Part shown: in pieces, positions 1 through 64,000 of the stretch
Layout: every line of letters starts with the position of its first letter
Numbering within the stretch: the stretch's first letter is position 1
Assembly: GCF_019654955.1 (NCBI RefSeq)
Contig: NZ_BPEV01000024.1
Location: 1 to 64,000, forward strand
Reading direction: 5' to 3'
DNA length: 64,000 nucleotides
Source: Shewanella sp. KT0246
GTDB taxonomy: Bacteria > Pseudomonadota > Gammaproteobacteria > Enterobacterales > Shewanellaceae
The notes under the pieces: model-generated
The model's input: the letters and a program-made list of their open reading frames with translations, nothing else
Told to the model about the DNA's origin: nothing
Database searches by the model: none
Translations under genes and position numbers: made by a program

Positions 1-136
1 CGGAAGAATCTACATCCTGTTTGTTACATATTGCTATGAACACTCATCGTTACATTGATAATAATTTTGATTGCCACCTAAGTGACAATTTCGATTAACT
101 CAACACCTGTGAGTGTCCACACAGATTTACTTGTTT

Positions 137-150
137 GATTGTTAAAGAGC
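137..150 (-). promoter_or_regulatory. rrn leader boxA antitermination element
   Basis: The minus strand reads GCTCTTTAACAATC, the conserved boxA found in the leader of gammaproteobacterial rRNA operons, where the NusB/NusE antitermination complex binds nascent RNA. It lies downstream of both promoters, in the expected place. Confidence 0.8.
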
Positions 151-209
151 GTGATATCAATTTTTCAGATATCGCCGTTAGACGCTAGGTCGTTGGCTTG
201 AGGAGGCGT

Positions 210-237
210 ATTCTACACTTCCCGTTGTTGGCGTCAA
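210..237 (-). promoter_or_regulatory. rrn promoter P2-like
   Basis: On the minus strand a -35 TTGACG (237-232) and a -10 TAGAAT (215-210) are separated by 16 bp. It lies about 145 bp downstream of the first rrn promoter, matching the tandem P1/P2 layout of gammaproteobacterial rRNA operons. Confidence 0.7.
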
Positions 238-355
238 GCGTTTTTTAAACTAATTTAAAAACTCTTTTCTGCCCGTTAATTATGAAGTTTAAAAGCTTCT
301 TAATTAACACTGATTCGTTGAGCCTATTGGCCTGCCGCCGTGTCAGTGGATGCGC

Positions 356-383
356 ATTATAGGGAGATTCTGAAACCGTGCAA
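356..383 (-). promoter_or_regulatory. rrn promoter P1-like
   Basis: On the minus strand a -35 TTGCAC (383-378) is followed after 16 bp by a perfect -10 TATAAT (361-356). A GC-rich GCGC discriminator comes next, the hallmark of stringently controlled rRNA promoters. The DNA upstream on that strand is A-rich, which could serve as an UP element. Confidence 0.75.
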
Positions 384-525
384 GGGCTTTTTTGAAGATT
401 ATTCACTTTAAAGGTTCGCTTGCTGAGATTTTAAACTAATCAGCTATTTTTTATGCTTTTTTAGCAGCAAAGCAGCCCTTTTAGGCCTTATACTTAACCT
501 AATTACATTAATCAGGGATTTTTAT

Positions 526-1077
526 ATGTTTAGCTCAATTCGTTCTTATCAGGGAATTCATCCTACTTTAGCTGATAATGTCTATGTAGATAGTGCAGCA
601 GTAATCGTTGGTGATATCACATTAGATCATGATGCGAGTATTTGGCCAATGGTTGCAGCTCGTGGTGATGTCAATGTCATAAAGATTGGTAAACGCAGCA
701 ATGTTCAGGATGGTTCGGTATTACATGTAACTCGTAAATCACCTTCTAACCCAGAAGGAAATCCATTACTAATTGGTGATGATGTTACGATTGGTCATAA
801 AGCTATGCTTCATGGATGCAGTGTGGGTAATCGCGTTCTCGTTGGTATGGGTGCAATCATTCTTGATGGCGCGGTAATTGAAGATGATGTGATTTTAGGT
901 GCTGGCTCATTGGTTCCACCAGGTAAGATATTACAGAGCGGCTATTTATATGTTGGCAGTCCTTGTAAACAAGTACGCCCACTAACAGAAAAAGAACTCG
1001 CTTTCTTGCCCCAATCTGCTGACAACTATGTACGATTAAAAAACGAGTACCTCGTTGACTTGCAGCAGTCGAGCTAA
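526..1077 (+). CDS. yrdA: Gamma-carbonic anhydrase family hexapeptide-repeat protein YrdA
   Basis: This 183-residue protein is built of hexapeptide repeats, so it should fold as a left-handed beta-helix. Three histidines (about residues 67, 91 and 96, in SVLHVT and TIGHKAMLHGC) sit where gamma-class carbonic anhydrases bind metal between subunits of a trimer. Its length matches E. coli YrdA (184). The family binds zinc, but carbonic anhydrase activity of YrdA itself is not well established. It is transcribed away from the rRNA promoters and converges with yrdB. A ribosome-binding AGGGA precedes the ATG. Confidence 0.9.
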   Translation: MFSSIRSYQGIHPTLADNVYVDSAAVIVGDITLDHDASIWPMVAARGDVNVIKIGKRSNVQDGSVLHVTRKSPSNPEGNPLLIGDDVTIGHKAMLHGCSVGNRVLVGMGAIILDGAVIEDDVILGAGSLVPPGKILQSGYLYVGSPCKQVRPLTEKELAFLPQSADNYVRLKNEYLVDLQQSS

Positions 1078-1091
1078 TTTACACTCAATCA

Positions 1092-1352
1092 TTAGACATG
1101 AATTAAGCCTTGCTCATCGAATGATTCTGATTCGATGAGTATTTCAGCTAAATCCTCTATATCAAATCGAACAAGTTCAAACGCTGCAATTGCTTGTTGT
1201 TCATTTTGAATGTTCATCGATGCCATCTTTTCTAGAGTAGCAAGGCTAATTATACACGTCACACTCATACCTTGTACCTGAACAATTAAGGACAGCTGTT
1301 TGCTTGCTTGATCCCATTCAACTATATCTGTAAAGATAATACTTTGATTCAT
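1092..1352 (-). CDS. yrdB: DUF1488 family protein YrdB
   Basis: A small 86-residue soluble protein whose start (MNQSIIF...EWD) and length resemble E. coli YrdB (85 residues) of the DUF1488 family. Its molecular role is unknown. It follows aroE on the minus strand with an 11-bp gap, so it is probably co-transcribed with it. E. coli has the same neighbours (yrdA-yrdB-aroE), which supports the assignment by synteny. No catalytic motif is visible. Confidence 0.8.
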   Translation of the reverse strand: MNQSIIFTDIVEWDQASKQLSLIVQVQGMSVTCIISLATLEKMASMNIQNEQQAIAAFELVRFDIEDLAEILIESESFDEQGLIHV

Positions 1353-1363
1353 ACTGCTAACCT

Positions 1364-2179
1364 TTAAGACAATTGACCACGTAGAGTGTCATGCACCACT
1401 TGAGTCTTTGGCATGACTCCACGCCAGATACTAAAGCTCTGTGCAGCTTGCCCAACTAACATTCCTAGACCATCAGCAACTTGATTCGCACCTTGAGATA
1501 AGGCCCATTGATTAAACAAGGTCACTTCGGCGCCGTAAGACATGTCGTAACATTGAGTGGCTGAATTAATAATACTTGGAGGTAAGGCAATGAGTTCTCC
1601 AGCTAGGCCAGCTGAAGTTGAATTTATAATAAGATCGAAAGGCGAATCTAACTCATCAATTGATTTCGCAGTAACATCACCAAACTCTATAAATAATTCA
1701 GCAAGGTTTTGCGCTTTACTATAAGTACGATTACAAATAGTCAGCTTTACACCCGCTTGCAGTAACGGTTTAATACAACCTCTCGCTGCACCACCGGCAC
1801 CTACAAGTAATAGCCGTTTACCAGCAATTTCGCCAAAGTGCTGTATTACATCGGTTACTAAACCTACGCCATCAGTATTGTCGCCACGAATACGGCCATC
1901 AGGTAAATAGATAAGGGTATTTACTGCACCAGCAAGCTTAGCTAAATCACTTAGCTCATCACAAGCTGTAAAGGCTTGCTCTTTAAAAGGCGCAGTTACA
2001 TTAGCGCCTTTGCCACCAGCAGTAAAAAAAGCCATTAATGATTGAGAGAATTGATCCACCGGCGCAAGAATTGCTTGATAGCTCATCGTTTGCTGAGTTT
2101 GTTTAGCAAACTCTGTATGAATATATGGCGATTTACTTTGTGCGATTGGATTGCCAAATACAGCATACTTATCGGTCAT
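1364..2179 (-). CDS. aroE: Shikimate dehydrogenase (NADP+)
   Basis: AroE reduces 3-dehydroshikimate to shikimate with NADPH in aromatic amino-acid biosynthesis. The N-terminal substrate domain has NPIAQSKSP (residues 10-18), the catalytic Lys66 in NVTAPFKE and Asp103 in GDNTDG. The nucleotide-binding GAGGAARG begins near residue 128. I chose the internal ATG at 2179 (271 residues, E. coli has 272). It has a GAGAG ribosome site just upstream and matches the family's [11 protein letters not shown] start; an in-frame ATG six codons earlier would add MKERIL. Likely an operon with yrdB downstream. Confidence 0.95.
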
Positions 2180-2219
2180 CAATATTCTCTCTTTCATCTA
2201 TAGTTTGTTAGCTCATGCC

Positions 2220-3470
2220 TTACTTTGTGTAAGCCTGCGGCATTGAGGATTTGGTCATATAGCGGTCACGCAATACATCTTGACGGCTTTCAGTGCTTTG
2301 CTCTTCACCGCCAATCCACATTTTCTCAATATGGCTACTGTACTCAAACGGATCGCCACTCCACAGTACGATATCTGCTGGCATTCCAACAGCTATACGC
2401 CCAGCATCAAGGTGAAAGGTATCTGCAACATTACTGGTTATCGACGCCATAGCTTCTTGATAATCCATACCATTTGCAACGGCATTACCCGCACTGTAGC
2501 GTAAAGCATAATTACCATGAGCATCACCAGGTGTTGCGAGCACCACTTTGACGCCAGCTTTACTTAATTTGCCTGCGTTATCCAGCGAATTATGCAAAGA
2601 GTCAAAACTTTCAGGTAAGTTTCTCAGTGCGTCCATCACAACAGGAATACCCGCTTTAGCAATTTCATCAGCCAGTGTGATCGCATCAGCAGCTTCAAGT
2701 AATACCAAATCAATGTTAAATCGCTGCTTAAGTTTAATCAGCTGCAGAATATCACTGCCGCGATCAGCATATGCGATTAATGGCTTATCACCACTGAGTA
2801 CAGCATTAATGATTAACTCTTCTTTAGTTGGATCTTTAGCTGCGTCTTTATCGGACTTTTTGCTTTTTGCCTTAGTAAGTGCTTTTTGACGCTCATCCAA
2901 TTTATTAATTAGATTTTGCATACCAATAATACGCGAACCGTCATGCTTAGCGCCTAATGACACAAACAATGCTTGCTCGGTTGCAATCACACTGTCCCAA
3001 TCGCCAGTTAGTGTGACTTCAATTGTTTGTCCCGAAAAGATAGTTTCACCACCACCTGGTGCCACAATATTACGGGTTATCCCACCTTTCCTCGCAAAAG
3101 GTATCGCTACGCTTTTTGGATTAAAAGCTAAGCTTGGATCAAAGGTCATATCAGCGGCTTTATCGTTAGTGTCGCGCGTCATTTTCTCTTGGCTCACTTC
3201 AACCAGGCCTAGTGAGTTCATCGCACCAATAAAACCTGGGGTTAAAATGCCGCCTTTAGCGTCAATAATCGTGTCGGCAGTCACAACCTCAGGATTTACC
3301 TGAATAATTTTACCATCTTCAATAATGACTGATGCATTGGTCAGCACGCCTTGATCTGTCGAGGTATAAATTTTAGCGTTAGTTACCGCCAAGGTGTCTG
3401 CTTGAACTATTGCTGGCAATAAACCTGCAAGCATTGAGATAGCAACGAGTGAATAATTAAAATGTTTCAA
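2220..3470 (-). CDS. Exported amidohydrolase-like protein lacking the HxH metal motif
   Basis: A 416-residue amidohydrolase-superfamily protein with a Sec signal peptide (cleavage near VQA-D, residue 24). The beginning (TLAVTNAKIYT, VIIEDGKII, GGILTPGF) and the end (GRIAVGMPADIVLWSGDP) are typical imidazolonepropionase-like amidohydrolase segments. Where active members carry HxH after the TPGF strand, this protein has A83-M84-N85, and I cannot find the other two metal histidines. It may therefore be a catalytically inert partner. It begins 12 bp after the stop of the upstream intact amidohydrolase lipoprotein on the same strand, so the two are co-transcribed and may form a heteromer in the periplasm. 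Substrate unknown. Confidence 0.85.
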   Translation of the reverse strand: MKHFNYSLVAISMLAGLLPAIVQADTLAVTNAKIYTSTDQGVLTNASVIIEDGKIIQVNPEVVTADTIIDAKGGILTPGFIGAMNSLGLVEVSQEKMTRDTNDKAADMTFDPSLAFNPKSVAIPFARKGGITRNIVAPGGGETIFSGQTIEVTLTGDWDSVIATEQALFVSLGAKHDGSRIIGMQNLINKLDERQKALTKAKSKKSDKDAAKDPTKEELIINAVLSGDKPLIAYADRGSDILQLIKLKQRFNIDLVLLEAADAITLADEIAKAGIPVVMDALRNLPESFDSLHNSLDNAGKLSKAGVKVVLATPGDAHGNYALRYSAGNAVANGMDYQEAMASITSNVADTFHLDAGRIAVGMPADIVLWSGDPFEYSSHIEKMWIGGEEQSTESRQDVLRDRYMTKSSMPQAYTK

Positions 3471-3481
3471 TGTCTTGCTCC

Positions 3482-4876
3482 TTATTGTTGGCCTAGCATA
3501 AAGTCACTTTTTGCTCGATAAGCATCATCTTGTCTATCGAACACTTTAGCCCCGTCGATGAATACTTTATTTACCTGAGCATAAACGCTAAATGGATTGC
3601 TATTCCAGATAACTACATCAGCATTTTTACCCACTTCAAGGGAACCGGTTTTATCAGCAATACCTAGAGACTTGGCAGCATTAGAGGTGATCCAGCTGAT
3701 AACATGCTCTTCAGTTAACTCAAACCCATGTTGATTGGCGCTATACATGATTTTGGCTGTTTCTTGGTTTAAACGTTGAATTGTGCTGCTTGAGTCTGAA
3801 TGCACCACAGCACAAGAGTTTTTAACCGCATCAACCATTGCTACATTTTCAACGATCATATCGTTGGCTTCCATTTTAAAGCCCCACCAATCTGGCCACA
3901 TGGCTGCACAATTACCATTTTCGGCAAGTAGATCAGCAATTTTATAGCCTTCAATGGCATGATGGAACGTACCAGAGTGGTAGTTAAATTCTTTGCCTAA
4001 GTCCACCATCATCGCCATTTCTTCGGCTTTATAACAATGGTTATGAATTAAGATCTCCCCTTCTAATACACTTTTCAGTGTGTCTTTGGTTAAATCCCGC
4101 TCTGGCGCTTGTGGATTTAAACCAGCAGCATAGTCTGACTCATATTTATCCCATGCACGCTTGTATTCTGTAGCTTCGATAAAAGCTTGGCGATAACCAG
4201 CCATATTGCCCATTCTCGTCATAGGAGCAACTTTTTGCCCCCTACCATAAGCCCCTTTAGGGTTCTCACCACAGGCCATTTTTAGACCATATGGCGCATC
4301 AGGAAATTTCATTGCCTGCATGGTCGTCGCAGGGGTATTTTTTAACGTAACACCACGGCCACCAATTAAGTTGGCTGAGCCAGGAAGAATTTGTAGTGTA
4401 GTCACCCCGCCTTCACGAGCGCGGTTAAATGCAGGATCTTGTGGCCAAACACTATGTTCAGCCCAGACTTCTGCTGTATTTGGGTTGGTCACTTCATTGC
4501 CGTCATTATGGGCATCAGCGCCAGGGCTTGGGTAAACACCTAAATGTGAGTGCACATCAATAATACCAGGAGTAATCCACATATCTGTTGCATCAACAAC
4601 TGTAGCACCAGCAATTAACTCACCAGCAAGCTGAGCGCCTAGCGCTTTGATTTTTCCATCAATCATTAATACATCAGCTTGCTCAAGCTTTTCGCCTGTA
4701 CCAGTGAGCACGGTTGCATTCGTTAATAAAGTTGAGTTACGTGGCAGAGCCTGATAAGTGCTCGGATAAGGATTTTTGTTGATAGTGACTTGTGGATCTT
4801 GCTGTTGTGTTTGATTACACCCCAGCAAAGCAACTGATATCGCAATGACCGTAAGAGACGGTGCGAATTTGGACAT
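3482..4876 (-). CDS. Amidohydrolase family lipoprotein
   Basis: A 464-residue metal-dependent hydrolase of the imidazolonepropionase-like amidohydrolase group. A lipobox (VALLGC, Cys20) predicts a lipid anchor. The metal motif HSH is at residues 109-111 after ITPGIIDV. Later histidines (NYHSGTFHHA) and the VVHSDSSS segment with its aspartate give a complete binuclear-type site. It is first in an operon with the metal-motif-less amidohydrolase downstream, 12 bp apart. Enzymes of this group cleave cyclic amides or peptides, but the substrate cannot be inferred. Confidence 0.88.
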   Translation of the reverse strand: MSKFAPSLTVIAISVALLGCNQTQQQDPQVTINKNPYPSTYQALPRNSTLLTNATVLTGTGEKLEQADVLMIDGKIKALGAQLAGELIAGATVVDATDMWITPGIIDVHSHLGVYPSPGADAHNDGNEVTNPNTAEVWAEHSVWPQDPAFNRAREGGVTTLQILPGSANLIGGRGVTLKNTPATTMQAMKFPDAPYGLKMACGENPKGAYGRGQKVAPMTRMGNMAGYRQAFIEATEYKRAWDKYESDYAAGLNPQAPERDLTKDTLKSVLEGEILIHNHCYKAEEMAMMVDLGKEFNYHSGTFHHAIEGYKIADLLAENGNCAAMWPDWWGFKMEANDMIVENVAMVDAVKNSCAVVHSDSSSTIQRLNQETAKIMYSANQHGFELTEEHVISWITSNAAKSLGIADKTGSLEVGKNADVVIWNSNPFSVYAQVNKVFIDGAKVFDRQDDAYRAKSDFMLGQQ

Positions 4877-5080
4877 GTCTTACTCCCTGTTATTATTGTT
4901 TTTAATCTAACTCTAATAATTTAACGGGGTTATGAAAGGAAATACAGTCAATGTGTGAATAGATTTGTAGCAAAACATTAACAAATTGGATTTTATGGTT
5001 TTATCTTTGTGTGCACCAAGCTATAAAATGTCGCTATAATCATCAAAATAGCAATGAACTCTAATTAGCAGCATTTAATA

Positions 5081-7012
<1,932 letters not shown>

Positions 7013-7105
7013 GAAATACCCTTTAACCTTTTTAAATTAATGGCAAATTATACAGACAATACAGATATGAACAAATACTGATATACATTCAGCTAAATGA
7101 AAATA

Positions 7106-7669
7106 TTAAAGCGGACGCTTATATTTACAAGATTTTTGAGGACATTCTAAACGGCTACCAGCAGCACCTTTTCGTTCAACCAAAATGCCGAAGTCACATT
7201 CAGGACAGATCTCGTTATGTGGCGGGTAGTTCACTAAATATTTGCACTTAGGGTAACTGCTGCAAGCAAAAAAAGTTTTACCATAACGGCTAGTACGCGA
7301 CTCAAGGTGGCCCTTTTTACAATGTGGGCAGGTTATCTCTTCCGCTTCTGCATCATGATCATGTTTTTCGATATGAGAGCAAGCTGGATAATTAGTGCAG
7401 CCAATAAAAATCCCAAATCGACCAGACTTTACAGCGAGCTCATTACCACATTCCGGGCATTCAGAACCTTCAATAACTTGTGTCTCTATTGACTCGTGTT
7501 GCACTAGCGGTCGGGTAAAATCACAAGTCGGATAATTATTACAACCAACAAAGCCACCATGTTTGCTATTTTTAACCGACAATTCGCAGCCACACTTAGG
7601 GCAGAGCTCAAACTCTTTTTCTAAAGCATGCTCGTGAGCGCTAAATAACTGCTGATCAATTTTAGACAT
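7106..7669 (-). CDS. yrdD: Topoisomerase-type zinc-ribbon protein YrdD
   Basis: A 187-residue cysteine-rich protein with four successive zinc ribbons (CPKCG, CPECG, CPHCK and CPEC pairs, each followed by GCNNYPTC-like or equivalent Cys pairs). This matches the C-terminal zinc fingers of topoisomerase I and E. coli YrdD. It probably binds single-stranded nucleic acid; its exact role is unknown. I chose the ATG at 7669 (MSKIDQQLF), preceded by GAGAG, over an upstream in-frame start at 7741 whose extra 24 residues do not look conserved. A terminator separates it from smg, so it likely has its own promoter. Confidence 0.88.
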   Translation of the reverse strand: MSKIDQQLFSAHEHALEKEFELCPKCGCELSVKNSKHGGFVGCNNYPTCDFTRPLVQHESIETQVIEGSECPECGNELAVKSGRFGIFIGCTNYPACSHIEKHDHDAEAEEITCPHCKKGHLESRTSRYGKTFFACSSYPKCKYLVNYPPHNEICPECDFGILVERKGAAGSRLECPQKSCKYKRPL

Positions 7670-7752
7670 GTGACTCTCAATTAAGATGTAAGACCGAAGC
7701 TGAGTTCTGCCTTTCATTTGTTGTATAGAATATAGTAGCAAAAATGAAGATC

Positions 7753-7778
7753 AAAAAAGGAGGCCTAGCCTCCTTTTT
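7753..7778 (-). terminator. Rho-independent terminator after smg
   Basis: GGAGGC / GCCTCC stem with a 3-base loop flanked by A and T runs. It lies just beyond the smg stop and upstream of yrdD, and on the minus strand it ends in a run of T. Confidence 0.75.
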
Positions 7779-7805
7779 AATCACTTTGTCATAAATAGTG
7801 AAACC

Positions 7806-8279
7806 TTAAGAATGTAAACGGCCATCAGGCTGTTCAAAAATAAGATCTTCCATTTGTTCATAAGCTGATTCGTTACCTGGTACATTAAACAGCACCATCA
7901 ACACCACCCATTTTAAATCTTCCAAGATTAAGGAGGTTTCGTCTAACGCCATTACACGCTCGATGACCATTTCACGCGTTTCAACAGTCAACACTTGGAT
8001 TTGCTCTAAAAACAAAATAAAGCCGCGGCTTTCTACATCCAACTTAGCCATTTCGTCTTTGGTATAAATACGAAATGAATGCTGAGCATGATTACACAAG
8101 TAAGGCTTATCGCTTTCTTGTAAATCAGCTAAACGCTCTAGCCACGATAAGGCTTTTAAAATGTCAGCTTGATGAAAACCCGCACGGGTTAGCTCTTTAG
8201 TAAGTTCATCTTCATCAACTAATAGTTCAACTTCACTATGAACATAGTTCTCAAAAAGATACATGAGGATATCAAACAT
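7806..8279 (-). CDS. smg: Smg family protein (DUF494)
   Basis: A 157-residue protein recognisable from its [16 protein letters not shown] start, the E. coli Smg family (DUF494). Its function is unknown. It lies 4 bp downstream of dprA on the same strand, the conserved dprA-smg arrangement, so it is co-transcribed. A strong terminator follows. It is acidic, without membrane segments or known motifs. Confidence 0.92.
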
Positions 8280-8283
8280 ATGG

Positions 8284-9309
8284 TTATCTCCTCTCTAGTC
8301 TGACGTAACCACCAGGCACTTGCGTAACCCAGCCCTGTAATTCAAGTTCAAGCATTTCTACTAACACCAGATCTATCGACTTCCCGCTATGCTCGACTAC
8401 CGTGTCTATACTAGTAGTCTCATAACCTACACTAGCTAACAGCGCAGAAAATGGCAAATTTGTTGTATTATCTTCTATATGGTGACGATTAGCGACATCT
8501 TCAAGGTGAAAGCTTGTCAATGTGGACAATTCTTCAACAACATCTGCAGCACACTCTACTAATTTCGCCCCATTTTTTAACAAATCATGGCAACCCTGAC
8601 TGTATCCACCAGCAACAGAACCCGGCACAGCGAACACTTCACGGTTTTGCTCCATGGCTAACCTTGCAGTGATTAATGACCCACTCTTGCGTGTTGCTTC
8701 GACTACAATACTGCCAAGAGATAAACCACTTATGATTCGATTGCGCTTGGGGAAGTTACCAGCAAAAGGGCCTATTTTAGGCCAGTATTCACTGACAACA
8801 CAGCCTGACTGTTGAATCTGCTGATATAAATTACTGTGTCTTTTGGGATAGATACAATCAACTCCAGTACCCAATACGGCAACCGTCGTGCCGTTATTGC
8901 CTAATGCCGCTTTATGAGCAGCACCATCTATACCCGTTGCCATACCACTGGTTATCGAAAAACCTAATTGTACCAGCTCCGCAGCCAATGCATTGGCCGT
9001 ATTCAAACCGCCTACGGATGCATTTCGACTTCCCACCATACCAACAGAAGGTAACAGTAAGCTTTCTAACTGACCTTTCACGAAAAGTACTGAGGGAGGA
9101 TCTGAGATTTGCTTCAATAATGCAGGATATTCGGGATCGGAAAGGCACAGAATATGGTGGTTGGAGGATTGTTGTTGCCATTCAAGCGCGGCATCAACTT
9201 TGTCAAAGTCTATCTGACATTGTGAAAGCAGCTTTGCCGATAGCGGCAAAGACTGCTTTTCGAACTCTAAACGTTGCCTTAATTCCTCAACATCCATTTG
9301 AGTCAGCAA
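8284..9309 (-). CDS. dprA: DNA-processing protein DprA (start uncertain, probably extends to 9381)
   Basis: DprA loads RecA onto incoming single-stranded DNA in transformation. The Rossmann-like core shows [42 protein letters not shown] and [17 protein letters not shown]-terminal winged-helix DML1-type segment ends PGGYVRLE. The coordinates given use the first standard start (TTG, 9309), which has no ribosome site. The reading frame continues upstream to 9381, encoding [19 protein letters not shown], which looks like the family's N-terminal helix-hairpin segment. No ATG, GTG or TTG exists in that extension, which directly follows the stop of the upstream LysM gene. Confidence 0.93.
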
Positions 9310-9381
9310 TTGTTGAATCCGAGCGGGTCCTAGCCCGGATACTGCACAAACAACTAGCCAGTCGACCAGCTTATCAGATAT

Positions 9382-10476
9382 TTATTCGCCTCTTAAGTCA
9401 GTACTTTTGGGCGAGACCAATTTGTCATCAACACGCACAGGACGTTCATTTGCAACAATAATAGCCATACTGGTTTTTTCAAAGACTTTGAATACCATTA
9501 ATTTACCGTGATAAACATCAGGCATCATGTAAACATCATCATCTGACACTTTAGCTTTCATACGGTCATAAGCACTACGTTCAAGTGTTGATACAGGCAT
9601 ACCATCACCATTAATAACTATTTGCTCACCATTACGATAGATTGAAAAAACATGTCCAGTCTCAATATTGTCTTGCTCACCTTTATCTAAGTAAACAATA
9701 TCCAACTTACCGACTTCTCGAATATCTTTTTCAAGTGCAATGACATTAGCAGGAGCGGTTTCTGGAGCAGCTTTAGGAATAAAATAAGCCGACATCAACG
9801 CTTCGTCCTCGACAGGTGCAACCCTAAAACCTGCTTTGGTTTCACGTAAGCTACTTAAAAGCTGCACTTTTGAAATTGCGCCTGATTCCGTCACCCGACC
9901 ACTAGCCGTTAAGATAATTTCTTGTCCTAAAGTATCGCCAGTTTCTTTATCTAGAAACTCACGACCTTCTAGATAAATAGCAAGTTTCTCACCAACGGGT
10001 AAATTCGCATTAATATAAACCACATCGTTAACCACATGATGACGTGATTCTCTTTCGCCATCCAATATCATCGGCAATCCTGCTACCCACTCAGGGTCAA
10101 CAATGCGGTTCTGGACTAAATACGGTTGAATTAAAGCAAGATCAATAGCTGGAATTGGGCCACCTTTGGCACTAATACGCCCTTCTGGTCCTTTTTTGAT
10201 ATGCTGTTTTAATACCAAGCGAGGTTCACCATCGATAAATACGAGAGTTAATCTATCGCCAGGATAAATAAGATGTGGATTCGCAATCTGTGGATTTGCG
10301 CCCCATAATTTAGGCCAACGCCAAGGATCATCTAAAAAGAAAGCTGAGATATCCCAGAGGGTATCACCTTTCTTAACGATATATGAGTCAGGGTGACCTG
10401 ACTTTAATGTTAATGTATCTGCATTAACTAACAGTGTACTAAGTGTCAAAAACGCGAGTAAAAATATCCGTTTCAT
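9382..10476 (-). CDS. Exported LysM-domain protein
   Basis: A 364-residue protein with a Sec signal peptide (residues 1-19, cleavage near VNA-D). One LysM domain follows (residues 31-80, YIVKKGDTLWDIS ... NPHLIYPGDRL), which binds peptidoglycan, and then a long beta-rich C-terminal region of unknown function. Its gene is commonly found upstream of dprA and divergent from def in gammaproteobacteria. It is periplasmic or cell-wall associated, and no hydrolase motif is visible. Its stop codon abuts the dprA reading frame, which may be translationally coupled to it. Confidence 0.9.
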   Translation of the reverse strand: MKRIFLLAFLTLSTLLVNADTLTLKSGHPDSYIVKKGDTLWDISAFFLDDPWRWPKLWGANPQIANPHLIYPGDRLTLVFIDGEPRLVLKQHIKKGPEGRISAKGGPIPAIDLALIQPYLVQNRIVDPEWVAGLPMILDGERESRHHVVNDVVYINANLPVGEKLAIYLEGREFLDKETGDTLGQEIILTASGRVTESGAISKVQLLSSLRETKAGFRVAPVEDEALMSAYFIPKAAPETAPANVIALEKDIREVGKLDIVYLDKGEQDNIETGHVFSIYRNGEQIVINGDGMPVSTLERSAYDRMKAKVSDDDVYMMPDVYHGKLMVFKVFEKTSMAIIVANERPVRVDDKLVSPKSTDLRGE

Positions 10477-10611
10477 GGTTCATTCCATGTGTTTAGCTCT
10501 TTATTAGAGCTTTTGCTGTTATTGATGGTCAGTAAGGATTAAAATTAACCCATTAACTTAGTCAGTATAGCTAACTGGCTGAAATTTGACAGACTTGTTA
10601 AGAGTTTATAT

Positions 10612-11124
10612 ATGCCATTATTAAAAGTTTTACGCTTTCCAGACGAAAGATTACGTACTGTAGCCAAGCCAGTAACCGATTTCGGCGAAGGACTACAAAC
10701 CCAAATAGATAACATGTTAGAAACAATGTATGAAGAAAAAGGCATTGGTTTAGCGGCAACCCAAGTGGATTTCCATCAACAATTGATAGTGATGGACTTA
10801 CAAGACGAGGTAGATCGTCCAACAATTTTCATTAATCCTGAAATTATTGCTAAAAGCGGCGATTTCACAAATGAAGAAGGTTGTTTATCGGTTCCTGGTA
10901 TTTATGCCAAAGTTGATCGCTCTGAATTTGTCACTTTGAAAGCGTTAGACCGTAACGGTGAAGAATTCACAGTTGAAGCGGACGAGTTATTTGCTATCTG
11001 TCTTCAGCATGAAATGGATCATCTACAAGGTAAGCTTTTCGTTGATTACTTATCAAAGATGAAACGTGACCGCATTAAGAAAAAGCTTGAGAAAGAAGCA
11101 CGTTTAGAAGCTAAAGAAGCATAG
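10612..11124 (+). CDS. def: Peptide deformylase
   Basis: Def removes the N-formyl group from new proteins. All three family motifs are present: GIGLAATQV (residues 44-52), EEGCLSVPG with metal ligand Cys91, and QHEMDHLQG with His133, Glu134 and His137. At 170 residues it matches E. coli Def (169). It is followed after 8 bp by fmt, the conserved def-fmt pair acting at opposite ends of the formylation cycle. Confidence 0.98.
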
Positions 11125-11132
11125 GACTCCAT

Positions 11133-12107
11133 TTGAAACCGTTAAATATTATCTTTGCTGGTACCCCTGACTTTGCAGCTTTACACCTGCAAGCCCTTAT
11201 CGACTCCGAACATAATGTGGTTGCGGTATACTCGCAACCAGATAGACCTGCAGGTCGAGGCAAAAAGCTCCAAGCAAGCCCAGTTAAGCAGTTGGCTGTT
11301 GCTAATGACATTCCTGTTTATCAGCCACCTTCGCTTCGCAAAGAGGAAGCTCAAACTGAGCTTGCCTCTTTAAATGCCGATATTATGGTGGTTGTGGCTT
11401 ATGGGTTAATCCTGCCAAAGATAGTATTAGACACTCCTCGCTTAGGTTGCATTAACGTCCATGGTTCTATTTTGCCTAGATGGCGAGGCGCCGCACCTAT
11501 TCAACGTGCTTTATGGGCCGGTGATAGTGAAACTGGTGTGACGATTATGCAAATGGACATCGGTCTAGATACCGGTGACATGCTGTTAAAAACCTCATTA
11601 AAAATTGAAGATACTGATACTTCAGCCACTTTATACAGCAAACTTGCTGAGCAAGGTCCTGCTGCGCTCATAGAAGCATTAGTGGGTATTAGTGATGGCT
11701 CAATCATCCCAGAAGTACAAGATGAAGCGTTAGCTAATTACGCTGAAAAATTGTCAAAAGAAGAAGCGCAAATCGATTGGAGCAAGGACGCTAAACTGCT
11801 CTGGCAAGAAATTCGCGCGTTCAATCCTTGGCCTGCAAGTCACTTTTCACTGCAAGGAAATACTATTAAGGTTTGGCAAGCGCATTACTCTGCCGAGCAA
11901 ACTAATGCAGCCCCGGGAACGATTATTGAAAGTAATAAGCAAGGCGTCACTGTTGCGACAGGTAACGGCACGCTGCAGCTGCAAGTTATGCAACTACCAG
12001 GCAAGAAGCAAATGCCTGTGGCAGATATTTTAAATTCTCGCGCAGAATGGTTTGCTAAAGGCACCTGCTTTATTAGCGCTGATGAACACAAAGAGGCACA
12101 AGCTTAA
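11133..12107 (+). CDS. fmt: Methionyl-tRNA formyltransferase
   Basis: Fmt formylates initiator Met-tRNA using 10-formyl-THF. Catalytic residues are in place: Asn108 and His110 in [20 protein letters not shown], and Asp146 in [10 protein letters not shown]. The N-terminal formyltransferase domain is followed by the C-terminal tRNA-binding domain. Length is 324 residues. The start is TTG at 11133, with AGGA about 7 bp upstream. The stop overlaps the rsmB start by one base, indicating translational coupling. Confidence 0.98.
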
Positions 12108-13390
12108 TGAATGTTAGAGCCCTTGCTGCAAGAGCCATTTTCAATGTGTTAGAAAAAGGTATCTCGCTATCAGTTGCCCTGCCAGATCAACAACAGCACT
12201 TAGAAAACGGTAAGGATAAAGCGCTATTAGCTGAGCTTTGTTATGGTGTAATGCGCCAATTACCGCAATTAGACAAGTGCGTTAGTGACTGTTTAAGTAA
12301 GCCATTTAAAGGCAAACAACGAGTATTGCACCAATTACTTTTAGTCGGTTGCTACCAACTCTACTTCACTCGTATTCCTGCTCATGCCGCGATTTCAGAA
12401 ACTGCCGAAGCCTGTCGACAAATGAAATTTGATGGTCTTGTCAAAGTCATCAATGGTGTTTTGCGCAACATTCAGCGCAAAGATGCACCATTAAATACAG
12501 ACAATGACACGTTAAAATACAACACACCAGCTTGGTTTATAAAGCGCCTTAAAAGTGCTTACCCAGCAAACTGGGCTGAGATCATTGAGCAAAGCCATCA
12601 ACGTCCTCCGATGTGGTTGCGTAACAATCAATTATCGCAAACCCGCGATAGTTACTTAAGCCAACTTGCTGAACAAGACATTGAAGCAACGGCTGGTGAT
12701 AGTGATGATGCTATTTTATTAGCTGCGCCAAAAGATGTCATGCAATTACCCGGCTTTGCTGAAGGTTCTGCATCAGTTCAAGATGGAGCAGCTCAATGGG
12801 CCGCAACCTTATTAGCCCCTCAGGCAAATGAGCAAGTTCTTGATGCTTGCGCAGCACCTGGCGGTAAAACCTGTCACACCATCGAGTGTGAGGCTAGTAT
12901 TTCAATGGTAGCCGTTGATTTTGATGCTAAACGTTTAGAGCGAGTGCAACAAAATCTGGACAGATTAAATTTAAAAGCGCAAGTTATTCATGGTGATGCA
13001 GCCGATATTGATAGTTGGTGGCAAGGTGATAAGTTTGACCGCATTCTATTAGATGCACCTTGCTCAGCAACTGGCGTTATCCGTCGCCACCCCGATATTA
13101 AATGGTTACGTAAAAATAGCGATATTGAAGAACTAGCTCTACTACAACAGCAAATCATTGATCATTGCTGGAAATGGCTAAAACCAGGCGGCACCATGCT
13201 ATATGCGACCTGCTCGATTTTGCCCCAAGAGAATAGTCAGCAAATAGAACAGTTTTTACAGCGCACACCCGATGCGACATTAGTACCGATTGCTCAGCAA
13301 TCGTCAGTTGACGACATTGGATGGCAAATCCTACCCGGTCAAAACAATATGGATGGCTTTTATTACGCCCGCTTAGTTAAAGCGGATTAA
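12107..13390 (+). CDS. rsmB: 16S rRNA (cytosine-967-C5)-methyltransferase
   Basis: RsmB methylates C967 of 16S rRNA. It has an N-terminal NusB-like RNA-binding domain (residues 1-140). The SAM-binding site is DACAAPGGKT, and two catalytic cysteines follow: Cys319 in DAPCSATG and Cys369 in YATCS. The 50-residue spacing between them matches E. coli RsmB. Length is 427 residues. It is coupled to fmt through an overlapping stop/start. Confidence 0.97.
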   Translation: MNVRALAARAIFNVLEKGISLSVALPDQQQHLENGKDKALLAELCYGVMRQLPQLDKCVSDCLSKPFKGKQRVLHQLLLVGCYQLYFTRIPAHAAISETAEACRQMKFDGLVKVINGVLRNIQRKDAPLNTDNDTLKYNTPAWFIKRLKSAYPANWAEIIEQSHQRPPMWLRNNQLSQTRDSYLSQLAEQDIEATAGDSDDAILLAAPKDVMQLPGFAEGSASVQDGAAQWAATLLAPQANEQVLDACAAPGGKTCHTIECEASISMVAVDFDAKRLERVQQNLDRLNLKAQVIHGDAADIDSWWQGDKFDRILLDAPCSATGVIRRHPDIKWLRKNSDIEELALLQQQIIDHCWKWLKPGGTMLYATCSILPQENSQQIEQFLQRTPDATLVPIAQQSSVDDIGWQILPGQNNMDGFYYARLVKAD

Positions 13391-13420
13391 GCGTGTTATA
13401 GCAGGGATACCAGCACAGTA

Positions 13421-14830
13421 ATGAAGATTATTATTTTAGGCGCAGGACAAGTTGGCGGTACACTCGCTGAAAACCTTGTTGGCGAGAACAACGATATTAC
13501 CCTTGTTGATAATGACCGAACTCGGGTTAAATATTTACAAGATAAGTTCGACTTGCAGACGGTTATTGGCCACGGTGCACACCCAAGCACCTTGAAAAAA
13601 GCCGGCGCAGAAGATGCAGACATGCTCATTGCTGTGACCAATAGCGACGAATGTAATATGGCGGCATGCCATATTGCTTATAGCTTATTTGGCACACCAA
13701 CCAAAATTGCTCGTATCCGCTCAGAAGCCTATTTAGACCTTCAAGAAAAGCTCTTCATCAATACCGAAGTAAAAGGCAGTGATGCTAAAACCCGTGGTGG
13801 TTTTGTTATTGATGAACTCATCGCACCTGAACAACTGGTCACATCCTACATTGAACGCTTAGTGCAGTACCCTGGTGCGTTACAGGTGCTTCAGTTTGCC
13901 CGTGGAAAGCTTAGTTTAGTTGCTGTAAAAGCCTATTATGGTGGCCCATTAGTGGGTAACGCTCTGGCTGCACTTCGTGAACACATGCCTAACATTGATA
14001 CCCGCGTTGCGGCTATTTTCCGTAAAGGCAAAGCCATTATGCCCCGTGGAACTACGATTATTGAAGCCGATGATGAAGTCTTCTTTGTTGCTGATACTCG
14101 CCACGTTCGCGCGGTAATGAGCGAGATGCAAAAGCTGGATAATTCATACCGTAATATCATGATTGCGGGTGGTGGTAATATTGGCTTTGGTTTAGCTAAG
14201 CGCCTACAAAAAAATCATTCAGTCAAACTGATTGAGCACAGTTTAGAGCGGGCTGAAAGCCTGTCTGAAAAACTCGAAAACTGCACCGTGTTTAATGGTG
14301 ACGCTTCGGATCAGGAACTGTTACTTGAAGAGCACATAGATCAAACCGATGTCTTTATTGCCGTCACCAATGATGACGAAGCTAATATCATGTCTGCACT
14401 GCTAGCGAAACGTATGGGCGCCAAAAAGGTCATGGTGCTTATTCAACGAGAGGCCTATGTGGATATCGTTCAAGAAGCCAATATTGATATCGCCATTTCT
14501 CCTCAGCAAACCACAATCTCTGCTTTACTAACTCATATTCGCCAAGGCGATATCTGTAACGTATATTCATTACGACGTGGCGCTGCTGAAGCGATTGAAG
14601 CCATTGCTCATGGTAACTCATCGACGTCTAAAGTTGTCGGTAAGCAAATCAGCGACATCAAACTTCCGCCAGGGACGACCATCGGTGCAATTGTGCGAAA
14701 TGATGAAGTAATCATGGGCCACGATAAAACCATTATCGAAGAAGGAGATCATGTGATTTTATTCTTAGTAAACAAGAAATTTATTGGCGATGTAGAAAAG
14801 CTATTCCAACCGAGTGCGTTTTTCTTCTAG
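13421..14830 (+). CDS. trkA: Trk system potassium transporter peripheral subunit TrkA
   Basis: TrkA is the cytoplasmic NAD(H)-binding regulatory subunit of the Trk potassium uptake system. Two tandem RCK modules are visible, each with a Rossmann start: [11 protein letters not shown] at the N-terminus and [11 protein letters not shown] near residue 246. Each is followed by a TrkA-C domain. At 469 residues it is close to E. coli TrkA (458). It is followed 6 bp later by trkH on the same strand, so the channel and its gate are co-transcribed. Confidence 0.97.
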
Positions 14831-14836
14831 CGACCC

Positions 14837-16279
14837 ATGCTAAATTTAAAGCCGCTGCTATTTGTCGTTGGTATATTTTTATCTATTCTCACCGGTTTCA
14901 TGCTGGTGCCAATGGCTTTTGCGCTTTTTTACCACGAAGAAACCATCGGTGACTTTATGATGTCCGGGTTGTTTACCGGGTTAGTCGCCATTCTTTGTAT
15001 TCAAACTGGGCGAACGAAACACGTTAACCTCAACATTCGTGATATGTTTTTTCTCACCACCATCACCTGGTTAATTGTCAGTTTATTTGCAGCATTACCC
15101 TTTACGCTTTATCACGGTATCAACTATACCGACGCCTTTTTTGAAACTATGTCTGGCATTACGACTACTGGTTCAACCGTGTTGTCGGGGCTTGATGACA
15201 TGGACCACAGCATATTAATTTGGCGCTCATTATTACAATGGCTCGGCGGTATTGGTTTTATCGTCATGGCAGTGGCTATTTTGCCCTTTCTCAATGTCGG
15301 TGGTATGCGCTTATTTCGCACAGAATCTTCCGACTGGGGAGATAAAACTACCCCTCGTACCCAACATATGGCTAAACACCTATTCAAAATCTATGTGTTA
15401 CTTACAATCATTTGTGCTTTGGCTTATCACATGTCGGGAATGCATTGGTTTGAAGCGATTAATCATGCAATGACCACCCTTTCAACGGGCGGTTATTCAA
15501 CTTCCGACAGTTCAATGTCTTCATTTACCCCTACTGCGCATTGGGTAGGTGTTTTATTTATGGCGGCTGGTGGATTACCTTTATTAATGTTCGTTCAGGC
15601 GATTCAACAGCGCTCATTTAAAGTGTGGAACGATGAGCAAGTAAAAGGCTTCATTAAGTTTATTACGTTTGCCTCTATTGGCCTTGGCACTTGGTTATGG
15701 CTAAAGTCCGATATGGATTACCTAGATGCATTGAGGCTTTCTAGCTTCAATGTCGTTTCAGTCGTAACAACAACGGGGTATGGTCTGACGGATTACCAAG
15801 CATGGGGAGCATTCGCTAGCCTAGCGTTTTTATTTCTGATGTTTGTTGGTAGTTGCTCAGGCTCGACATCTGGTGGCATAAAAATATTCCGCTTTCAGAT
15901 ATCCATAAAGGTCATGTACCAACAACTAACTCAGCAGTTTCACCCACAAGCCGTAATTAAAAAACGCTATAACAGTCGCACTATCGATAACGATATCATT
16001 CGTTCAATAATGGCATTTATTATGTTATTCCTACTGATGATTTTATTACTGACAGCCATCTTAGTGTTAACGGGTTTAGATGCTATCACCAGTATTACTG
16101 GTGCTATCACCGCTGTAACAAATGTTGGGCCAGGATTGGGGCCTGTTATCGGTCCTGCAGGAAACTTTTCTAGCTTGCCGGATATTGCGAAATGGGCTTT
16201 AGCCTTTGGGATGTTATTAGGCAGACTTGAGATAATTACTGTAGCAGTGCTATTTGCGCCCAAGTTCTGGAAATACTAG
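14837..16279 (+). CDS. trkH: Trk potassium transporter membrane subunit TrkH (copy 1)
   Basis: A 480-residue integral membrane protein of the TrkH/KtrB family. It has four P-loop filter segments: TTTGSTVLSG, TLSTGGYST, TTTGYGLTDY and TNVGPGLG. It is directly downstream of trkA and probably forms the working pair with it. A second, distinct TrkH lies at 18180-19637, in the position of E. coli trkH. The last five codons, including the stop, are repeated twice more in frame after the gene. Confidence 0.96.
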   Translation: MLNLKPLLFVVGIFLSILTGFMLVPMAFALFYHEETIGDFMMSGLFTGLVAILCIQTGRTKHVNLNIRDMFFLTTITWLIVSLFAALPFTLYHGINYTDAFFETMSGITTTGSTVLSGLDDMDHSILIWRSLLQWLGGIGFIVMAVAILPFLNVGGMRLFRTESSDWGDKTTPRTQHMAKHLFKIYVLLTIICALAYHMSGMHWFEAINHAMTTLSTGGYSTSDSSMSSFTPTAHWVGVLFMAAGGLPLLMFVQAIQQRSFKVWNDEQVKGFIKFITFASIGLGTWLWLKSDMDYLDALRLSSFNVVSVVTTTGYGLTDYQAWGAFASLAFLFLMFVGSCSGSTSGGIKIFRFQISIKVMYQQLTQQFHPQAVIKKRYNSRTIDNDIIRSIMAFIMLFLLMILLLTAILVLTGLDAITSITGAITAVTNVGPGLGPVIGPAGNFSSLPDIAKWALAFGMLLGRLEIITVAVLFAPKFWKY

Positions 16280-16310
16280 CTTTGGAAGTACTAGTTTTGG
16301 AAATACTAAC
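16266..16310 (+). repeat. 15-bp tandem repeat x3 spanning the trkH stop codon
   Basis: Three consecutive 15-bp units (16266-16280, 16281-16295, 16296-16310) share the core TGGAARTACTA. Fifteen bases is five codons, so each copy repeats Trp-Lys-Tyr-stop in the same frame (TAG, TAG, TAA). Units 1 and 3 differ at three positions. This is probably a slippage or duplication product that leaves three in-frame stops. Confidence 0.8.
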
Positions 16311-16386
16311 GTTTCGATATTCACGCATTAAGTAACAGTGTCAGTGGTATTATCAACTACTTTTTTATTTCTTTCAGGCAATAAAA

Positions 16387-16411
16387 AGGTGACGCCTTTA
16401 TAGCATCACCT
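16387..16411 (-). terminator. Terminator after hemG copy 1
   Basis: AGGTGA-GC / GC-TCACCT stem with one mismatched pair. On the minus strand it is followed by TTTTTAT. It lies past the hemG stop and between convergent genes, so it may also help stop trkH transcription. Confidence 0.6.
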
Positions 16412-16480
16412 ATCAACTTTTCTTTATTATCTTTGAGAAAGCTTTTGAGTCGGCTTTTGAACAAGCTTGACTAAAATGTC

Positions 16481-17035
16481 TTAGCTCACCGCTTCAGGCT
16501 TAATCAAGCTAACAACATGATCAGCATAAACTTTGACGTCATCCCAATCAGTGTAATCAATCACTGTAGATGGATCGGTCGGGCCATCGGTCATTTTCAT
16601 GATTAAACGAATGGCTAAACTGTCATACCAAGTCCAAGACGGGTAATTAACTTTTCCGGGAATAATCTTCACATCTTGTGGTGTCCAAGGCGAAAGCTCG
16701 ATGAACTTTTGTAGATATTTATTATTCTCAGGAATACGTTTCTCTGGTTTACGAGCAACCACATTGACACAGAAGAAGCTATTCGGTTTATTGCTTAACT
16801 CAGCTTGATAGCGCGTTACAAATTCAAATACTGACTTATGGTAAGAGCCATAAAGAACGCAAGCACCAAGTGCAATTGCATCATAGCTAGCCCAATCAAT
16901 GTCAGCATGATTATTATCAAGAATATTGACCACATCACACTGATGACCATTGTGTACAATCTGCTCAGCTATCGCACGACTAATTTGCGCCGTATGACCG
17001 CCTCTTGAGTAATAAATCACTAATGTTTTTGCCAT
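16481..17035 (-). CDS. hemG: HemG-type flavodoxin protoporphyrinogen IX dehydrogenase (copy 1)
   Basis: A 184-residue long-chain-flavodoxin-like protein of the HemG family, which oxidises protoporphyrinogen IX to protoporphyrin IX by passing electrons to quinones. The FMN phosphate loop is YYSRGGHT near the N-terminus. The HemG-typical stretches VNVVARKPEKRIPENN, YDSLAIRLIMKMTDGPTD and YTDW are present. The start is placed at 17035 (MAKTLVIYY); an in-frame ATG ten codons earlier does not fit the family N-terminus. A second HemG lies at 17604-18131. This copy is less like E. coli HemG in its phosphate loop. Confidence 0.88.
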   Translation of the reverse strand: MAKTLVIYYSRGGHTAQISRAIAEQIVHNGHQCDVVNILDNNHADIDWASYDAIALGACVLYGSYHKSVFEFVTRYQAELSNKPNSFFCVNVVARKPEKRIPENNKYLQKFIELSPWTPQDVKIIPGKVNYPSWTWYDSLAIRLIMKMTDGPTDPSTVIDYTDWDDVKVYADHVVSLIKPEAVS

Positions 17036-17195
17036 TTTTACACCGATGGTTGCTCTAATAGGCAATCATTGTGGCAAAAAAAGCCATTTCAATCGTGCTC
17101 TTTGATCACAAATTAGAAATGACTCATATATTTGAACGATAAAATTGAGATCTGGGTTAGCCAGCAGTATGATGCCAATTAAGTAATAAATTAAA

Positions 17196-17220
17196 GTATA
17201 TAGTCAGGTAAGGTATATAG
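17196..17220 (+). promoter_or_regulatory. GTATATAG direct repeat before the ArsR-family gene
   Basis: Two copies of GTATATAG separated by 9 bp end exactly at the start codon of the ArsR-family gene and overlap its ribosome site. Binding by the regulator itself would allow autorepression. This is an inference from position only. Confidence 0.3.
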
Positions 17221-17529
17221 ATGTCTGAAAATATTGATGTAGATTCGATGTTAGGTAGTGCGGAAATGGCAGCCAAATGGCTAAAGGCTATTGCTAACCC
17301 GTATCGTTTGATGATCTTGTGTTTATTACTCGACAAAGAACACAGCGTGACTGAGCTTAACGAGAAGGTGCCACTAAGCCAATCAGCGTTGTCACAACAC
17401 CTTGCAGTCATTCGAGCCCAAGATTTAGTGAATACTCGTAAAAGCTCGCAAAATGTTTACTATACATTGAAGAATGAAGAAGTGACCGAAGTCATTTCCA
17501 TTTTACATCGTTTATATTGCGCTAAGTAG
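17221..17529 (+). CDS. ArsR-family regulator of the HlyU/BigR/SqrR type
   Basis: A 102-residue winged-helix repressor. The segment LKAIANPYRLMILCLLLDKE, the recognition helix LSQSALSQHLAVIRAQDLV and the C-terminal LHRLYC strongly resemble Vibrio HlyU and the BigR/SqrR group. Cysteines at 34 and 100 are 66 residues apart, the same spacing as the redox-active pair in BigR, SqrR and HlyU. It is therefore a candidate sensor of reactive sulfur or oxidants rather than of arsenic. It sits alone on the plus strand between two minus-strand hemG paralogues. A direct repeat GTATATAG-N9-GTATATAG lies just before the ATG and could be an operator. Targets are unknown. Confidence 0.88.
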   Translation: MSENIDVDSMLGSAEMAAKWLKAIANPYRLMILCLLLDKEHSVTELNEKVPLSQSALSQHLAVIRAQDLVNTRKSSQNVYYTLKNEEVTEVISILHRLYCAK

Positions 17530-17551
17530 CTTGCTTTTTCTCTGCTGTATC

Positions 17552-17576
17552 AGGCTTTGACTCTAGCTCAAAGCCT
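17552..17576. terminator. Hairpin between convergent arsR-type gene and hemG copy 2
   Basis: AGGCTTTGA / TCAAAGCCT, a perfect 9-bp stem with a 7-base loop between convergent genes. There is no clear T run on either side, so its efficiency as a terminator is uncertain. Confidence 0.4.
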
Positions 17577-17603
17577 AGCTTTCCCCTTCTAAAGACTCAA
17601 TGT

Positions 17604-18131
17604 TTAGAGCAGCTTAAACTCGTTAGCAAACTCATCCACCTTTTGCCAATCAGTAAACTCATAGGTACCTTTGGTATCGGTGGGCCCTTTAGTCATCCAC
17701 ATAATAAAGCGAATCATGACTCTGTCGATGGTTCGATATTTAGGGTAATCAATTTTGCCAGCAAACACGCCCAGAAGTTTAGGTTTCCAAGTAGAAAGCG
17801 TTAAGAACTTTTGCATGTAGGGGTTAGTTTCTGGAGTGTTTTTCTCAGACTTTCTTGCCACAACATTTACAGTAAAAAAAGCGCTGTTAACCTTCTCTAA
17901 AGTCGCAGCATGCTGAGTAATAAATTCAAATAATGCTGGTCGATGCTTACCATAACGAATACTCGCACCAATTAAAATCTTATCAAAATTTTCTAATACC
18001 AATGAGTCAGCTTGCTCAAGGGAAGCTATTGTCACTTGCTCGTCTGTTATTTCTAATTGCTGTTTTATCTTCTCGCATATTGCCAGTGTTTGACCGTCAA
18101 CGGTTGAGTAAATAATAAGGTTGTTCGACAT
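17604..18131 (-). CDS. hemG: Menaquinone-dependent protoporphyrinogen IX dehydrogenase HemG (copy 2)
   Basis: A 175-residue flavodoxin-fold HemG. The start MSNNLIIYSTVDGQT contains the FMN phosphate loop STVDGQT, as in E. coli HemG (STRDGQT). KILIGASIRYGKHRPALFEF, NVVARKSEKNTPETNPYMQK and RFIMWMTKGPTDT also match. An AAGGA ribosome site precedes the ATG. It follows trkH copy 2 by 48 bp on the same strand, reproducing the E. coli trkH-hemG order. This is the likelier orthologue of the two HemG copies. Confidence 0.93.
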   Translation of the reverse strand: MSNNLIIYSTVDGQTLAICEKIKQQLEITDEQVTIASLEQADSLVLENFDKILIGASIRYGKHRPALFEFITQHAATLEKVNSAFFTVNVVARKSEKNTPETNPYMQKFLTLSTWKPKLLGVFAGKIDYPKYRTIDRVMIRFIMWMTKGPTDTKGTYEFTDWQKVDEFANEFKLL

Positions 18132-18179
18132 TTTAATTCCTTGTAAATGGCCATTCCCTGTCAGTGAAGAAAAAATAAA

Positions 18180-19637
18180 TTAGTTTTTCCAAAAAGTCGG
18201 CGTAAACAGCACTAACAAGGTAAACACTTCAAGACGACCAAATAGCATCGCCAATACTAGCACCCATTTAGCACCATCTGTCACACTGGCATAGTTACTG
18301 GCAACATCACCTAAACCTGGACCTAAGTTATTAATACTGGCCGCTGTGGCACTAAATGCGGTAATGGCATCCATCTCCATTGCCATTAGCAATACCATAC
18401 AAACCACAAACACTAATGCATAAGCAGAGAAGAATCCCCAAACCGCATCAATCACACGGTCAGGCAATGCCGAACCACCAATTCGAATCGAATACATGGC
18501 TTTTGGATGAATAAGCCGTTTCATCTCGCGCGAACCTTGTAGCAGCAGTAACACGAAGCGAATAACTTTCATGCCGCCACCAGTAGAACCGGCACAACCA
18601 CCAATAAAGCTAGAGAAGATCAATAAGATTGGCAAAAACAGCGGCCACGAATGAAAGCTTTCAGTACCAAAACCCGCAGTCGTTGAAATTGACACCACTT
18701 GGAAAAAAGCATAATCAAGTGTTTGTTCTGGAGTATCATAAATACCCGAACTATAAAGCGTGGCAAAACATATTGCTGTTAACGCTAATTGAATTCCGAT
18801 TAATGCTTTAAATTCTGCATCACGAAAGTAAACTTTAAAGTTAATTCCGCGCCAACTAAAAGCAGCAAAGTGCAAACTAAAATTCACCGCAGCAATCAAT
18901 AAGAATACAGCACAAATCACGTTAATCAGTGGGCTATCAAAATAACCGATACTGGCATCGTGAGTCGAAAAACCACCAATGGCAATTGTCGAAAATGAAT
19001 GACAAATAGCGTCAAAACCACTCATACCAGCAAAGTAAAATGCAGTTGCACAAGCCACGGTTAATAATAGATAGATATACCAAAGCGCTTTCGCTGTTTC
19101 AGCAATCCTGGGTTTCATCTTGCTGTCTTTAACAGGTCCAGGGATTTCCGCTTTATATAGCTGCATCCCACCAATACCTAATAGCGGCAAAATAGCCACC
19201 GCCAGCACAATGATACCCATGCCGCCCATCCACTGTAGTAGATGACGATAGAATAAAATGGCTTTAGGCAAGTCATCGAGGCCAACAATCACTGTTGCAC
19301 CAGTAGTGGTTAACGCGGAAAAGGATTCAAAAAAGCTGTCAGTCCAACTGAGATTGGGCTCTGTGGAGAAAATAAATGGCAGTGCACCAATGGAACCAAG
19401 AACGGTCCAGAATAGCACCACAATAAGGAAGCCTTCGCGAGTTCGCAAATCCCCCTTTTGACGACGGTTGGGATACCACAATAAAAAGCCTAAAAATAAG
19501 CTAACACAAAATGCCTGAATAAAAGCAGTGCCGCCGCCATCTTGATAAAGAATGGCAACCAATGCTGGCGGCAACATGGTGATAGAAAATAATCCCATCA
19601 ACAAGCCGGTTATTCTGATAATTGTTTTATATTGCAT
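18180..19637 (-). CDS. trkH: Trk potassium transporter membrane subunit TrkH (copy 2)
   Basis: A 485-residue TrkH/TrkI-type channel subunit with about ten hydrophobic segments. Filter loops are TTTGATVIVG, TIAIGGFST, TTAGFGTESF and INNLGPGLG. By gene order (trkH-hemG next to yigZ-pepQ-fadBA) it is the E. coli trkH counterpart. Copy 1 is the one linked to trkA. The second loop (AIGGFST instead of STGGYST) and the fourth differ between the copies, so they may differ in ion affinity or selectivity. Confidence 0.95.
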   Translation of the reverse strand: MQYKTIIRITGLLMGLFSITMLPPALVAILYQDGGGTAFIQAFCVSLFLGFLLWYPNRRQKGDLRTREGFLIVVLFWTVLGSIGALPFIFSTEPNLSWTDSFFESFSALTTTGATVIVGLDDLPKAILFYRHLLQWMGGMGIIVLAVAILPLLGIGGMQLYKAEIPGPVKDSKMKPRIAETAKALWYIYLLLTVACATAFYFAGMSGFDAICHSFSTIAIGGFSTHDASIGYFDSPLINVICAVFLLIAAVNFSLHFAAFSWRGINFKVYFRDAEFKALIGIQLALTAICFATLYSSGIYDTPEQTLDYAFFQVVSISTTAGFGTESFHSWPLFLPILLIFSSFIGGCAGSTGGGMKVIRFVLLLLQGSREMKRLIHPKAMYSIRIGGSALPDRVIDAVWGFFSAYALVFVVCMVLLMAMEMDAITAFSATAASINNLGPGLGDVASNYASVTDGAKWVLVLAMLFGRLEVFTLLVLFTPTFWKN

Positions 19638-19729
19638 TTATTATTGCACTAGTTTGCATGGCATTGGTTTTAGACCGTGTAAATTTCACAGTTATATAAC
19701 CTTATATTCTGGCATACTTTTTCCAACCA

Positions 19730-24070
<4,341 letters not shown>

Positions 24071-24080
24071 TCAGCAGTAA

Positions 24081-25262
<1,182 letters not shown>

Positions 25263-25280
25263 AATTTAAATATAAATAAA

Positions 25281-25315
25281 AAGCCGTATCACATCTCGTG
25301 ATACGGCTTTTTTTG
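25281..25315. terminator. Rho-independent terminator after fadA
   Basis: AAGCCGTATCAC / GTGATACGGCTT, a perfect 12-bp stem with a 5-base loop, followed by a T run. A-rich DNA on the other side lets it serve the convergent lipoprotein gene as well. Confidence 0.85.
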
Positions 25316-25326
25316 TAATATCAATA

Positions 25327-26148
25327 TTAGTAACGCTTAATAGCTTTTAACTCACGAATATCTGCTTCAAAACTTTGAATTTCTTCCGCTGAAACATACT
25401 TTTTTAATTGTTTCATAGAGCCTTGATAAAACTTAGTCATTGCATCGGCATAAGCCTTTCCAACATTATCGACTAAAACATCTGGCTTGCTAGCATGCTT
25501 CATAGCCCCACCTATAGCCCCCGCGATAATACCATTACCACCAGCTTTCGTTTCCCATTGAGTTATGTATTCCTCAGAGATATTTAACTTTGTTAAGTCT
25601 ACTCTTTTTTGCGACATAACTTGACCAGTTAATGGTTCAATAAACTTTATGATAAATGATCCATCAATGCTTATCGTGCCAGTTTCTTGTGCATAAGAAG
25701 AAAAAGACTTGGTATTAACATTTGCTTTACCGACTTTTATATCGAACTGAGGGACAATAGCTAAATAACTATTCTTCTTGTCACCATAGGTTATCTCATC
25801 AAAAGTTTCATACGGACCAGAATAGGTGAAACCTTTACGTGTGATTAGAGTTTCAACACCATTTTGGAATGCACTTCTTACCTTTTCATTATATTGACCA
25901 CGAATATTCACAAAATCATTAGAACGAGGACTTGATTGTACTATTCCAAATGGACTTTGAGTTGTAGTACGCTGCTCATAGGCAGTAAATGCGCCCCCAG
26001 GCTTAACTATTGCAATTTTCTTATCGACAGATTCTTGTTGTGCACCAAAATCAAAATTTGTATCTACGACTCCAGATTCCTTTTTTACTGGAATTGCAGA
26101 GCAAGCAGTAAGTGATAATACCGCTAGAGTTAAAACTAATTTTTTCAT
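25327..26148 (-). CDS. Putative lipoprotein, HpaA-like
   Basis: A 273-residue lipoprotein: signal sequence MKKLVLTLAVLSLTAC with lipobox cysteine 16. The central segment ALQNGVETLI-like helix followed by RKGFTYSGPYETFDEITYGDKK and LAIVPQFDIKV resembles the neuraminyllactose-binding haemagglutinin (HpaA) family. I recall this only by pattern and hold it loosely. A Gly-rich stretch (GGNGIIAGAIGGAMKH) lies near residue 205. It is convergent with fadA and monocistronic. Function unknown. Confidence 0.75.
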   Translation of the reverse strand: MKKLVLTLAVLSLTACSAIPVKKESGVVDTNFDFGAQQESVDKKIAIVKPGGAFTAYEQRTTTQSPFGIVQSSPRSNDFVNIRGQYNEKVRSAFQNGVETLITRKGFTYSGPYETFDEITYGDKKNSYLAIVPQFDIKVGKANVNTKSFSSYAQETGTISIDGSFIIKFIEPLTGQVMSQKRVDLTKLNISEEYITQWETKAGGNGIIAGAIGGAMKHASKPDVLVDNVGKAYADAMTKFYQGSMKQLKKYVSAEEIQSFEADIRELKAIKRY

Positions 26149-26536
26149 GAAATATATTCCTTTATTTTAAAATAACAAGCAGATGACATATTACATCACA
26201 ACCATTAACACTTATAGGCGAGCATTATATTTAACACATAAAATTCATACACTTATGACACACCATAAAGTGTAAAACTCTATATATTTATCGAGTTTGA
26301 TTAATATATCCAAAAAATCACGAATGAATAAAATTAAATCCCGTATCACCCACCATTAAGTGATAGCAAACAAAAACGAAACAATTTGTATCAATAGCTA
26401 AAAAGCATGTTTCACGTGGAACATGCTGTCTTAGTTCACGAAATACTAATAAAGCCTAAGATAGCCACTTGCAACACTCATTAAGCAGAGTAAAATTAGC
26501 GCAATTAATGTCAGTCAGTCGTATATAAGAGTTGGT
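26149..26536. other. AT-rich intergenic region with a parS site
   Basis: This is 388 bases without a gene, lying between the divergent lipoprotein gene and tusA. It is very AT-rich, with many short A/T tracts, and contains the parS-like palindrome at 26408-26423. I see no small ORF with a ribosome site and no clear sigma-70 promoter that I can defend. Confidence 0.6.
26408..26423. promoter_or_regulatory. parS-like ParB-binding site 1
   Basis: TGTTTCACGTGGAACA matches the bacterial chromosomal parS consensus (TGTTTCACGTGAAACA) at 15 of 16 positions. The symmetry extends outward to AGCATG...CATGCT (26404-26427). ParB is encoded at 61941-62834 in this window. Confidence 0.85.
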
Positions 26537-26782
26537 ATGAGCGAAATTTTTTCTACAGCAGAGCATCACCTAGATGCACTTGGTTTGCGTTGTCCAGAAC
26601 CTGTAATGATGATCCGTAAAACAGTCCGGAAAATGGCTGAAGGTGAAACCTTGTTGATCACTGCTGACGACCCTGCAACTACCAGAGATATCCCAAGTTT
26701 TTGTGAATTTATGGATCACACACTGATTGCAAGTGACACTGAACAAACGCCATATAAATATATGATCAAAAAAGGACTTTAA
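26537..26782 (+). CDS. tusA: Sulfurtransferase TusA
   Basis: An 81-residue sulfur carrier that passes persulfide sulfur from IscS to the TusBCD relay for 2-thiouridine in tRNA. The signature [17 protein letters not shown] holds the reactive Cys19. The length equals E. coli TusA. The MOSC-domain gene follows 2 bp later on the same strand, so the two are likely co-transcribed. Confidence 0.95.
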
Positions 26783-26784
26783 TC

Positions 26785-27225
26785 ATGTCGACACTCAAAG
26801 CTATTGCTTACAAAACCGCAAAAAAAGGCCAAATGAATCCAGTATTTTGCGCCAACGTAAGCCTGCTCAAAGGTGTTGAAAATGATGTATTTGGTCGTCC
26901 AGGTAAGCGTCAAGTCACTGTGATGTCATTAGAACAATGGCAAACAGCTTGTCAGGAAATTAAAGCTGATTTAGATTGGCTAACTCGCCGCGCTAATATT
27001 TTAATAGATAACTATCAATTTAGCGTTGCAGATGTAGGTAAACACATTTCTATTGGTAATGATGTGACCTTACTTATCACTGGTGAAACAGATCCTTGCG
27101 CCAAGATGGAAATGGCTCATTCTGGATTAGAGAAAGCGCTACAACCATACTGGCGTGGTGGCGTAACCTGTAAAGTTGTCAGTGAAGGCTTAATTCAGGT
27201 TGATGATAAAGTAACGATTACCTAG
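26785..27225 (+). CDS. MOSC domain-containing protein
   Basis: A 146-residue protein consisting of a single small MOSC domain. Visible segments are GRPGKRQVTVMSLEQW, RRANILID, ISIGNDVTLLITGETDPCAKMEMA and WRGGVTCKVVSEG. MOSC domains bind molybdenum cofactor or carry sulfur, and a conserved cysteine (in DPCAKM) is retained. Linkage to tusA suggests a sulfur-handling role, though that is inference. A short hairpin (27231-27252) follows. Confidence 0.85.
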   Translation: MSTLKAIAYKTAKKGQMNPVFCANVSLLKGVENDVFGRPGKRQVTVMSLEQWQTACQEIKADLDWLTRRANILIDNYQFSVADVGKHISIGNDVTLLITGETDPCAKMEMAHSGLEKALQPYWRGGVTCKVVSEGLIQVDDKVTIT

Positions 27226-27230
27226 CCTAG

Positions 27231-27252
27231 GATGCCTCTTTGAAGAGGCATA
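27231..27252 (+). terminator. Hairpin after the tusA-MOSC operon
   Basis: ATGCCTCTT / AAGAGGCAT, a 9-bp stem with a TG loop, right after the MOSC stop codon. It is followed by an AT-rich but not T-only tail, so terminator strength is moderate. Confidence 0.5.
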
Positions 27253-27612
27253 TAAATCTACCCCATTTTTATGCTGCAACTTATTACAAAATATAGATCG
27301 TAAGTACTCCATTCTAGAGCAATAATATTTCTTATAAATTACACTTCAGAAGTAACATAGACACATCGCCTAAAAAGGCTGCTTATCTTGGCAGTACTTA
27401 ACAAGTTTTTTTGTTACTTGCCAAATATAAAACTTTGCCCAAACGAAACCAAGTAACTGAATCTTCTAAAGTCGGCTTTTTGATTTACCCCACCTATGAC
27501 TGTCATCATTTGAAACAGAATAAATGTTTAGTTATTGCCAAATATGTGCGATAAATATCATCAGTTTTTTAACTATCAAACAACACTCAATTGATAAAAG
27601 TGTAACTCTACC

Positions 27613-27631
27613 TATAACGATAATCATAATA
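27613..27631 (+). promoter_or_regulatory. Fur-box-like sequence
   Basis: TATAACGATAATCATAATA matches the 19-bp Fur consensus (GATAATGATAATCATTATC) at 15 positions. It lies 12 bp upstream of the start codon of the large amidohydrolase gene. AT-rich DNA makes chance matches common, so support is modest. Confidence 0.4.
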
Positions 27632-27642
27632 ACGGACTGTGC

Positions 27643-30600
27643 ATGTTTACCTCAAAAATAAAACCACTCTATACCGCGATGGCGCTGAGTTTAGCCAGTG
27701 CTTCGCTTGCTGTTAACGCCACAGAAGAAACTGAAAAATGGCAAGTTAACGCTCCTGCAAACGCACCTTTAGAAAAACTACAGATTGATGTTACCGAAGG
27801 CACGTGGATGAATATCAGTGTTTCTCCTGACGGGAAAACCATTGTGTTTGATTTACTAGGTGACATATACCAAATGCCAATCAGTGGCGGGGAAGCAAAA
27901 AAGCTAGCTTCTGGAATTGCTTGGCAAATGCAACCTGTCTACAGCCCAGATGGAAAGCAAATAGCGTTCACATCTGATGAAGACGGCGGCGATAATATTT
28001 GGGTAATGAATGCTGATGGTAGCAATCAACGTGCAGTAACCTCTGAAACATTCCGTTTATTAAACAGCCCCGCATGGAGCCCTGACTCACAATACTTGGT
28101 TGCACGTAAACACTTTACTGCAAGCCGAAGCTTAGGTGCTGGTGAAGTTTGGATGTATCACGTAGCTGGTGGTGAAGGTGTTAAATTAACTGAACGCCCT
28201 AATGATCAAAAAGATTTAGGTGAGCCAGCTTATTCGCCTGATGGCCGATATATCTACTTCAGCCAAGATGCTACACCGGGTAAAACATTCCACTACTCAA
28301 AAGATTCGGTTAAAGGCATTTATAAAATTAAGCGCTACGATACTCAAACCGGTGATATTGAAGTATTAATTGAAGGCACTGGTGGTGCAATTCGCCCAAC
28401 GCCAAGTCCAGATGGAACTAAACTCGCTTACATCAAGCGCGATGGTTTCCAATCAACACTGTATTTACTGGACTTAAAGTCAGGTAAACATACTAAACTT
28501 TACGGTGACCTTGACCGCGACATGCAAGAAACATGGGCTATTCACGGCGTTTACCCAACCATGTCATGGACACAAGACAATGAAGAGATTGTTTTCTGGG
28601 CCAAAGGTAAAATAAACAAACTAAACGTTGAGGACCAAGAAGTTGAGAATATTCCTTTCTCCGTCAAAACAGAACTGGATGTCCAACCTTCTGTACGCTT
28701 TACTCAAAACCTTGACCAAGACGAGTTTGATGTAAAAATGCTGCGTATGGCGCAAGTATCACCTAATGGCGAAAAGGTAGTATTTGAAGCATTAGGTAAA
28801 CTTTGGATCCGTGACATTGAAGATGGTAAACAAAAACGTTTAACTCGTTTAGATGACGATATTAATGAGCTTTTCCCACAATGGTCTCGCGATGGGAAAA
28901 ATATTGTATTTACAACTTGGAATGATCAAGACCAAGGAACTGTCAGCATTGTTAGTGCTAAAGGCGGACGCAGTAAAGAATTGACCAGCGAGCCGGGTAA
29001 ATATGTAGAGCCAACCTTTTCTCCTGATGGCAAAGTTGTTGTATACCGTAAAGCTAAAGGCGGATACGTGACACCTCGAACTTGGTCGCAAGAGCCTGGT
29101 TTGTATAAAGTTGATATAAAGAAAAAGAAAAACATCAAAATTACAGCTAGTGGCTACCAACCTCAGTTCGGTGCAGATTCAAAACGTGTTTTCTTTATGG
29201 ATTATGGTGAGACACCTGAACTATCGTCAATTAGCTTAGACGGCTTCGAAAAACGCACCCATTACACCAGTGAACATGCAACAGAGTTTCGTGTATCGCC
29301 TAACGGTGAACATTTAGCTTTCTCTGAACGTTTCCGTGTTTACGTTACTCCATTTGCTAAGCACGGTGAAACGGTTCGTATAAGCCCTAAAGCAACCAAC
29401 CTTCCTGTAACTCAATTAAGTGTCCGTGCTGGCGAGAGCATAAGTTGGAATAATAAGAGCAATGAACTTTATTGGACTCTTGGGCCTGACTTATATCAAG
29501 CCGCTGTTGATACTCAATATGCTAAGACTGAAGATGAAATAAAACCAACAGTCACTGCTATTGGTTTTAAAGAAAAGGCAGATGTTCCACGTGGAACAAT
29601 CGCCTTTGTTGGCGGTAAAGTTATTACCATGGAAAATGATCAAGTCATTGAAAATGGTGTAGTCATCGTTACTGACAATAAGATTGTTAGTGTTGGTGAT
29701 GCTAGCGTAACCATACCGAAAGGTGCACAGGTTATCGATATTAAAGGTAAAACTTTGATGCCTGGTTTATTCGATGCTCACGCTCATGGTGGTCAAGCTG
29801 ACGATGAAATCATACCTCAACAAAACTGGCAGTTATACTCTGGTCTATCGTTAGGCGTTACAGCAATTCATGATCCATCAAATGATACGACTGAAATCTT
29901 TGCAGCATCTGAGCAGCAAAAGGCAGGCAATATTGTCGGCCCACGTATATTCTCAACGGGTACCATTCTATATGGTGCAAATGCTCCAGGATATACGTCT
30001 CATGTCGACTCGTTAGATGATGCTAAATTTCACTTAGAGCGATTAAAGAAAGTCGGTGCTTTTAGTGTGAAGAGTTATAACCAACCACGTCGTAACCAAC
30101 GTCAACAAGTCATTCAAGCTGCACGTGAATTAGAAATGATGGTTGTGCCTGAAGGCGGAAGCTTACTACAACATAACTTATCAATGATTGCTGATGGTCA
30201 TACAACTATCGAGCATTCACTTCCTGCTGGTTCAATCTACAGTGATATTAAGCAGTTTTGGAGTCAAACAGAAGTTGCCTATACACCTACTCTAGTTGTT
30301 GCCTACGGTGGTATTTCAGGTGAACACTATTGGTATGATAAGACCGATGTTTGGGCTCACCCTCGCCTAAGCATGTATGTACCAAGTGATATATTGAATG
30401 CTCGTTCGATGCGCAGAACTAAAGCACCAGATGCGCATTACAATCATTTCAATGTTGCTCGTGTAGCCAATGAACTTAATGACATTGGAATCCATCCAAA
30501 TATCGGTGCTCATGGTCAACGTGAAGGCTTAGCCGCACATTGGGAAATGTGGATGTTTGCCCAAGGTGGTATGAGCAATATGGACGTACTTAAAACAGCT

Positions 30601-30831
30601 ACGATTAATCCAGCTAAAACCTTTGGTATGGACCATCAAATAGGTTCAATTAAAGCAGGTAAATTGGCTGACTTAATTGTCATTGATGGCAATCCATTAG
30701 AAGATATTCGCACTACGGATAAAGTCACTTACACTATGGCTAACGGTAAATTATATAACGCTGAAACCATGGATCAGTTAAATGGTGAAGAGATAAAACG
30801 TAAGCCATTTTTCTTTGAAACTGTTAAATAG
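27643..30831 (+). CDS. Exported TolB-like beta-propeller / amidohydrolase fusion protein
   Basis: A 1062-residue exported protein (signal peptide ending near residue 26). Residues about 45-620 are PD40/TolB-type beta-propeller repeats, with many copies of SPDGK-like motifs (VSPDGKTIVFD, YSPDGKQIAFTS, FSPDGKVVVY). Residues about 640-1062 are an amidohydrolase domain with metal motif DAHAHGG (His713, His715). It ends KAGKLADLIVIDGNPLEDI. Relatives act on peptides or cyclic amides, but the substrate is unknown. A parS-like site lies inside the gene at 29583-29598, and a Fur-box-like site precedes it. Confidence 0.9.
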   Translation: MFTSKIKPLYTAMALSLASASLAVNATEETEKWQVNAPANAPLEKLQIDVTEGTWMNISVSPDGKTIVFDLLGDIYQMPISGGEAKKLASGIAWQMQPVYSPDGKQIAFTSDEDGGDNIWVMNADGSNQRAVTSETFRLLNSPAWSPDSQYLVARKHFTASRSLGAGEVWMYHVAGGEGVKLTERPNDQKDLGEPAYSPDGRYIYFSQDATPGKTFHYSKDSVKGIYKIKRYDTQTGDIEVLIEGTGGAIRPTPSPDGTKLAYIKRDGFQSTLYLLDLKSGKHTKLYGDLDRDMQETWAIHGVYPTMSWTQDNEEIVFWAKGKINKLNVEDQEVENIPFSVKTELDVQPSVRFTQNLDQDEFDVKMLRMAQVSPNGEKVVFEALGKLWIRDIEDGKQKRLTRLDDDINELFPQWSRDGKNIVFTTWNDQDQGTVSIVSAKGGRSKELTSEPGKYVEPTFSPDGKVVVYRKAKGGYVTPRTWSQEPGLYKVDIKKKKNIKITASGYQPQFGADSKRVFFMDYGETPELSSISLDGFEKRTHYTSEHATEFRVSPNGEHLAFSERFRVYVTPFAKHGETVRISPKATNLPVTQLSVRAGESISWNNKSNELYWTLGPDLYQAAVDTQYAKTEDEIKPTVTAIGFKEKADVPRGTIAFVGGKVITMENDQVIENGVVIVTDNKIVSVGDASVTIPKGAQVIDIKGKTLMPGLFDAHAHGGQADDEIIPQQNWQLYSGLSLGVTAIHDPSNDTTEIFAASEQQKAGNIVGPRIFSTGTILYGANAPGYTSHVDSLDDAKFHLERLKKVGAFSVKSYNQPRRNQRQQVIQAARELEMMVVPEGGSLLQHNLSMIADGHTTIEHSLPAGSIYSDIKQFWSQTEVAYTPTLVVAYGGISGEHYWYDKTDVWAHPRLSMYVPSDILNARSMRRTKAPDAHYNHFNVARVANELNDIGIHPNIGAHGQREGLAAHWEMWMFAQGGMSNMDVLKTATINPAKTFGMDHQIGSIKAGKLADLIVIDGNPLEDIRTTDKVTYTMANGKLYNAETMDQLNGEEIKRKPFFFETVK
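29583..29598. promoter_or_regulatory. parS-like ParB-binding site 2 (inside a gene)
   Basis: TGTTCCACGTGGAACA is a perfect 16-bp palindrome matching the Pseudomonas-type parS core GTTCCACGTGGAAC. It lies within the coding sequence of the TolB-like/amidohydrolase fusion, at the linker between its two domains (codons for V-P-R-G-T). Confidence 0.85.
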
Positions 30832-30853
30832 CTTAACCTGTAGCTATTAATTT

Positions 30854-30888
30854 AAAAGGGATGTTCCACGTGGAACATCCCTTTTTTT
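30854..30888. terminator. Palindromic bidirectional terminator containing parS
   Basis: A perfect 32-bp palindrome (AAAAGGGATGTTCCAC and its complement, 30854-30885) followed by further T residues. It sits between two convergent genes (the large amidohydrolase and tag), where it should work as a terminator for both. Its centre is the parS-like sequence at 30862-30877. Confidence 0.75.
30862..30877. promoter_or_regulatory. parS-like ParB-binding site 3 (inside the terminator)
   Basis: TGTTCCACGTGGAACA is identical to site 2 and lies only 1.28 kb from it. It is the core of a perfect palindromic terminator between convergent genes. Confidence 0.88.
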
Positions 30889-30912
30889 ATTACTAGTGAC
30901 ATATTTTAAATA

Positions 30913-31473
30913 TCACTTTCCATAGCGAAAACAATCTGTTGTATGATCGTTAACCATACCTACCGCTTGCATAAATGCATAACAAATCGTTGGTCCAACA
31001 AAGTTAAAGCCGAGCTTTTTAAGTGCTTTTGACATCGCTTCTGATTCAACAGTTTGTGCTGGAACTTCTGACATTGAACTGAAATGATTAACCTTAGGCT
31101 TACCACCAACGAAATCCCATAAGAAAGTAGAGAAGTCATTGCCTGCATCTACAAAGGCCAAATATGCTTTAGCATTTATAATTATAGAATTGACCTTCAA
31201 ACGATTTCTAACAATCCCTGGATTTAACAGCAGTTGTTCTACTTTCTCATCGTCAAAAGTAGCAATAATCTTAGGGTCAAAATTGGCGAACAAAGCTTGG
31301 TAATTATGCTGCTTTTTTAAAATGGTAATCCATGACAGTCCCGCTTGCTGTCCATCAAGGCATAACTTCTCAAATAGCTCGATAGAATCATAAACTGGCC
31401 TTCCCCAAACATTATCGTGATAATCGATATAAAGAGAGTCATTACTTAACCAAGCACAACGTTTCTGATCCAT
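30913..31473 (-). CDS. tag: DNA-3-methyladenine glycosylase I
   Basis: Tag excises 3-methyladenine from alkylated DNA. It is a 186-residue helix-hairpin-helix-fold protein with the Zn ligands Cys6, His19 and the C-terminal NDHTTDC pair. The sequence LCLDGQQAGLSWITILKK contains the base-recognition position; E. coli has Glu38 there and this protein has Asp40, a conservative change. I placed the start at the ATG at 31473; the reading frame also has a TTG six codons earlier. It is convergent with the large amidohydrolase gene and has no operon partner. Confidence 0.93.
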   Translation of the reverse strand: MDQKRCAWLSNDSLYIDYHDNVWGRPVYDSIELFEKLCLDGQQAGLSWITILKKQHNYQALFANFDPKIIATFDDEKVEQLLLNPGIVRNRLKVNSIIINAKAYLAFVDAGNDFSTFLWDFVGGKPKVNHFSSMSEVPAQTVESEAMSKALKKLGFNFVGPTICYAFMQAVGMVNDHTTDCFRYGK

Positions 31474-31593
31474 TTGTATTGCCCATTTCAATTTTTAGTC
31501 TCTACGTTAAAAAATAACCTACATCTGTATTAATCTACAAGGTATAATCAAAACCATTTTCTATTTTTAGCCTCAACCAGTAGATAAGCGGAC

Positions 31594-32499
31594 ATGACGA
31601 CGAAACACGACGTAAAGACATTCCAGGGCTTCATTATGACCCTGCAGGAATACTGGGCGCAGCAAGGTTGCGCAATCGTTCAACCATTAGACATGGAAGT
31701 GGGTGCAGGCACTTTCCACCCGATGACATTTTTACGTTCATTAGGCCCAGAGCCAATGAGCAGTGCTTACGTGCAACCATGTCGTCGACCTACAGATGGT
31801 CGCTATGGTGAAAACCCTAACCGACTTCAACATTACTACCAATTCCAAGTAGTGCTTAAGCCTTCTCCAAGTAACATCCAAGAGCTATATCTTGGCTCAT
31901 TAGAAGCGCTTGGTGTTGATATGGGCGTTCATGACGTTCGTTTTGTTGAAGACAACTGGGAATCGCCAACACTTGGTGCTTGGGGTTTAGGTTGGGAAGT
32001 CTGGTTAAATGGCATGGAAGTGTCGCAATTTACCTACTTCCAACAAGTTGGTGGCTTAGAATGTAAGCCAGTAACTGGTGAAATCACTTACGGTTTAGAG
32101 CGTCTTGCGATGTATATCCAAGAAGTCGACAGCGTATACGACCTTGTCTGGACTGACGGCCCTATGGGTAAAGTCATGTACGGTGACATTTTCCATCAAA
32201 ATGAAGTTGAGCAATCAACGTATAACTTCGAACATGCTGATGTTGAAGTGCTATTTAAGCAATTTGATGACTGTGAAAAAGCCTGTCAAAAACTGTTAGC
32301 GCTTGAAAAACCGCTACCATTACCAGCTTATGAGCAAGTAATGAAAGCCTCGCACGCATTTAACTTACTCGATGCCCGCCATGCTATTTCAGTTACTGAA
32401 CGCCAACGTTATATCTTACGTGTTCGTACTATGGCAAAAGGTGTTGCAGAATCTTATTACCAAGCACGTGAAGCGCTTGGTTTCCCAATGTGTAAGTAG
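31594..32499 (+). CDS. glyQ: Glycyl-tRNA synthetase alpha subunit
   Basis: The 301-residue catalytic class II core of the tetrameric bacterial glycyl-tRNA synthetase. It begins with the typical [18 protein letters not shown] and contains [20 protein letters not shown] and [23 protein letters not shown] at 31543-31548 may be its -10. It is followed 9 bp later by glyS. Confidence 0.98.
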
Positions 32500-32508
32500 A
32501 GGTAGAAT

Positions 32509-34578
32509 ATGAACGTTGAAAACTTACTCATTGAAGTGGGTACTGAAGAATTACCGCCAAAAGCATTACGTAAACTGGCAGAATCATTTCTTGCTAACTT
32601 TACTGAAGAGCTAACTAAAGCTGAGTTAGCTTATGAAAATGCAACTTGGTATGCGGCGCCTCGCCGTTTAGCAATTAGTGTTGAACAACTTGCTGTTGCG
32701 CAAGCTGACAAAGTGGTTGAGAAACGCGGACCTGCAGTTGCTCAAGCATTTGACGCTGAAGGAAACCCAACTAAAGCCGCTATGGGCTGGGCTCGTGGTA
32801 ACGGAATCACTGTTGAACAAGCTGACCGTCTAAAAACAGACAAGGGCGAATGGTTATTACACCAAGCTAAAGTGGTTGGTGTTGAAACCAAGTCTTTAAT
32901 TGCTGCAATGGCACAAAAGTCTTTAGATAAATTACCTATCCCTAAACCAATGCGTTGGGGTAGTAATACAACACAATTTATCCGCCCAGTTCATACTGTC
33001 ACTATGCTTTTAGGTGATGAACTCGTTGCTGGTGAATTGTTAGGTATCGAATCAGCTCGCACTATTCGTGGTCATCGTTTCATGGGTGTTGATACCTTTG
33101 AATTAGATCATGCAGACAACTACTTAACTGAACTTGAAACGCAGGGTAAAGTATTAGCTGATTACCAACGTCGTAAAGACATCATTAAAGAAAATGCAGA
33201 AATAGCTGCCAAAGAAATTGGCGGCGTTGCAGAGCTTGAAGATGACTTACTTGAAGAAGTAACCGCATTAGTTGAATGGCCTGTTGTGTTAACAGCAAGC
33301 TTTGAAGAAAAGTTCTTAGATGTTCCTGCTGAAGCTTTGGTTTACACCATGAAAGGCGATCAAAAATACTTCCCAGTATTTGATAAAGCAGGCCAACTAT
33401 TACCAAATTTTATCTTTGTGACTAACATTGAGTCTAAAGATCCTCAGCAGATTATTTCAGGTAACGAAAAAGTGGTTCGCCCTCGTCTTGCCGATGCTGA
33501 ATTCTTCTTTGAAACTGATAAAAAACAGTCATTAGAAACTCGTCTAGCCAGCTTAGAGTCTGTTGTTTTCCAAAAACAATTAGGCACGATTAAAGCTCGC
33601 GTTGAGCGTATCTCTGCAATGGCTGGTTTCATTGCCACCAGCATTAACGCTAATAGCGAAGAAGCCGCTCGTGCAGGCTTACTGTCTAAATCTGACCTAA
33701 TGACCAACATGGTGATGGAGTTTACTGATCTTCAAGGCACTATGGGCATGCATTACGCACGCTTAGATGGTGAAACTGAAGCTGTTGCAGTTGCCTTAGC
33801 TGAACAATACAAGCCTAAGTTCTCTGGCGATACTGTGCCAACAGCACCGATTTCTATCTGTGTCGCGTTAGCTGAAAAACTCGATACTTTAGTGGGTATT
33901 TTTGGTATTGGGCAAGCACCTAAGGGCGCAGCAGATCCATTCGCACTTCGTCGTGCAGCTATCGGTATTTTACGTCTTTGTTTAGAAAACAACTTACCGC
34001 TAGATTTAGTTGATTTAATTGCTAAAGCAAAAGAATTACACGGTGAAAACCTAACTAACGAAAACGTATCTGAACAGGTTCTTGAGTTCTTTATGGGCCG
34101 TTTCCGTTCTTGGTATCAAGATCAAGGTGTAGGCGTTGACGTTATTCTCGCTGTACTAGCACGTAAACCAACTGCACCTGCTGATTTTGAAAGCCGCATT
34201 AAAGCTGTGGCTCACTTTAGAACGTTAGAGCAAGCATCAGCTCTTGCTGCTGCTAATAAGCGTGTATCTAACATCTTGGCTAAAGTTGAAGGCGAAATCC
34301 CATCTACTATTGATTCTGGGCTTCTCGTTGAAAGTGCTGAGAAAGCATTAGCTGAAAAGTTAGCTGAACTGCAACCACAACTTGCACCATTATTTGCTGC
34401 AGCAAACTATCAACAAGCATTAGATCTTCTTGCTGGTTTACGTGAAAGCGTTGATACCTTCTTCGAAGATGTAATGGTTATGGCAGATGATGCAGCACTT
34501 AAGAATAACCGTTTAGCACTTCTTAATAGTCTACGTGAGCAATTCTTACATGCCGCTGATATTTCATTATTACAATAA
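32509..34578 (+). CDS. glyS: Glycyl-tRNA synthetase beta subunit
   Basis: The 689-residue beta subunit, which binds tRNA-Gly and is required for aminoacylation. It starts [16 protein letters not shown] and contains [26 protein letters not shown] and [20 protein letters not shown]. Its C-terminal part is the anticodon-binding, DALR-like region. Length equals E. coli GlyS (689). It forms an operon with glyQ and ends at a clear terminator. Confidence 0.98.
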
Positions 34579-34600
34579 TGATATCTGAGTCATCACAACA

Positions 34601-34627
34601 AAAGCGCGCCTTATGGCGCGTTTTTTT
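34601..34627 (+). terminator. Rho-independent terminator after glyS
   Basis: CGCGCC / GGCGCG stem with a 4-base loop, followed by seven T residues. The A residues on the other side also suit the convergent HDOD gene. Confidence 0.85.
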
Positions 34628-34674
34628 ATGGCTAACATCAGTGTAGATTAAATGAACATCCAACTAAAGTTACA

Positions 34675-35757
34675 TTATAGAGTGATTAACTTTTGATGCA
34701 GTAACTCAAACTCATCATGGCTAATAGCGACTTGAGAAAGCAACTGCGACTGCGCCTGCTCTGTCAGCTTATCCACCTGTTTAAGCATCGAACATTCACT
34801 AATGATATTGGCACGCCATATTATCAAAGCCATGCTATCTGTTGGTTTGTGATGACAGTTAGCCAATTGGGTTAACGGCACTTCAAATTCAGCGGGTAAT
34901 TGCCAATATTTAACAAGCAATGCGCTGAGTCCTAATGACTTGGTCGTCATGACTTGCTTAAACAATATCGAACTAGGCTGCTCACCAGGTTCAGCTTGTC
35001 GAAACGCTTCAATCATCATTTTAAAAATAGCAATTTTGCCAACGTCATGTAGTAAGCCTAAAAAGAATGCGGTATCACCATCATATTCTGCAAGTTCATT
35101 AGCTAAAAAGGCTACCTGCATAGAGTGGCGCCAAATTTCAGCGCCAAAGCGTCTGAAATAAATAGGCTTAATGTTAATCATTTCCTTCATTAAGCTTGTT
35201 CGTACAAATAGTTGTAATTGGCTTAAACCAATCTGCACAACAGCTTGTTGCAAGCTGGTGATTTGCTTATCAGAGCGTTTGAAAGCACTCGAATTACACA
35301 ACTTCAATACTTCAATACTCAATACCGGATCTTGCTCTATCCGCAGAAGCAAAGACTTAGTATCGACATCTGATTGAGCTATTTGTCTGTCTACTTCTGA
35401 TAATCGACTAGGTAGTTTAAGTACCTTTTCAGCAATAGCCTGCGGCGCTGTAAAAGCCTGTTCAATCTTAGTCAGCACACTGCGCTCTAAGTCATTTGCC
35501 ATTGCACCTGTATCTTGGCTACTTGATGGAAATAACAAACTATAAAACAGTGCACTAGCATCAAGAACACTTGTCGGCACGGCAACGGAGACTTGCTCAG
35601 TAGTTTGTTGATGACTAGCTTGCTTTGGCCTAGACGCAACTTGTGAATTAGCTGGGCGTTTTAATAACACAGATTGTTGGCTGTCTAATGATTTAGCAGC
35701 ATTGACCTCTTGGGTCGGACGAACATTAAACAACTTATAAAATAGCTTTTTAAACAT
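34675..35757 (-). CDS. HDOD domain protein
   Basis: A 360-residue cytoplasmic protein. The N-terminal 100 residues are low-complexity and Gln/Ser-rich. The HDOD domain covers about 110-320 (LPSRLSEVDRQIA, SVEVLKLCNSS-like, TSLQQAVVQIGLSQLQ, FFLGLLHDVGKIAIFKMM). HDOD proteins are HD-phosphodiesterase relatives used in signalling, often without catalysis; here the HD pair in LLHDVGK is retained. It lies upstream of gyrB in transcription sense but separated from it by gyrB's own terminator. Its target is unknown. Confidence 0.85.
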   Translation of the reverse strand: MFKKLFYKLFNVRPTQEVNAAKSLDSQQSVLLKRPANSQVASRPKQASHQQTTEQVSVAVPTSVLDASALFYSLLFPSSSQDTGAMANDLERSVLTKIEQAFTAPQAIAEKVLKLPSRLSEVDRQIAQSDVDTKSLLLRIEQDPVLSIEVLKLCNSSAFKRSDKQITSLQQAVVQIGLSQLQLFVRTSLMKEMINIKPIYFRRFGAEIWRHSMQVAFLANELAEYDGDTAFFLGLLHDVGKIAIFKMMIEAFRQAEPGEQPSSILFKQVMTTKSLGLSALLVKYWQLPAEFEVPLTQLANCHHKPTDSMALIIWRANIISECSMLKQVDKLTEQAQSQLLSQVAISHDEFELLHQKLITL

Positions 35758-35821
35758 GACAAAATACCACTTAGACAGGTAACAACATTGGAAAAAGCTG
35801 GTTTAAAAGGGTTAAAACTAA

Positions 35822-35847
35822 AAATGGGTGCCACTTGGCACCCATTT
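35822..35847 (-). terminator. Terminator after gyrB
   Basis: AAATGGGTGCC / GGCACCCATTT, a perfect 11-bp stem with a 4-base loop, immediately past the gyrB stop. The minus strand continues with T residues. Confidence 0.85.
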
Positions 35848-35864
35848 AATTTAACAGAGATGCA

Positions 35865-38297
<2,433 letters not shown>

Positions 38298-39380
38298 TTA
38301 TTCAACTACCGTGACTTGCCCATGTTCCACATGAAACATTTTACTTGGCGGGCTTGCCAGCGAATCGACTATTGCAACAGGATCAATCGCTGTGACAAAA
38401 ATTTGTGCACCGGTTTCGGTTAACTGTTTTAGCAATAGTTGCCTATGTTGTGCATCCAACTCAGATGGAAGATCATCCACAAGGTAAATACTATGCTTGT
38501 TTTGTTGTTCTTGAAGCAATTTGCCTTGTGCAATACGCAGTGCACAGACTAATAATTTTAACTGTCCTCGGGATAATGCATCCTGCACAGGAAGGTTGCC
38601 AACGCGTAATCGTAAATCCGCTTTATGTGGTCCACTGCCTGTATTTCCCGATGATAAATCTCTGTGATATTGAGTTTCGAGTAACTCTGCAAAATCCGTT
38701 TTGCTATCCCAGCCGCGAGTAAAGGAAACTTTAATATCAACTCGTGGTAAAAACTCTTTGATTATACCCTTAAGTAGCTCATTTAACGAGTCTACATATT
38801 GATTTCGTATCGAAGTAACTTGTTCAGCATACCGTACCAATTCCTTATCCCAAAATTGAATTGTGGCATAAGAAGAACCATCTCTAAGAAGTTGATTTCT
38901 TTGCTTTAAAATTCTTCTTGTATTCACCCATGCTTGATAAAAATTAACGTCCGCATGAAAAGCGCCCCAGTCGATAAATTGTCGGCGGGCTTTTGGGCCT
39001 TCAAATAGCAAAGAAAAACTTTCCGGTGTGATAACTTGAATGGGTAATGTTTCAGCCAAAACCGACAAACGCTTCACTTTGTCGCCATTTAATTTGACAT
39101 CAATATCGCCATTTCGAAAACGTCTTAAACCTAATTTAGCTTCGCCCGAAGCCATTTCTAGTTGAGCAAATAAAGTTAAACTATCTTGCTCAATATTAAT
39201 CACTCTTTGAGATAAATGACTGCGAAAAGAACGCCCCATTCCCAAAAAATATATAGCTTCTAATATACTGGTTTTTCCGCTGCCATTTTCACCATAAATC
39301 AGATTTAAACCTGACTCTGGTTGTAATGACGCCGAAAGGATATTGCGAAACTGGGCGATATTAAGACGGGTTAAACTCAT
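38298..39380 (-). CDS. recF: DNA replication and repair protein RecF
   Basis: A 360-residue SMC-like ATPase that works with RecO and RecR in gap repair. It has Walker A GENGSGKT (residues 30-37), the ABC signature-like [17 protein letters not shown] and Walker [12 protein letters not shown]. The C-terminal residues MFHVEHGQ are encoded by a parS-like sequence. It follows dnaN after a terminator-like hairpin and precedes gyrB. Confidence 0.97.
38323..38338. promoter_or_regulatory. parS-like ParB-binding site 4 (in the 3' end of recF)
   Basis: TGTTCCACATGAAACA matches the parS consensus at 14 of 16 positions. On the minus strand it encodes the recF C-terminal residues FHVEH, about 8 codons before the stop. 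Confidence 0.75.
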
Positions 39381-39423
39381 GAGTGGTAATTTCTCAAACC
39401 TATCAACAAAGAAGTAAAACTAA

Positions 39424-39450
39424 AAAAGGTGCCTTAATGTAGCACCTTTT
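39424..39450 (-). terminator. Hairpin/terminator between dnaN and recF
   Basis: AAAAGGTGC / GCACCTTTT with a 9-base loop. On the minus strand it is followed by T residues. It lies in the 112-bp gap between dnaN and recF, so transcription from dnaA-dnaN may be attenuated before recF-gyrB. Confidence 0.6.
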
Positions 39451-39492
39451 GGGATAAAAACGTCGCAGTAATCTATTTAGATCATGTCAAAA

Positions 39493-40593
39493 TTATAAAC
39501 GCATAGGCATCACGACATACATTGAATCTTCTTCGGCGTGGTTTTCTATCAACGCACTCGAGTTTCCATCAATCAGAGTGATTCTGACGTCGTCACTGGC
39601 TAAGTTATTTAATACATCGAGTAGATAACTCACATTAAAGCCAATTTCTAAGTTTTCAGAATTGTATTCAACGTCGATAATTTCTTCTGCTTCTTCTTGC
39701 TCAGGGTTGTTTGCTGTAATGCGCAATAATCCTGGCTCAAGCTGAATACGAACCCCACGGAACTTCTCATTCGATAAAATTGAAGCGCGAGTTAATGCTT
39801 GTTTTAAATGATTACGACTCGCGACTACAATCTTATTACCGCCTTTAGGTAACACGCGACGATAATCAGGAAAACGTCCATCAACAAGCTTACTGGTAAA
39901 TACGGCATTATCGGTGGTGGCACGAATAGCACTATCACCAATAGCAATATTAATCTCTTTGTCTTCGCTCTCTAATAAGCGCGACATTTCAACCACACCT
40001 TTACGCGGCACAATCACTTGCTTTTCTGGTAATTCGATACCAATATCACGATGACTGAGTGCTAAACGGTGTCCATCTGTCGCAATCGCTTTTAACGAGT
40101 TACCCGCAGTTTCAAAAAGTAAGCCATTTAAATAGTATCGAACATCTTGGTTCGCCATTGAGAACTGGGTCGAATCAATAATCGACTTTAATGTGCCCTG
40201 CTTTAAACTGAATTCAATCTCTGCTTGGAAAGCTTCAACATTGGGGTAATCAGATGCTGGCAAAGTGGCTAAAGAAAAACGGCTACGGCCTGAGCGTAAT
40301 AACCATTTGTTTTCTTGTTGTTCAATTTTGATTTCGACTTGTTCAGGAAGAGACTTGACGATATCTAAAAGCTTTTTAGCGGGAACAGTCGTGCTACCGA
40401 CTTCAATGTCACCTTGAATAGGCGCTTGGCCTACAAGCTCCACTTCTAAATCCGTACCTGTCAGCTTAAGTGAGTACTCACTAACTTCCACGAGTAGATT
40501 AGATAAAATCGGCAAGTTATGACGTCTTTCTACTGCGCCACACACTAATTGAAGTGGTTTTAATAGGGCATCCCTATCAATTGAAAATTTCAT
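39493..40593 (-). CDS. dnaN: DNA polymerase III beta sliding clamp
   Basis: The 366-residue sliding clamp, the same length as E. coli DnaN. It has MKFSIDRDALLKPLQLV at the start, LPILSNLLVEV, SRFSLATLPASDYPN and the C-terminal YVVMPMRL. I chose the ATG at 40593; an in-frame ATG three codons earlier would add MRR only. It lies 19 bp downstream of dnaA on the minus strand. Confidence 0.98.
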   Translation of the reverse strand: MKFSIDRDALLKPLQLVCGAVERRHNLPILSNLLVEVSEYSLKLTGTDLEVELVGQAPIQGDIEVGSTTVPAKKLLDIVKSLPEQVEIKIEQQENKWLLRSGRSRFSLATLPASDYPNVEAFQAEIEFSLKQGTLKSIIDSTQFSMANQDVRYYLNGLLFETAGNSLKAIATDGHRLALSHRDIGIELPEKQVIVPRKGVVEMSRLLESEDKEINIAIGDSAIRATTDNAVFTSKLVDGRFPDYRRVLPKGGNKIVVASRNHLKQALTRASILSNEKFRGVRIQLEPGLLRITANNPEQEEAEEIIDVEYNSENLEIGFNVSYLLDVLNNLASDDVRITLIDGNSSALIENHAEEDSMYVVMPMRL

Positions 40594-40612
40594 TCGTCTC
40601 AATTTCCTGATA

Positions 40613-42001
40613 TTAAGAAGATAATGTACGTATCAAGTTAGCATAATCTTCTTTAATGTCATGACTTTCTTCACGCAATTGGGCAATTTTTCTGCATGCG
40701 TGTAATACGGTAGTATGATCACGACCTCCAAAGGCATCCCCAATTTCAGGCAAGCTTTGGTTTGTGAGTTCTTTTGATAATGCCATCGCTACTTGACGAG
40801 GTCTCGCAACACTACGAGAACGACGCTTAGATAGCATGTCAGCCATTTTAATTTTGTAGTACTCAGCCACGGTCTTTTGAATATTATCAATCGTGACCAG
40901 TTTTTCTTGTAGCGCTAATAAATCACGCAATGCTTCACGAACAAAATCAATCGTAATCGGTCGACCAGTAAAGTTAGCATTGGCAATAACACGGTTTAAT
41001 GCGCCTTCTAATTCACGCACATTTGAACGTAAACGTTTGGCAATAAAGAACGCCACTTCATCTGGAAGGTTAATGCCACTCTCTTGTGCTTTACGCATCA
41101 AGATCGCCACACGAGTTTCCAGTTCAGGCGGCTCAATAGCAACCGTAAGACCCCAACCAAAACGAGATTTTAAACGATCTTCTACCCCATCGATTTCTTT
41201 AGGGTATTTATCAGATGTCAAAATGATCTGATGATTACCTTCTAATAGTGCATTGAAGGTATGAAAGAATTCTTCTTGTGAACGATCTTTATTGGCAAAG
41301 AATTGAATGTCATCAATAAAGAGTGCATCAACACTACGGTAATAACGTTTGAAATCTTCAATCGCATTATTCTGTAATGCTTTAACCATATCCTGAACAA
41401 AACGCTCAGAGTGCATATAAACCACTTTAGCATTGGGATTATTTTTAATAATCCCATTGCCTACTGCATGCAATAAATGGGTTTTACCTAAACCGGTGCC
41501 GCCATATAAAAATAATGGGTTGTATGCACCACCTGGGTTTTCTGCCACTTGCAGCGCTGCAGCTTTACCTAGTTGGTTTGATTTACCTTCAACGAAATTA
41601 TCAAACTGATAAGTAGGATTAATATTACTGCGATGATTAGCATGCTCAACAGGCTCAGCTTGAGTATTAAATGCTGTACTGACACGCGGCTTAGCTTGTG
41701 TACTTTGCGGCTGTCTAACTTCTGCTTTTACTGGTGCAGGAGTTCTGACTGCTGACGGGCGGCTACCAATATCAAAACGCAGCTTAGGGGCATTTCCACC
41801 TAACTGTTCAGTAAAAAATTGATTGATGATATTGATGTACTTATCTCGAACCCAATCGAGTACAAAACGATTAGGTGCATAAAGTACCAAAGTATCGCCA
41901 TCCATTTCAGCTTGTAGCGGACGGATCCACATACTGAATTGCTGCGCAGAAAGTTCGTCTTGCAGCCTGTCGATACATTGTTGCCAAAGTGAAACCGCCA
42001 C
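40613..42001 (-). CDS. dnaA: Chromosomal replication initiator protein DnaA
   Basis: A 462-residue initiator. Domain I begins [25 protein letters not shown], and domain II is a variable Pro/Gln linker (residues 80-130). Domain III is an AAA+ ATPase with GGTGLGKT (167-174) and [21 protein letters not shown]. Domain IV ends with the DnaA-box recognition motif [15 protein letters not shown]. The start is GTG. The upstream region carries DnaA boxes and a GATC cluster, so autoregulation and SeqA control are likely. Confidence 0.99.
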
Positions 42002-42449
42002 TTAATATTCCTTAATATCGTTTGTTGAAGGAGGGGTATTCTATCGTTAGATCTCAATGATCGCTATCGATAAAAAAATTTTTATCCCCAGCCTGATCAT
42101 TGTATGTGGATATCTGTGATCTTTAAAGATCAAAAACGATCCAATTAATCGCATTAGTTCGCAGATCCTGCTTTATTAACCGATCACTCTTGATCTATAA
42201 TAGCCGCGCTTTGATCTCGTTAAACAGCCTTTGATCCACTACATGTAGTGTTGATTCACAGAGTTATCCACATCCTGTGGTGAATTATTGGAGTTTAATG
42301 AAAAAGTAATTAGGTAAAAATTGTGCATATAGCTACTTTCCTTGTTGACGGTAGTGATTAAAGTGATTACAATTCGGCCTCTTTTTTGCCCTTGCCTCTT
42401 ATTTTAAGAATGTAAGGTTTATTAACTACTAAATATACGGATTGCCAAA
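42002..42449. promoter_or_regulatory. dnaA-rpmH intergenic region with DnaA boxes and GATC cluster
   Basis: This gene-free region contains a perfect DnaA box TTATCCACA (42264-42272) and two 8/9 boxes: TTATCCCCA (42082-42090) and, on the minus strand, ATATCCACA (42105-42113). Eleven GATC sites fall between 42050 and 42236, alongside AT-rich tracts. It serves as the divergent promoter region for dnaA and rpmH. It is also origin-like; in Pseudomonas the functional origin is in this same gap. Confidence 0.75.
42345..42373 (+). promoter_or_regulatory. rpmH promoter
   Basis: A -35 TTGACG (42345-42350) and -10 TACAAT (42368-42373) are separated by exactly 17 bp. They lie 77 bp upstream of the rpmH start codon. 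Confidence 0.75.
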
Positions 42450-42587
42450 ATGAGTAAACGTACTTTTCAACCAAGCAACCTGAAGCGTAAGCGTTCTCAC
42501 GGCTTCCGCGCACGTATGGCCACTGTAGGCGGCCGTAAAGTGATTGCACGTCGTCGTGCAAAAGGTCGCGCTCGTTTATCTGCTTAA
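42450..42587 (+). CDS. rpmH: 50S ribosomal protein L34
   Basis: A 45-residue, very basic protein beginning [19 protein letters not shown] and ending KGRARLSA. It is clearly L34, one residue shorter than in E. coli. It is the first gene of the conserved rpmH-rnpA-yidD-yidC-mnmE cluster and has its own strong promoter. The start is the ATG at 42450. Confidence 0.98.
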
Positions 42588-42603
42588 TCGGTAGATATTC
42601 ATA

Positions 42604-42960
42604 GTGACTAGCTATGCTTTTACGCGGGAGTTACGTCTGTTAACTCCCGCGCAATTCAAATCTGTATTTTCAAATCCCATCAAAGCATCTTCTGCTGAAA
42701 TAACTCTGCTCGCTATACCTAATTCAGAACAACATCCTCGTATTGGATTAACAGTTGCAAAACGTTTTGTTAAAAACGCCAGTGATCGTAATCGTATTAA
42801 GCGAATAATCAGAACAAATTTCCGTTTAAGTCAGCACGACATTCCAAATCTTGATATTGTTGTCTTGGTTCGAAATGGTGTGGTCGATATGGAAAATGCA
42901 GAACTACATAAGTTAACAGAGAAGTTATGGCGCAAACTCAGTCGCCGTTACAATGGCTAG
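42604..42960 (+). CDS. rnpA: Ribonuclease P protein component
   Basis: A 118-residue basic protein that assists the RNase P RNA in maturing tRNA 5' ends. The RNR motif appears in [17 protein letters not shown], preceded by [11 protein letters not shown]. It begins with GTG, 16 bp after rpmH. Its 3' end overlaps yidD by 34 bases, as is common in this cluster. Confidence 0.96.
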
Positions 42961-43181
42961 CCACTAAGGCTATTCGTGGTTACCAACTTCTTATCAGCCC
43001 CATGCTGGGACCTCGCTGTAGATTCAACCCAACGTGCTCTTATTATGCGATTGATGCAATAAAAACGCATGGAACTGCGAAAGGTTGTTGGCTTGCAGCG
43101 AAACGCATACTAAAATGTCACCCTTTACATCCCGGCGGAAGTGATCCCGTCCCCCCTAAAAATGACAGGTGTAACAAATAG
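42927..43181 (+). CDS. yidD: Membrane protein insertion efficiency factor YidD
   Basis: An 84-residue protein with the family signature [18 protein letters not shown] and the late [14 protein letters not shown]. YidD associates with the inner membrane and aids YidC-dependent insertion. It overlaps rnpA by 34 bases and is 3 bp from yidC, indicating tight coupling. Confidence 0.95.
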
Positions 43182-43184
43182 GCT

Positions 43185-44813
43185 ATGGAATCTCAACGCA
43201 ATTTAATGCTTATCGCACTACTGTTTGTCAGTTTTTTACTTTGGCAAGCATGGCAAGACGATAAAGCACCACAACCGACAGCAACACAATCGGTTGTTCA
43301 AACGAATAACGTACCTTCGTCAAATATTGGCGATGTACCCGATGCTGATTCAAGCATGCCTGTTCAATTACCGGCGACTCAAAATCTGATTACAGTTAAC
43401 ACTGATCAGCTAAACATCAAAATCGACCCAGTAGGTGGTGATATTGTTTATGCTGCACTTGTTGACCATAAAGTTGAAATCGATAGCGATGAAGCTTTTG
43501 TTCTTTTAGAGCAAAACGGTGCATTCAATTATATTTCTCAAAGTGGCTTAATCGGACGTGATGGTATTGATAGCAGTACTCACGGTCGTGCTCATTTTTC
43601 TGCTGAATCAGAACTATATGAATTAGCAGCTGGCCAAGACACTTTATCTGTACCATTAAGCTATGTAGATGCAAATGGCGCAAGCTATACCAAAGTATTT
43701 ACTTTCACTCGTGGCCAGTTTGATGTGACCGTTGATTACAATGTAAACAACACCACAGCAGCGCCGCTTCAAATGCAAATGTACGGTCAGATTAAGCAAA
43801 CCGTTCAAGCATCTGAAAGCAGTATGATGATGCCGACTTACCGTGGTGCCGCATTCTCTACTCAGAATGTTCGTTACGAAAAGTATGATTTTGAAGATAT
43901 TGCTAAAAGTAACTTAAACCAACAAACACTAGGCGGTTGGGCAGCAATGCTTCAACATTACTATGTGTCGGCTTGGGTACCACCAGCAAATGATTCGAAC
44001 ACTATTTTCACCAGCATGAGTGCTGGTGGACAAGCCAACATTGGTTTCCGCGGTGCGGTGCATGATATTGCTCCAGGTACCCAGCAAACTATTAGTGCTC
44101 AGTTCTTCGTAGGTCCTAAAGACCAAAAAGCACTTTCTAGTATTTCTGAAACCTTAAACCTTGTAGTTGATTATGGTTTCCTTTGGTGGCTAGCAATCCC
44201 TATTTACAAGTTACTGATGTTCTTCCAGTCAATTGTAACTAACTGGGGTATGGCTATTATCTTAATTACGTTATCTGTTCGTGGTCTTTTATATCCACTG
44301 ACTAAAGCGCAATACACCTCAATGGCGAAAATGCGTAACCTACAGCCTAAACTTGCTGAACTGAAAGAACGTTTCGGTGATGACCGTCAAAAGATGGGTC
44401 AAGCTATGATGGAGCTGTACAAGAAAGAAAAAGTTAACCCTATGGGTGGCTGTCTTCCTATCTTGCTGCAAATGCCTATTTTCATCGCATTATACTGGGT
44501 ACTACTAGAAAGTTATGAATTGCGTCATGCACCATTCATGCTTTGGATTGACGATTTATCGGTTCAAGATCCTTACTACGTACTACCGTTACTAATGGGT
44601 GTGTCTATGTGGTTAATGCAGAAAATGCAGCCTATGGCACCAACCATGGATCCTATGCAAGTTAAGATGATGCAGTGGATGCCAGTTATCTTTACTGTGT
44701 TCTTCCTATGGTTCCCATCAGGACTAGTTCTTTACTGGTTAGTTGGTAACTTAGTGGCAATCACACAACAAAAGATTATTTATGCCGGTTTAGAGAAAAA
44801 AGGCTTAAAATAA
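43185..44813 (+). CDS. yidC: Membrane protein insertase YidC
   Basis: A 542-residue inner-membrane insertase. It has an N-terminal transmembrane segment (residues 6-21) and a large periplasmic beta-sandwich domain (about 60-340). A conserved five-helix core follows ([38 protein letters not shown]), with a hydrophilic arginine in the groove, and the protein ends KKGLK. A terminator follows. Confidence 0.98.
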
Positions 44814-44840
44814 GTCATAGCTCGAACTGATATAATCTTT

Positions 44841-44866
44841 AAAGGCGGCTATTAAGCCGCCTTTTC
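44841..44866 (+). terminator. Rho-independent terminator after yidC
   Basis: AAAGGCGGCT / AGCCGCCTTT stem with a 4-base loop, followed by a T-rich tail. It separates the yidC operon from mnmE. Confidence 0.75.
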
Positions 44867-44895
44867 CTTTACTATTTTCAACAAGGTTTTCTTCA

Positions 44896-46254
44896 ATGAC
44901 AGACACTATCGTGGCACAAGCAACCGCACCAGGTCGTGGCGGCGTCGGTATCATTCGTGTATCAGGTGATAAAGCAACTGAAGTCGCACAAAGCGTTTTA
45001 GGCCATTTACCTAAAACCCGTTATGCCGACTACTGTGACTTTAAAAGTGTGACTGGTGAAGTCATTGACCAAGGGATAGCCTTGTTCTTTAAAGGACCTA
45101 ACTCCTTTACTGGTGAAGATGTATTGGAACTACAAGGTCACGGCGGCCAAATCGTATTAGATATGCTAATAAAGCGTGTTATGGAAGTCGATGGGCTTCG
45201 TATAGCTAAACCGGGTGAGTTTAGTGAGCAGGCCTTTATGAACGACAAGCTTGATTTAACCCAAGCAGAAGCCATAGCTGACTTAATTGATGCCACCAGC
45301 GAGCAAGCCGCTAAAAGCGCGTTAAACTCGCTCCAAGGTGAGTTCTCGGATGAAGTACATCAACTCGTTGAGCAAGTGACTAACTTGCGTTTATACGTCG
45401 AAGCAGCGATTGATTTTCCAGATGAAGAAGTCGATTTTTTATCAGACGGTAAAATTGCTAACTCGCTTTATAACATCATCGACAAACTCGATTCTGTGCA
45501 AGCCAGTGCTAAACAGGGTTCGATTATTCGCGAAGGCATGAAAGTTGTCATTGCAGGTCGCCCTAACGCGGGTAAATCTAGTTTATTGAATGCGTTAGCA
45601 GGTAAAGAATCCGCTATTGTGACTGAAATAGCTGGCACGACTCGTGATGTTTTGCGCGAGCATATCCATTTAGATGGCATGCCACTGCATATTATTGATA
45701 CCGCTGGTTTACGTGATACAGCTGATACGGTTGAAAAAATTGGGATTGAGCGTGCATGGGATGAGATAGCAACTGCAGACCGGGTGTTATTCATGGTTGA
45801 TGGCACCACGACTACCGACGTTAATCCACATGATATTTGGCCTGACTTTATAGACCGCCTGCCATCAAGACTTGGAGTCACCGTTGTTCGTAACAAAGCC
45901 GATTTAACCGGCGAGCCTGTTATGACCACAGATGAGCACGGTTATAACGTTTATCGCATTTCAGCTAAAACAGGCTTAGGCGTTGAAGAACTTAAACAAC
46001 ACCTTAAGACCCTCATGGGTTATCAAAGCAACCTTGAGGGTGGTTTTATCGCCCGTCGTCGCCATTTAGAAGCATTAGACTTAGCCGCAAGCCACTTACA
46101 ACTGGGTAAAGAACAACTGGAAGTGTATTTGGCTGGGGAATTACTCGCAGAAGAGCTACGAATGGCTCAGATGGCATTGTCAGAAATTACCGGTAAGTTC
46201 ACCTCAGATGATCTCCTCGGTAAAATCTTTAGTTCTTTTTGTATTGGTAAATAG
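44896..46254 (+). CDS. mnmE: tRNA modification GTPase MnmE
   Basis: With MnmG, MnmE builds the cmnm5 group on U34 of certain tRNAs. The N-terminal formyl-THF-binding domain is followed by a helical domain. An inserted G domain has GRPNAGKSS (from residue 221), DTAGLRD and NKAD, and the C-terminal motif is CIGK. Length is 452 residues. Its partner mnmG lies at 58453-60342 next to oriC. Confidence 0.98.
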
Positions 46255-46259
46255 CCCTT

Positions 46260-46868
46260 ATGAGTTTAGCAAATACCGTCATCGTACTCGATTTCGAAAC
46301 CACCGGCTTATCACCTGATAACGCTGATAGAGCCATTGAAATTGGTGCAGTTAAACTGGTTGATGGTGAAGTGGTTGAATCGTTTCAAGAATTAATGAAC
46401 CCAGGATGTCGGGTAAATAGTTTTATTGAAAACTACACAGGTATTAGCAATCAAATGCTGCAAACAGCCGATAACTGCGAAACTGTCATGGCGCGGTTTG
46501 CTGATTTTATTGGAGACTTCAACCTTGTAGCCCATAACGCCAGCTTTGATAAGAAATTTTTAGATGCCGAGTTTCAGCGAATTAATCACCAATACTCAGG
46601 TCAGTTTGCTTGCTCTTTATTGCTGTCTCGCAGAATAAGTCAAGATGCGCCAAACCATAAGCTCGGAACCTTGGTTGATTACCACCAACTCCCCAATAAT
46701 GGTGTTTTTCACCGTGCGTTAGCCGATGCCACGATGACGGGTCATTTATGGCTCCACCAGCTTGAAACAATTAAACTACACCAACCTCAGCAAGCTGTGA
46801 CTTTTGATAAAATTCAAAAAATTACAGGTATGCCAAAGGCGAAAGTCATGGCCTTTTTAGCACAATAA
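46260..46868 (+). CDS. DnaQ-like DEDDh 3'-5' exonuclease
   Basis: A 202-residue exonuclease-fold protein resembling the polymerase III epsilon subunit. The DEDDh residues are visible: Asp11 and Glu13 in VLDFETTGL, Asp in AHNASFDKKF and HxxxxD in FHRALADATM. It begins 5 bp after mnmE and may be co-transcribed with it. The C-terminal tail TGMPKAKVMAFLAQ differs from DnaQ. It could act in RNA or DNA trimming or repair; substrate unknown. Confidence 0.88.
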   Translation: MSLANTVIVLDFETTGLSPDNADRAIEIGAVKLVDGEVVESFQELMNPGCRVNSFIENYTGISNQMLQTADNCETVMARFADFIGDFNLVAHNASFDKKFLDAEFQRINHQYSGQFACSLLLSRRISQDAPNHKLGTLVDYHQLPNNGVFHRALADATMTGHLWLHQLETIKLHQPQQAVTFDKIQKITGMPKAKVMAFLAQ

Positions 46869-46893
46869 CCTTTCAACAAAGTAATTAAGTTTA

Positions 46894-47541
46894 TTATGCC
46901 GCCGATTGCTGTTGCGGCATGCTACTTAACCATTCTTTAAATTTAGTAATCGCAGGTAACCTTTTATCTGAGTGCCCTAACAACTGAACAATGGCATAGC
47001 AGTACTGGTAATATAACTGGACATCATTACCGTCTTTATCGGCATCATCACAATTAATCATTGCACCACGTAAATAGCTAAGCACTAATTCATCGCGATT
47101 AAATCCTTCAACCTTCCCTATTTTTGCAATCATGCTATGAAACCATACAGAGTAAGCATCGTAACTTTGCTGATAAGCTAACTGATATACCTCACTCGCT
47201 TGAGATAAAACATCAGAATTAGGCATGACTCTTTCAATGACGAAGGTTTTATTAACTAAGGTATCGTGTAAACGCCAACATTGATGAGCTAAAAACTGAA
47301 TAAGCGGGTCTTGATAATGTTGTTCATCAAGTTCAGCCTGAGCATTCCAACGATTTAAGTCATTAATTGCCACCGCTACCATTAAATCAACCTCGCTAGG
47401 GAAATGGTTATAAATAGTCCCTTTAGATATCTGGCTAGCTTGAACTAAATGAGAACGACATAAATCAAATGTTTTACGTCCTTTTAAACAACGCTGAGAT
47501 ACTTCAACTAGGTATTCTCCTCTTTGCTGCCAAGTACTCAT
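46894..47541 (-). CDS. TetR-family transcriptional regulator
   Basis: A 215-residue protein with an N-terminal TetR helix-turn-helix (residues about 10-60, QASQISKGTIYNHFPSEVDLMVAV) and an all-helical ligand domain. It is divergent from a LysR-family gene with a 134-bp gap. Ligand and targets are unknown. Confidence 0.85.
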   Translation of the reverse strand: MSTWQQRGEYLVEVSQRCLKGRKTFDLCRSHLVQASQISKGTIYNHFPSEVDLMVAVAINDLNRWNAQAELDEQHYQDPLIQFLAHQCWRLHDTLVNKTFVIERVMPNSDVLSQASEVYQLAYQQSYDAYSVWFHSMIAKIGKVEGFNRDELVLSYLRGAMINCDDADKDGNDVQLYYQYCYAIVQLLGHSDKRLPAITKFKEWLSSMPQQQSAA

Positions 47542-47675
47542 GATGTATCCCTTACTTTGATTGAAAAATATGTTATCAGTTCACATTCACACAATAACAA
47601 GCTTTTTACGTTCTCGATATTAAGTAATACTGATACCACTATGATCAATCTCAATAGCCAGATTATCTAAAGCCA

Positions 47676-48545
47676 ATGTTAAAAATTGAATTACTAGAAA
47701 GCTTCATCGCGGTAGCCGAAAATGGCAACCTTTCAAAAGCTGCAGAACAGATTTGCCGGACTCAATCAGCATTAAGTCTGCAAATTAAAAAGCTTGAAGA
47801 AAGTGTTGGGCAGCCATTATTAATCCGCGATAACAAAGGTGTTACACTTACCGACTCAGGTGTAACTTTGCTTAACTACGCCTATAAAATGATGCAACTA
47901 AACTCAAAGGCTTTAGATGACTTAAAGGATTGCCAAAATCGAGAAATCATTCGACTTGGTGTCCCAACTGATTATATAAAACGTTACTTGAGCAGCTGTT
48001 TATTAGAATTTATTCGTGAATTTACCCGCATAGAGCTGGTGATTGATACTGACGTTAGCGGTAATTTATATAAGCGCTTACAACAAGGCGAATTTGATGT
48101 CATTGTAGCGACTCATTGGCAAACACCAGCAAATGGGGAATTGTTATTTGAACGACGCTTTCATTGGGTTGCTGCCAAAAATGGTAATGCTCACAAACGT
48201 AGCGTGATTCCAATGGCATTATATCCAGAAAACTGCCCTATTCGTGCCCAAGTATTTGCTAATCATCAACTGACTATGCGCTCGATCAATGTGCTGCTAT
48301 CAACTCCTTCACCGCAAGCCTTGTGCATGGCGGTTGAAAATGATCTAACCATCGCACCAGTCGCTGAATTTCGTATTAGCGATAAAATGCAGATATTAGA
48401 TCCGGTTGAACATGGACTTCCCATTTTACCTGTCTTTAATGAAGCGCTTTATCTGAACCCAGATACCCAAACAGATGCAACTCAACAACTGATCTCGTTA
48501 ATTAAAGCCAATGTTGAAAACTTAGCAGAAGTTGCTGATAGCTAA
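47676..48545 (+). CDS. LysR-family transcriptional regulator
   Basis: A 289-residue LysR regulator: winged-helix N-terminus (LLESFIAVAENGNLSKAAEQICRTQSALSLQIKKLEE) and a periplasmic-binding-protein-like effector domain. It ends at a strong terminator and lies next to, but convergent with, the cytochrome/flavoprotein operon. It may control that operon, though that is a guess from proximity. Confidence 0.88.
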   Translation: MLKIELLESFIAVAENGNLSKAAEQICRTQSALSLQIKKLEESVGQPLLIRDNKGVTLTDSGVTLLNYAYKMMQLNSKALDDLKDCQNREIIRLGVPTDYIKRYLSSCLLEFIREFTRIELVIDTDVSGNLYKRLQQGEFDVIVATHWQTPANGELLFERRFHWVAAKNGNAHKRSVIPMALYPENCPIRAQVFANHQLTMRSINVLLSTPSPQALCMAVENDLTIAPVAEFRISDKMQILDPVEHGLPILPVFNEALYLNPDTQTDATQQLISLIKANVENLAEVADS

Positions 48546-48566
48546 TTATCTATTGTGCATCAGACT

Positions 48567-48595
48567 AAAAGCCAACTTAAGTAAGTTGGCTTTTT
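48567..48595 (+). terminator. Rho-independent terminator after the LysR gene
   Basis: AAAAGCCAACTTA / TAAGTTGGCTTTT, a long stem with an AG loop and a T run, 22 bp after the stop codon. Confidence 0.85.
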
Positions 48596-48661
48596 ACTTT
48601 TCTATAGCTGATAGAAATTACGCGTAGTTTTGATCATATGTCTATATTCAATCGATAAAAA

Positions 48662-48689
48662 AAGCCCCTAACTATTAAGTTAGAGGCTT
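48662..48689 (-). terminator. Terminator after the tetraheme cytochrome gene
   Basis: AAGCC-CTAACT / AGTTAG-GGCTT stem with one mismatched pair. On the minus strand it is followed by a run of T (A residues 48655-48661 on the plus strand). It ends the flavoprotein-cytochrome operon. Confidence 0.75.
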
Positions 48690-48778
48690 ATCAAAAAGTG
48701 ACTACGCTATTAATTGAAAGGGGAAAACAAACAACCAATGCATTAAGCCACTTTTAATACTGACTTAAAATATCGTAT

Positions 48779-49135
48779 TTACTTTTTATGTTTGTCGTAT
48801 TTGAACGTATGGCAATCGCTACAGATAGGCTCTTTAGCTTTATGCTCACCATGACACTCCTGACAAGGTAACTCTTTACCGTAATGTAAGTTATTGTGCG
48901 GATTCTGCCACTTGTCTTCTTCACTACGTGCTGTTGTTTCAGCTAATTCATCAACATCGTGACATTGCTGACAAGCTTGATCAGATGGAAATTGCTTGAT
49001 GCCATTGTCATGACATGCCTTACAATCTTTTCCGATAACTTCCTGATGGTGATCTCTAATTTCTACGGCTTGAACTGTCGCACTACTTAAGCAAAGTAAT
49101 CCCAATGCAAGCATCATCTTTAATGTGTTCATCAA
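48779..49135 (-). CDS. Exported tetraheme cytochrome c (c3-type)
   Basis: A 118-residue cytochrome with a Sec signal peptide (about residues 1-23, VQA) and four CxxCH haem motifs at residues 38, 55, 91 and 105. The spacing resembles the N-terminal haem domain of Shewanella flavocytochrome c fumarate reductase. Here it is a separate gene 22 bp downstream of the flavoprotein. It probably delivers electrons from the inner-membrane quinol dehydrogenase CymA or a similar donor to the flavoprotein in the periplasm. Confidence 0.92.
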   Translation of the reverse strand: MMNTLKMMLALGLLCLSSATVQAVEIRDHHQEVIGKDCKACHDNGIKQFPSDQACQQCHDVDELAETTARSEEDKWQNPHNNLHYGKELPCQECHGEHKAKEPICSDCHTFKYDKHKK

Positions 49136-49157
49136 TAATTCCTCTTGTGTTTTGGGA

Positions 49158-50678
49158 CTAAACTTTCATCATGCTGCGGGCGGCTGTCATTCCCATGACC
49201 ATACATTCAGGAATAGAACAACTACCTAAACGACTGACACCATGAATACCACCACACACTTCACCTGCGGCATATAAACCAGCAATAGGATTACCAGTAA
49301 AGCTGTCTTTTACTTCTGCTTTAGTTGTAATTTGCACACCACCTTGGCAGTAATGCACTTTTGGCCATAAACGAACAACGGTAAACGGTGCTTCAATGTA
49401 CTTGTCTTTCGCCTTGGTCATATTCTTACCAAATTGAGTATCTTCACCTGACTTAACGTACTGGTTATATTCTTCAATTTGCGTTTTAAGTGCTTTAGTT
49501 GGCACTTTAAAATGAGAGGCAAGTTCTTCAATAGAATCAAACTTCCAACCCACATTGTACTTAATGACTTTCTTAGTATTAGGATGCTTTTTAGAATCCT
49601 TATAACTGGTGATTAAGATTGGAGGTAGCGCATTTCCTTGTTCATCACGACATGCAAGCTCGGCATCAGCACGAGTTTTACGGTCAGCAATTTCGTTCAT
49701 AAAGCGTTTACCCGTTAAACGGTTAATCGCAATTGAATGTGGGAAATTGTAAATTGAGTAGTTAGACACGTAACCAAAACCACCTTCATCAGGTGATGCC
49801 CAAGGGCCAGATTGAATATGCGCTAAATGAACAGGTACGGCACCTAAGCGGAACATTTCATACATGCCTTCGCCTGTAGCACCAGGAGCATTGGTACAAC
49901 CTACTTCAGAGGTTAACGTTGGATCTTGCGCCATACGAAGATTAACGTTTTGAGCAAAACCACCTGTCGCCATAATCACACCACGTTTAGCGCGAATATT
50001 AATAACTTTACCTGGCTGGTCTTCATCAAAGTGGTAGTTGTCTCGCATTTTAACGCCAAGTACTTCGCCGTTATCACCAATCAAGAAACCTTCAAACTTA
50101 GAACGGTTATGAGTATGAACCCCCAATTCACGACACTTATGTAATAACGGTTGAGTGATACCTGCACCACAACTCACGGTTGTTTGATAAGTACGTGCAA
50201 CAGAGTGACCACCAAGCTGTTGCAAGTATGGATGGTACTCAGAGCCCGCATCAAAAGTCATTTGTAATGCTTCCATTGCATGCTCAGCAACATGGCGAAG
50301 TAGTGCTTCATCGGCAATACCACGTCCAGCAGCCATTTGATCAGCGACCATGCGATCAACAGAATCTTTTACGCCTTCTTTAGATTGCATTGGCGTTCCT
50401 GGCGCAGCAAATAAGCCACCATTAATCGCTGAATTACCACCAAAGTAAGACATTTTTTCAAAAATATGTACATCTTTTGCACCTAGTTTTGTTGCCTCAA
50501 TCCCTGCAGCTAAGCCAGCAAAACCAGAACCAATAATAACGATTTCAACTTCTTTATCCCACTTAACACCGTCCGCTTTTTCAGAAACAGCCATCGCTGG
50601 AGCTACCATTGCAGCACCTGCTGCTGCACCTAACCCTGCGATAAATTTACGGCGTCCTAACAGATCTACATTACTCAT
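49158..50678 (-). CDS. Tat-exported FAD-dependent reductase, flavocytochrome c flavin subunit
   Basis: A 506-residue flavoprotein with a twin-arginine signal (GRRKFIAGLG, residues 8-17) and the FAD motif GSGFAGLAAG (50-59). It is related to the flavin domain of fumarate reductase FccA and urocanate reductase UrdA. The arginine in FMNEIADR and residues His442 and Arg483 fit the catalytic set. The neighbouring segment is HYCQGG where FccA has HHTMGG, and later cysteines (Cys487, Cys492 in LGSCSIPEC) are unusual. It probably reduces an enoate-like acceptor other than fumarate. Paired with the tetraheme cytochrome downstream. Confidence 0.9.
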   Translation of the reverse strand: MSNVDLLGRRKFIAGLGAAAGAAMVAPAMAVSEKADGVKWDKEVEIVIIGSGFAGLAAGIEATKLGAKDVHIFEKMSYFGGNSAINGGLFAAPGTPMQSKEGVKDSVDRMVADQMAAGRGIADEALLRHVAEHAMEALQMTFDAGSEYHPYLQQLGGHSVARTYQTTVSCGAGITQPLLHKCRELGVHTHNRSKFEGFLIGDNGEVLGVKMRDNYHFDEDQPGKVINIRAKRGVIMATGGFAQNVNLRMAQDPTLTSEVGCTNAPGATGEGMYEMFRLGAVPVHLAHIQSGPWASPDEGGFGYVSNYSIYNFPHSIAINRLTGKRFMNEIADRKTRADAELACRDEQGNALPPILITSYKDSKKHPNTKKVIKYNVGWKFDSIEELASHFKVPTKALKTQIEEYNQYVKSGEDTQFGKNMTKAKDKYIEAPFTVVRLWPKVHYCQGGVQITTKAEVKDSFTGNPIAGLYAAGEVCGGIHGVSRLGSCSIPECMVMGMTAARSMMKV

Positions 50679-50721
50679 AGGTCATCACCCTTTGTTTAAA
50701 TTGACTCCTTCATCATAAAGA

Positions 50722-50738
50722 TGGAATCAATTCCAAAA
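50722..50738. promoter_or_regulatory. Palindromic operator-like repeat, copy 1
   Basis: TGGAATCAATTCCAAAA contains the palindrome GGAATCAATTCC. It lies 44 bp upstream of the flavoprotein start codon, in the promoter zone, and is repeated exactly at 50837-50853. Confidence 0.55.
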
Positions 50739-50836
50739 AGGGAATCTACCAAGGTTTAATTATATCTAAATAGGTATATTTACAGAAATGAACCATAGCG
50801 CATATTTTAATCAAATATAGCCGTATGCTAACGATT

Positions 50837-50853
50837 TGGAATCAATTCCAAAA
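50837..50853. promoter_or_regulatory. Palindromic operator-like repeat, copy 2
   Basis: A second identical copy of TGGAATCAATTCCAAAA, 115 bp from the first, close to 11 helical turns. It lies between the flavoprotein promoter and the 3' end of the next LysR gene. The spacing suggests cooperative or looping binding by one regulator. Confidence 0.55.
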
Positions 50854-50889
50854 CGCTGGCTATCTAAAAAATTAAATGAACGGCTTAAG

Positions 50890-51765
50890 TTACTTTTGAG
50901 AAAGACACTCTGTTAATTTATCGACCAATAATCTGACTTTTGGTGATAAGTGACGGTTTTGAGGATACAAAGCCCAAATACCTTCTTTTTCTTGCTGGAA
51001 AGAGGCCAATAACACCTTTAGTTTATTCTCGCTAATTGCTTGCTTAACGTAGTAACCAGGTAATTGCACAATCCCCAAACCTTTTAATGCCGCATCAAGC
51101 AAACTAATGCCGCTACTGCATTGCAAATTACCCTGCACTTTAATACTTCTGTTTTTACCTGATTCATTAAAGTGCCAATGTGATTGAGAACCAATTAAAC
51201 AATTATGCTGACTGAGTTCCGATAAAGAATATGGCGCACCAAAACGATTAATATACTCAGGTGCAGCACACACAAATTGCTCACGACTGGTTAGTCGCTT
51301 TGCCATCATACTAGAGTCTGGTAATCGGCCTAAACGAATAGCTAAATCATAACCACCCTCAACTAAATCTAGTTGCCTGTTTGTTAATTCACAAATTACT
51401 TCGACATCAGGGTATTGCTGCATATAGTCAGTCACAACCGGCATAATAAACTTCTCACCATAAGTCACAGGTGCTGTCAGTTTAATTAGCCCCTGAGGTT
51501 TATTTTGCAAACTACTAATGGCACGCTCAGCCTCTTCAAGGCCATCAATCACTTGTCTGCAATGGCGATAAAACACTTGGCCTTCTTCAGTAAGTGACAC
51601 TTTTCGAGTAGTGCGATAAAAAAGTTTAGTATTTAATCTATTTTCAATCTGACTAATTTGGCGACTAACTTGCGCGGTTGAAATAGACAAACGCTTTCCC
51701 GCCGAGGTAAAACTGTCAGTTTCAGCCACTGCGACAAATTCATAAACTCCTTCCCATGGCAGCAT
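50890..51765 (-). CDS. LysR-family transcriptional regulator (divergent from frmA)
   Basis: A 291-residue LysR regulator with N-terminal helix-turn-helix (FTSAGKRLSISTAQVSRQISQIENRLNTKLFYRTTRKVSLTE in part) and a substrate-binding domain. It is divergent from frmA across a 129-bp gap, an arrangement typical of LysR regulators that control the neighbouring gene. It is therefore a candidate regulator of formaldehyde detoxification. Effector unknown. Confidence 0.9.
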   Translation of the reverse strand: MLPWEGVYEFVAVAETDSFTSAGKRLSISTAQVSRQISQIENRLNTKLFYRTTRKVSLTEEGQVFYRHCRQVIDGLEEAERAISSLQNKPQGLIKLTAPVTYGEKFIMPVVTDYMQQYPDVEVICELTNRQLDLVEGGYDLAIRLGRLPDSSMMAKRLTSREQFVCAAPEYINRFGAPYSLSELSQHNCLIGSQSHWHFNESGKNRSIKVQGNLQCSSGISLLDAALKGLGIVQLPGYYVKQAISENKLKVLLASFQQEKEGIWALYPQNRHLSPKVRLLVDKLTECLSQK

Positions 51766-51852
51766 TATTACTCTCTCGTAAAAGTCATTTACTATTTAAG
51801 CTTATTATCAACTGACAGAAAATAAATACAATAGAATAATGATCTACACTGA

Positions 51853-53025
<1,173 letters not shown>

Positions 53026-53048
53026 ACTTTTCTTCAGATCAATTTAAA

Positions 53049-53080
53049 ACCTTGTCCATAGTTAAAATTATGGACAAGGT
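53049..53080 (+). repeat. Intercistronic 12-bp-stem inverted repeat between frmA and frmB
   Basis: ACCTTGTCCATA and its exact complement are separated by 8 bases. There is no T run, so it looks like an mRNA-stabilising or attenuating hairpin between the two genes rather than a classic terminator. Confidence 0.6.
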
Positions 53081-53126
53081 ATAAATCAAATTCTAATTCA
53101 ATAGCATGCCGCTTATAGGATCTCGA

Positions 53127-53963
53127 ATGACCATTGAAAATATCAGCAGTAATAAAGCATTTGGCGGCTGGTTAAAGCAATACACCCACATTTCAACCAC
53201 CGTTAATTGCAGTATGCGTTTTGCTATTTATTTACCACCTCAAGCAGCATCACAAAAAGTGCCTGTGCTTTATTGGTTATCAGGTTTAACCTGTACAGAT
53301 GAAAATGTTATGCAAAAATCAGGTATTCAACGTATAGCAGCGGAACTGGGTATCGCAATTGTCGCTCCTGATACTAGCCCACGTGGTGAGAATGTCGCAG
53401 ACGACAGCGAAGGTGCTTATGATTTTGGTCTAGGCGCAGGTTTTTATGTCAATGCGACTCAAGCCCCTTTTAATACCCATTATCAAATGTATGACTACGT
53501 TGTGAACGAGTTGCCAGAACTCATTGAACAACACTTTCCTGTTTCTCAGCAGCGCAGCATAAGTGGTCACTCAATGGGCGGTCATGGTGCTATCAGTATC
53601 GGTCTTAAAAATCCGCAGCGTTATCAGTCAATCTCAGCATTCAGTCCGATTTGTAATCCTATTAATTGCCCTTGGGGACAAAAGGCTTTTAATGGTTATC
53701 TAGGTACAGATAAACAAGATTGGCTTGAATATGACAGCACGGAATTAATGAAGCTTACTCAAGCCTCTGTTCCTATGCTGGTGGACCAAGGTAGCGATGA
53801 CAGCTTCTTAGCTGAGCAGTTAAAACCACAAGCCTTAATCGATGTTGCTAAAGAACAGGAATACCCTTTAACCTTGCGCATGCAAGAAGGCTACGATCAT
53901 AGCTACTATTTTATTAGTAGTTTTATCGAAGACCATTTAAGGTTCCATGCAAAGTATTTATAA
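53127..53963 (+). CDS. frmB: S-formylglutathione hydrolase
   Basis: A 278-residue alpha/beta-hydrolase that converts S-formylglutathione to formate and glutathione, completing the frmA pathway. The nucleophile Ser149 is in SGHSMGGHG. Later segments DQGSDDSF and GYDHSYYF hold the acid and histidine. I placed the start at the ATG at 53127, with AGGA 6 bp upstream; an earlier in-frame ATG adds seven residues. Length is close to E. coli FrmB (277). Confidence 0.96.
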   Translation: MTIENISSNKAFGGWLKQYTHISTTVNCSMRFAIYLPPQAASQKVPVLYWLSGLTCTDENVMQKSGIQRIAAELGIAIVAPDTSPRGENVADDSEGAYDFGLGAGFYVNATQAPFNTHYQMYDYVVNELPELIEQHFPVSQQRSISGHSMGGHGAISIGLKNPQRYQSISAFSPICNPINCPWGQKAFNGYLGTDKQDWLEYDSTELMKLTQASVPMLVDQGSDDSFLAEQLKPQALIDVAKEQEYPLTLRMQEGYDHSYYFISSFIEDHLRFHAKYL

Positions 53964-54019
53964 GTAGAAAGCTATAACGAAAATGATCAATGAGCCTTTG
54001 CCTAAAAAAAATAGGTCAT

Positions 54020-54035
54020 TGTTTCATGTGAAACA
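54020..54035. promoter_or_regulatory. parS-like ParB-binding site 5
   Basis: TGTTTCATGTGAAACA matches the consensus at 15 of 16 positions. It lies in the gap between frmB and the convergent efflux gene, about 4 kb from oriC. It is the closest of the five sites to the origin. Confidence 0.8.
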
Positions 54036-54080
54036 TAGTTAGACTTTCAAAATAGAAATAGCAACCTTATAAAGATTGTA

Positions 54081-54113
54081 AAAAGCCTCAATGTGAATAA
54101 CATTGAGGCTTTT
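54081..54113. terminator. Bidirectional terminator between frmB and the efflux pump gene
   Basis: AAAAGCCTCAATG / CATTGAGGCTTTT, a perfect 13-bp stem with a 7-base loop, lying between convergent genes with A and T runs on both sides. Confidence 0.85.
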
Positions 54114-54164
54114 ATATAGGCATTAACGCACATAGATAATGAAGAAAATAACTTCATAGAAAGA

Positions 54165-55367
54165 CTAATTAACGCAATAACTCATCTTTGTCTCAGTCAT
54201 TTTTCTGTTAAGTGCATTAGCCTTTAATGTCGCTAAAAGTGCAACCACCGAACATCCAAACATAATCAGCACCATGGGCCATAAAGCATCTTTCAACAGT
54301 AATGCTGTTATTCCACTAATAATTGCACCGATGAAAAACTGCATAGATCCCATTAACGCAGAAGCAGTACCAGCACTTTTACCAAAGTGCTTTAAAAAGC
54401 CAACGCTTGCATTAGATATTGTCCCACCTGTCGCCGCCATACAGATAACAAAGCCAGAAACAGCAAACCATAGATTATTTGGCATAATCAAAATTGAGCT
54501 GAACAAAACAAATCCACCGAACACTTTTAGCCCTAAAAATGCCAACAGCATTTGCTCTGCGTCATAACGATTAAGCAAATAGGCATTTAAACGATTAATA
54601 ATCACAATTCCCACAACATTAGCAATAAATAGCCCTGAAAAGAGCGTTTCGCTAACACCAAACTTAACTAAATAAGCAAAAGGTGCATTGGTAATAAATG
54701 TGATTAATAGCGCATAAGAAAACACTTGTGCAATTAAATATCCCCGTGCAGGTTTGAACTTAAGAACACTTTTAAAGCTAGTGCTAGGCATGGTATCACT
54801 AGCCTTTATATGCTTTGGCATAACAAAAAATGCACAGATTGCCACAAGGAATGCGAAAATAGCAGATGATAAGAAAATCCAGTGCCAGCTGGATATTTTC
54901 ATGATTAAGGTACCAATAGCGGGTGCAATAGAAGGGGCTATCATCATAATTAGCATCACAAGTGAGAATACTTTCGCCGCTTCTTTTCCTTCAGCATTAT
55001 CACGAATAGTGGCAGGTACAACGACAACAGCCATGCCGCCGCCAATCGATTGCAAGCAACGCCAAAGCCAAAAAAACTCCAAAGAATCGACTAAAGCTAA
55101 CACTAGACTGCATACACCAAACACCAGTAAACCTAATGACATGATTGGCTGACGGCCAAATTTATCAGATAGTGGTCCGCCGACTAACTGACCAATTGCC
55201 ATCCCGAAAACATACATGCTGACGGTAATCGCAATCAAAGAAGTATCGACATTGAAATCAGTTGCAATGATTGGAATCGCTGGCAGATAACTATCGATAG
55301 CGTATGGAGTCATCGCAAAAACAGCAGCAAGTAACAGAATTAAGCTTTTAGATATGGATTGTTGCAT
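54165..55367 (-). CDS. Bcr/CflA family MFS drug-resistance transporter
   Basis: A 400-residue, 12-segment major facilitator. The start AMTPYAIDSYLPAIPIIA and the loop GQLVGGPLSDKFGRQP identify the Bcr/CflA drug:proton antiporter subfamily. It is divergent from a MarR-family regulator, with two operator-like palindromes between them. Substrate range unknown. Confidence 0.92.
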   Translation of the reverse strand: MQQSISKSLILLLAAVFAMTPYAIDSYLPAIPIIATDFNVDTSLIAITVSMYVFGMAIGQLVGGPLSDKFGRQPIMSLGLLVFGVCSLVLALVDSLEFFWLWRCLQSIGGGMAVVVVPATIRDNAEGKEAAKVFSLVMLIMMIAPSIAPAIGTLIMKISSWHWIFLSSAIFAFLVAICAFFVMPKHIKASDTMPSTSFKSVLKFKPARGYLIAQVFSYALLITFITNAPFAYLVKFGVSETLFSGLFIANVVGIVIINRLNAYLLNRYDAEQMLLAFLGLKVFGGFVLFSSILIMPNNLWFAVSGFVICMAATGGTISNASVGFLKHFGKSAGTASALMGSMQFFIGAIISGITALLLKDALWPMVLIMFGCSVVALLATLKANALNRKMTETKMSYCVN

Positions 55368-55379
55368 TTACACCTCTAA

Positions 55380-55401
55380 AGTATCTTTCCAGAAAGATAC
55401 T
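55380..55401. promoter_or_regulatory. MarR-type operator-like palindrome 1
   Basis: AGTATCTTTC-CA-GAAAGATACT, a perfect 10-bp-arm inverted repeat, immediately upstream of the efflux pump start and 65 bp before the MarR gene. It is a likely operator for the divergent MarR regulator. Confidence 0.65.
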
Positions 55402-55411
55402 AGCTAGATTT

Positions 55412-55429
55412 TACCTTTCTAGCAAGATA
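55412..55429. promoter_or_regulatory. MarR-type operator-like site 2
   Basis: TACCTTTCTAGCAAGATA matches the first palindrome's central 18 bases at 15 positions. It lies exactly 30 bp away, about three helical turns, suggesting two regulator dimers on the same face of the DNA. Confidence 0.55.
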
Positions 55430-55466
55430 TATTACTTGCAACACCCACTGATTAAATGAATAGATT

Positions 55467-55958
55467 TTGCCAAAACAGGAAAGTGTCGATAGCATTTTAC
55501 AATCAACAAAAATTAATTGGCCTGAAGCATACGACCATATTTCTCCGTCGATTCTTAAATTGCTCAGAGCTCATCATCACATCAGAACAGATCTCGAAGA
55601 GCTATTAGGTCATTACCAAATACAAGGTGCAGACTTCGGTATTCTGGCAACCTTGAGAAGAAGTGGCGAACCTTATTGTTTGTCACCAACCACCCTTTAT
55701 CACTCTCTACTATTCAGTTCAGGCGGTTTAACAAAAGTACTAAACAGGATGAAGCAAGCTGAGCTAATAGAAAGACTTGATAATCCTGACGACAAGCGTA
55801 GCAAGCTGGTTAAGTTATCACCAATGGGAAAAGAACTGGTTGACGCTATCATCGTTGAGCTTCATAAAAATGAACGAAAAAAATTAGCAATTTTGTCAGA
55901 AGATGAGATAAAACAGTTAGATAAACTACTCAGTAAACTACTATTGAGTTGGAATTAA
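55467..55958 (+). CDS. MarR-family transcriptional regulator
   Basis: A 163-residue MarR regulator with winged helix (GADFGILATLRRSG, LSPTTLYHSLLFSSGGLTKVLNRM, wing ERLDNPDDKRSKLVKLSPMG). The best start is TTG at 55467 without an obvious ribosome site; the nearby ATG at 55456 is out of frame. It probably represses the divergent Bcr/CflA pump and itself through the two operator-like repeats. The ligand is unknown. Confidence 0.88.
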   Translation: MPKQESVDSILQSTKINWPEAYDHISPSILKLLRAHHHIRTDLEELLGHYQIQGADFGILATLRRSGEPYCLSPTTLYHSLLFSSGGLTKVLNRMKQAELIERLDNPDDKRSKLVKLSPMGKELVDAIIVELHKNERKKLAILSEDEIKQLDKLLSKLLLSWN

Positions 55959-55975
55959 CACTTAGCATCAATAAA

Positions 55976-56004
55976 AAATGCCAGCTAAATGTTAGCTGAC
56001 ATTT
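55976..56004. terminator. Terminator between the MarR gene and the AGCS symporter
   Basis: AAATG-CAGCTAA / TTAGCTG-CATTT with a 3-base loop, between convergent genes. One pair is mismatched, so it is a moderate candidate. Confidence 0.55.
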
Positions 56005-56020
56005 GATGTATTTCCATTCA

Positions 56021-57406
56021 TTAATGATGATTTGTAGTCAGTGACTTATTGGCAAGTTTAGCAAAGTAACGTTTAGATTCTGCCCTCACCTTTGGCGCAA
56101 GTAAAATAGCAGACGTCATCGTCGGAATAGCCATTAAGGCATATGCCGCATCAATAATATTAACGATTTCTTGAATGCTTGCCGTTGCTGCAAATAAAAT
56201 CGCACACAAGAAAAAGTACTGATATAAACGTAACCTTTGACGACCAAATAAAAAAGCAAAACACTGGCCACCATAAAAAGCTTGAGTAAAAATGGTACTG
56301 ATACTGAAAAACACCACACACAATATCAATAAATAAGGCCCTACTCCTGGCATTGTCATTTCAAACGCTTGGGCAGATAAATTAACACCTTGCGCTTCAC
56401 CTGTTTGCCAAACCCCAGAAATTAAGATGATCATTGCTGTTGCAGTACAAACTAACAAAGTGTCAATGGCAGGACCAAGCATAGCGACAAGGCCTTCTTT
56501 AACAGGTTCATTAGTTCTCGCACTACCATGAGCCATCACTTCGGTACCAATACCCGCTTCATTTGAAAAAGCTGCGCGGCGAATACCAATTAGCATCGTA
56601 CCTAATATGCCGCCCCCAACAGAGTTTAATGAAAAAGCCTCAGTAAAAATTAATGCAAAGTAATGAGGTATTTCAGTTATATGAGTCGCAATAACATAAA
56701 AAGCACAGCTCATATAAATAAGGATCATCAATGGCACCACCTTTGATGCCACAGATGCAATACGTTTGATCCCGCCTAAAATAACGCTAGCAACAATCAG
56801 CATAACAACGATACCTAGTGATAAATCGATCCAAAAAGTAGATTCATTAGCTGGAAAATATCCTGGTTTTACAATTAGCCATTCACGAATAATCTGTACC
56901 AGTTGATTGGAGTTAAATAATGGAAAGTTACCCACTAGACCTACAACACAAAAGAAGACAGCTAAAAAGTGCCACTTTTTAGATAACCCTTGAGTAATAA
57001 TGTACATAGGGCCACCTTGCACATCACCATTTTCATCTTTGCCTCGATACATAATAGCTAAAGTACAGGTAAAGAATTTGGTTGCCATTCCGACGATGGC
57101 ACTGATCCACATCCAAAAAATGGCACCAGGACCACCCACCATAATAGCCACAGCAACACTGCCAATATTGCCCATACCAACGGTTCCAGCCATAGCACTG
57201 GACAGTGCACCGGCATGAGTAATATGACCTTCAGCGCCTTTATCAGGGTATTTTCCACGCACAATATTGATAGCATGACCGATATAACGAAATGGGATAA
57301 ACCTAGAATAAATAAGGAAAAATAGGCCACCACCGACTAAAAGAACCAACATGTGTGGTCCCCATGCTAAATCAGCAATTTCAGCCGTAATAGAAACAAG
57401 AGACAT
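56021..57406 (-). CDS. AGCS-family sodium:amino acid (alanine/glycine) symporter
   Basis: A 461-residue, multi-spanning symporter. The segments GTVGMGNIGSVAVAIMVGGP, FFTCTLAIMYRGKDENGDVQ and GIRRAAFSNEAGIGTEVMAHG are characteristic of the AlsT/AGCS family, which imports alanine or glycine with sodium. It stands alone on the minus strand, divergent from mioC. Its exact amino acid is not determinable. Confidence 0.93.
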   Translation of the reverse strand: MSLVSITAEIADLAWGPHMLVLLVGGGLFFLIYSRFIPFRYIGHAINIVRGKYPDKGAEGHITHAGALSSAMAGTVGMGNIGSVAVAIMVGGPGAIFWMWISAIVGMATKFFTCTLAIMYRGKDENGDVQGGPMYIITQGLSKKWHFLAVFFCVVGLVGNFPLFNSNQLVQIIREWLIVKPGYFPANESTFWIDLSLGIVVMLIVASVILGGIKRIASVASKVVPLMILIYMSCAFYVIATHITEIPHYFALIFTEAFSLNSVGGGILGTMLIGIRRAAFSNEAGIGTEVMAHGSARTNEPVKEGLVAMLGPAIDTLLVCTATAMIILISGVWQTGEAQGVNLSAQAFEMTMPGVGPYLLILCVVFFSISTIFTQAFYGGQCFAFLFGRQRLRLYQYFFLCAILFAATASIQEIVNIIDAAYALMAIPTMTSAILLAPKVRAESKRYFAKLANKSLTTNHH

Positions 57407-57533
57407 AGGTAAGTTACAGGTTTGTTAAAAGTTATCTTTGAAAATACGGACAAAAACCGCTTTGTGCAATGACAAATCTGCGTAAACTATGACTTAAACT
57501 ATGGCTAATAGTGGCCAAAATTAAGGTAATAGC

Positions 57534-57977
57534 ATGGCAAAAGTAGAGATATTAGTCGGTACGACACAAGGCGGAACCGAATATGTTGCTGATGATATGG
57601 CAGCTCAACTGACCGATTTAGGTCATCAAATCCAGATACATTTAACACCAGATCTAGCAGATTTAGACCGAAATTCACTGTGGTTAATCGTGTGTTCTAC
57701 ACACGGAGCTGGTGATCTTCCAGACAATATTGAACCATTTTATCAGCAACTGATCGCAACTAAAGACGATCTTAACTCAGTGAAATATGCTTTATGTGCC
57801 ATTGGTGACTCAAGTTACGATACTTTTTGCCAAGGCCCTGAAAAAATAATTTTTCAACTAGATCTTTTGAATGCACAACCCATTGTGAATAAGATCCAGA
57901 TTGATGTACAAATGGATCCTGTGCCTGAAGACGCTGCTTTAGCTTGGTTATCTGAGTGGCAAACAATTATTACTTAG
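57534..57977 (+). CDS. mioC: Flavodoxin-like protein MioC
   Basis: A 147-residue flavodoxin, FMN-binding (EILVGTTQGGTEYVADDMA, STHGAGDLPDN, CAIGDSSYDTFC). MioC supports biotin synthase activity in E. coli. It lies beside oriC exactly as in E. coli, and transcription from it would run into oriC. Confidence 0.95.
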   Translation: MAKVEILVGTTQGGTEYVADDMAAQLTDLGHQIQIHLTPDLADLDRNSLWLIVCSTHGAGDLPDNIEPFYQQLIATKDDLNSVKYALCAIGDSSYDTFCQGPEKIIFQLDLLNAQPIVNKIQIDVQMDPVPEDAALAWLSEWQTIIT

Positions 57978-58452
57978 TAAAATTTAGTTAATATCTTCAT
58001 TTATACCCACAATATGATCTAATCTTATCCACAATAAGTTAATTAGAAAGATAACTATGTGGATAAGCTATTATTTTATCCGATCATAACTTTGTATTGA
58101 TCCACACCTGATCTTGTTAAAGATCACCCCTGTGGATAACTAGCCGATCTATCCCCAAGTTATATTGAAACTGATCGCAGTTAGATCACAGGATCGTTTT
58201 AGCATTAACTTATGATTATAAAAGAAAAATAGGCTTTTCCACAGAAAACCTCGATCCTAATAGTAACAGTAATAAAAAGATCTATTTAAAGATCTTAAGA
58301 TCTATTAAGCGAAGCGTGTCTGATCAAAATGAGAAAATTGATCATTCCCGAAAGGCAAAGCAAGTGCTAAAATACTCGGCTGAAACACTCTTTCGATCTA
58401 AATTCAGATTTAACTGTAAATTAGAAAAATTACTTTTACCCAAGGTTACAAA
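57978..58452. other. oriC: Chromosomal replication origin oriC
   Basis: The gap between mioC and mnmG has the E. coli oriC layout. Perfect DnaA boxes lie at 58025-58033 (+), 58058-58066 (-) and 58131-58139 (-), with near-matches at 58098-58106 (TGATCCACA) and 58235-58243 (TTTTCCACA). An AT-rich unwinding region with GATC-starting 13-mer-like repeats (GATCTATTTAAAG and relatives) lies at 58278-58307. About 14 GATC sites are spread through it, consistent with Dam/SeqA control. The mnmG-side orientation of the 13-mers agrees with E. coli. It is about 475 bp, with no ORF. Confidence 0.95.
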
Positions 58453-60342
58453 ATGCATTTTCATGAACGGTTTGATGTTATTGTTGTTGGTGGTGGTCAT
58501 GCCGGAACTGAAGCGGCACTTGCAGCAGCAAGAATGGGATCTAAAACCCTCTTACTGACTCACAATATTGATACCCTCGGACAAATGTCTTGTAACCCAG
58601 CCATAGGCGGAATTGGTAAAGGTCATTTAGTTAAAGAAATTGATGCTTTGGGTGGTGCAATGGCAACAGCCACTGACTTCGCAGGTATTCAATTTAGAAC
58701 CTTAAACTCAAGCAAAGGCCCAGCAGTAAGAGCCACTCGTGCTCAAGCTGACCGAGCGCTTTACCGTCAAAAAATTCAGCAAATTCTCCAGCATCAACCT
58801 AACTTACGAATTTTCCAACAAGCTGTAGATGACTTAGTTGTTGAAAATAATAGAGTTATTGGTGTAGTGACTCAAATGGGATTAGCATTTGAATCTCCAA
58901 GTGTTGTATTAACAACGGGTACCTTCCTCAGTGGTAAAATCCATATTGGATTAGAAAATTACAGCGGTGGCCGCGCTGGTGATCCACCAGCAATTGCACT
59001 AGCAAATCGGTTAAAAGAATTACCAATCCGTGTTGGGCGTCTTAAAACGGGTACACCACCGAGAATCGATGCCAACACGATTGATTTTGATAAAATGCAA
59101 GAGCAAAAAGGTGATGATCCGTTACCAGTCATGTCGTTTATTGGTGATGTTGAGCAACACCCAGAGCAAGTCTCTTGTTTTATCACTCATACCAATGAAA
59201 AAACTCACGATATTATTCGTGGTGGACTTGATCGTAGCCCAATGTATTCAGGAGTTATTGAAGGTATTGGTCCAAGATATTGTCCATCGATCGAAGATAA
59301 AATTAATCGTTTTGCAGACAAAACTTCACATCAAATCTTTATTGAACCAGAAGGACTAACCACCAATGAGATCTATCCAAATGGGATCTCAACTAGTTTG
59401 CCTTTTGATGTTCAGTTAAATTTAGTCAGATCAATTCAAGGTATGGAAAACGCAGAGATCATTCGTCCTGGTTATGCCATTGAATATGATTATTTTGATC
59501 CAAGAGACCTTAAAAATTCATTAGAAACTAAAAATATTGATGGTTTGTTCTTTGCTGGACAAATCAATGGTACAACAGGTTATGAAGAGGCGGGAGCTCA
59601 AGGCTTATTAGCTGGCATGAACGCATCTTTACAAGTTCAAGGTAAAGAGGTTTGGTGTCCGAGACGCGATCAAGCATACATTGGTGTGTTAGTTGATGAT
59701 TTATCAACTTTAGGCACAAAAGAGCCATACAGAATGTTTACCAGTCGTGCAGAATATCGTTTACTACTTCGTGAAGATAATGCTGATTTGCGTTTAACTG
59801 AAAAAGGTCGTGAACTTGGTTTGGTTGATGACGATCGCTGGCAAAAATTTAGCGAGAAAAGAGAATCTATTGAAACTGAACTGCAGCGCCTGCGCAGTAA
59901 TTGGGTTCACAACAATTCTCCACTGTTAGACGTATTGAATCCTGAATTGAATACACCCATTTCTCGTGAAGCTTCATTTGAAGATCTATTACGCCGTCCA
60001 GAAATGGATTACAAGAAGCTCATGAGCTTAGAAGGTTTTGGCCCTGCAATTGAAGATGCACGTGCTGCAGAGCAAGTACAAATTCAAGTAAAATATTCTG
60101 GCTATATTCAAAGACAGCAAGGCGAGATCGATAAAGCCATTCGTCATGAAACGACAAGTTTACCTTTAGATCTCGATTATCAAGAGGTGGCGGGTTTATC
60201 TAATGAAGTCATTGCTAAGATGAATGAGCATAAACCAGAAACCATTGGTCAAGCTTCACGGATCTCTGGAATGACCCCAGCTGCTATTTCAATTTTGTTG
60301 GTTCACCTTAAAAAACGTGGTTTATTGCGTAAAAGCGCATAA
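58453..60342 (+). CDS. mnmG: tRNA uridine-5-carboxymethylaminomethyl modification enzyme MnmG (GidA)
   Basis: A 629-residue FAD-dependent enzyme, partner of MnmE (44896-46254) in tRNA U34 modification. The dinucleotide motif GGGHAG is at residues 13-18 followed by [11 protein letters not shown]. Family blocks are [18 protein letters not shown]-like ([15 protein letters not shown]), [26 protein letters not shown] and the C-terminal helical domain. The start is the ATG at 58453, just right of oriC. Confidence 0.98.
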
Positions 60343-60371
60343 ATCGCAGTAAAAAGTTGTGTTTTGACCAA

Positions 60372-60397
60372 TAAGGGAAGCTTTGAGGCTTCCCTTA
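60372..60397 (+). terminator. Hairpin between mnmG and rsmG
   Basis: TAAGGGAAGC / GCTTCCCTTA with a 6-base loop, 30 bp past the mnmG stop. The T tail is weak, so attenuation rather than full termination is possible. Confidence 0.5.
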
Positions 60398-60461
60398 GTC
60401 ATTTCTGCCATTCATAATACCCGATGATTTATGATTCCCTTTGATTTAGAGGTCACTTAGC

Positions 60462-61085
60462 GTGCTAGCCGATCAACTTAAAACATATCTAGCTGAAACC
60501 AATATTTCAGCGACAGAAACTCAACAGCAACAATTGGTTGGGTTTGTTACCATGCTAAATAAATGGAATAAAGCCTATAACCTGACATCAGTCAGAGATC
60601 CTGAACAGATGTTAATCCGTCATGTTATGGACAGTTTAGTGGTTTCTCCTTATCTTAAGGGACAAAGATTCATTGATGTTGGGACTGGACCAGGCTTACC
60701 TGGGATCCCATTAGCTATTTTAAATCCTGACAAAGAATTTGTACTTCTAGACAGTTTAGGAAAGCGGATCCGTTTTCAAAAGCAGGTTCAGTTTGAATTA
60801 AAGATCAATAACATTACTTCAGTTGAAAGCCGTGTTGAGGCTTATGAACCTGAGCAAAAATTTGATGGTGTAATTAGCCGTGCATTTGCCTCAATTGAAG
60901 ATATGTTGACTTGGTGTCATCACTTACCTGCTGATAATGGTCAATTTTATGCGTTAAAAGGCCAACTCAGTGAAACTGAATTAACCAGTATTCCAACTGA
61001 ATTTGATGTAGTAGAAACCATCACATTGACAGTGCCAAAGTTAGATGAACAAAGACATCTGTTAAAGCTAGTGAAGAAATCATAA
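60462..61085 (+). CDS. rsmG: 16S rRNA (guanine-527-N7)-methyltransferase
   Basis: RsmG (GidB) methylates G527 of 16S rRNA. It is 207 residues, the same length as E. coli RsmG. SAM motif [12 protein letters not shown] starts at residue 72, and the N-terminal helices include [17 protein letters not shown]. It starts with GTG with GAGG upstream. It precedes parAB, the standard mnmG-rsmG-parA-parB order. Confidence 0.97.
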
Positions 61086-61142
61086 CGCTGGCAATAAAAT
61101 AAATATTATCGGACATCGTAAATATGTCCTTAGGGTGAACAC

Positions 61143-61925
61143 GTGGGTAAAATCATTGCCGTAGCCAACCAAAAAGGTGGCGTAGGAAAAACAACAACTT
61201 GTGTTAATTTAGCAGCCTCGCTTGCGGCCACAAAACGCAAAGTGCTGTTAATCGATCTTGATCCACAGGGTAATGCCACTATGGGGAGTGGTGTTGATAA
61301 ATACGAAGTTGAAAATACCGCTTACGAATTACTTGTCGAAGAAAAATCTTTTGCCGAAATAGTCATTAAAGATACGACGGGCAAATATGATCTGATTGCA
61401 GGAAATGGTGATGTTACCGCAGCTGAAATTAAACTCATGGAGTTTTTCGCCAGAGAAATTAGATTAAAAAATGCATTGGCAGAAGTAAAAGATGATTATG
61501 ATTTTATCTTTATTGATTGCCCGCCATCACTGAACATGCTGACAGTTAATGCCATGTCGGCTGCTGACTCAGTGTTAGTGCCAATGCAATGTGAATACTA
61601 TGCCTTAGAAGGCTTGACAGCATTGATTGATACCATAACTAAGTTAGGCGCTATGGTTAATCCTAACTTGAGCATCGAAGGGATCTTACGAACAATGTAT
61701 GATCCTCGTAATAGATTATCAAATGATGTATCTGATCAATTAAAACAACATTTTGGCGAAAAAGTTTACCGCACAGTGATCCCGCGCAATATTCGATTAG
61801 CTGAAGCGCCAAGTTTTGGGGCTCCTGCAATGTATTACGATAAATCTAGTGCTGGTGCCAAAGCCTATTTAGCTTTAGCGGGTGAAATCATTCGCCGCGC
61901 AGAGCAACAAACAGAATCTAAGTAA
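61143..61925 (+). CDS. parA: Chromosome-partitioning ATPase ParA (Soj)
   Basis: A 260-residue deviant-Walker ATPase with KGGVGKTTTCVN near the N-terminus and LLIDLDPQGNATMGSG. The segment IFIDCPPSLNMLTVNAM carries the switch aspartate. It moves origin-proximal parS-ParB complexes in chromosome segregation. The start is GTG. It is followed by parB 15 bp later. Confidence 0.97.
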   Translation: MGKIIAVANQKGGVGKTTTCVNLAASLAATKRKVLLIDLDPQGNATMGSGVDKYEVENTAYELLVEEKSFAEIVIKDTTGKYDLIAGNGDVTAAEIKLMEFFAREIRLKNALAEVKDDYDFIFIDCPPSLNMLTVNAMSAADSVLVPMQCEYYALEGLTALIDTITKLGAMVNPNLSIEGILRTMYDPRNRLSNDVSDQLKQHFGEKVYRTVIPRNIRLAEAPSFGAPAMYYDKSSAGAKAYLALAGEIIRRAEQQTESK

Positions 61926-61940
61926 GCGTAAGGGAATAAA

Positions 61941-62834
61941 ATGACGTTAAAAAAACGCGGTTTAGGTAAGGGCTTGGATGCTTTGTTAAGTAATAGCAAC
62001 GCTGCGAGCCGAAAAACTGAGCAGACTCAAACAGAAGCTGAAGTAATCCAAGCGCCAAAGGAAGATGGCTTATTGATGCTCGATTTAGATTTACTGCAGT
62101 CAGGTAAGTATCAACCGCGTAAAGACATGTCACCTGAAGCGTTAGAAGAGTTAGCGGAGTCAATTAAATCACAAGGTGTTATTCAACCTATTGTTGTGCG
62201 TAAAATTGATGCCGAAAAATATGAAATTATTGCAGGTGAACGCCGCTGGAGAGCATCGCAAATAGCTCAATTAGACAAAGTCCCATGTATTGTTAAACAG
62301 GTCCCGGACGAGTCAGCAGTTGCCATCGCTTTAATTGAAAATATTCAACGTGAAGACTTAAATGCTATGGAAGAAGCTATAGCATTACAGCGATTACTAG
62401 AAGAATTTGAATTAACACATCAACAAACTGCCGATGCTGTAGGTAAATCTAGAGCAAGTGTTTCTAACTTATTACGTTTAAATAGTTTAAATGAGCCTGT
62501 TAAACGTTTATTAGAATATGGCGATATAGACATGGGTCATGCTCGTGCTTTACTTGCTATTGAAGGTGAAGAGCAAACTAATTTAGCTCGATTGGTCGCT
62601 TCTAAAGAAATGACAGTTCGCGAAACTGAACGATTAGTGAATAAAGCCCTAAATCCGACTAAAGAAGCCGAAAAACCAACTAAAGATCATGATGTAACCC
62701 GCTTAGAGCAACAGTTAATTGAAAAGTTAGGTGCTAAAGTGGCGATAAATCATGGCAGTAAAGGTAAAGGTAAAATTGTAATAAACTACCAAGATCTTGC
62801 TGAATTGGATGGAATACTTAGCAAAATTCACTAA
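61941..62834 (+). CDS. parB: Chromosome-partitioning protein ParB (Spo0J)
   Basis: A 297-residue CTPase/DNA clamp that loads at parS. The N-terminal domain has QYQPRKDMSPEALEELAESI-like start and IIAGERRWRASQIA (GERR box). The helix-turn-helix domain has TADAVGKSRASVSNLLRLN, and the C-terminal dimerisation domain ends IVINYQDLAELDGIL. The cognate sites are the five parS-like palindromes elsewhere in the window. Confidence 0.98.
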   Translation: MTLKKRGLGKGLDALLSNSNAASRKTEQTQTEAEVIQAPKEDGLLMLDLDLLQSGKYQPRKDMSPEALEELAESIKSQGVIQPIVVRKIDAEKYEIIAGERRWRASQIAQLDKVPCIVKQVPDESAVAIALIENIQREDLNAMEEAIALQRLLEEFELTHQQTADAVGKSRASVSNLLRLNSLNEPVKRLLEYGDIDMGHARALLAIEGEEQTNLARLVASKEMTVRETERLVNKALNPTKEAEKPTKDHDVTRLEQQLIEKLGAKVAINHGSKGKGKIVINYQDLAELDGILSKIH

Positions 62835-62946
62835 ATCCCCCAACAAAGTCATTTCAATAGTAACTTTGTAACAAGGCGTAATTTTGACTTTTTAGAAATT
62901 TAGAGCCAAATCACGCCTAATATCACTGTTTAACCTCTCATCAAAG

Positions 62947-62974
62947 TTGCAAACAAGGTGTGAAAAGGTATACT
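62947..62974 (+). promoter_or_regulatory. Probable promoter of the atp operon
   Basis: A -35 TTGCAA (62947-62952) and -10 TATACT (62969-62974) are separated by 16 bp, about 85 bp upstream of the atpI start. The 225-bp gap from parB otherwise shows only weak hairpins. Confidence 0.5.
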
Positions 62975-63059
62975 TTGCATGCTTTTTTTCCTGTCTGAGT
63001 TGTTAATGATCACATTAATGGCCCAGTGGAAAAATAAGTACTAATGCGGAGATTCAAAA

Positions 63060-63443
63060 TTGAGTAAGGTTTTAGCGCGTCGTGGCCGGTGGTCAGCCTA
63101 TCGAATAGTGTTGTTGCAGGCGGCGGTAGCTGGGGGAACTTCAATTTTCTTTTTCGCTCTGTGGGGAGCTCAGTATGGCTTATCTGCTTTAGCAGGTGGT
63201 CTTATTGCTGTACTCCCTAATTTTGTATTCGCAACCCTTGCTTTCTCTCATGCGGGAGCTAAAGCGTCAGGAAAAGTCGTTTGGATGTTTTTCTTGGGGG
63301 AAGCGGTAAAGTTGCTGCTAACCATTGTGTTATTTGCCATCGCATTTGGTATGCTAAAAACGCCATTTTTGCCGTTATTTAGCTGTTATTTGTTGGCATT
63401 ACTAATACCTTGGACAGCCCCTTTATACTTCAAGCAAAATTAA
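63060..63443 (+). CDS. atpI: F0F1 ATP synthase subunit I
   Basis: A 127-residue membrane protein with about four hydrophobic helices and the typical AtpI middle (GLSALAGGLIAVLPNFVFA). It aids assembly of the c-ring. The start codon is TTG at 63060 with GGAG in the upstream leader. It is first in the atp operon, 12 bp before atpB. Confidence 0.88.
   Translation: MSKVLARRGRWSAYRIVLLQAAVAGGTSIFFFALWGAQYGLSALAGGLIAVLPNFVFATLAFSHAGAKASGKVVWMFFLGEAVKLLLTIVLFAIAFGMLKTPFLPLFSCYLLALLIPWTAPLYFKQN

Positions 63444-64000
<557 letters not shown>

Follow-up and report, generated by a model that had tools for sequence, protein, structure and literature searches.

Genes and sequence features at the amidohydrolase-tag junction

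Two convergent genes end close together in the window, that is, in the whole stretch of 64,000 nucleotides of Shewanella sp. KT0246 DNA that was analysed. One encodes a protein with a TolB-like propeller and an amidohydrolase domain, and is termed the amidohydrolase gene below; the other is tag, which encodes DNA-3-methyladenine glycosylase I. Their stops, at 30831 and 30913, face each other across 81 bp. Genes presumed to be gyrB, recF, dnaN and dnaA (names taken from the translations) are at 35865-42001, and these together with parAB in the window mark the origin region; the junction is ∼10 kb from dnaA. The assembly comprises 4.85 Mb in 183 contigs, and the exact parS core is found in it three times, at 26408, 29583 and 30862 (Table 1).

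The junction displays a perfect 32-bp palindrome, AAAAGGGA-TGTTCCACGTGGAACA-TCCCTTTT, at 30854-30885, and a run of seven T residues (30882-30888) that starts inside the right arm. Both features had been predicted and are confirmed in the sequence. The palindrome is composed of the 16-bp parS core and eight paired bases on each side, with the T run following. There are no mismatches between the core and the 16-bp parS palindrome TGTTYCACGTGRAACA. Core-like sequences with up to three mismatches occur five times in the window against 0.23 expected, and none of 100 shuffles reached five. A match to the 16-bp consensus, a position near oriC and a genome that encodes a ParB of the parS-binding family are all as expected of a chromosomal parS.

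As RNA, the palindrome is predicted to form a 14-bp hairpin with a 4-nt ACGU loop, the core lying 30 nt past the amidohydrolase stop. The earlier description of an element without a loop holds for the DNA palindrome, which has no spacer, and fails for the RNA hairpin. The 32-mer has a predicted fold of −21.2 kcal/mol, whereas shuffled versions average −6.06 (z −6.9) and none of 200 is as good; a 61-nt segment yields z-scores of −6.6 on the + strand and −7.5 on the − strand. The site is the longest terminator-like hairpin in a scan of 28000-34000 (14 pairs, loop of 4), a scan that by itself is weak because it detects ten such hairpins against 4.9 expected. The tracts flanking the stem are TTTTTTTATT on the + side and TTTTAAATT on the − side, and the better U-tract is therefore in the amidohydrolase direction. 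A stable GC-containing stem-loop is thus situated after a stop codon with a U-rich tract directly after the stem, which is the form of an intrinsic terminator.

An Rfam scan of positions 24000-40000 gave no family at gathering score, and a phage collection searched with the junction gave no match. In a plasmid collection, three records match short stretches of the junction query, on its tag side only.

Table 1. Positions of features in the window and of plausible parS terminators in stretches of the broad bacterial set; L numbers denote individual loci
Feature	Sequence	Positions	Strand	Remarks
TolB-like propeller + amidohydrolase protein	window	27643..30831	+	PF07676, PF01979; transcript would end at the hairpin
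Left arm AAAAGGGA	window	30854..30861		Lower stem; A-tract is the predicted U-tract for the tag direction; fold, covarying arms
parS core TGTTCCACGTGGAACA	window	30862..30877		Exact match; also upper stem and ACGU loop of the predicted hairpin (fold)
Right arm TCCCTTTT	window	30878..30885		Lower stem; fold, covarying arms
T-rich tract TTTTTTTATT	window	30882..30891	+	Predicted U-tract for the amidohydrolase direction; overlaps right arm
tag, DNA-3-methyladenine glycosylase I	window	30913..31491	-	Convergent gene; TIGR00624 above cutoff, PF03352
ParA-family ATPase	window	61143..61925	+	Best NCBIfam match below its equivalog cutoff
ParB	window	61941..62834	+	TIGR00180; ParB_N, HTH_ParB, ParB_C
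Second exact parS	window	29583..29598		Within amidohydrolase coding sequence, without arms
Third parS TGTTTCACGTGGAACA	window	26408..26423		Between a - strand ORF and tusA; 4 extra pairs here, 1 in L034, L036 and L037
Plausible parS terminator	L216, Saprospiraceae	7046-7061		Between convergent ORFs; Bacteroidota-type
Plausible parS terminator	L283, Chitinophaga solisilvae	6119-6134		16 arm pairs, past the end of a - strand ORF; Bacteroidota-type
Plausible parS terminator	L213, Clostridiales	6286-6301		∼30 bp after stop; Clostridia-type
Plausible parS terminator	L272, Anaerovorax odorimutans	7278-7293		∼30 bp after stop; Clostridia-type
Plausible parS terminator	L252, Clostridia	2007-2022		∼28 bp past gene end
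More weakly plausible parS terminator	L286, Lachnospiraceae	6152-6167		Between convergent ORFs; Clostridia-type

Conservation of the core and covariation of the arms

A pattern search detects one to four parS sites in 144 of 146 sampled genomes of the family. The junctions of relatives were located by a search with the tag protein (E up to 1e-40), which matched in 144 of the 146 genomes, the window's own included. The junction was compared in 143 relatives, each oriented to the window and with the amidohydrolase and tag stops located; open reading frame contexts were assigned mechanically (at least 80 aa). The genus corresponds to group g1 with 123 loci, own included, and raw counts are of related genomes that are not independent. 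Among its members are genomes that share identical 100-mers with named Shewanella benthica and S. corallii records, in 49 of 79 and 11 of 79 tested blocks of overlap.

An exact parS is found 23-162 bp (median 64) past the amidohydrolase stop in 112 of the 123 genus genomes, 250 bp having been searched. In 109 of these 112, the parS forms a stem on the amidohydrolase strand that is unbroken over 10 bp or more, G-U pairs included, and that is accompanied by five or more T in eight positions; the same stem and T content are present on the tag strand in 98. The arms were compared at 119 sites, consisting of these 112 together with five from g4 and two from g5. The best 8-nt segment, which may overlap the arm's own T residues, has at least five T at 116 sites on the amidohydrolase strand and at 108 on the tag strand. 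The distance between the two genes varies: of the 111 loci with both stops, 67 have a gap of up to 250 bp, 24 have one of 251-600 bp and 20 have a longer one. Where a co-directional open reading frame lies between them (14 loci), the parS hairpin remains at the amidohydrolase end.

The exact parS is absent past an existing amidohydrolase stop in three genus genomes. The centre of the core is mutated and the hairpin intact in L062 and L098; L058 has a broken core and a mismatch in the hairpin, and a strict hairpin scan gave none. Eight other genus loci have no amidohydrolase gene in the compared stretch, and seven of these do not bear on the test. One such locus, L041, is a contig end, yet displays the parS hairpin; another, L176, rests on a distant tag match. 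At four loci (L157, L158, L151 and L153), parS overlaps the 3′ end of tag or lies within 2 nt of it, and in L151, as well as in L153 by eye with a longer loop, another parS is found directly after a separate terminator-like hairpin.

The arms differ widely in sequence. They include GGGA/TCCC, GGA/TCC, GGG/CCC, GGCA/TGCC, GCA/TGC, GAG/CTC, GGAG/CTCC, GCGGA/TCCGC and GCAGAA/TTCTGC, among others, mostly preceded by A and followed by T. There are 32 different 6 + 6 arms among the 119 sites. Of the 55 distinct 8 + 8 arms, 52-55 form each of pairs 1-5, and for every one of these pairs the observed value exceeds that of all 1000 shuffles; pairing at pair 8 is no better than in shuffles. The original prediction had expected conservation of both the core and the GGGA/TCCC arms. 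The core is kept, as are arm pairing and the A/T tracts, but the arm letters vary; pairing that is kept while the letters change is a stronger form of that prediction.

Changes in the arms were followed on a tree of the amidohydrolase protein only, rooted with g2, that holds 117 of the 119 sites (L144 and L168, with short open reading frames, were dropped). Arm pairs 1-5 undergo 59 changes, of which 45 are compensated double changes, five lead to G-U, six break and three mend a pair, with the proviso that arm indels shift the register and may count as double changes. Control pairs 15-20, paired in 33-41% of sequences, undergo 74-82 changes each, of which 2-6 are compensated, versus 9-16 each for pairs 1-5. 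Wobble events, which distinguish RNA pairing from DNA palindromy weakly here, lean in the expected direction, with ten on the amidohydrolase strand versus five on the tag strand. The mean fold over the 119 sites is −20.6 kcal/mol for the amidohydrolase strand versus −20.3 for the tag strand; the stronger fold is on the amidohydrolase strand at 55 sites and on the tag strand at 62, with two equal. A chance origin of the site is rejected by the fold z-scores, the arm-pairing shuffles and the covariation on the tree.

A centromere site within a putative terminator

Very probably, a parS near oriC has become part of the stem of an intrinsic terminator that lies between the amidohydrolase gene and tag, such that the core would load ParB and the arms would complete the terminator. 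This dual use, put forward in the original prediction, passes the comparative test across relatives. It is strongly supported, at the level of sequence, by the anatomy of the site, its conservation, the covariation of the arms and an ordinary terminator predicted at the same place in g2. As DNA, the 16-bp core would be the ParB loading site. As RNA, it would provide the loop and the upper part of the stem, with the terminator completed by a small number of arm pairs and the A/T tract. Polymerase leaving the amidohydrolase gene would read through parS, the hairpin would form and the polymerase would leave within the T run; the tag transcript would also be served, in most of the species compared. 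Polymerase stopping and ParB loading would both occur at this site. Selection by ParB would fix the letters of the core and selection for termination would fix only the pairing of the arms, and hence the arms would drift in compensated steps.

One short sequence would thus be read two ways, its letters by ParB and its pairing by transcription. With the core frozen and the arms covarying, the two selections can be separated in one alignment. The junction offers a natural system in Shewanella, a genus that can be handled in the laboratory, for asking how a centromere accommodates both ParB loading and the passage of polymerase. The arms can be broken without touching parS, and the loop centre can be changed without breaking the stem. 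A practical aspect is that parS mutants in Shewanella may alter the 3′ ends of genes.

All 14 genomes of the outlying genus g2 have an ordinary terminator predicted at the junction on the amidohydrolase strand, and nine have one on the tag strand; none of the 14 has the exact parS there. In g5 (L154 and L160), the T run of an ordinary terminator ends 2 bp before parS. On the g2-rooted tree, g5 branches first, then L157 with L158, then the remaining genus members with g4. The parS stem of L157 and L158 is shorter, with 4-5 extra pairs, and only its amidohydrolase side has a T run; in the remaining members and g4, parS forms the stem and the arms are mostly longer. The branching order suggests an early position of parS beside the terminator, followed by replacement of the terminator's stem. 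parS would thus appear to have been incorporated into a conserved terminator. Abutment of parS and a separate terminator is seen at 22 of 355 family sites versus none of 123 in part of the broad bacterial set, among the matches listed and with kinship ignored. Among intergenic family parS that are not embedded, 19 of 134 abut a separate terminator versus 95 of 1740 intergenic positions drawn at random from these loci (Fisher p 0.0004, kinship ignored).

The excess of abutting sites is what would be expected if ParB occupancy and termination interact, either with bound ParB acting as a roadblock or modifier or with termination clearing polymerase for loading of the ParB clamp. An effect of ParB on transcription has a parallel in the P. 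aeruginosa passages available, where ParB represses promoters beside the intergenic parS3 and parS4 (PMC5521831). On the other hand, the hairpin is made only once polymerase has crossed parS, and another parS stands in the adjacent coding sequence with no such protection; an interaction of this kind is unlikely. A wider conjecture, slightly less doubtful though still improbable, is that chromosomal centromere sites in Shewanella and its relatives form a working module with termination, in which ParB loading and polymerase stopping affect one another within the same 32 bp, and that parS moves beside and then into terminators more than once among bacteria.

The original prediction had also suggested that the terminator keeps transcription from crossing a ParB nucleation site. 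This part is not taken up, as the polymerase of either gene crosses parS before stopping. The stem of an intrinsic terminator has to be transcribed before it can act, and shielding of parS is therefore unlikely; the element can stop polymerase only just beyond parS. The second parS, in the amidohydrolase coding sequence, is presumably transcribed with that gene.

It is very improbable that the arms are instead selected as DNA, a longer palindrome aiding ParB binding, clamp release or cruciform formation and the likeness to a terminator being secondary. Such selection would account for long perfect arms without T runs, with letters that vary between species and still match, at seven upstream parS sites and in L119 (see below), and it gains from the weakness of the wobble test and from folds that are about equal on both strands. 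However, all 92 coding parS sites of these genomes lack any extension, and most upstream sites have little or none. A and T tracts flank the junction arms, an ordinary terminator without parS occupies this position in all 14 g2 genomes, and extended arms with T runs are rare in other bacteria. Least probable by a small step is a terminator only, with the parS-like core a fossil or chance resemblance that loads no ParB: the exact core is lost in L058, L062 and L098, two of which keep an intact hairpin, but arm letters vary freely while the core, sought with a pattern that admits just the usual C/T variants, is exact in 112 genus genomes and decayed in three, and ParB is encoded in the window in a family where nearly all genomes carry parS.

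Known systems and parS sites elsewhere

The distribution of parS has reportedly been surveyed by Livny and colleagues. The chromosomal parABS system is represented in the window by an exact 16-bp consensus, with one to four sites in nearly all family genomes, by nearness to dnaA and by parAB. No description of parS acting as a terminator was found in the literature searched, which consisted of titles, starts of abstracts and passages, including PMC4368675, PMC10954446, PMC12779278 and PMC7022226. In P. aeruginosa, parS sites are coding or intergenic and have promoter effects, and a terminator role is absent from the passages available.

The nearest precedent, in the portions of the literature available, is that of the Neisserial DNA uptake sequences (DUS), which occur as inverted repeats in Rho-independent terminators (PMC2397512). 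As at the junction, the stem of an intrinsic terminator located past genes is made from DNA that is recognised for a different purpose. The DUS stem differs in that two closely spaced inverted copies form it, the purpose is DNA uptake and the sequence is abundant in the genome. Here one already palindromic parS alone forms the upper stem at one fixed junction, and the core is present three times in the 4.85 Mb, whereas DUS- or USS-type terminators are characterised by genome-wide abundance.

The stability module of plasmid RA3 has a Rho-independent terminator after orf11, the gene that parS follows (PMC7414963). According to the passages available, this resembles the abutting arrangement of g5 in that a tested terminator lies at the end of the module and parS comes after the module's last gene, but terminator and parS are presented as separate features with no shared stem (PMC7414963). 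The junction also resembles bidirectional intrinsic terminators between convergent genes in its GC-containing stem, 4-nt loop, A-tract before and T-tract after, and g2 has the ordinary form of such a terminator at this junction. It differs from ordinary bidirectional terminators in that the upper stem and loop would be fixed by a second function, leaving the lower stem alone free to vary.

Similar arrangements appear to recur rarely at other parS sites. A strict A4/T4 flanking pattern recovers 90 of the 119 known sites and also matches 13 of the 92 coding sites, so that flanks were judged instead by extension and T count (at least four extra pairs and at least five T in eight on either strand, the loose criteria). 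Over 369 Gammaproteobacteria, the strict pattern is found in the window's own genome only, with some parS in 237 of the 369. In a sample of the order, it is found in two of 119 genomes and misses several hairpin-bearing genus members; one of three matches in the second genome is a coding site. By the loose criteria, such flanks are present at three of 113 upstream parS sites of the family, the window's own among them, and at none of 53 sites in the first 30 of the 237 class genomes with parS.

In the broad bacterial set (117 stretches, two Shewanella stretches excluded), 13 of 178 sites have flanks of this kind among the matches listed, seven of 122 in the first 80 stretches and six of 56 in the other 37; four sites too near a stretch end were skipped. 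Six of the 13, from the matches listed, are plausible parS terminators by gene context (Table 1). The remaining seven (L208, two in L209, L244, L266, L276 and L289) are AT-rich or weak and were set aside. The six plausible cases indicate that the arrangement is not confined to Shewanella; the covariation analysis covered the Shewanella junction.

Arm extension is not always explained by intrinsic termination, because seven upstream sites (L042, L043, L048, L053, L062, L067 and L104) have at least seven perfect arm pairs and no T run, and L119 has a long palindrome adjoining tag, also with no T run. The seven sites lie 13-27 bp after an open reading frame of 155-156 aa and ∼4.6-5.3 kb before the tag stop, and their arms differ between species yet match. 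These arms and those of L119 may be favoured by another type of 3′ end, by transcript protection or by a role as DNA.

The coding parS of the amidohydrolase gene is kept in exact form in 87 of 123 genus genomes. Read as VPRGT, it is the C/G variant in every one of the 92 loci where it occurs, unlike the other two sites, which vary. The longest open frame (at least 100 codons) over parS in 30 other gammaproteobacterial loci is the FHVE frame at 31 of 53 sites and another frame at seven; in 80 loci of the broad set, among the matches listed, the respective counts are 31 and 59 of 123. A decayed parS with two mismatches, at 38323-38338 of the window near the 3′ end of the presumed recF, encodes FHVEH as an intact parS would in that frame, and it may represent a fossil parS kept as protein. 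Of interest also is a Streptomyces parS (L182, 3539-3554) inside a GGGGCGGGG/CCCCGCCCC palindrome without a T run. That palindrome lies within the last bases of a predicted + strand open reading frame (2548-3570), which faces an open reading frame on the − strand (3631-4170).
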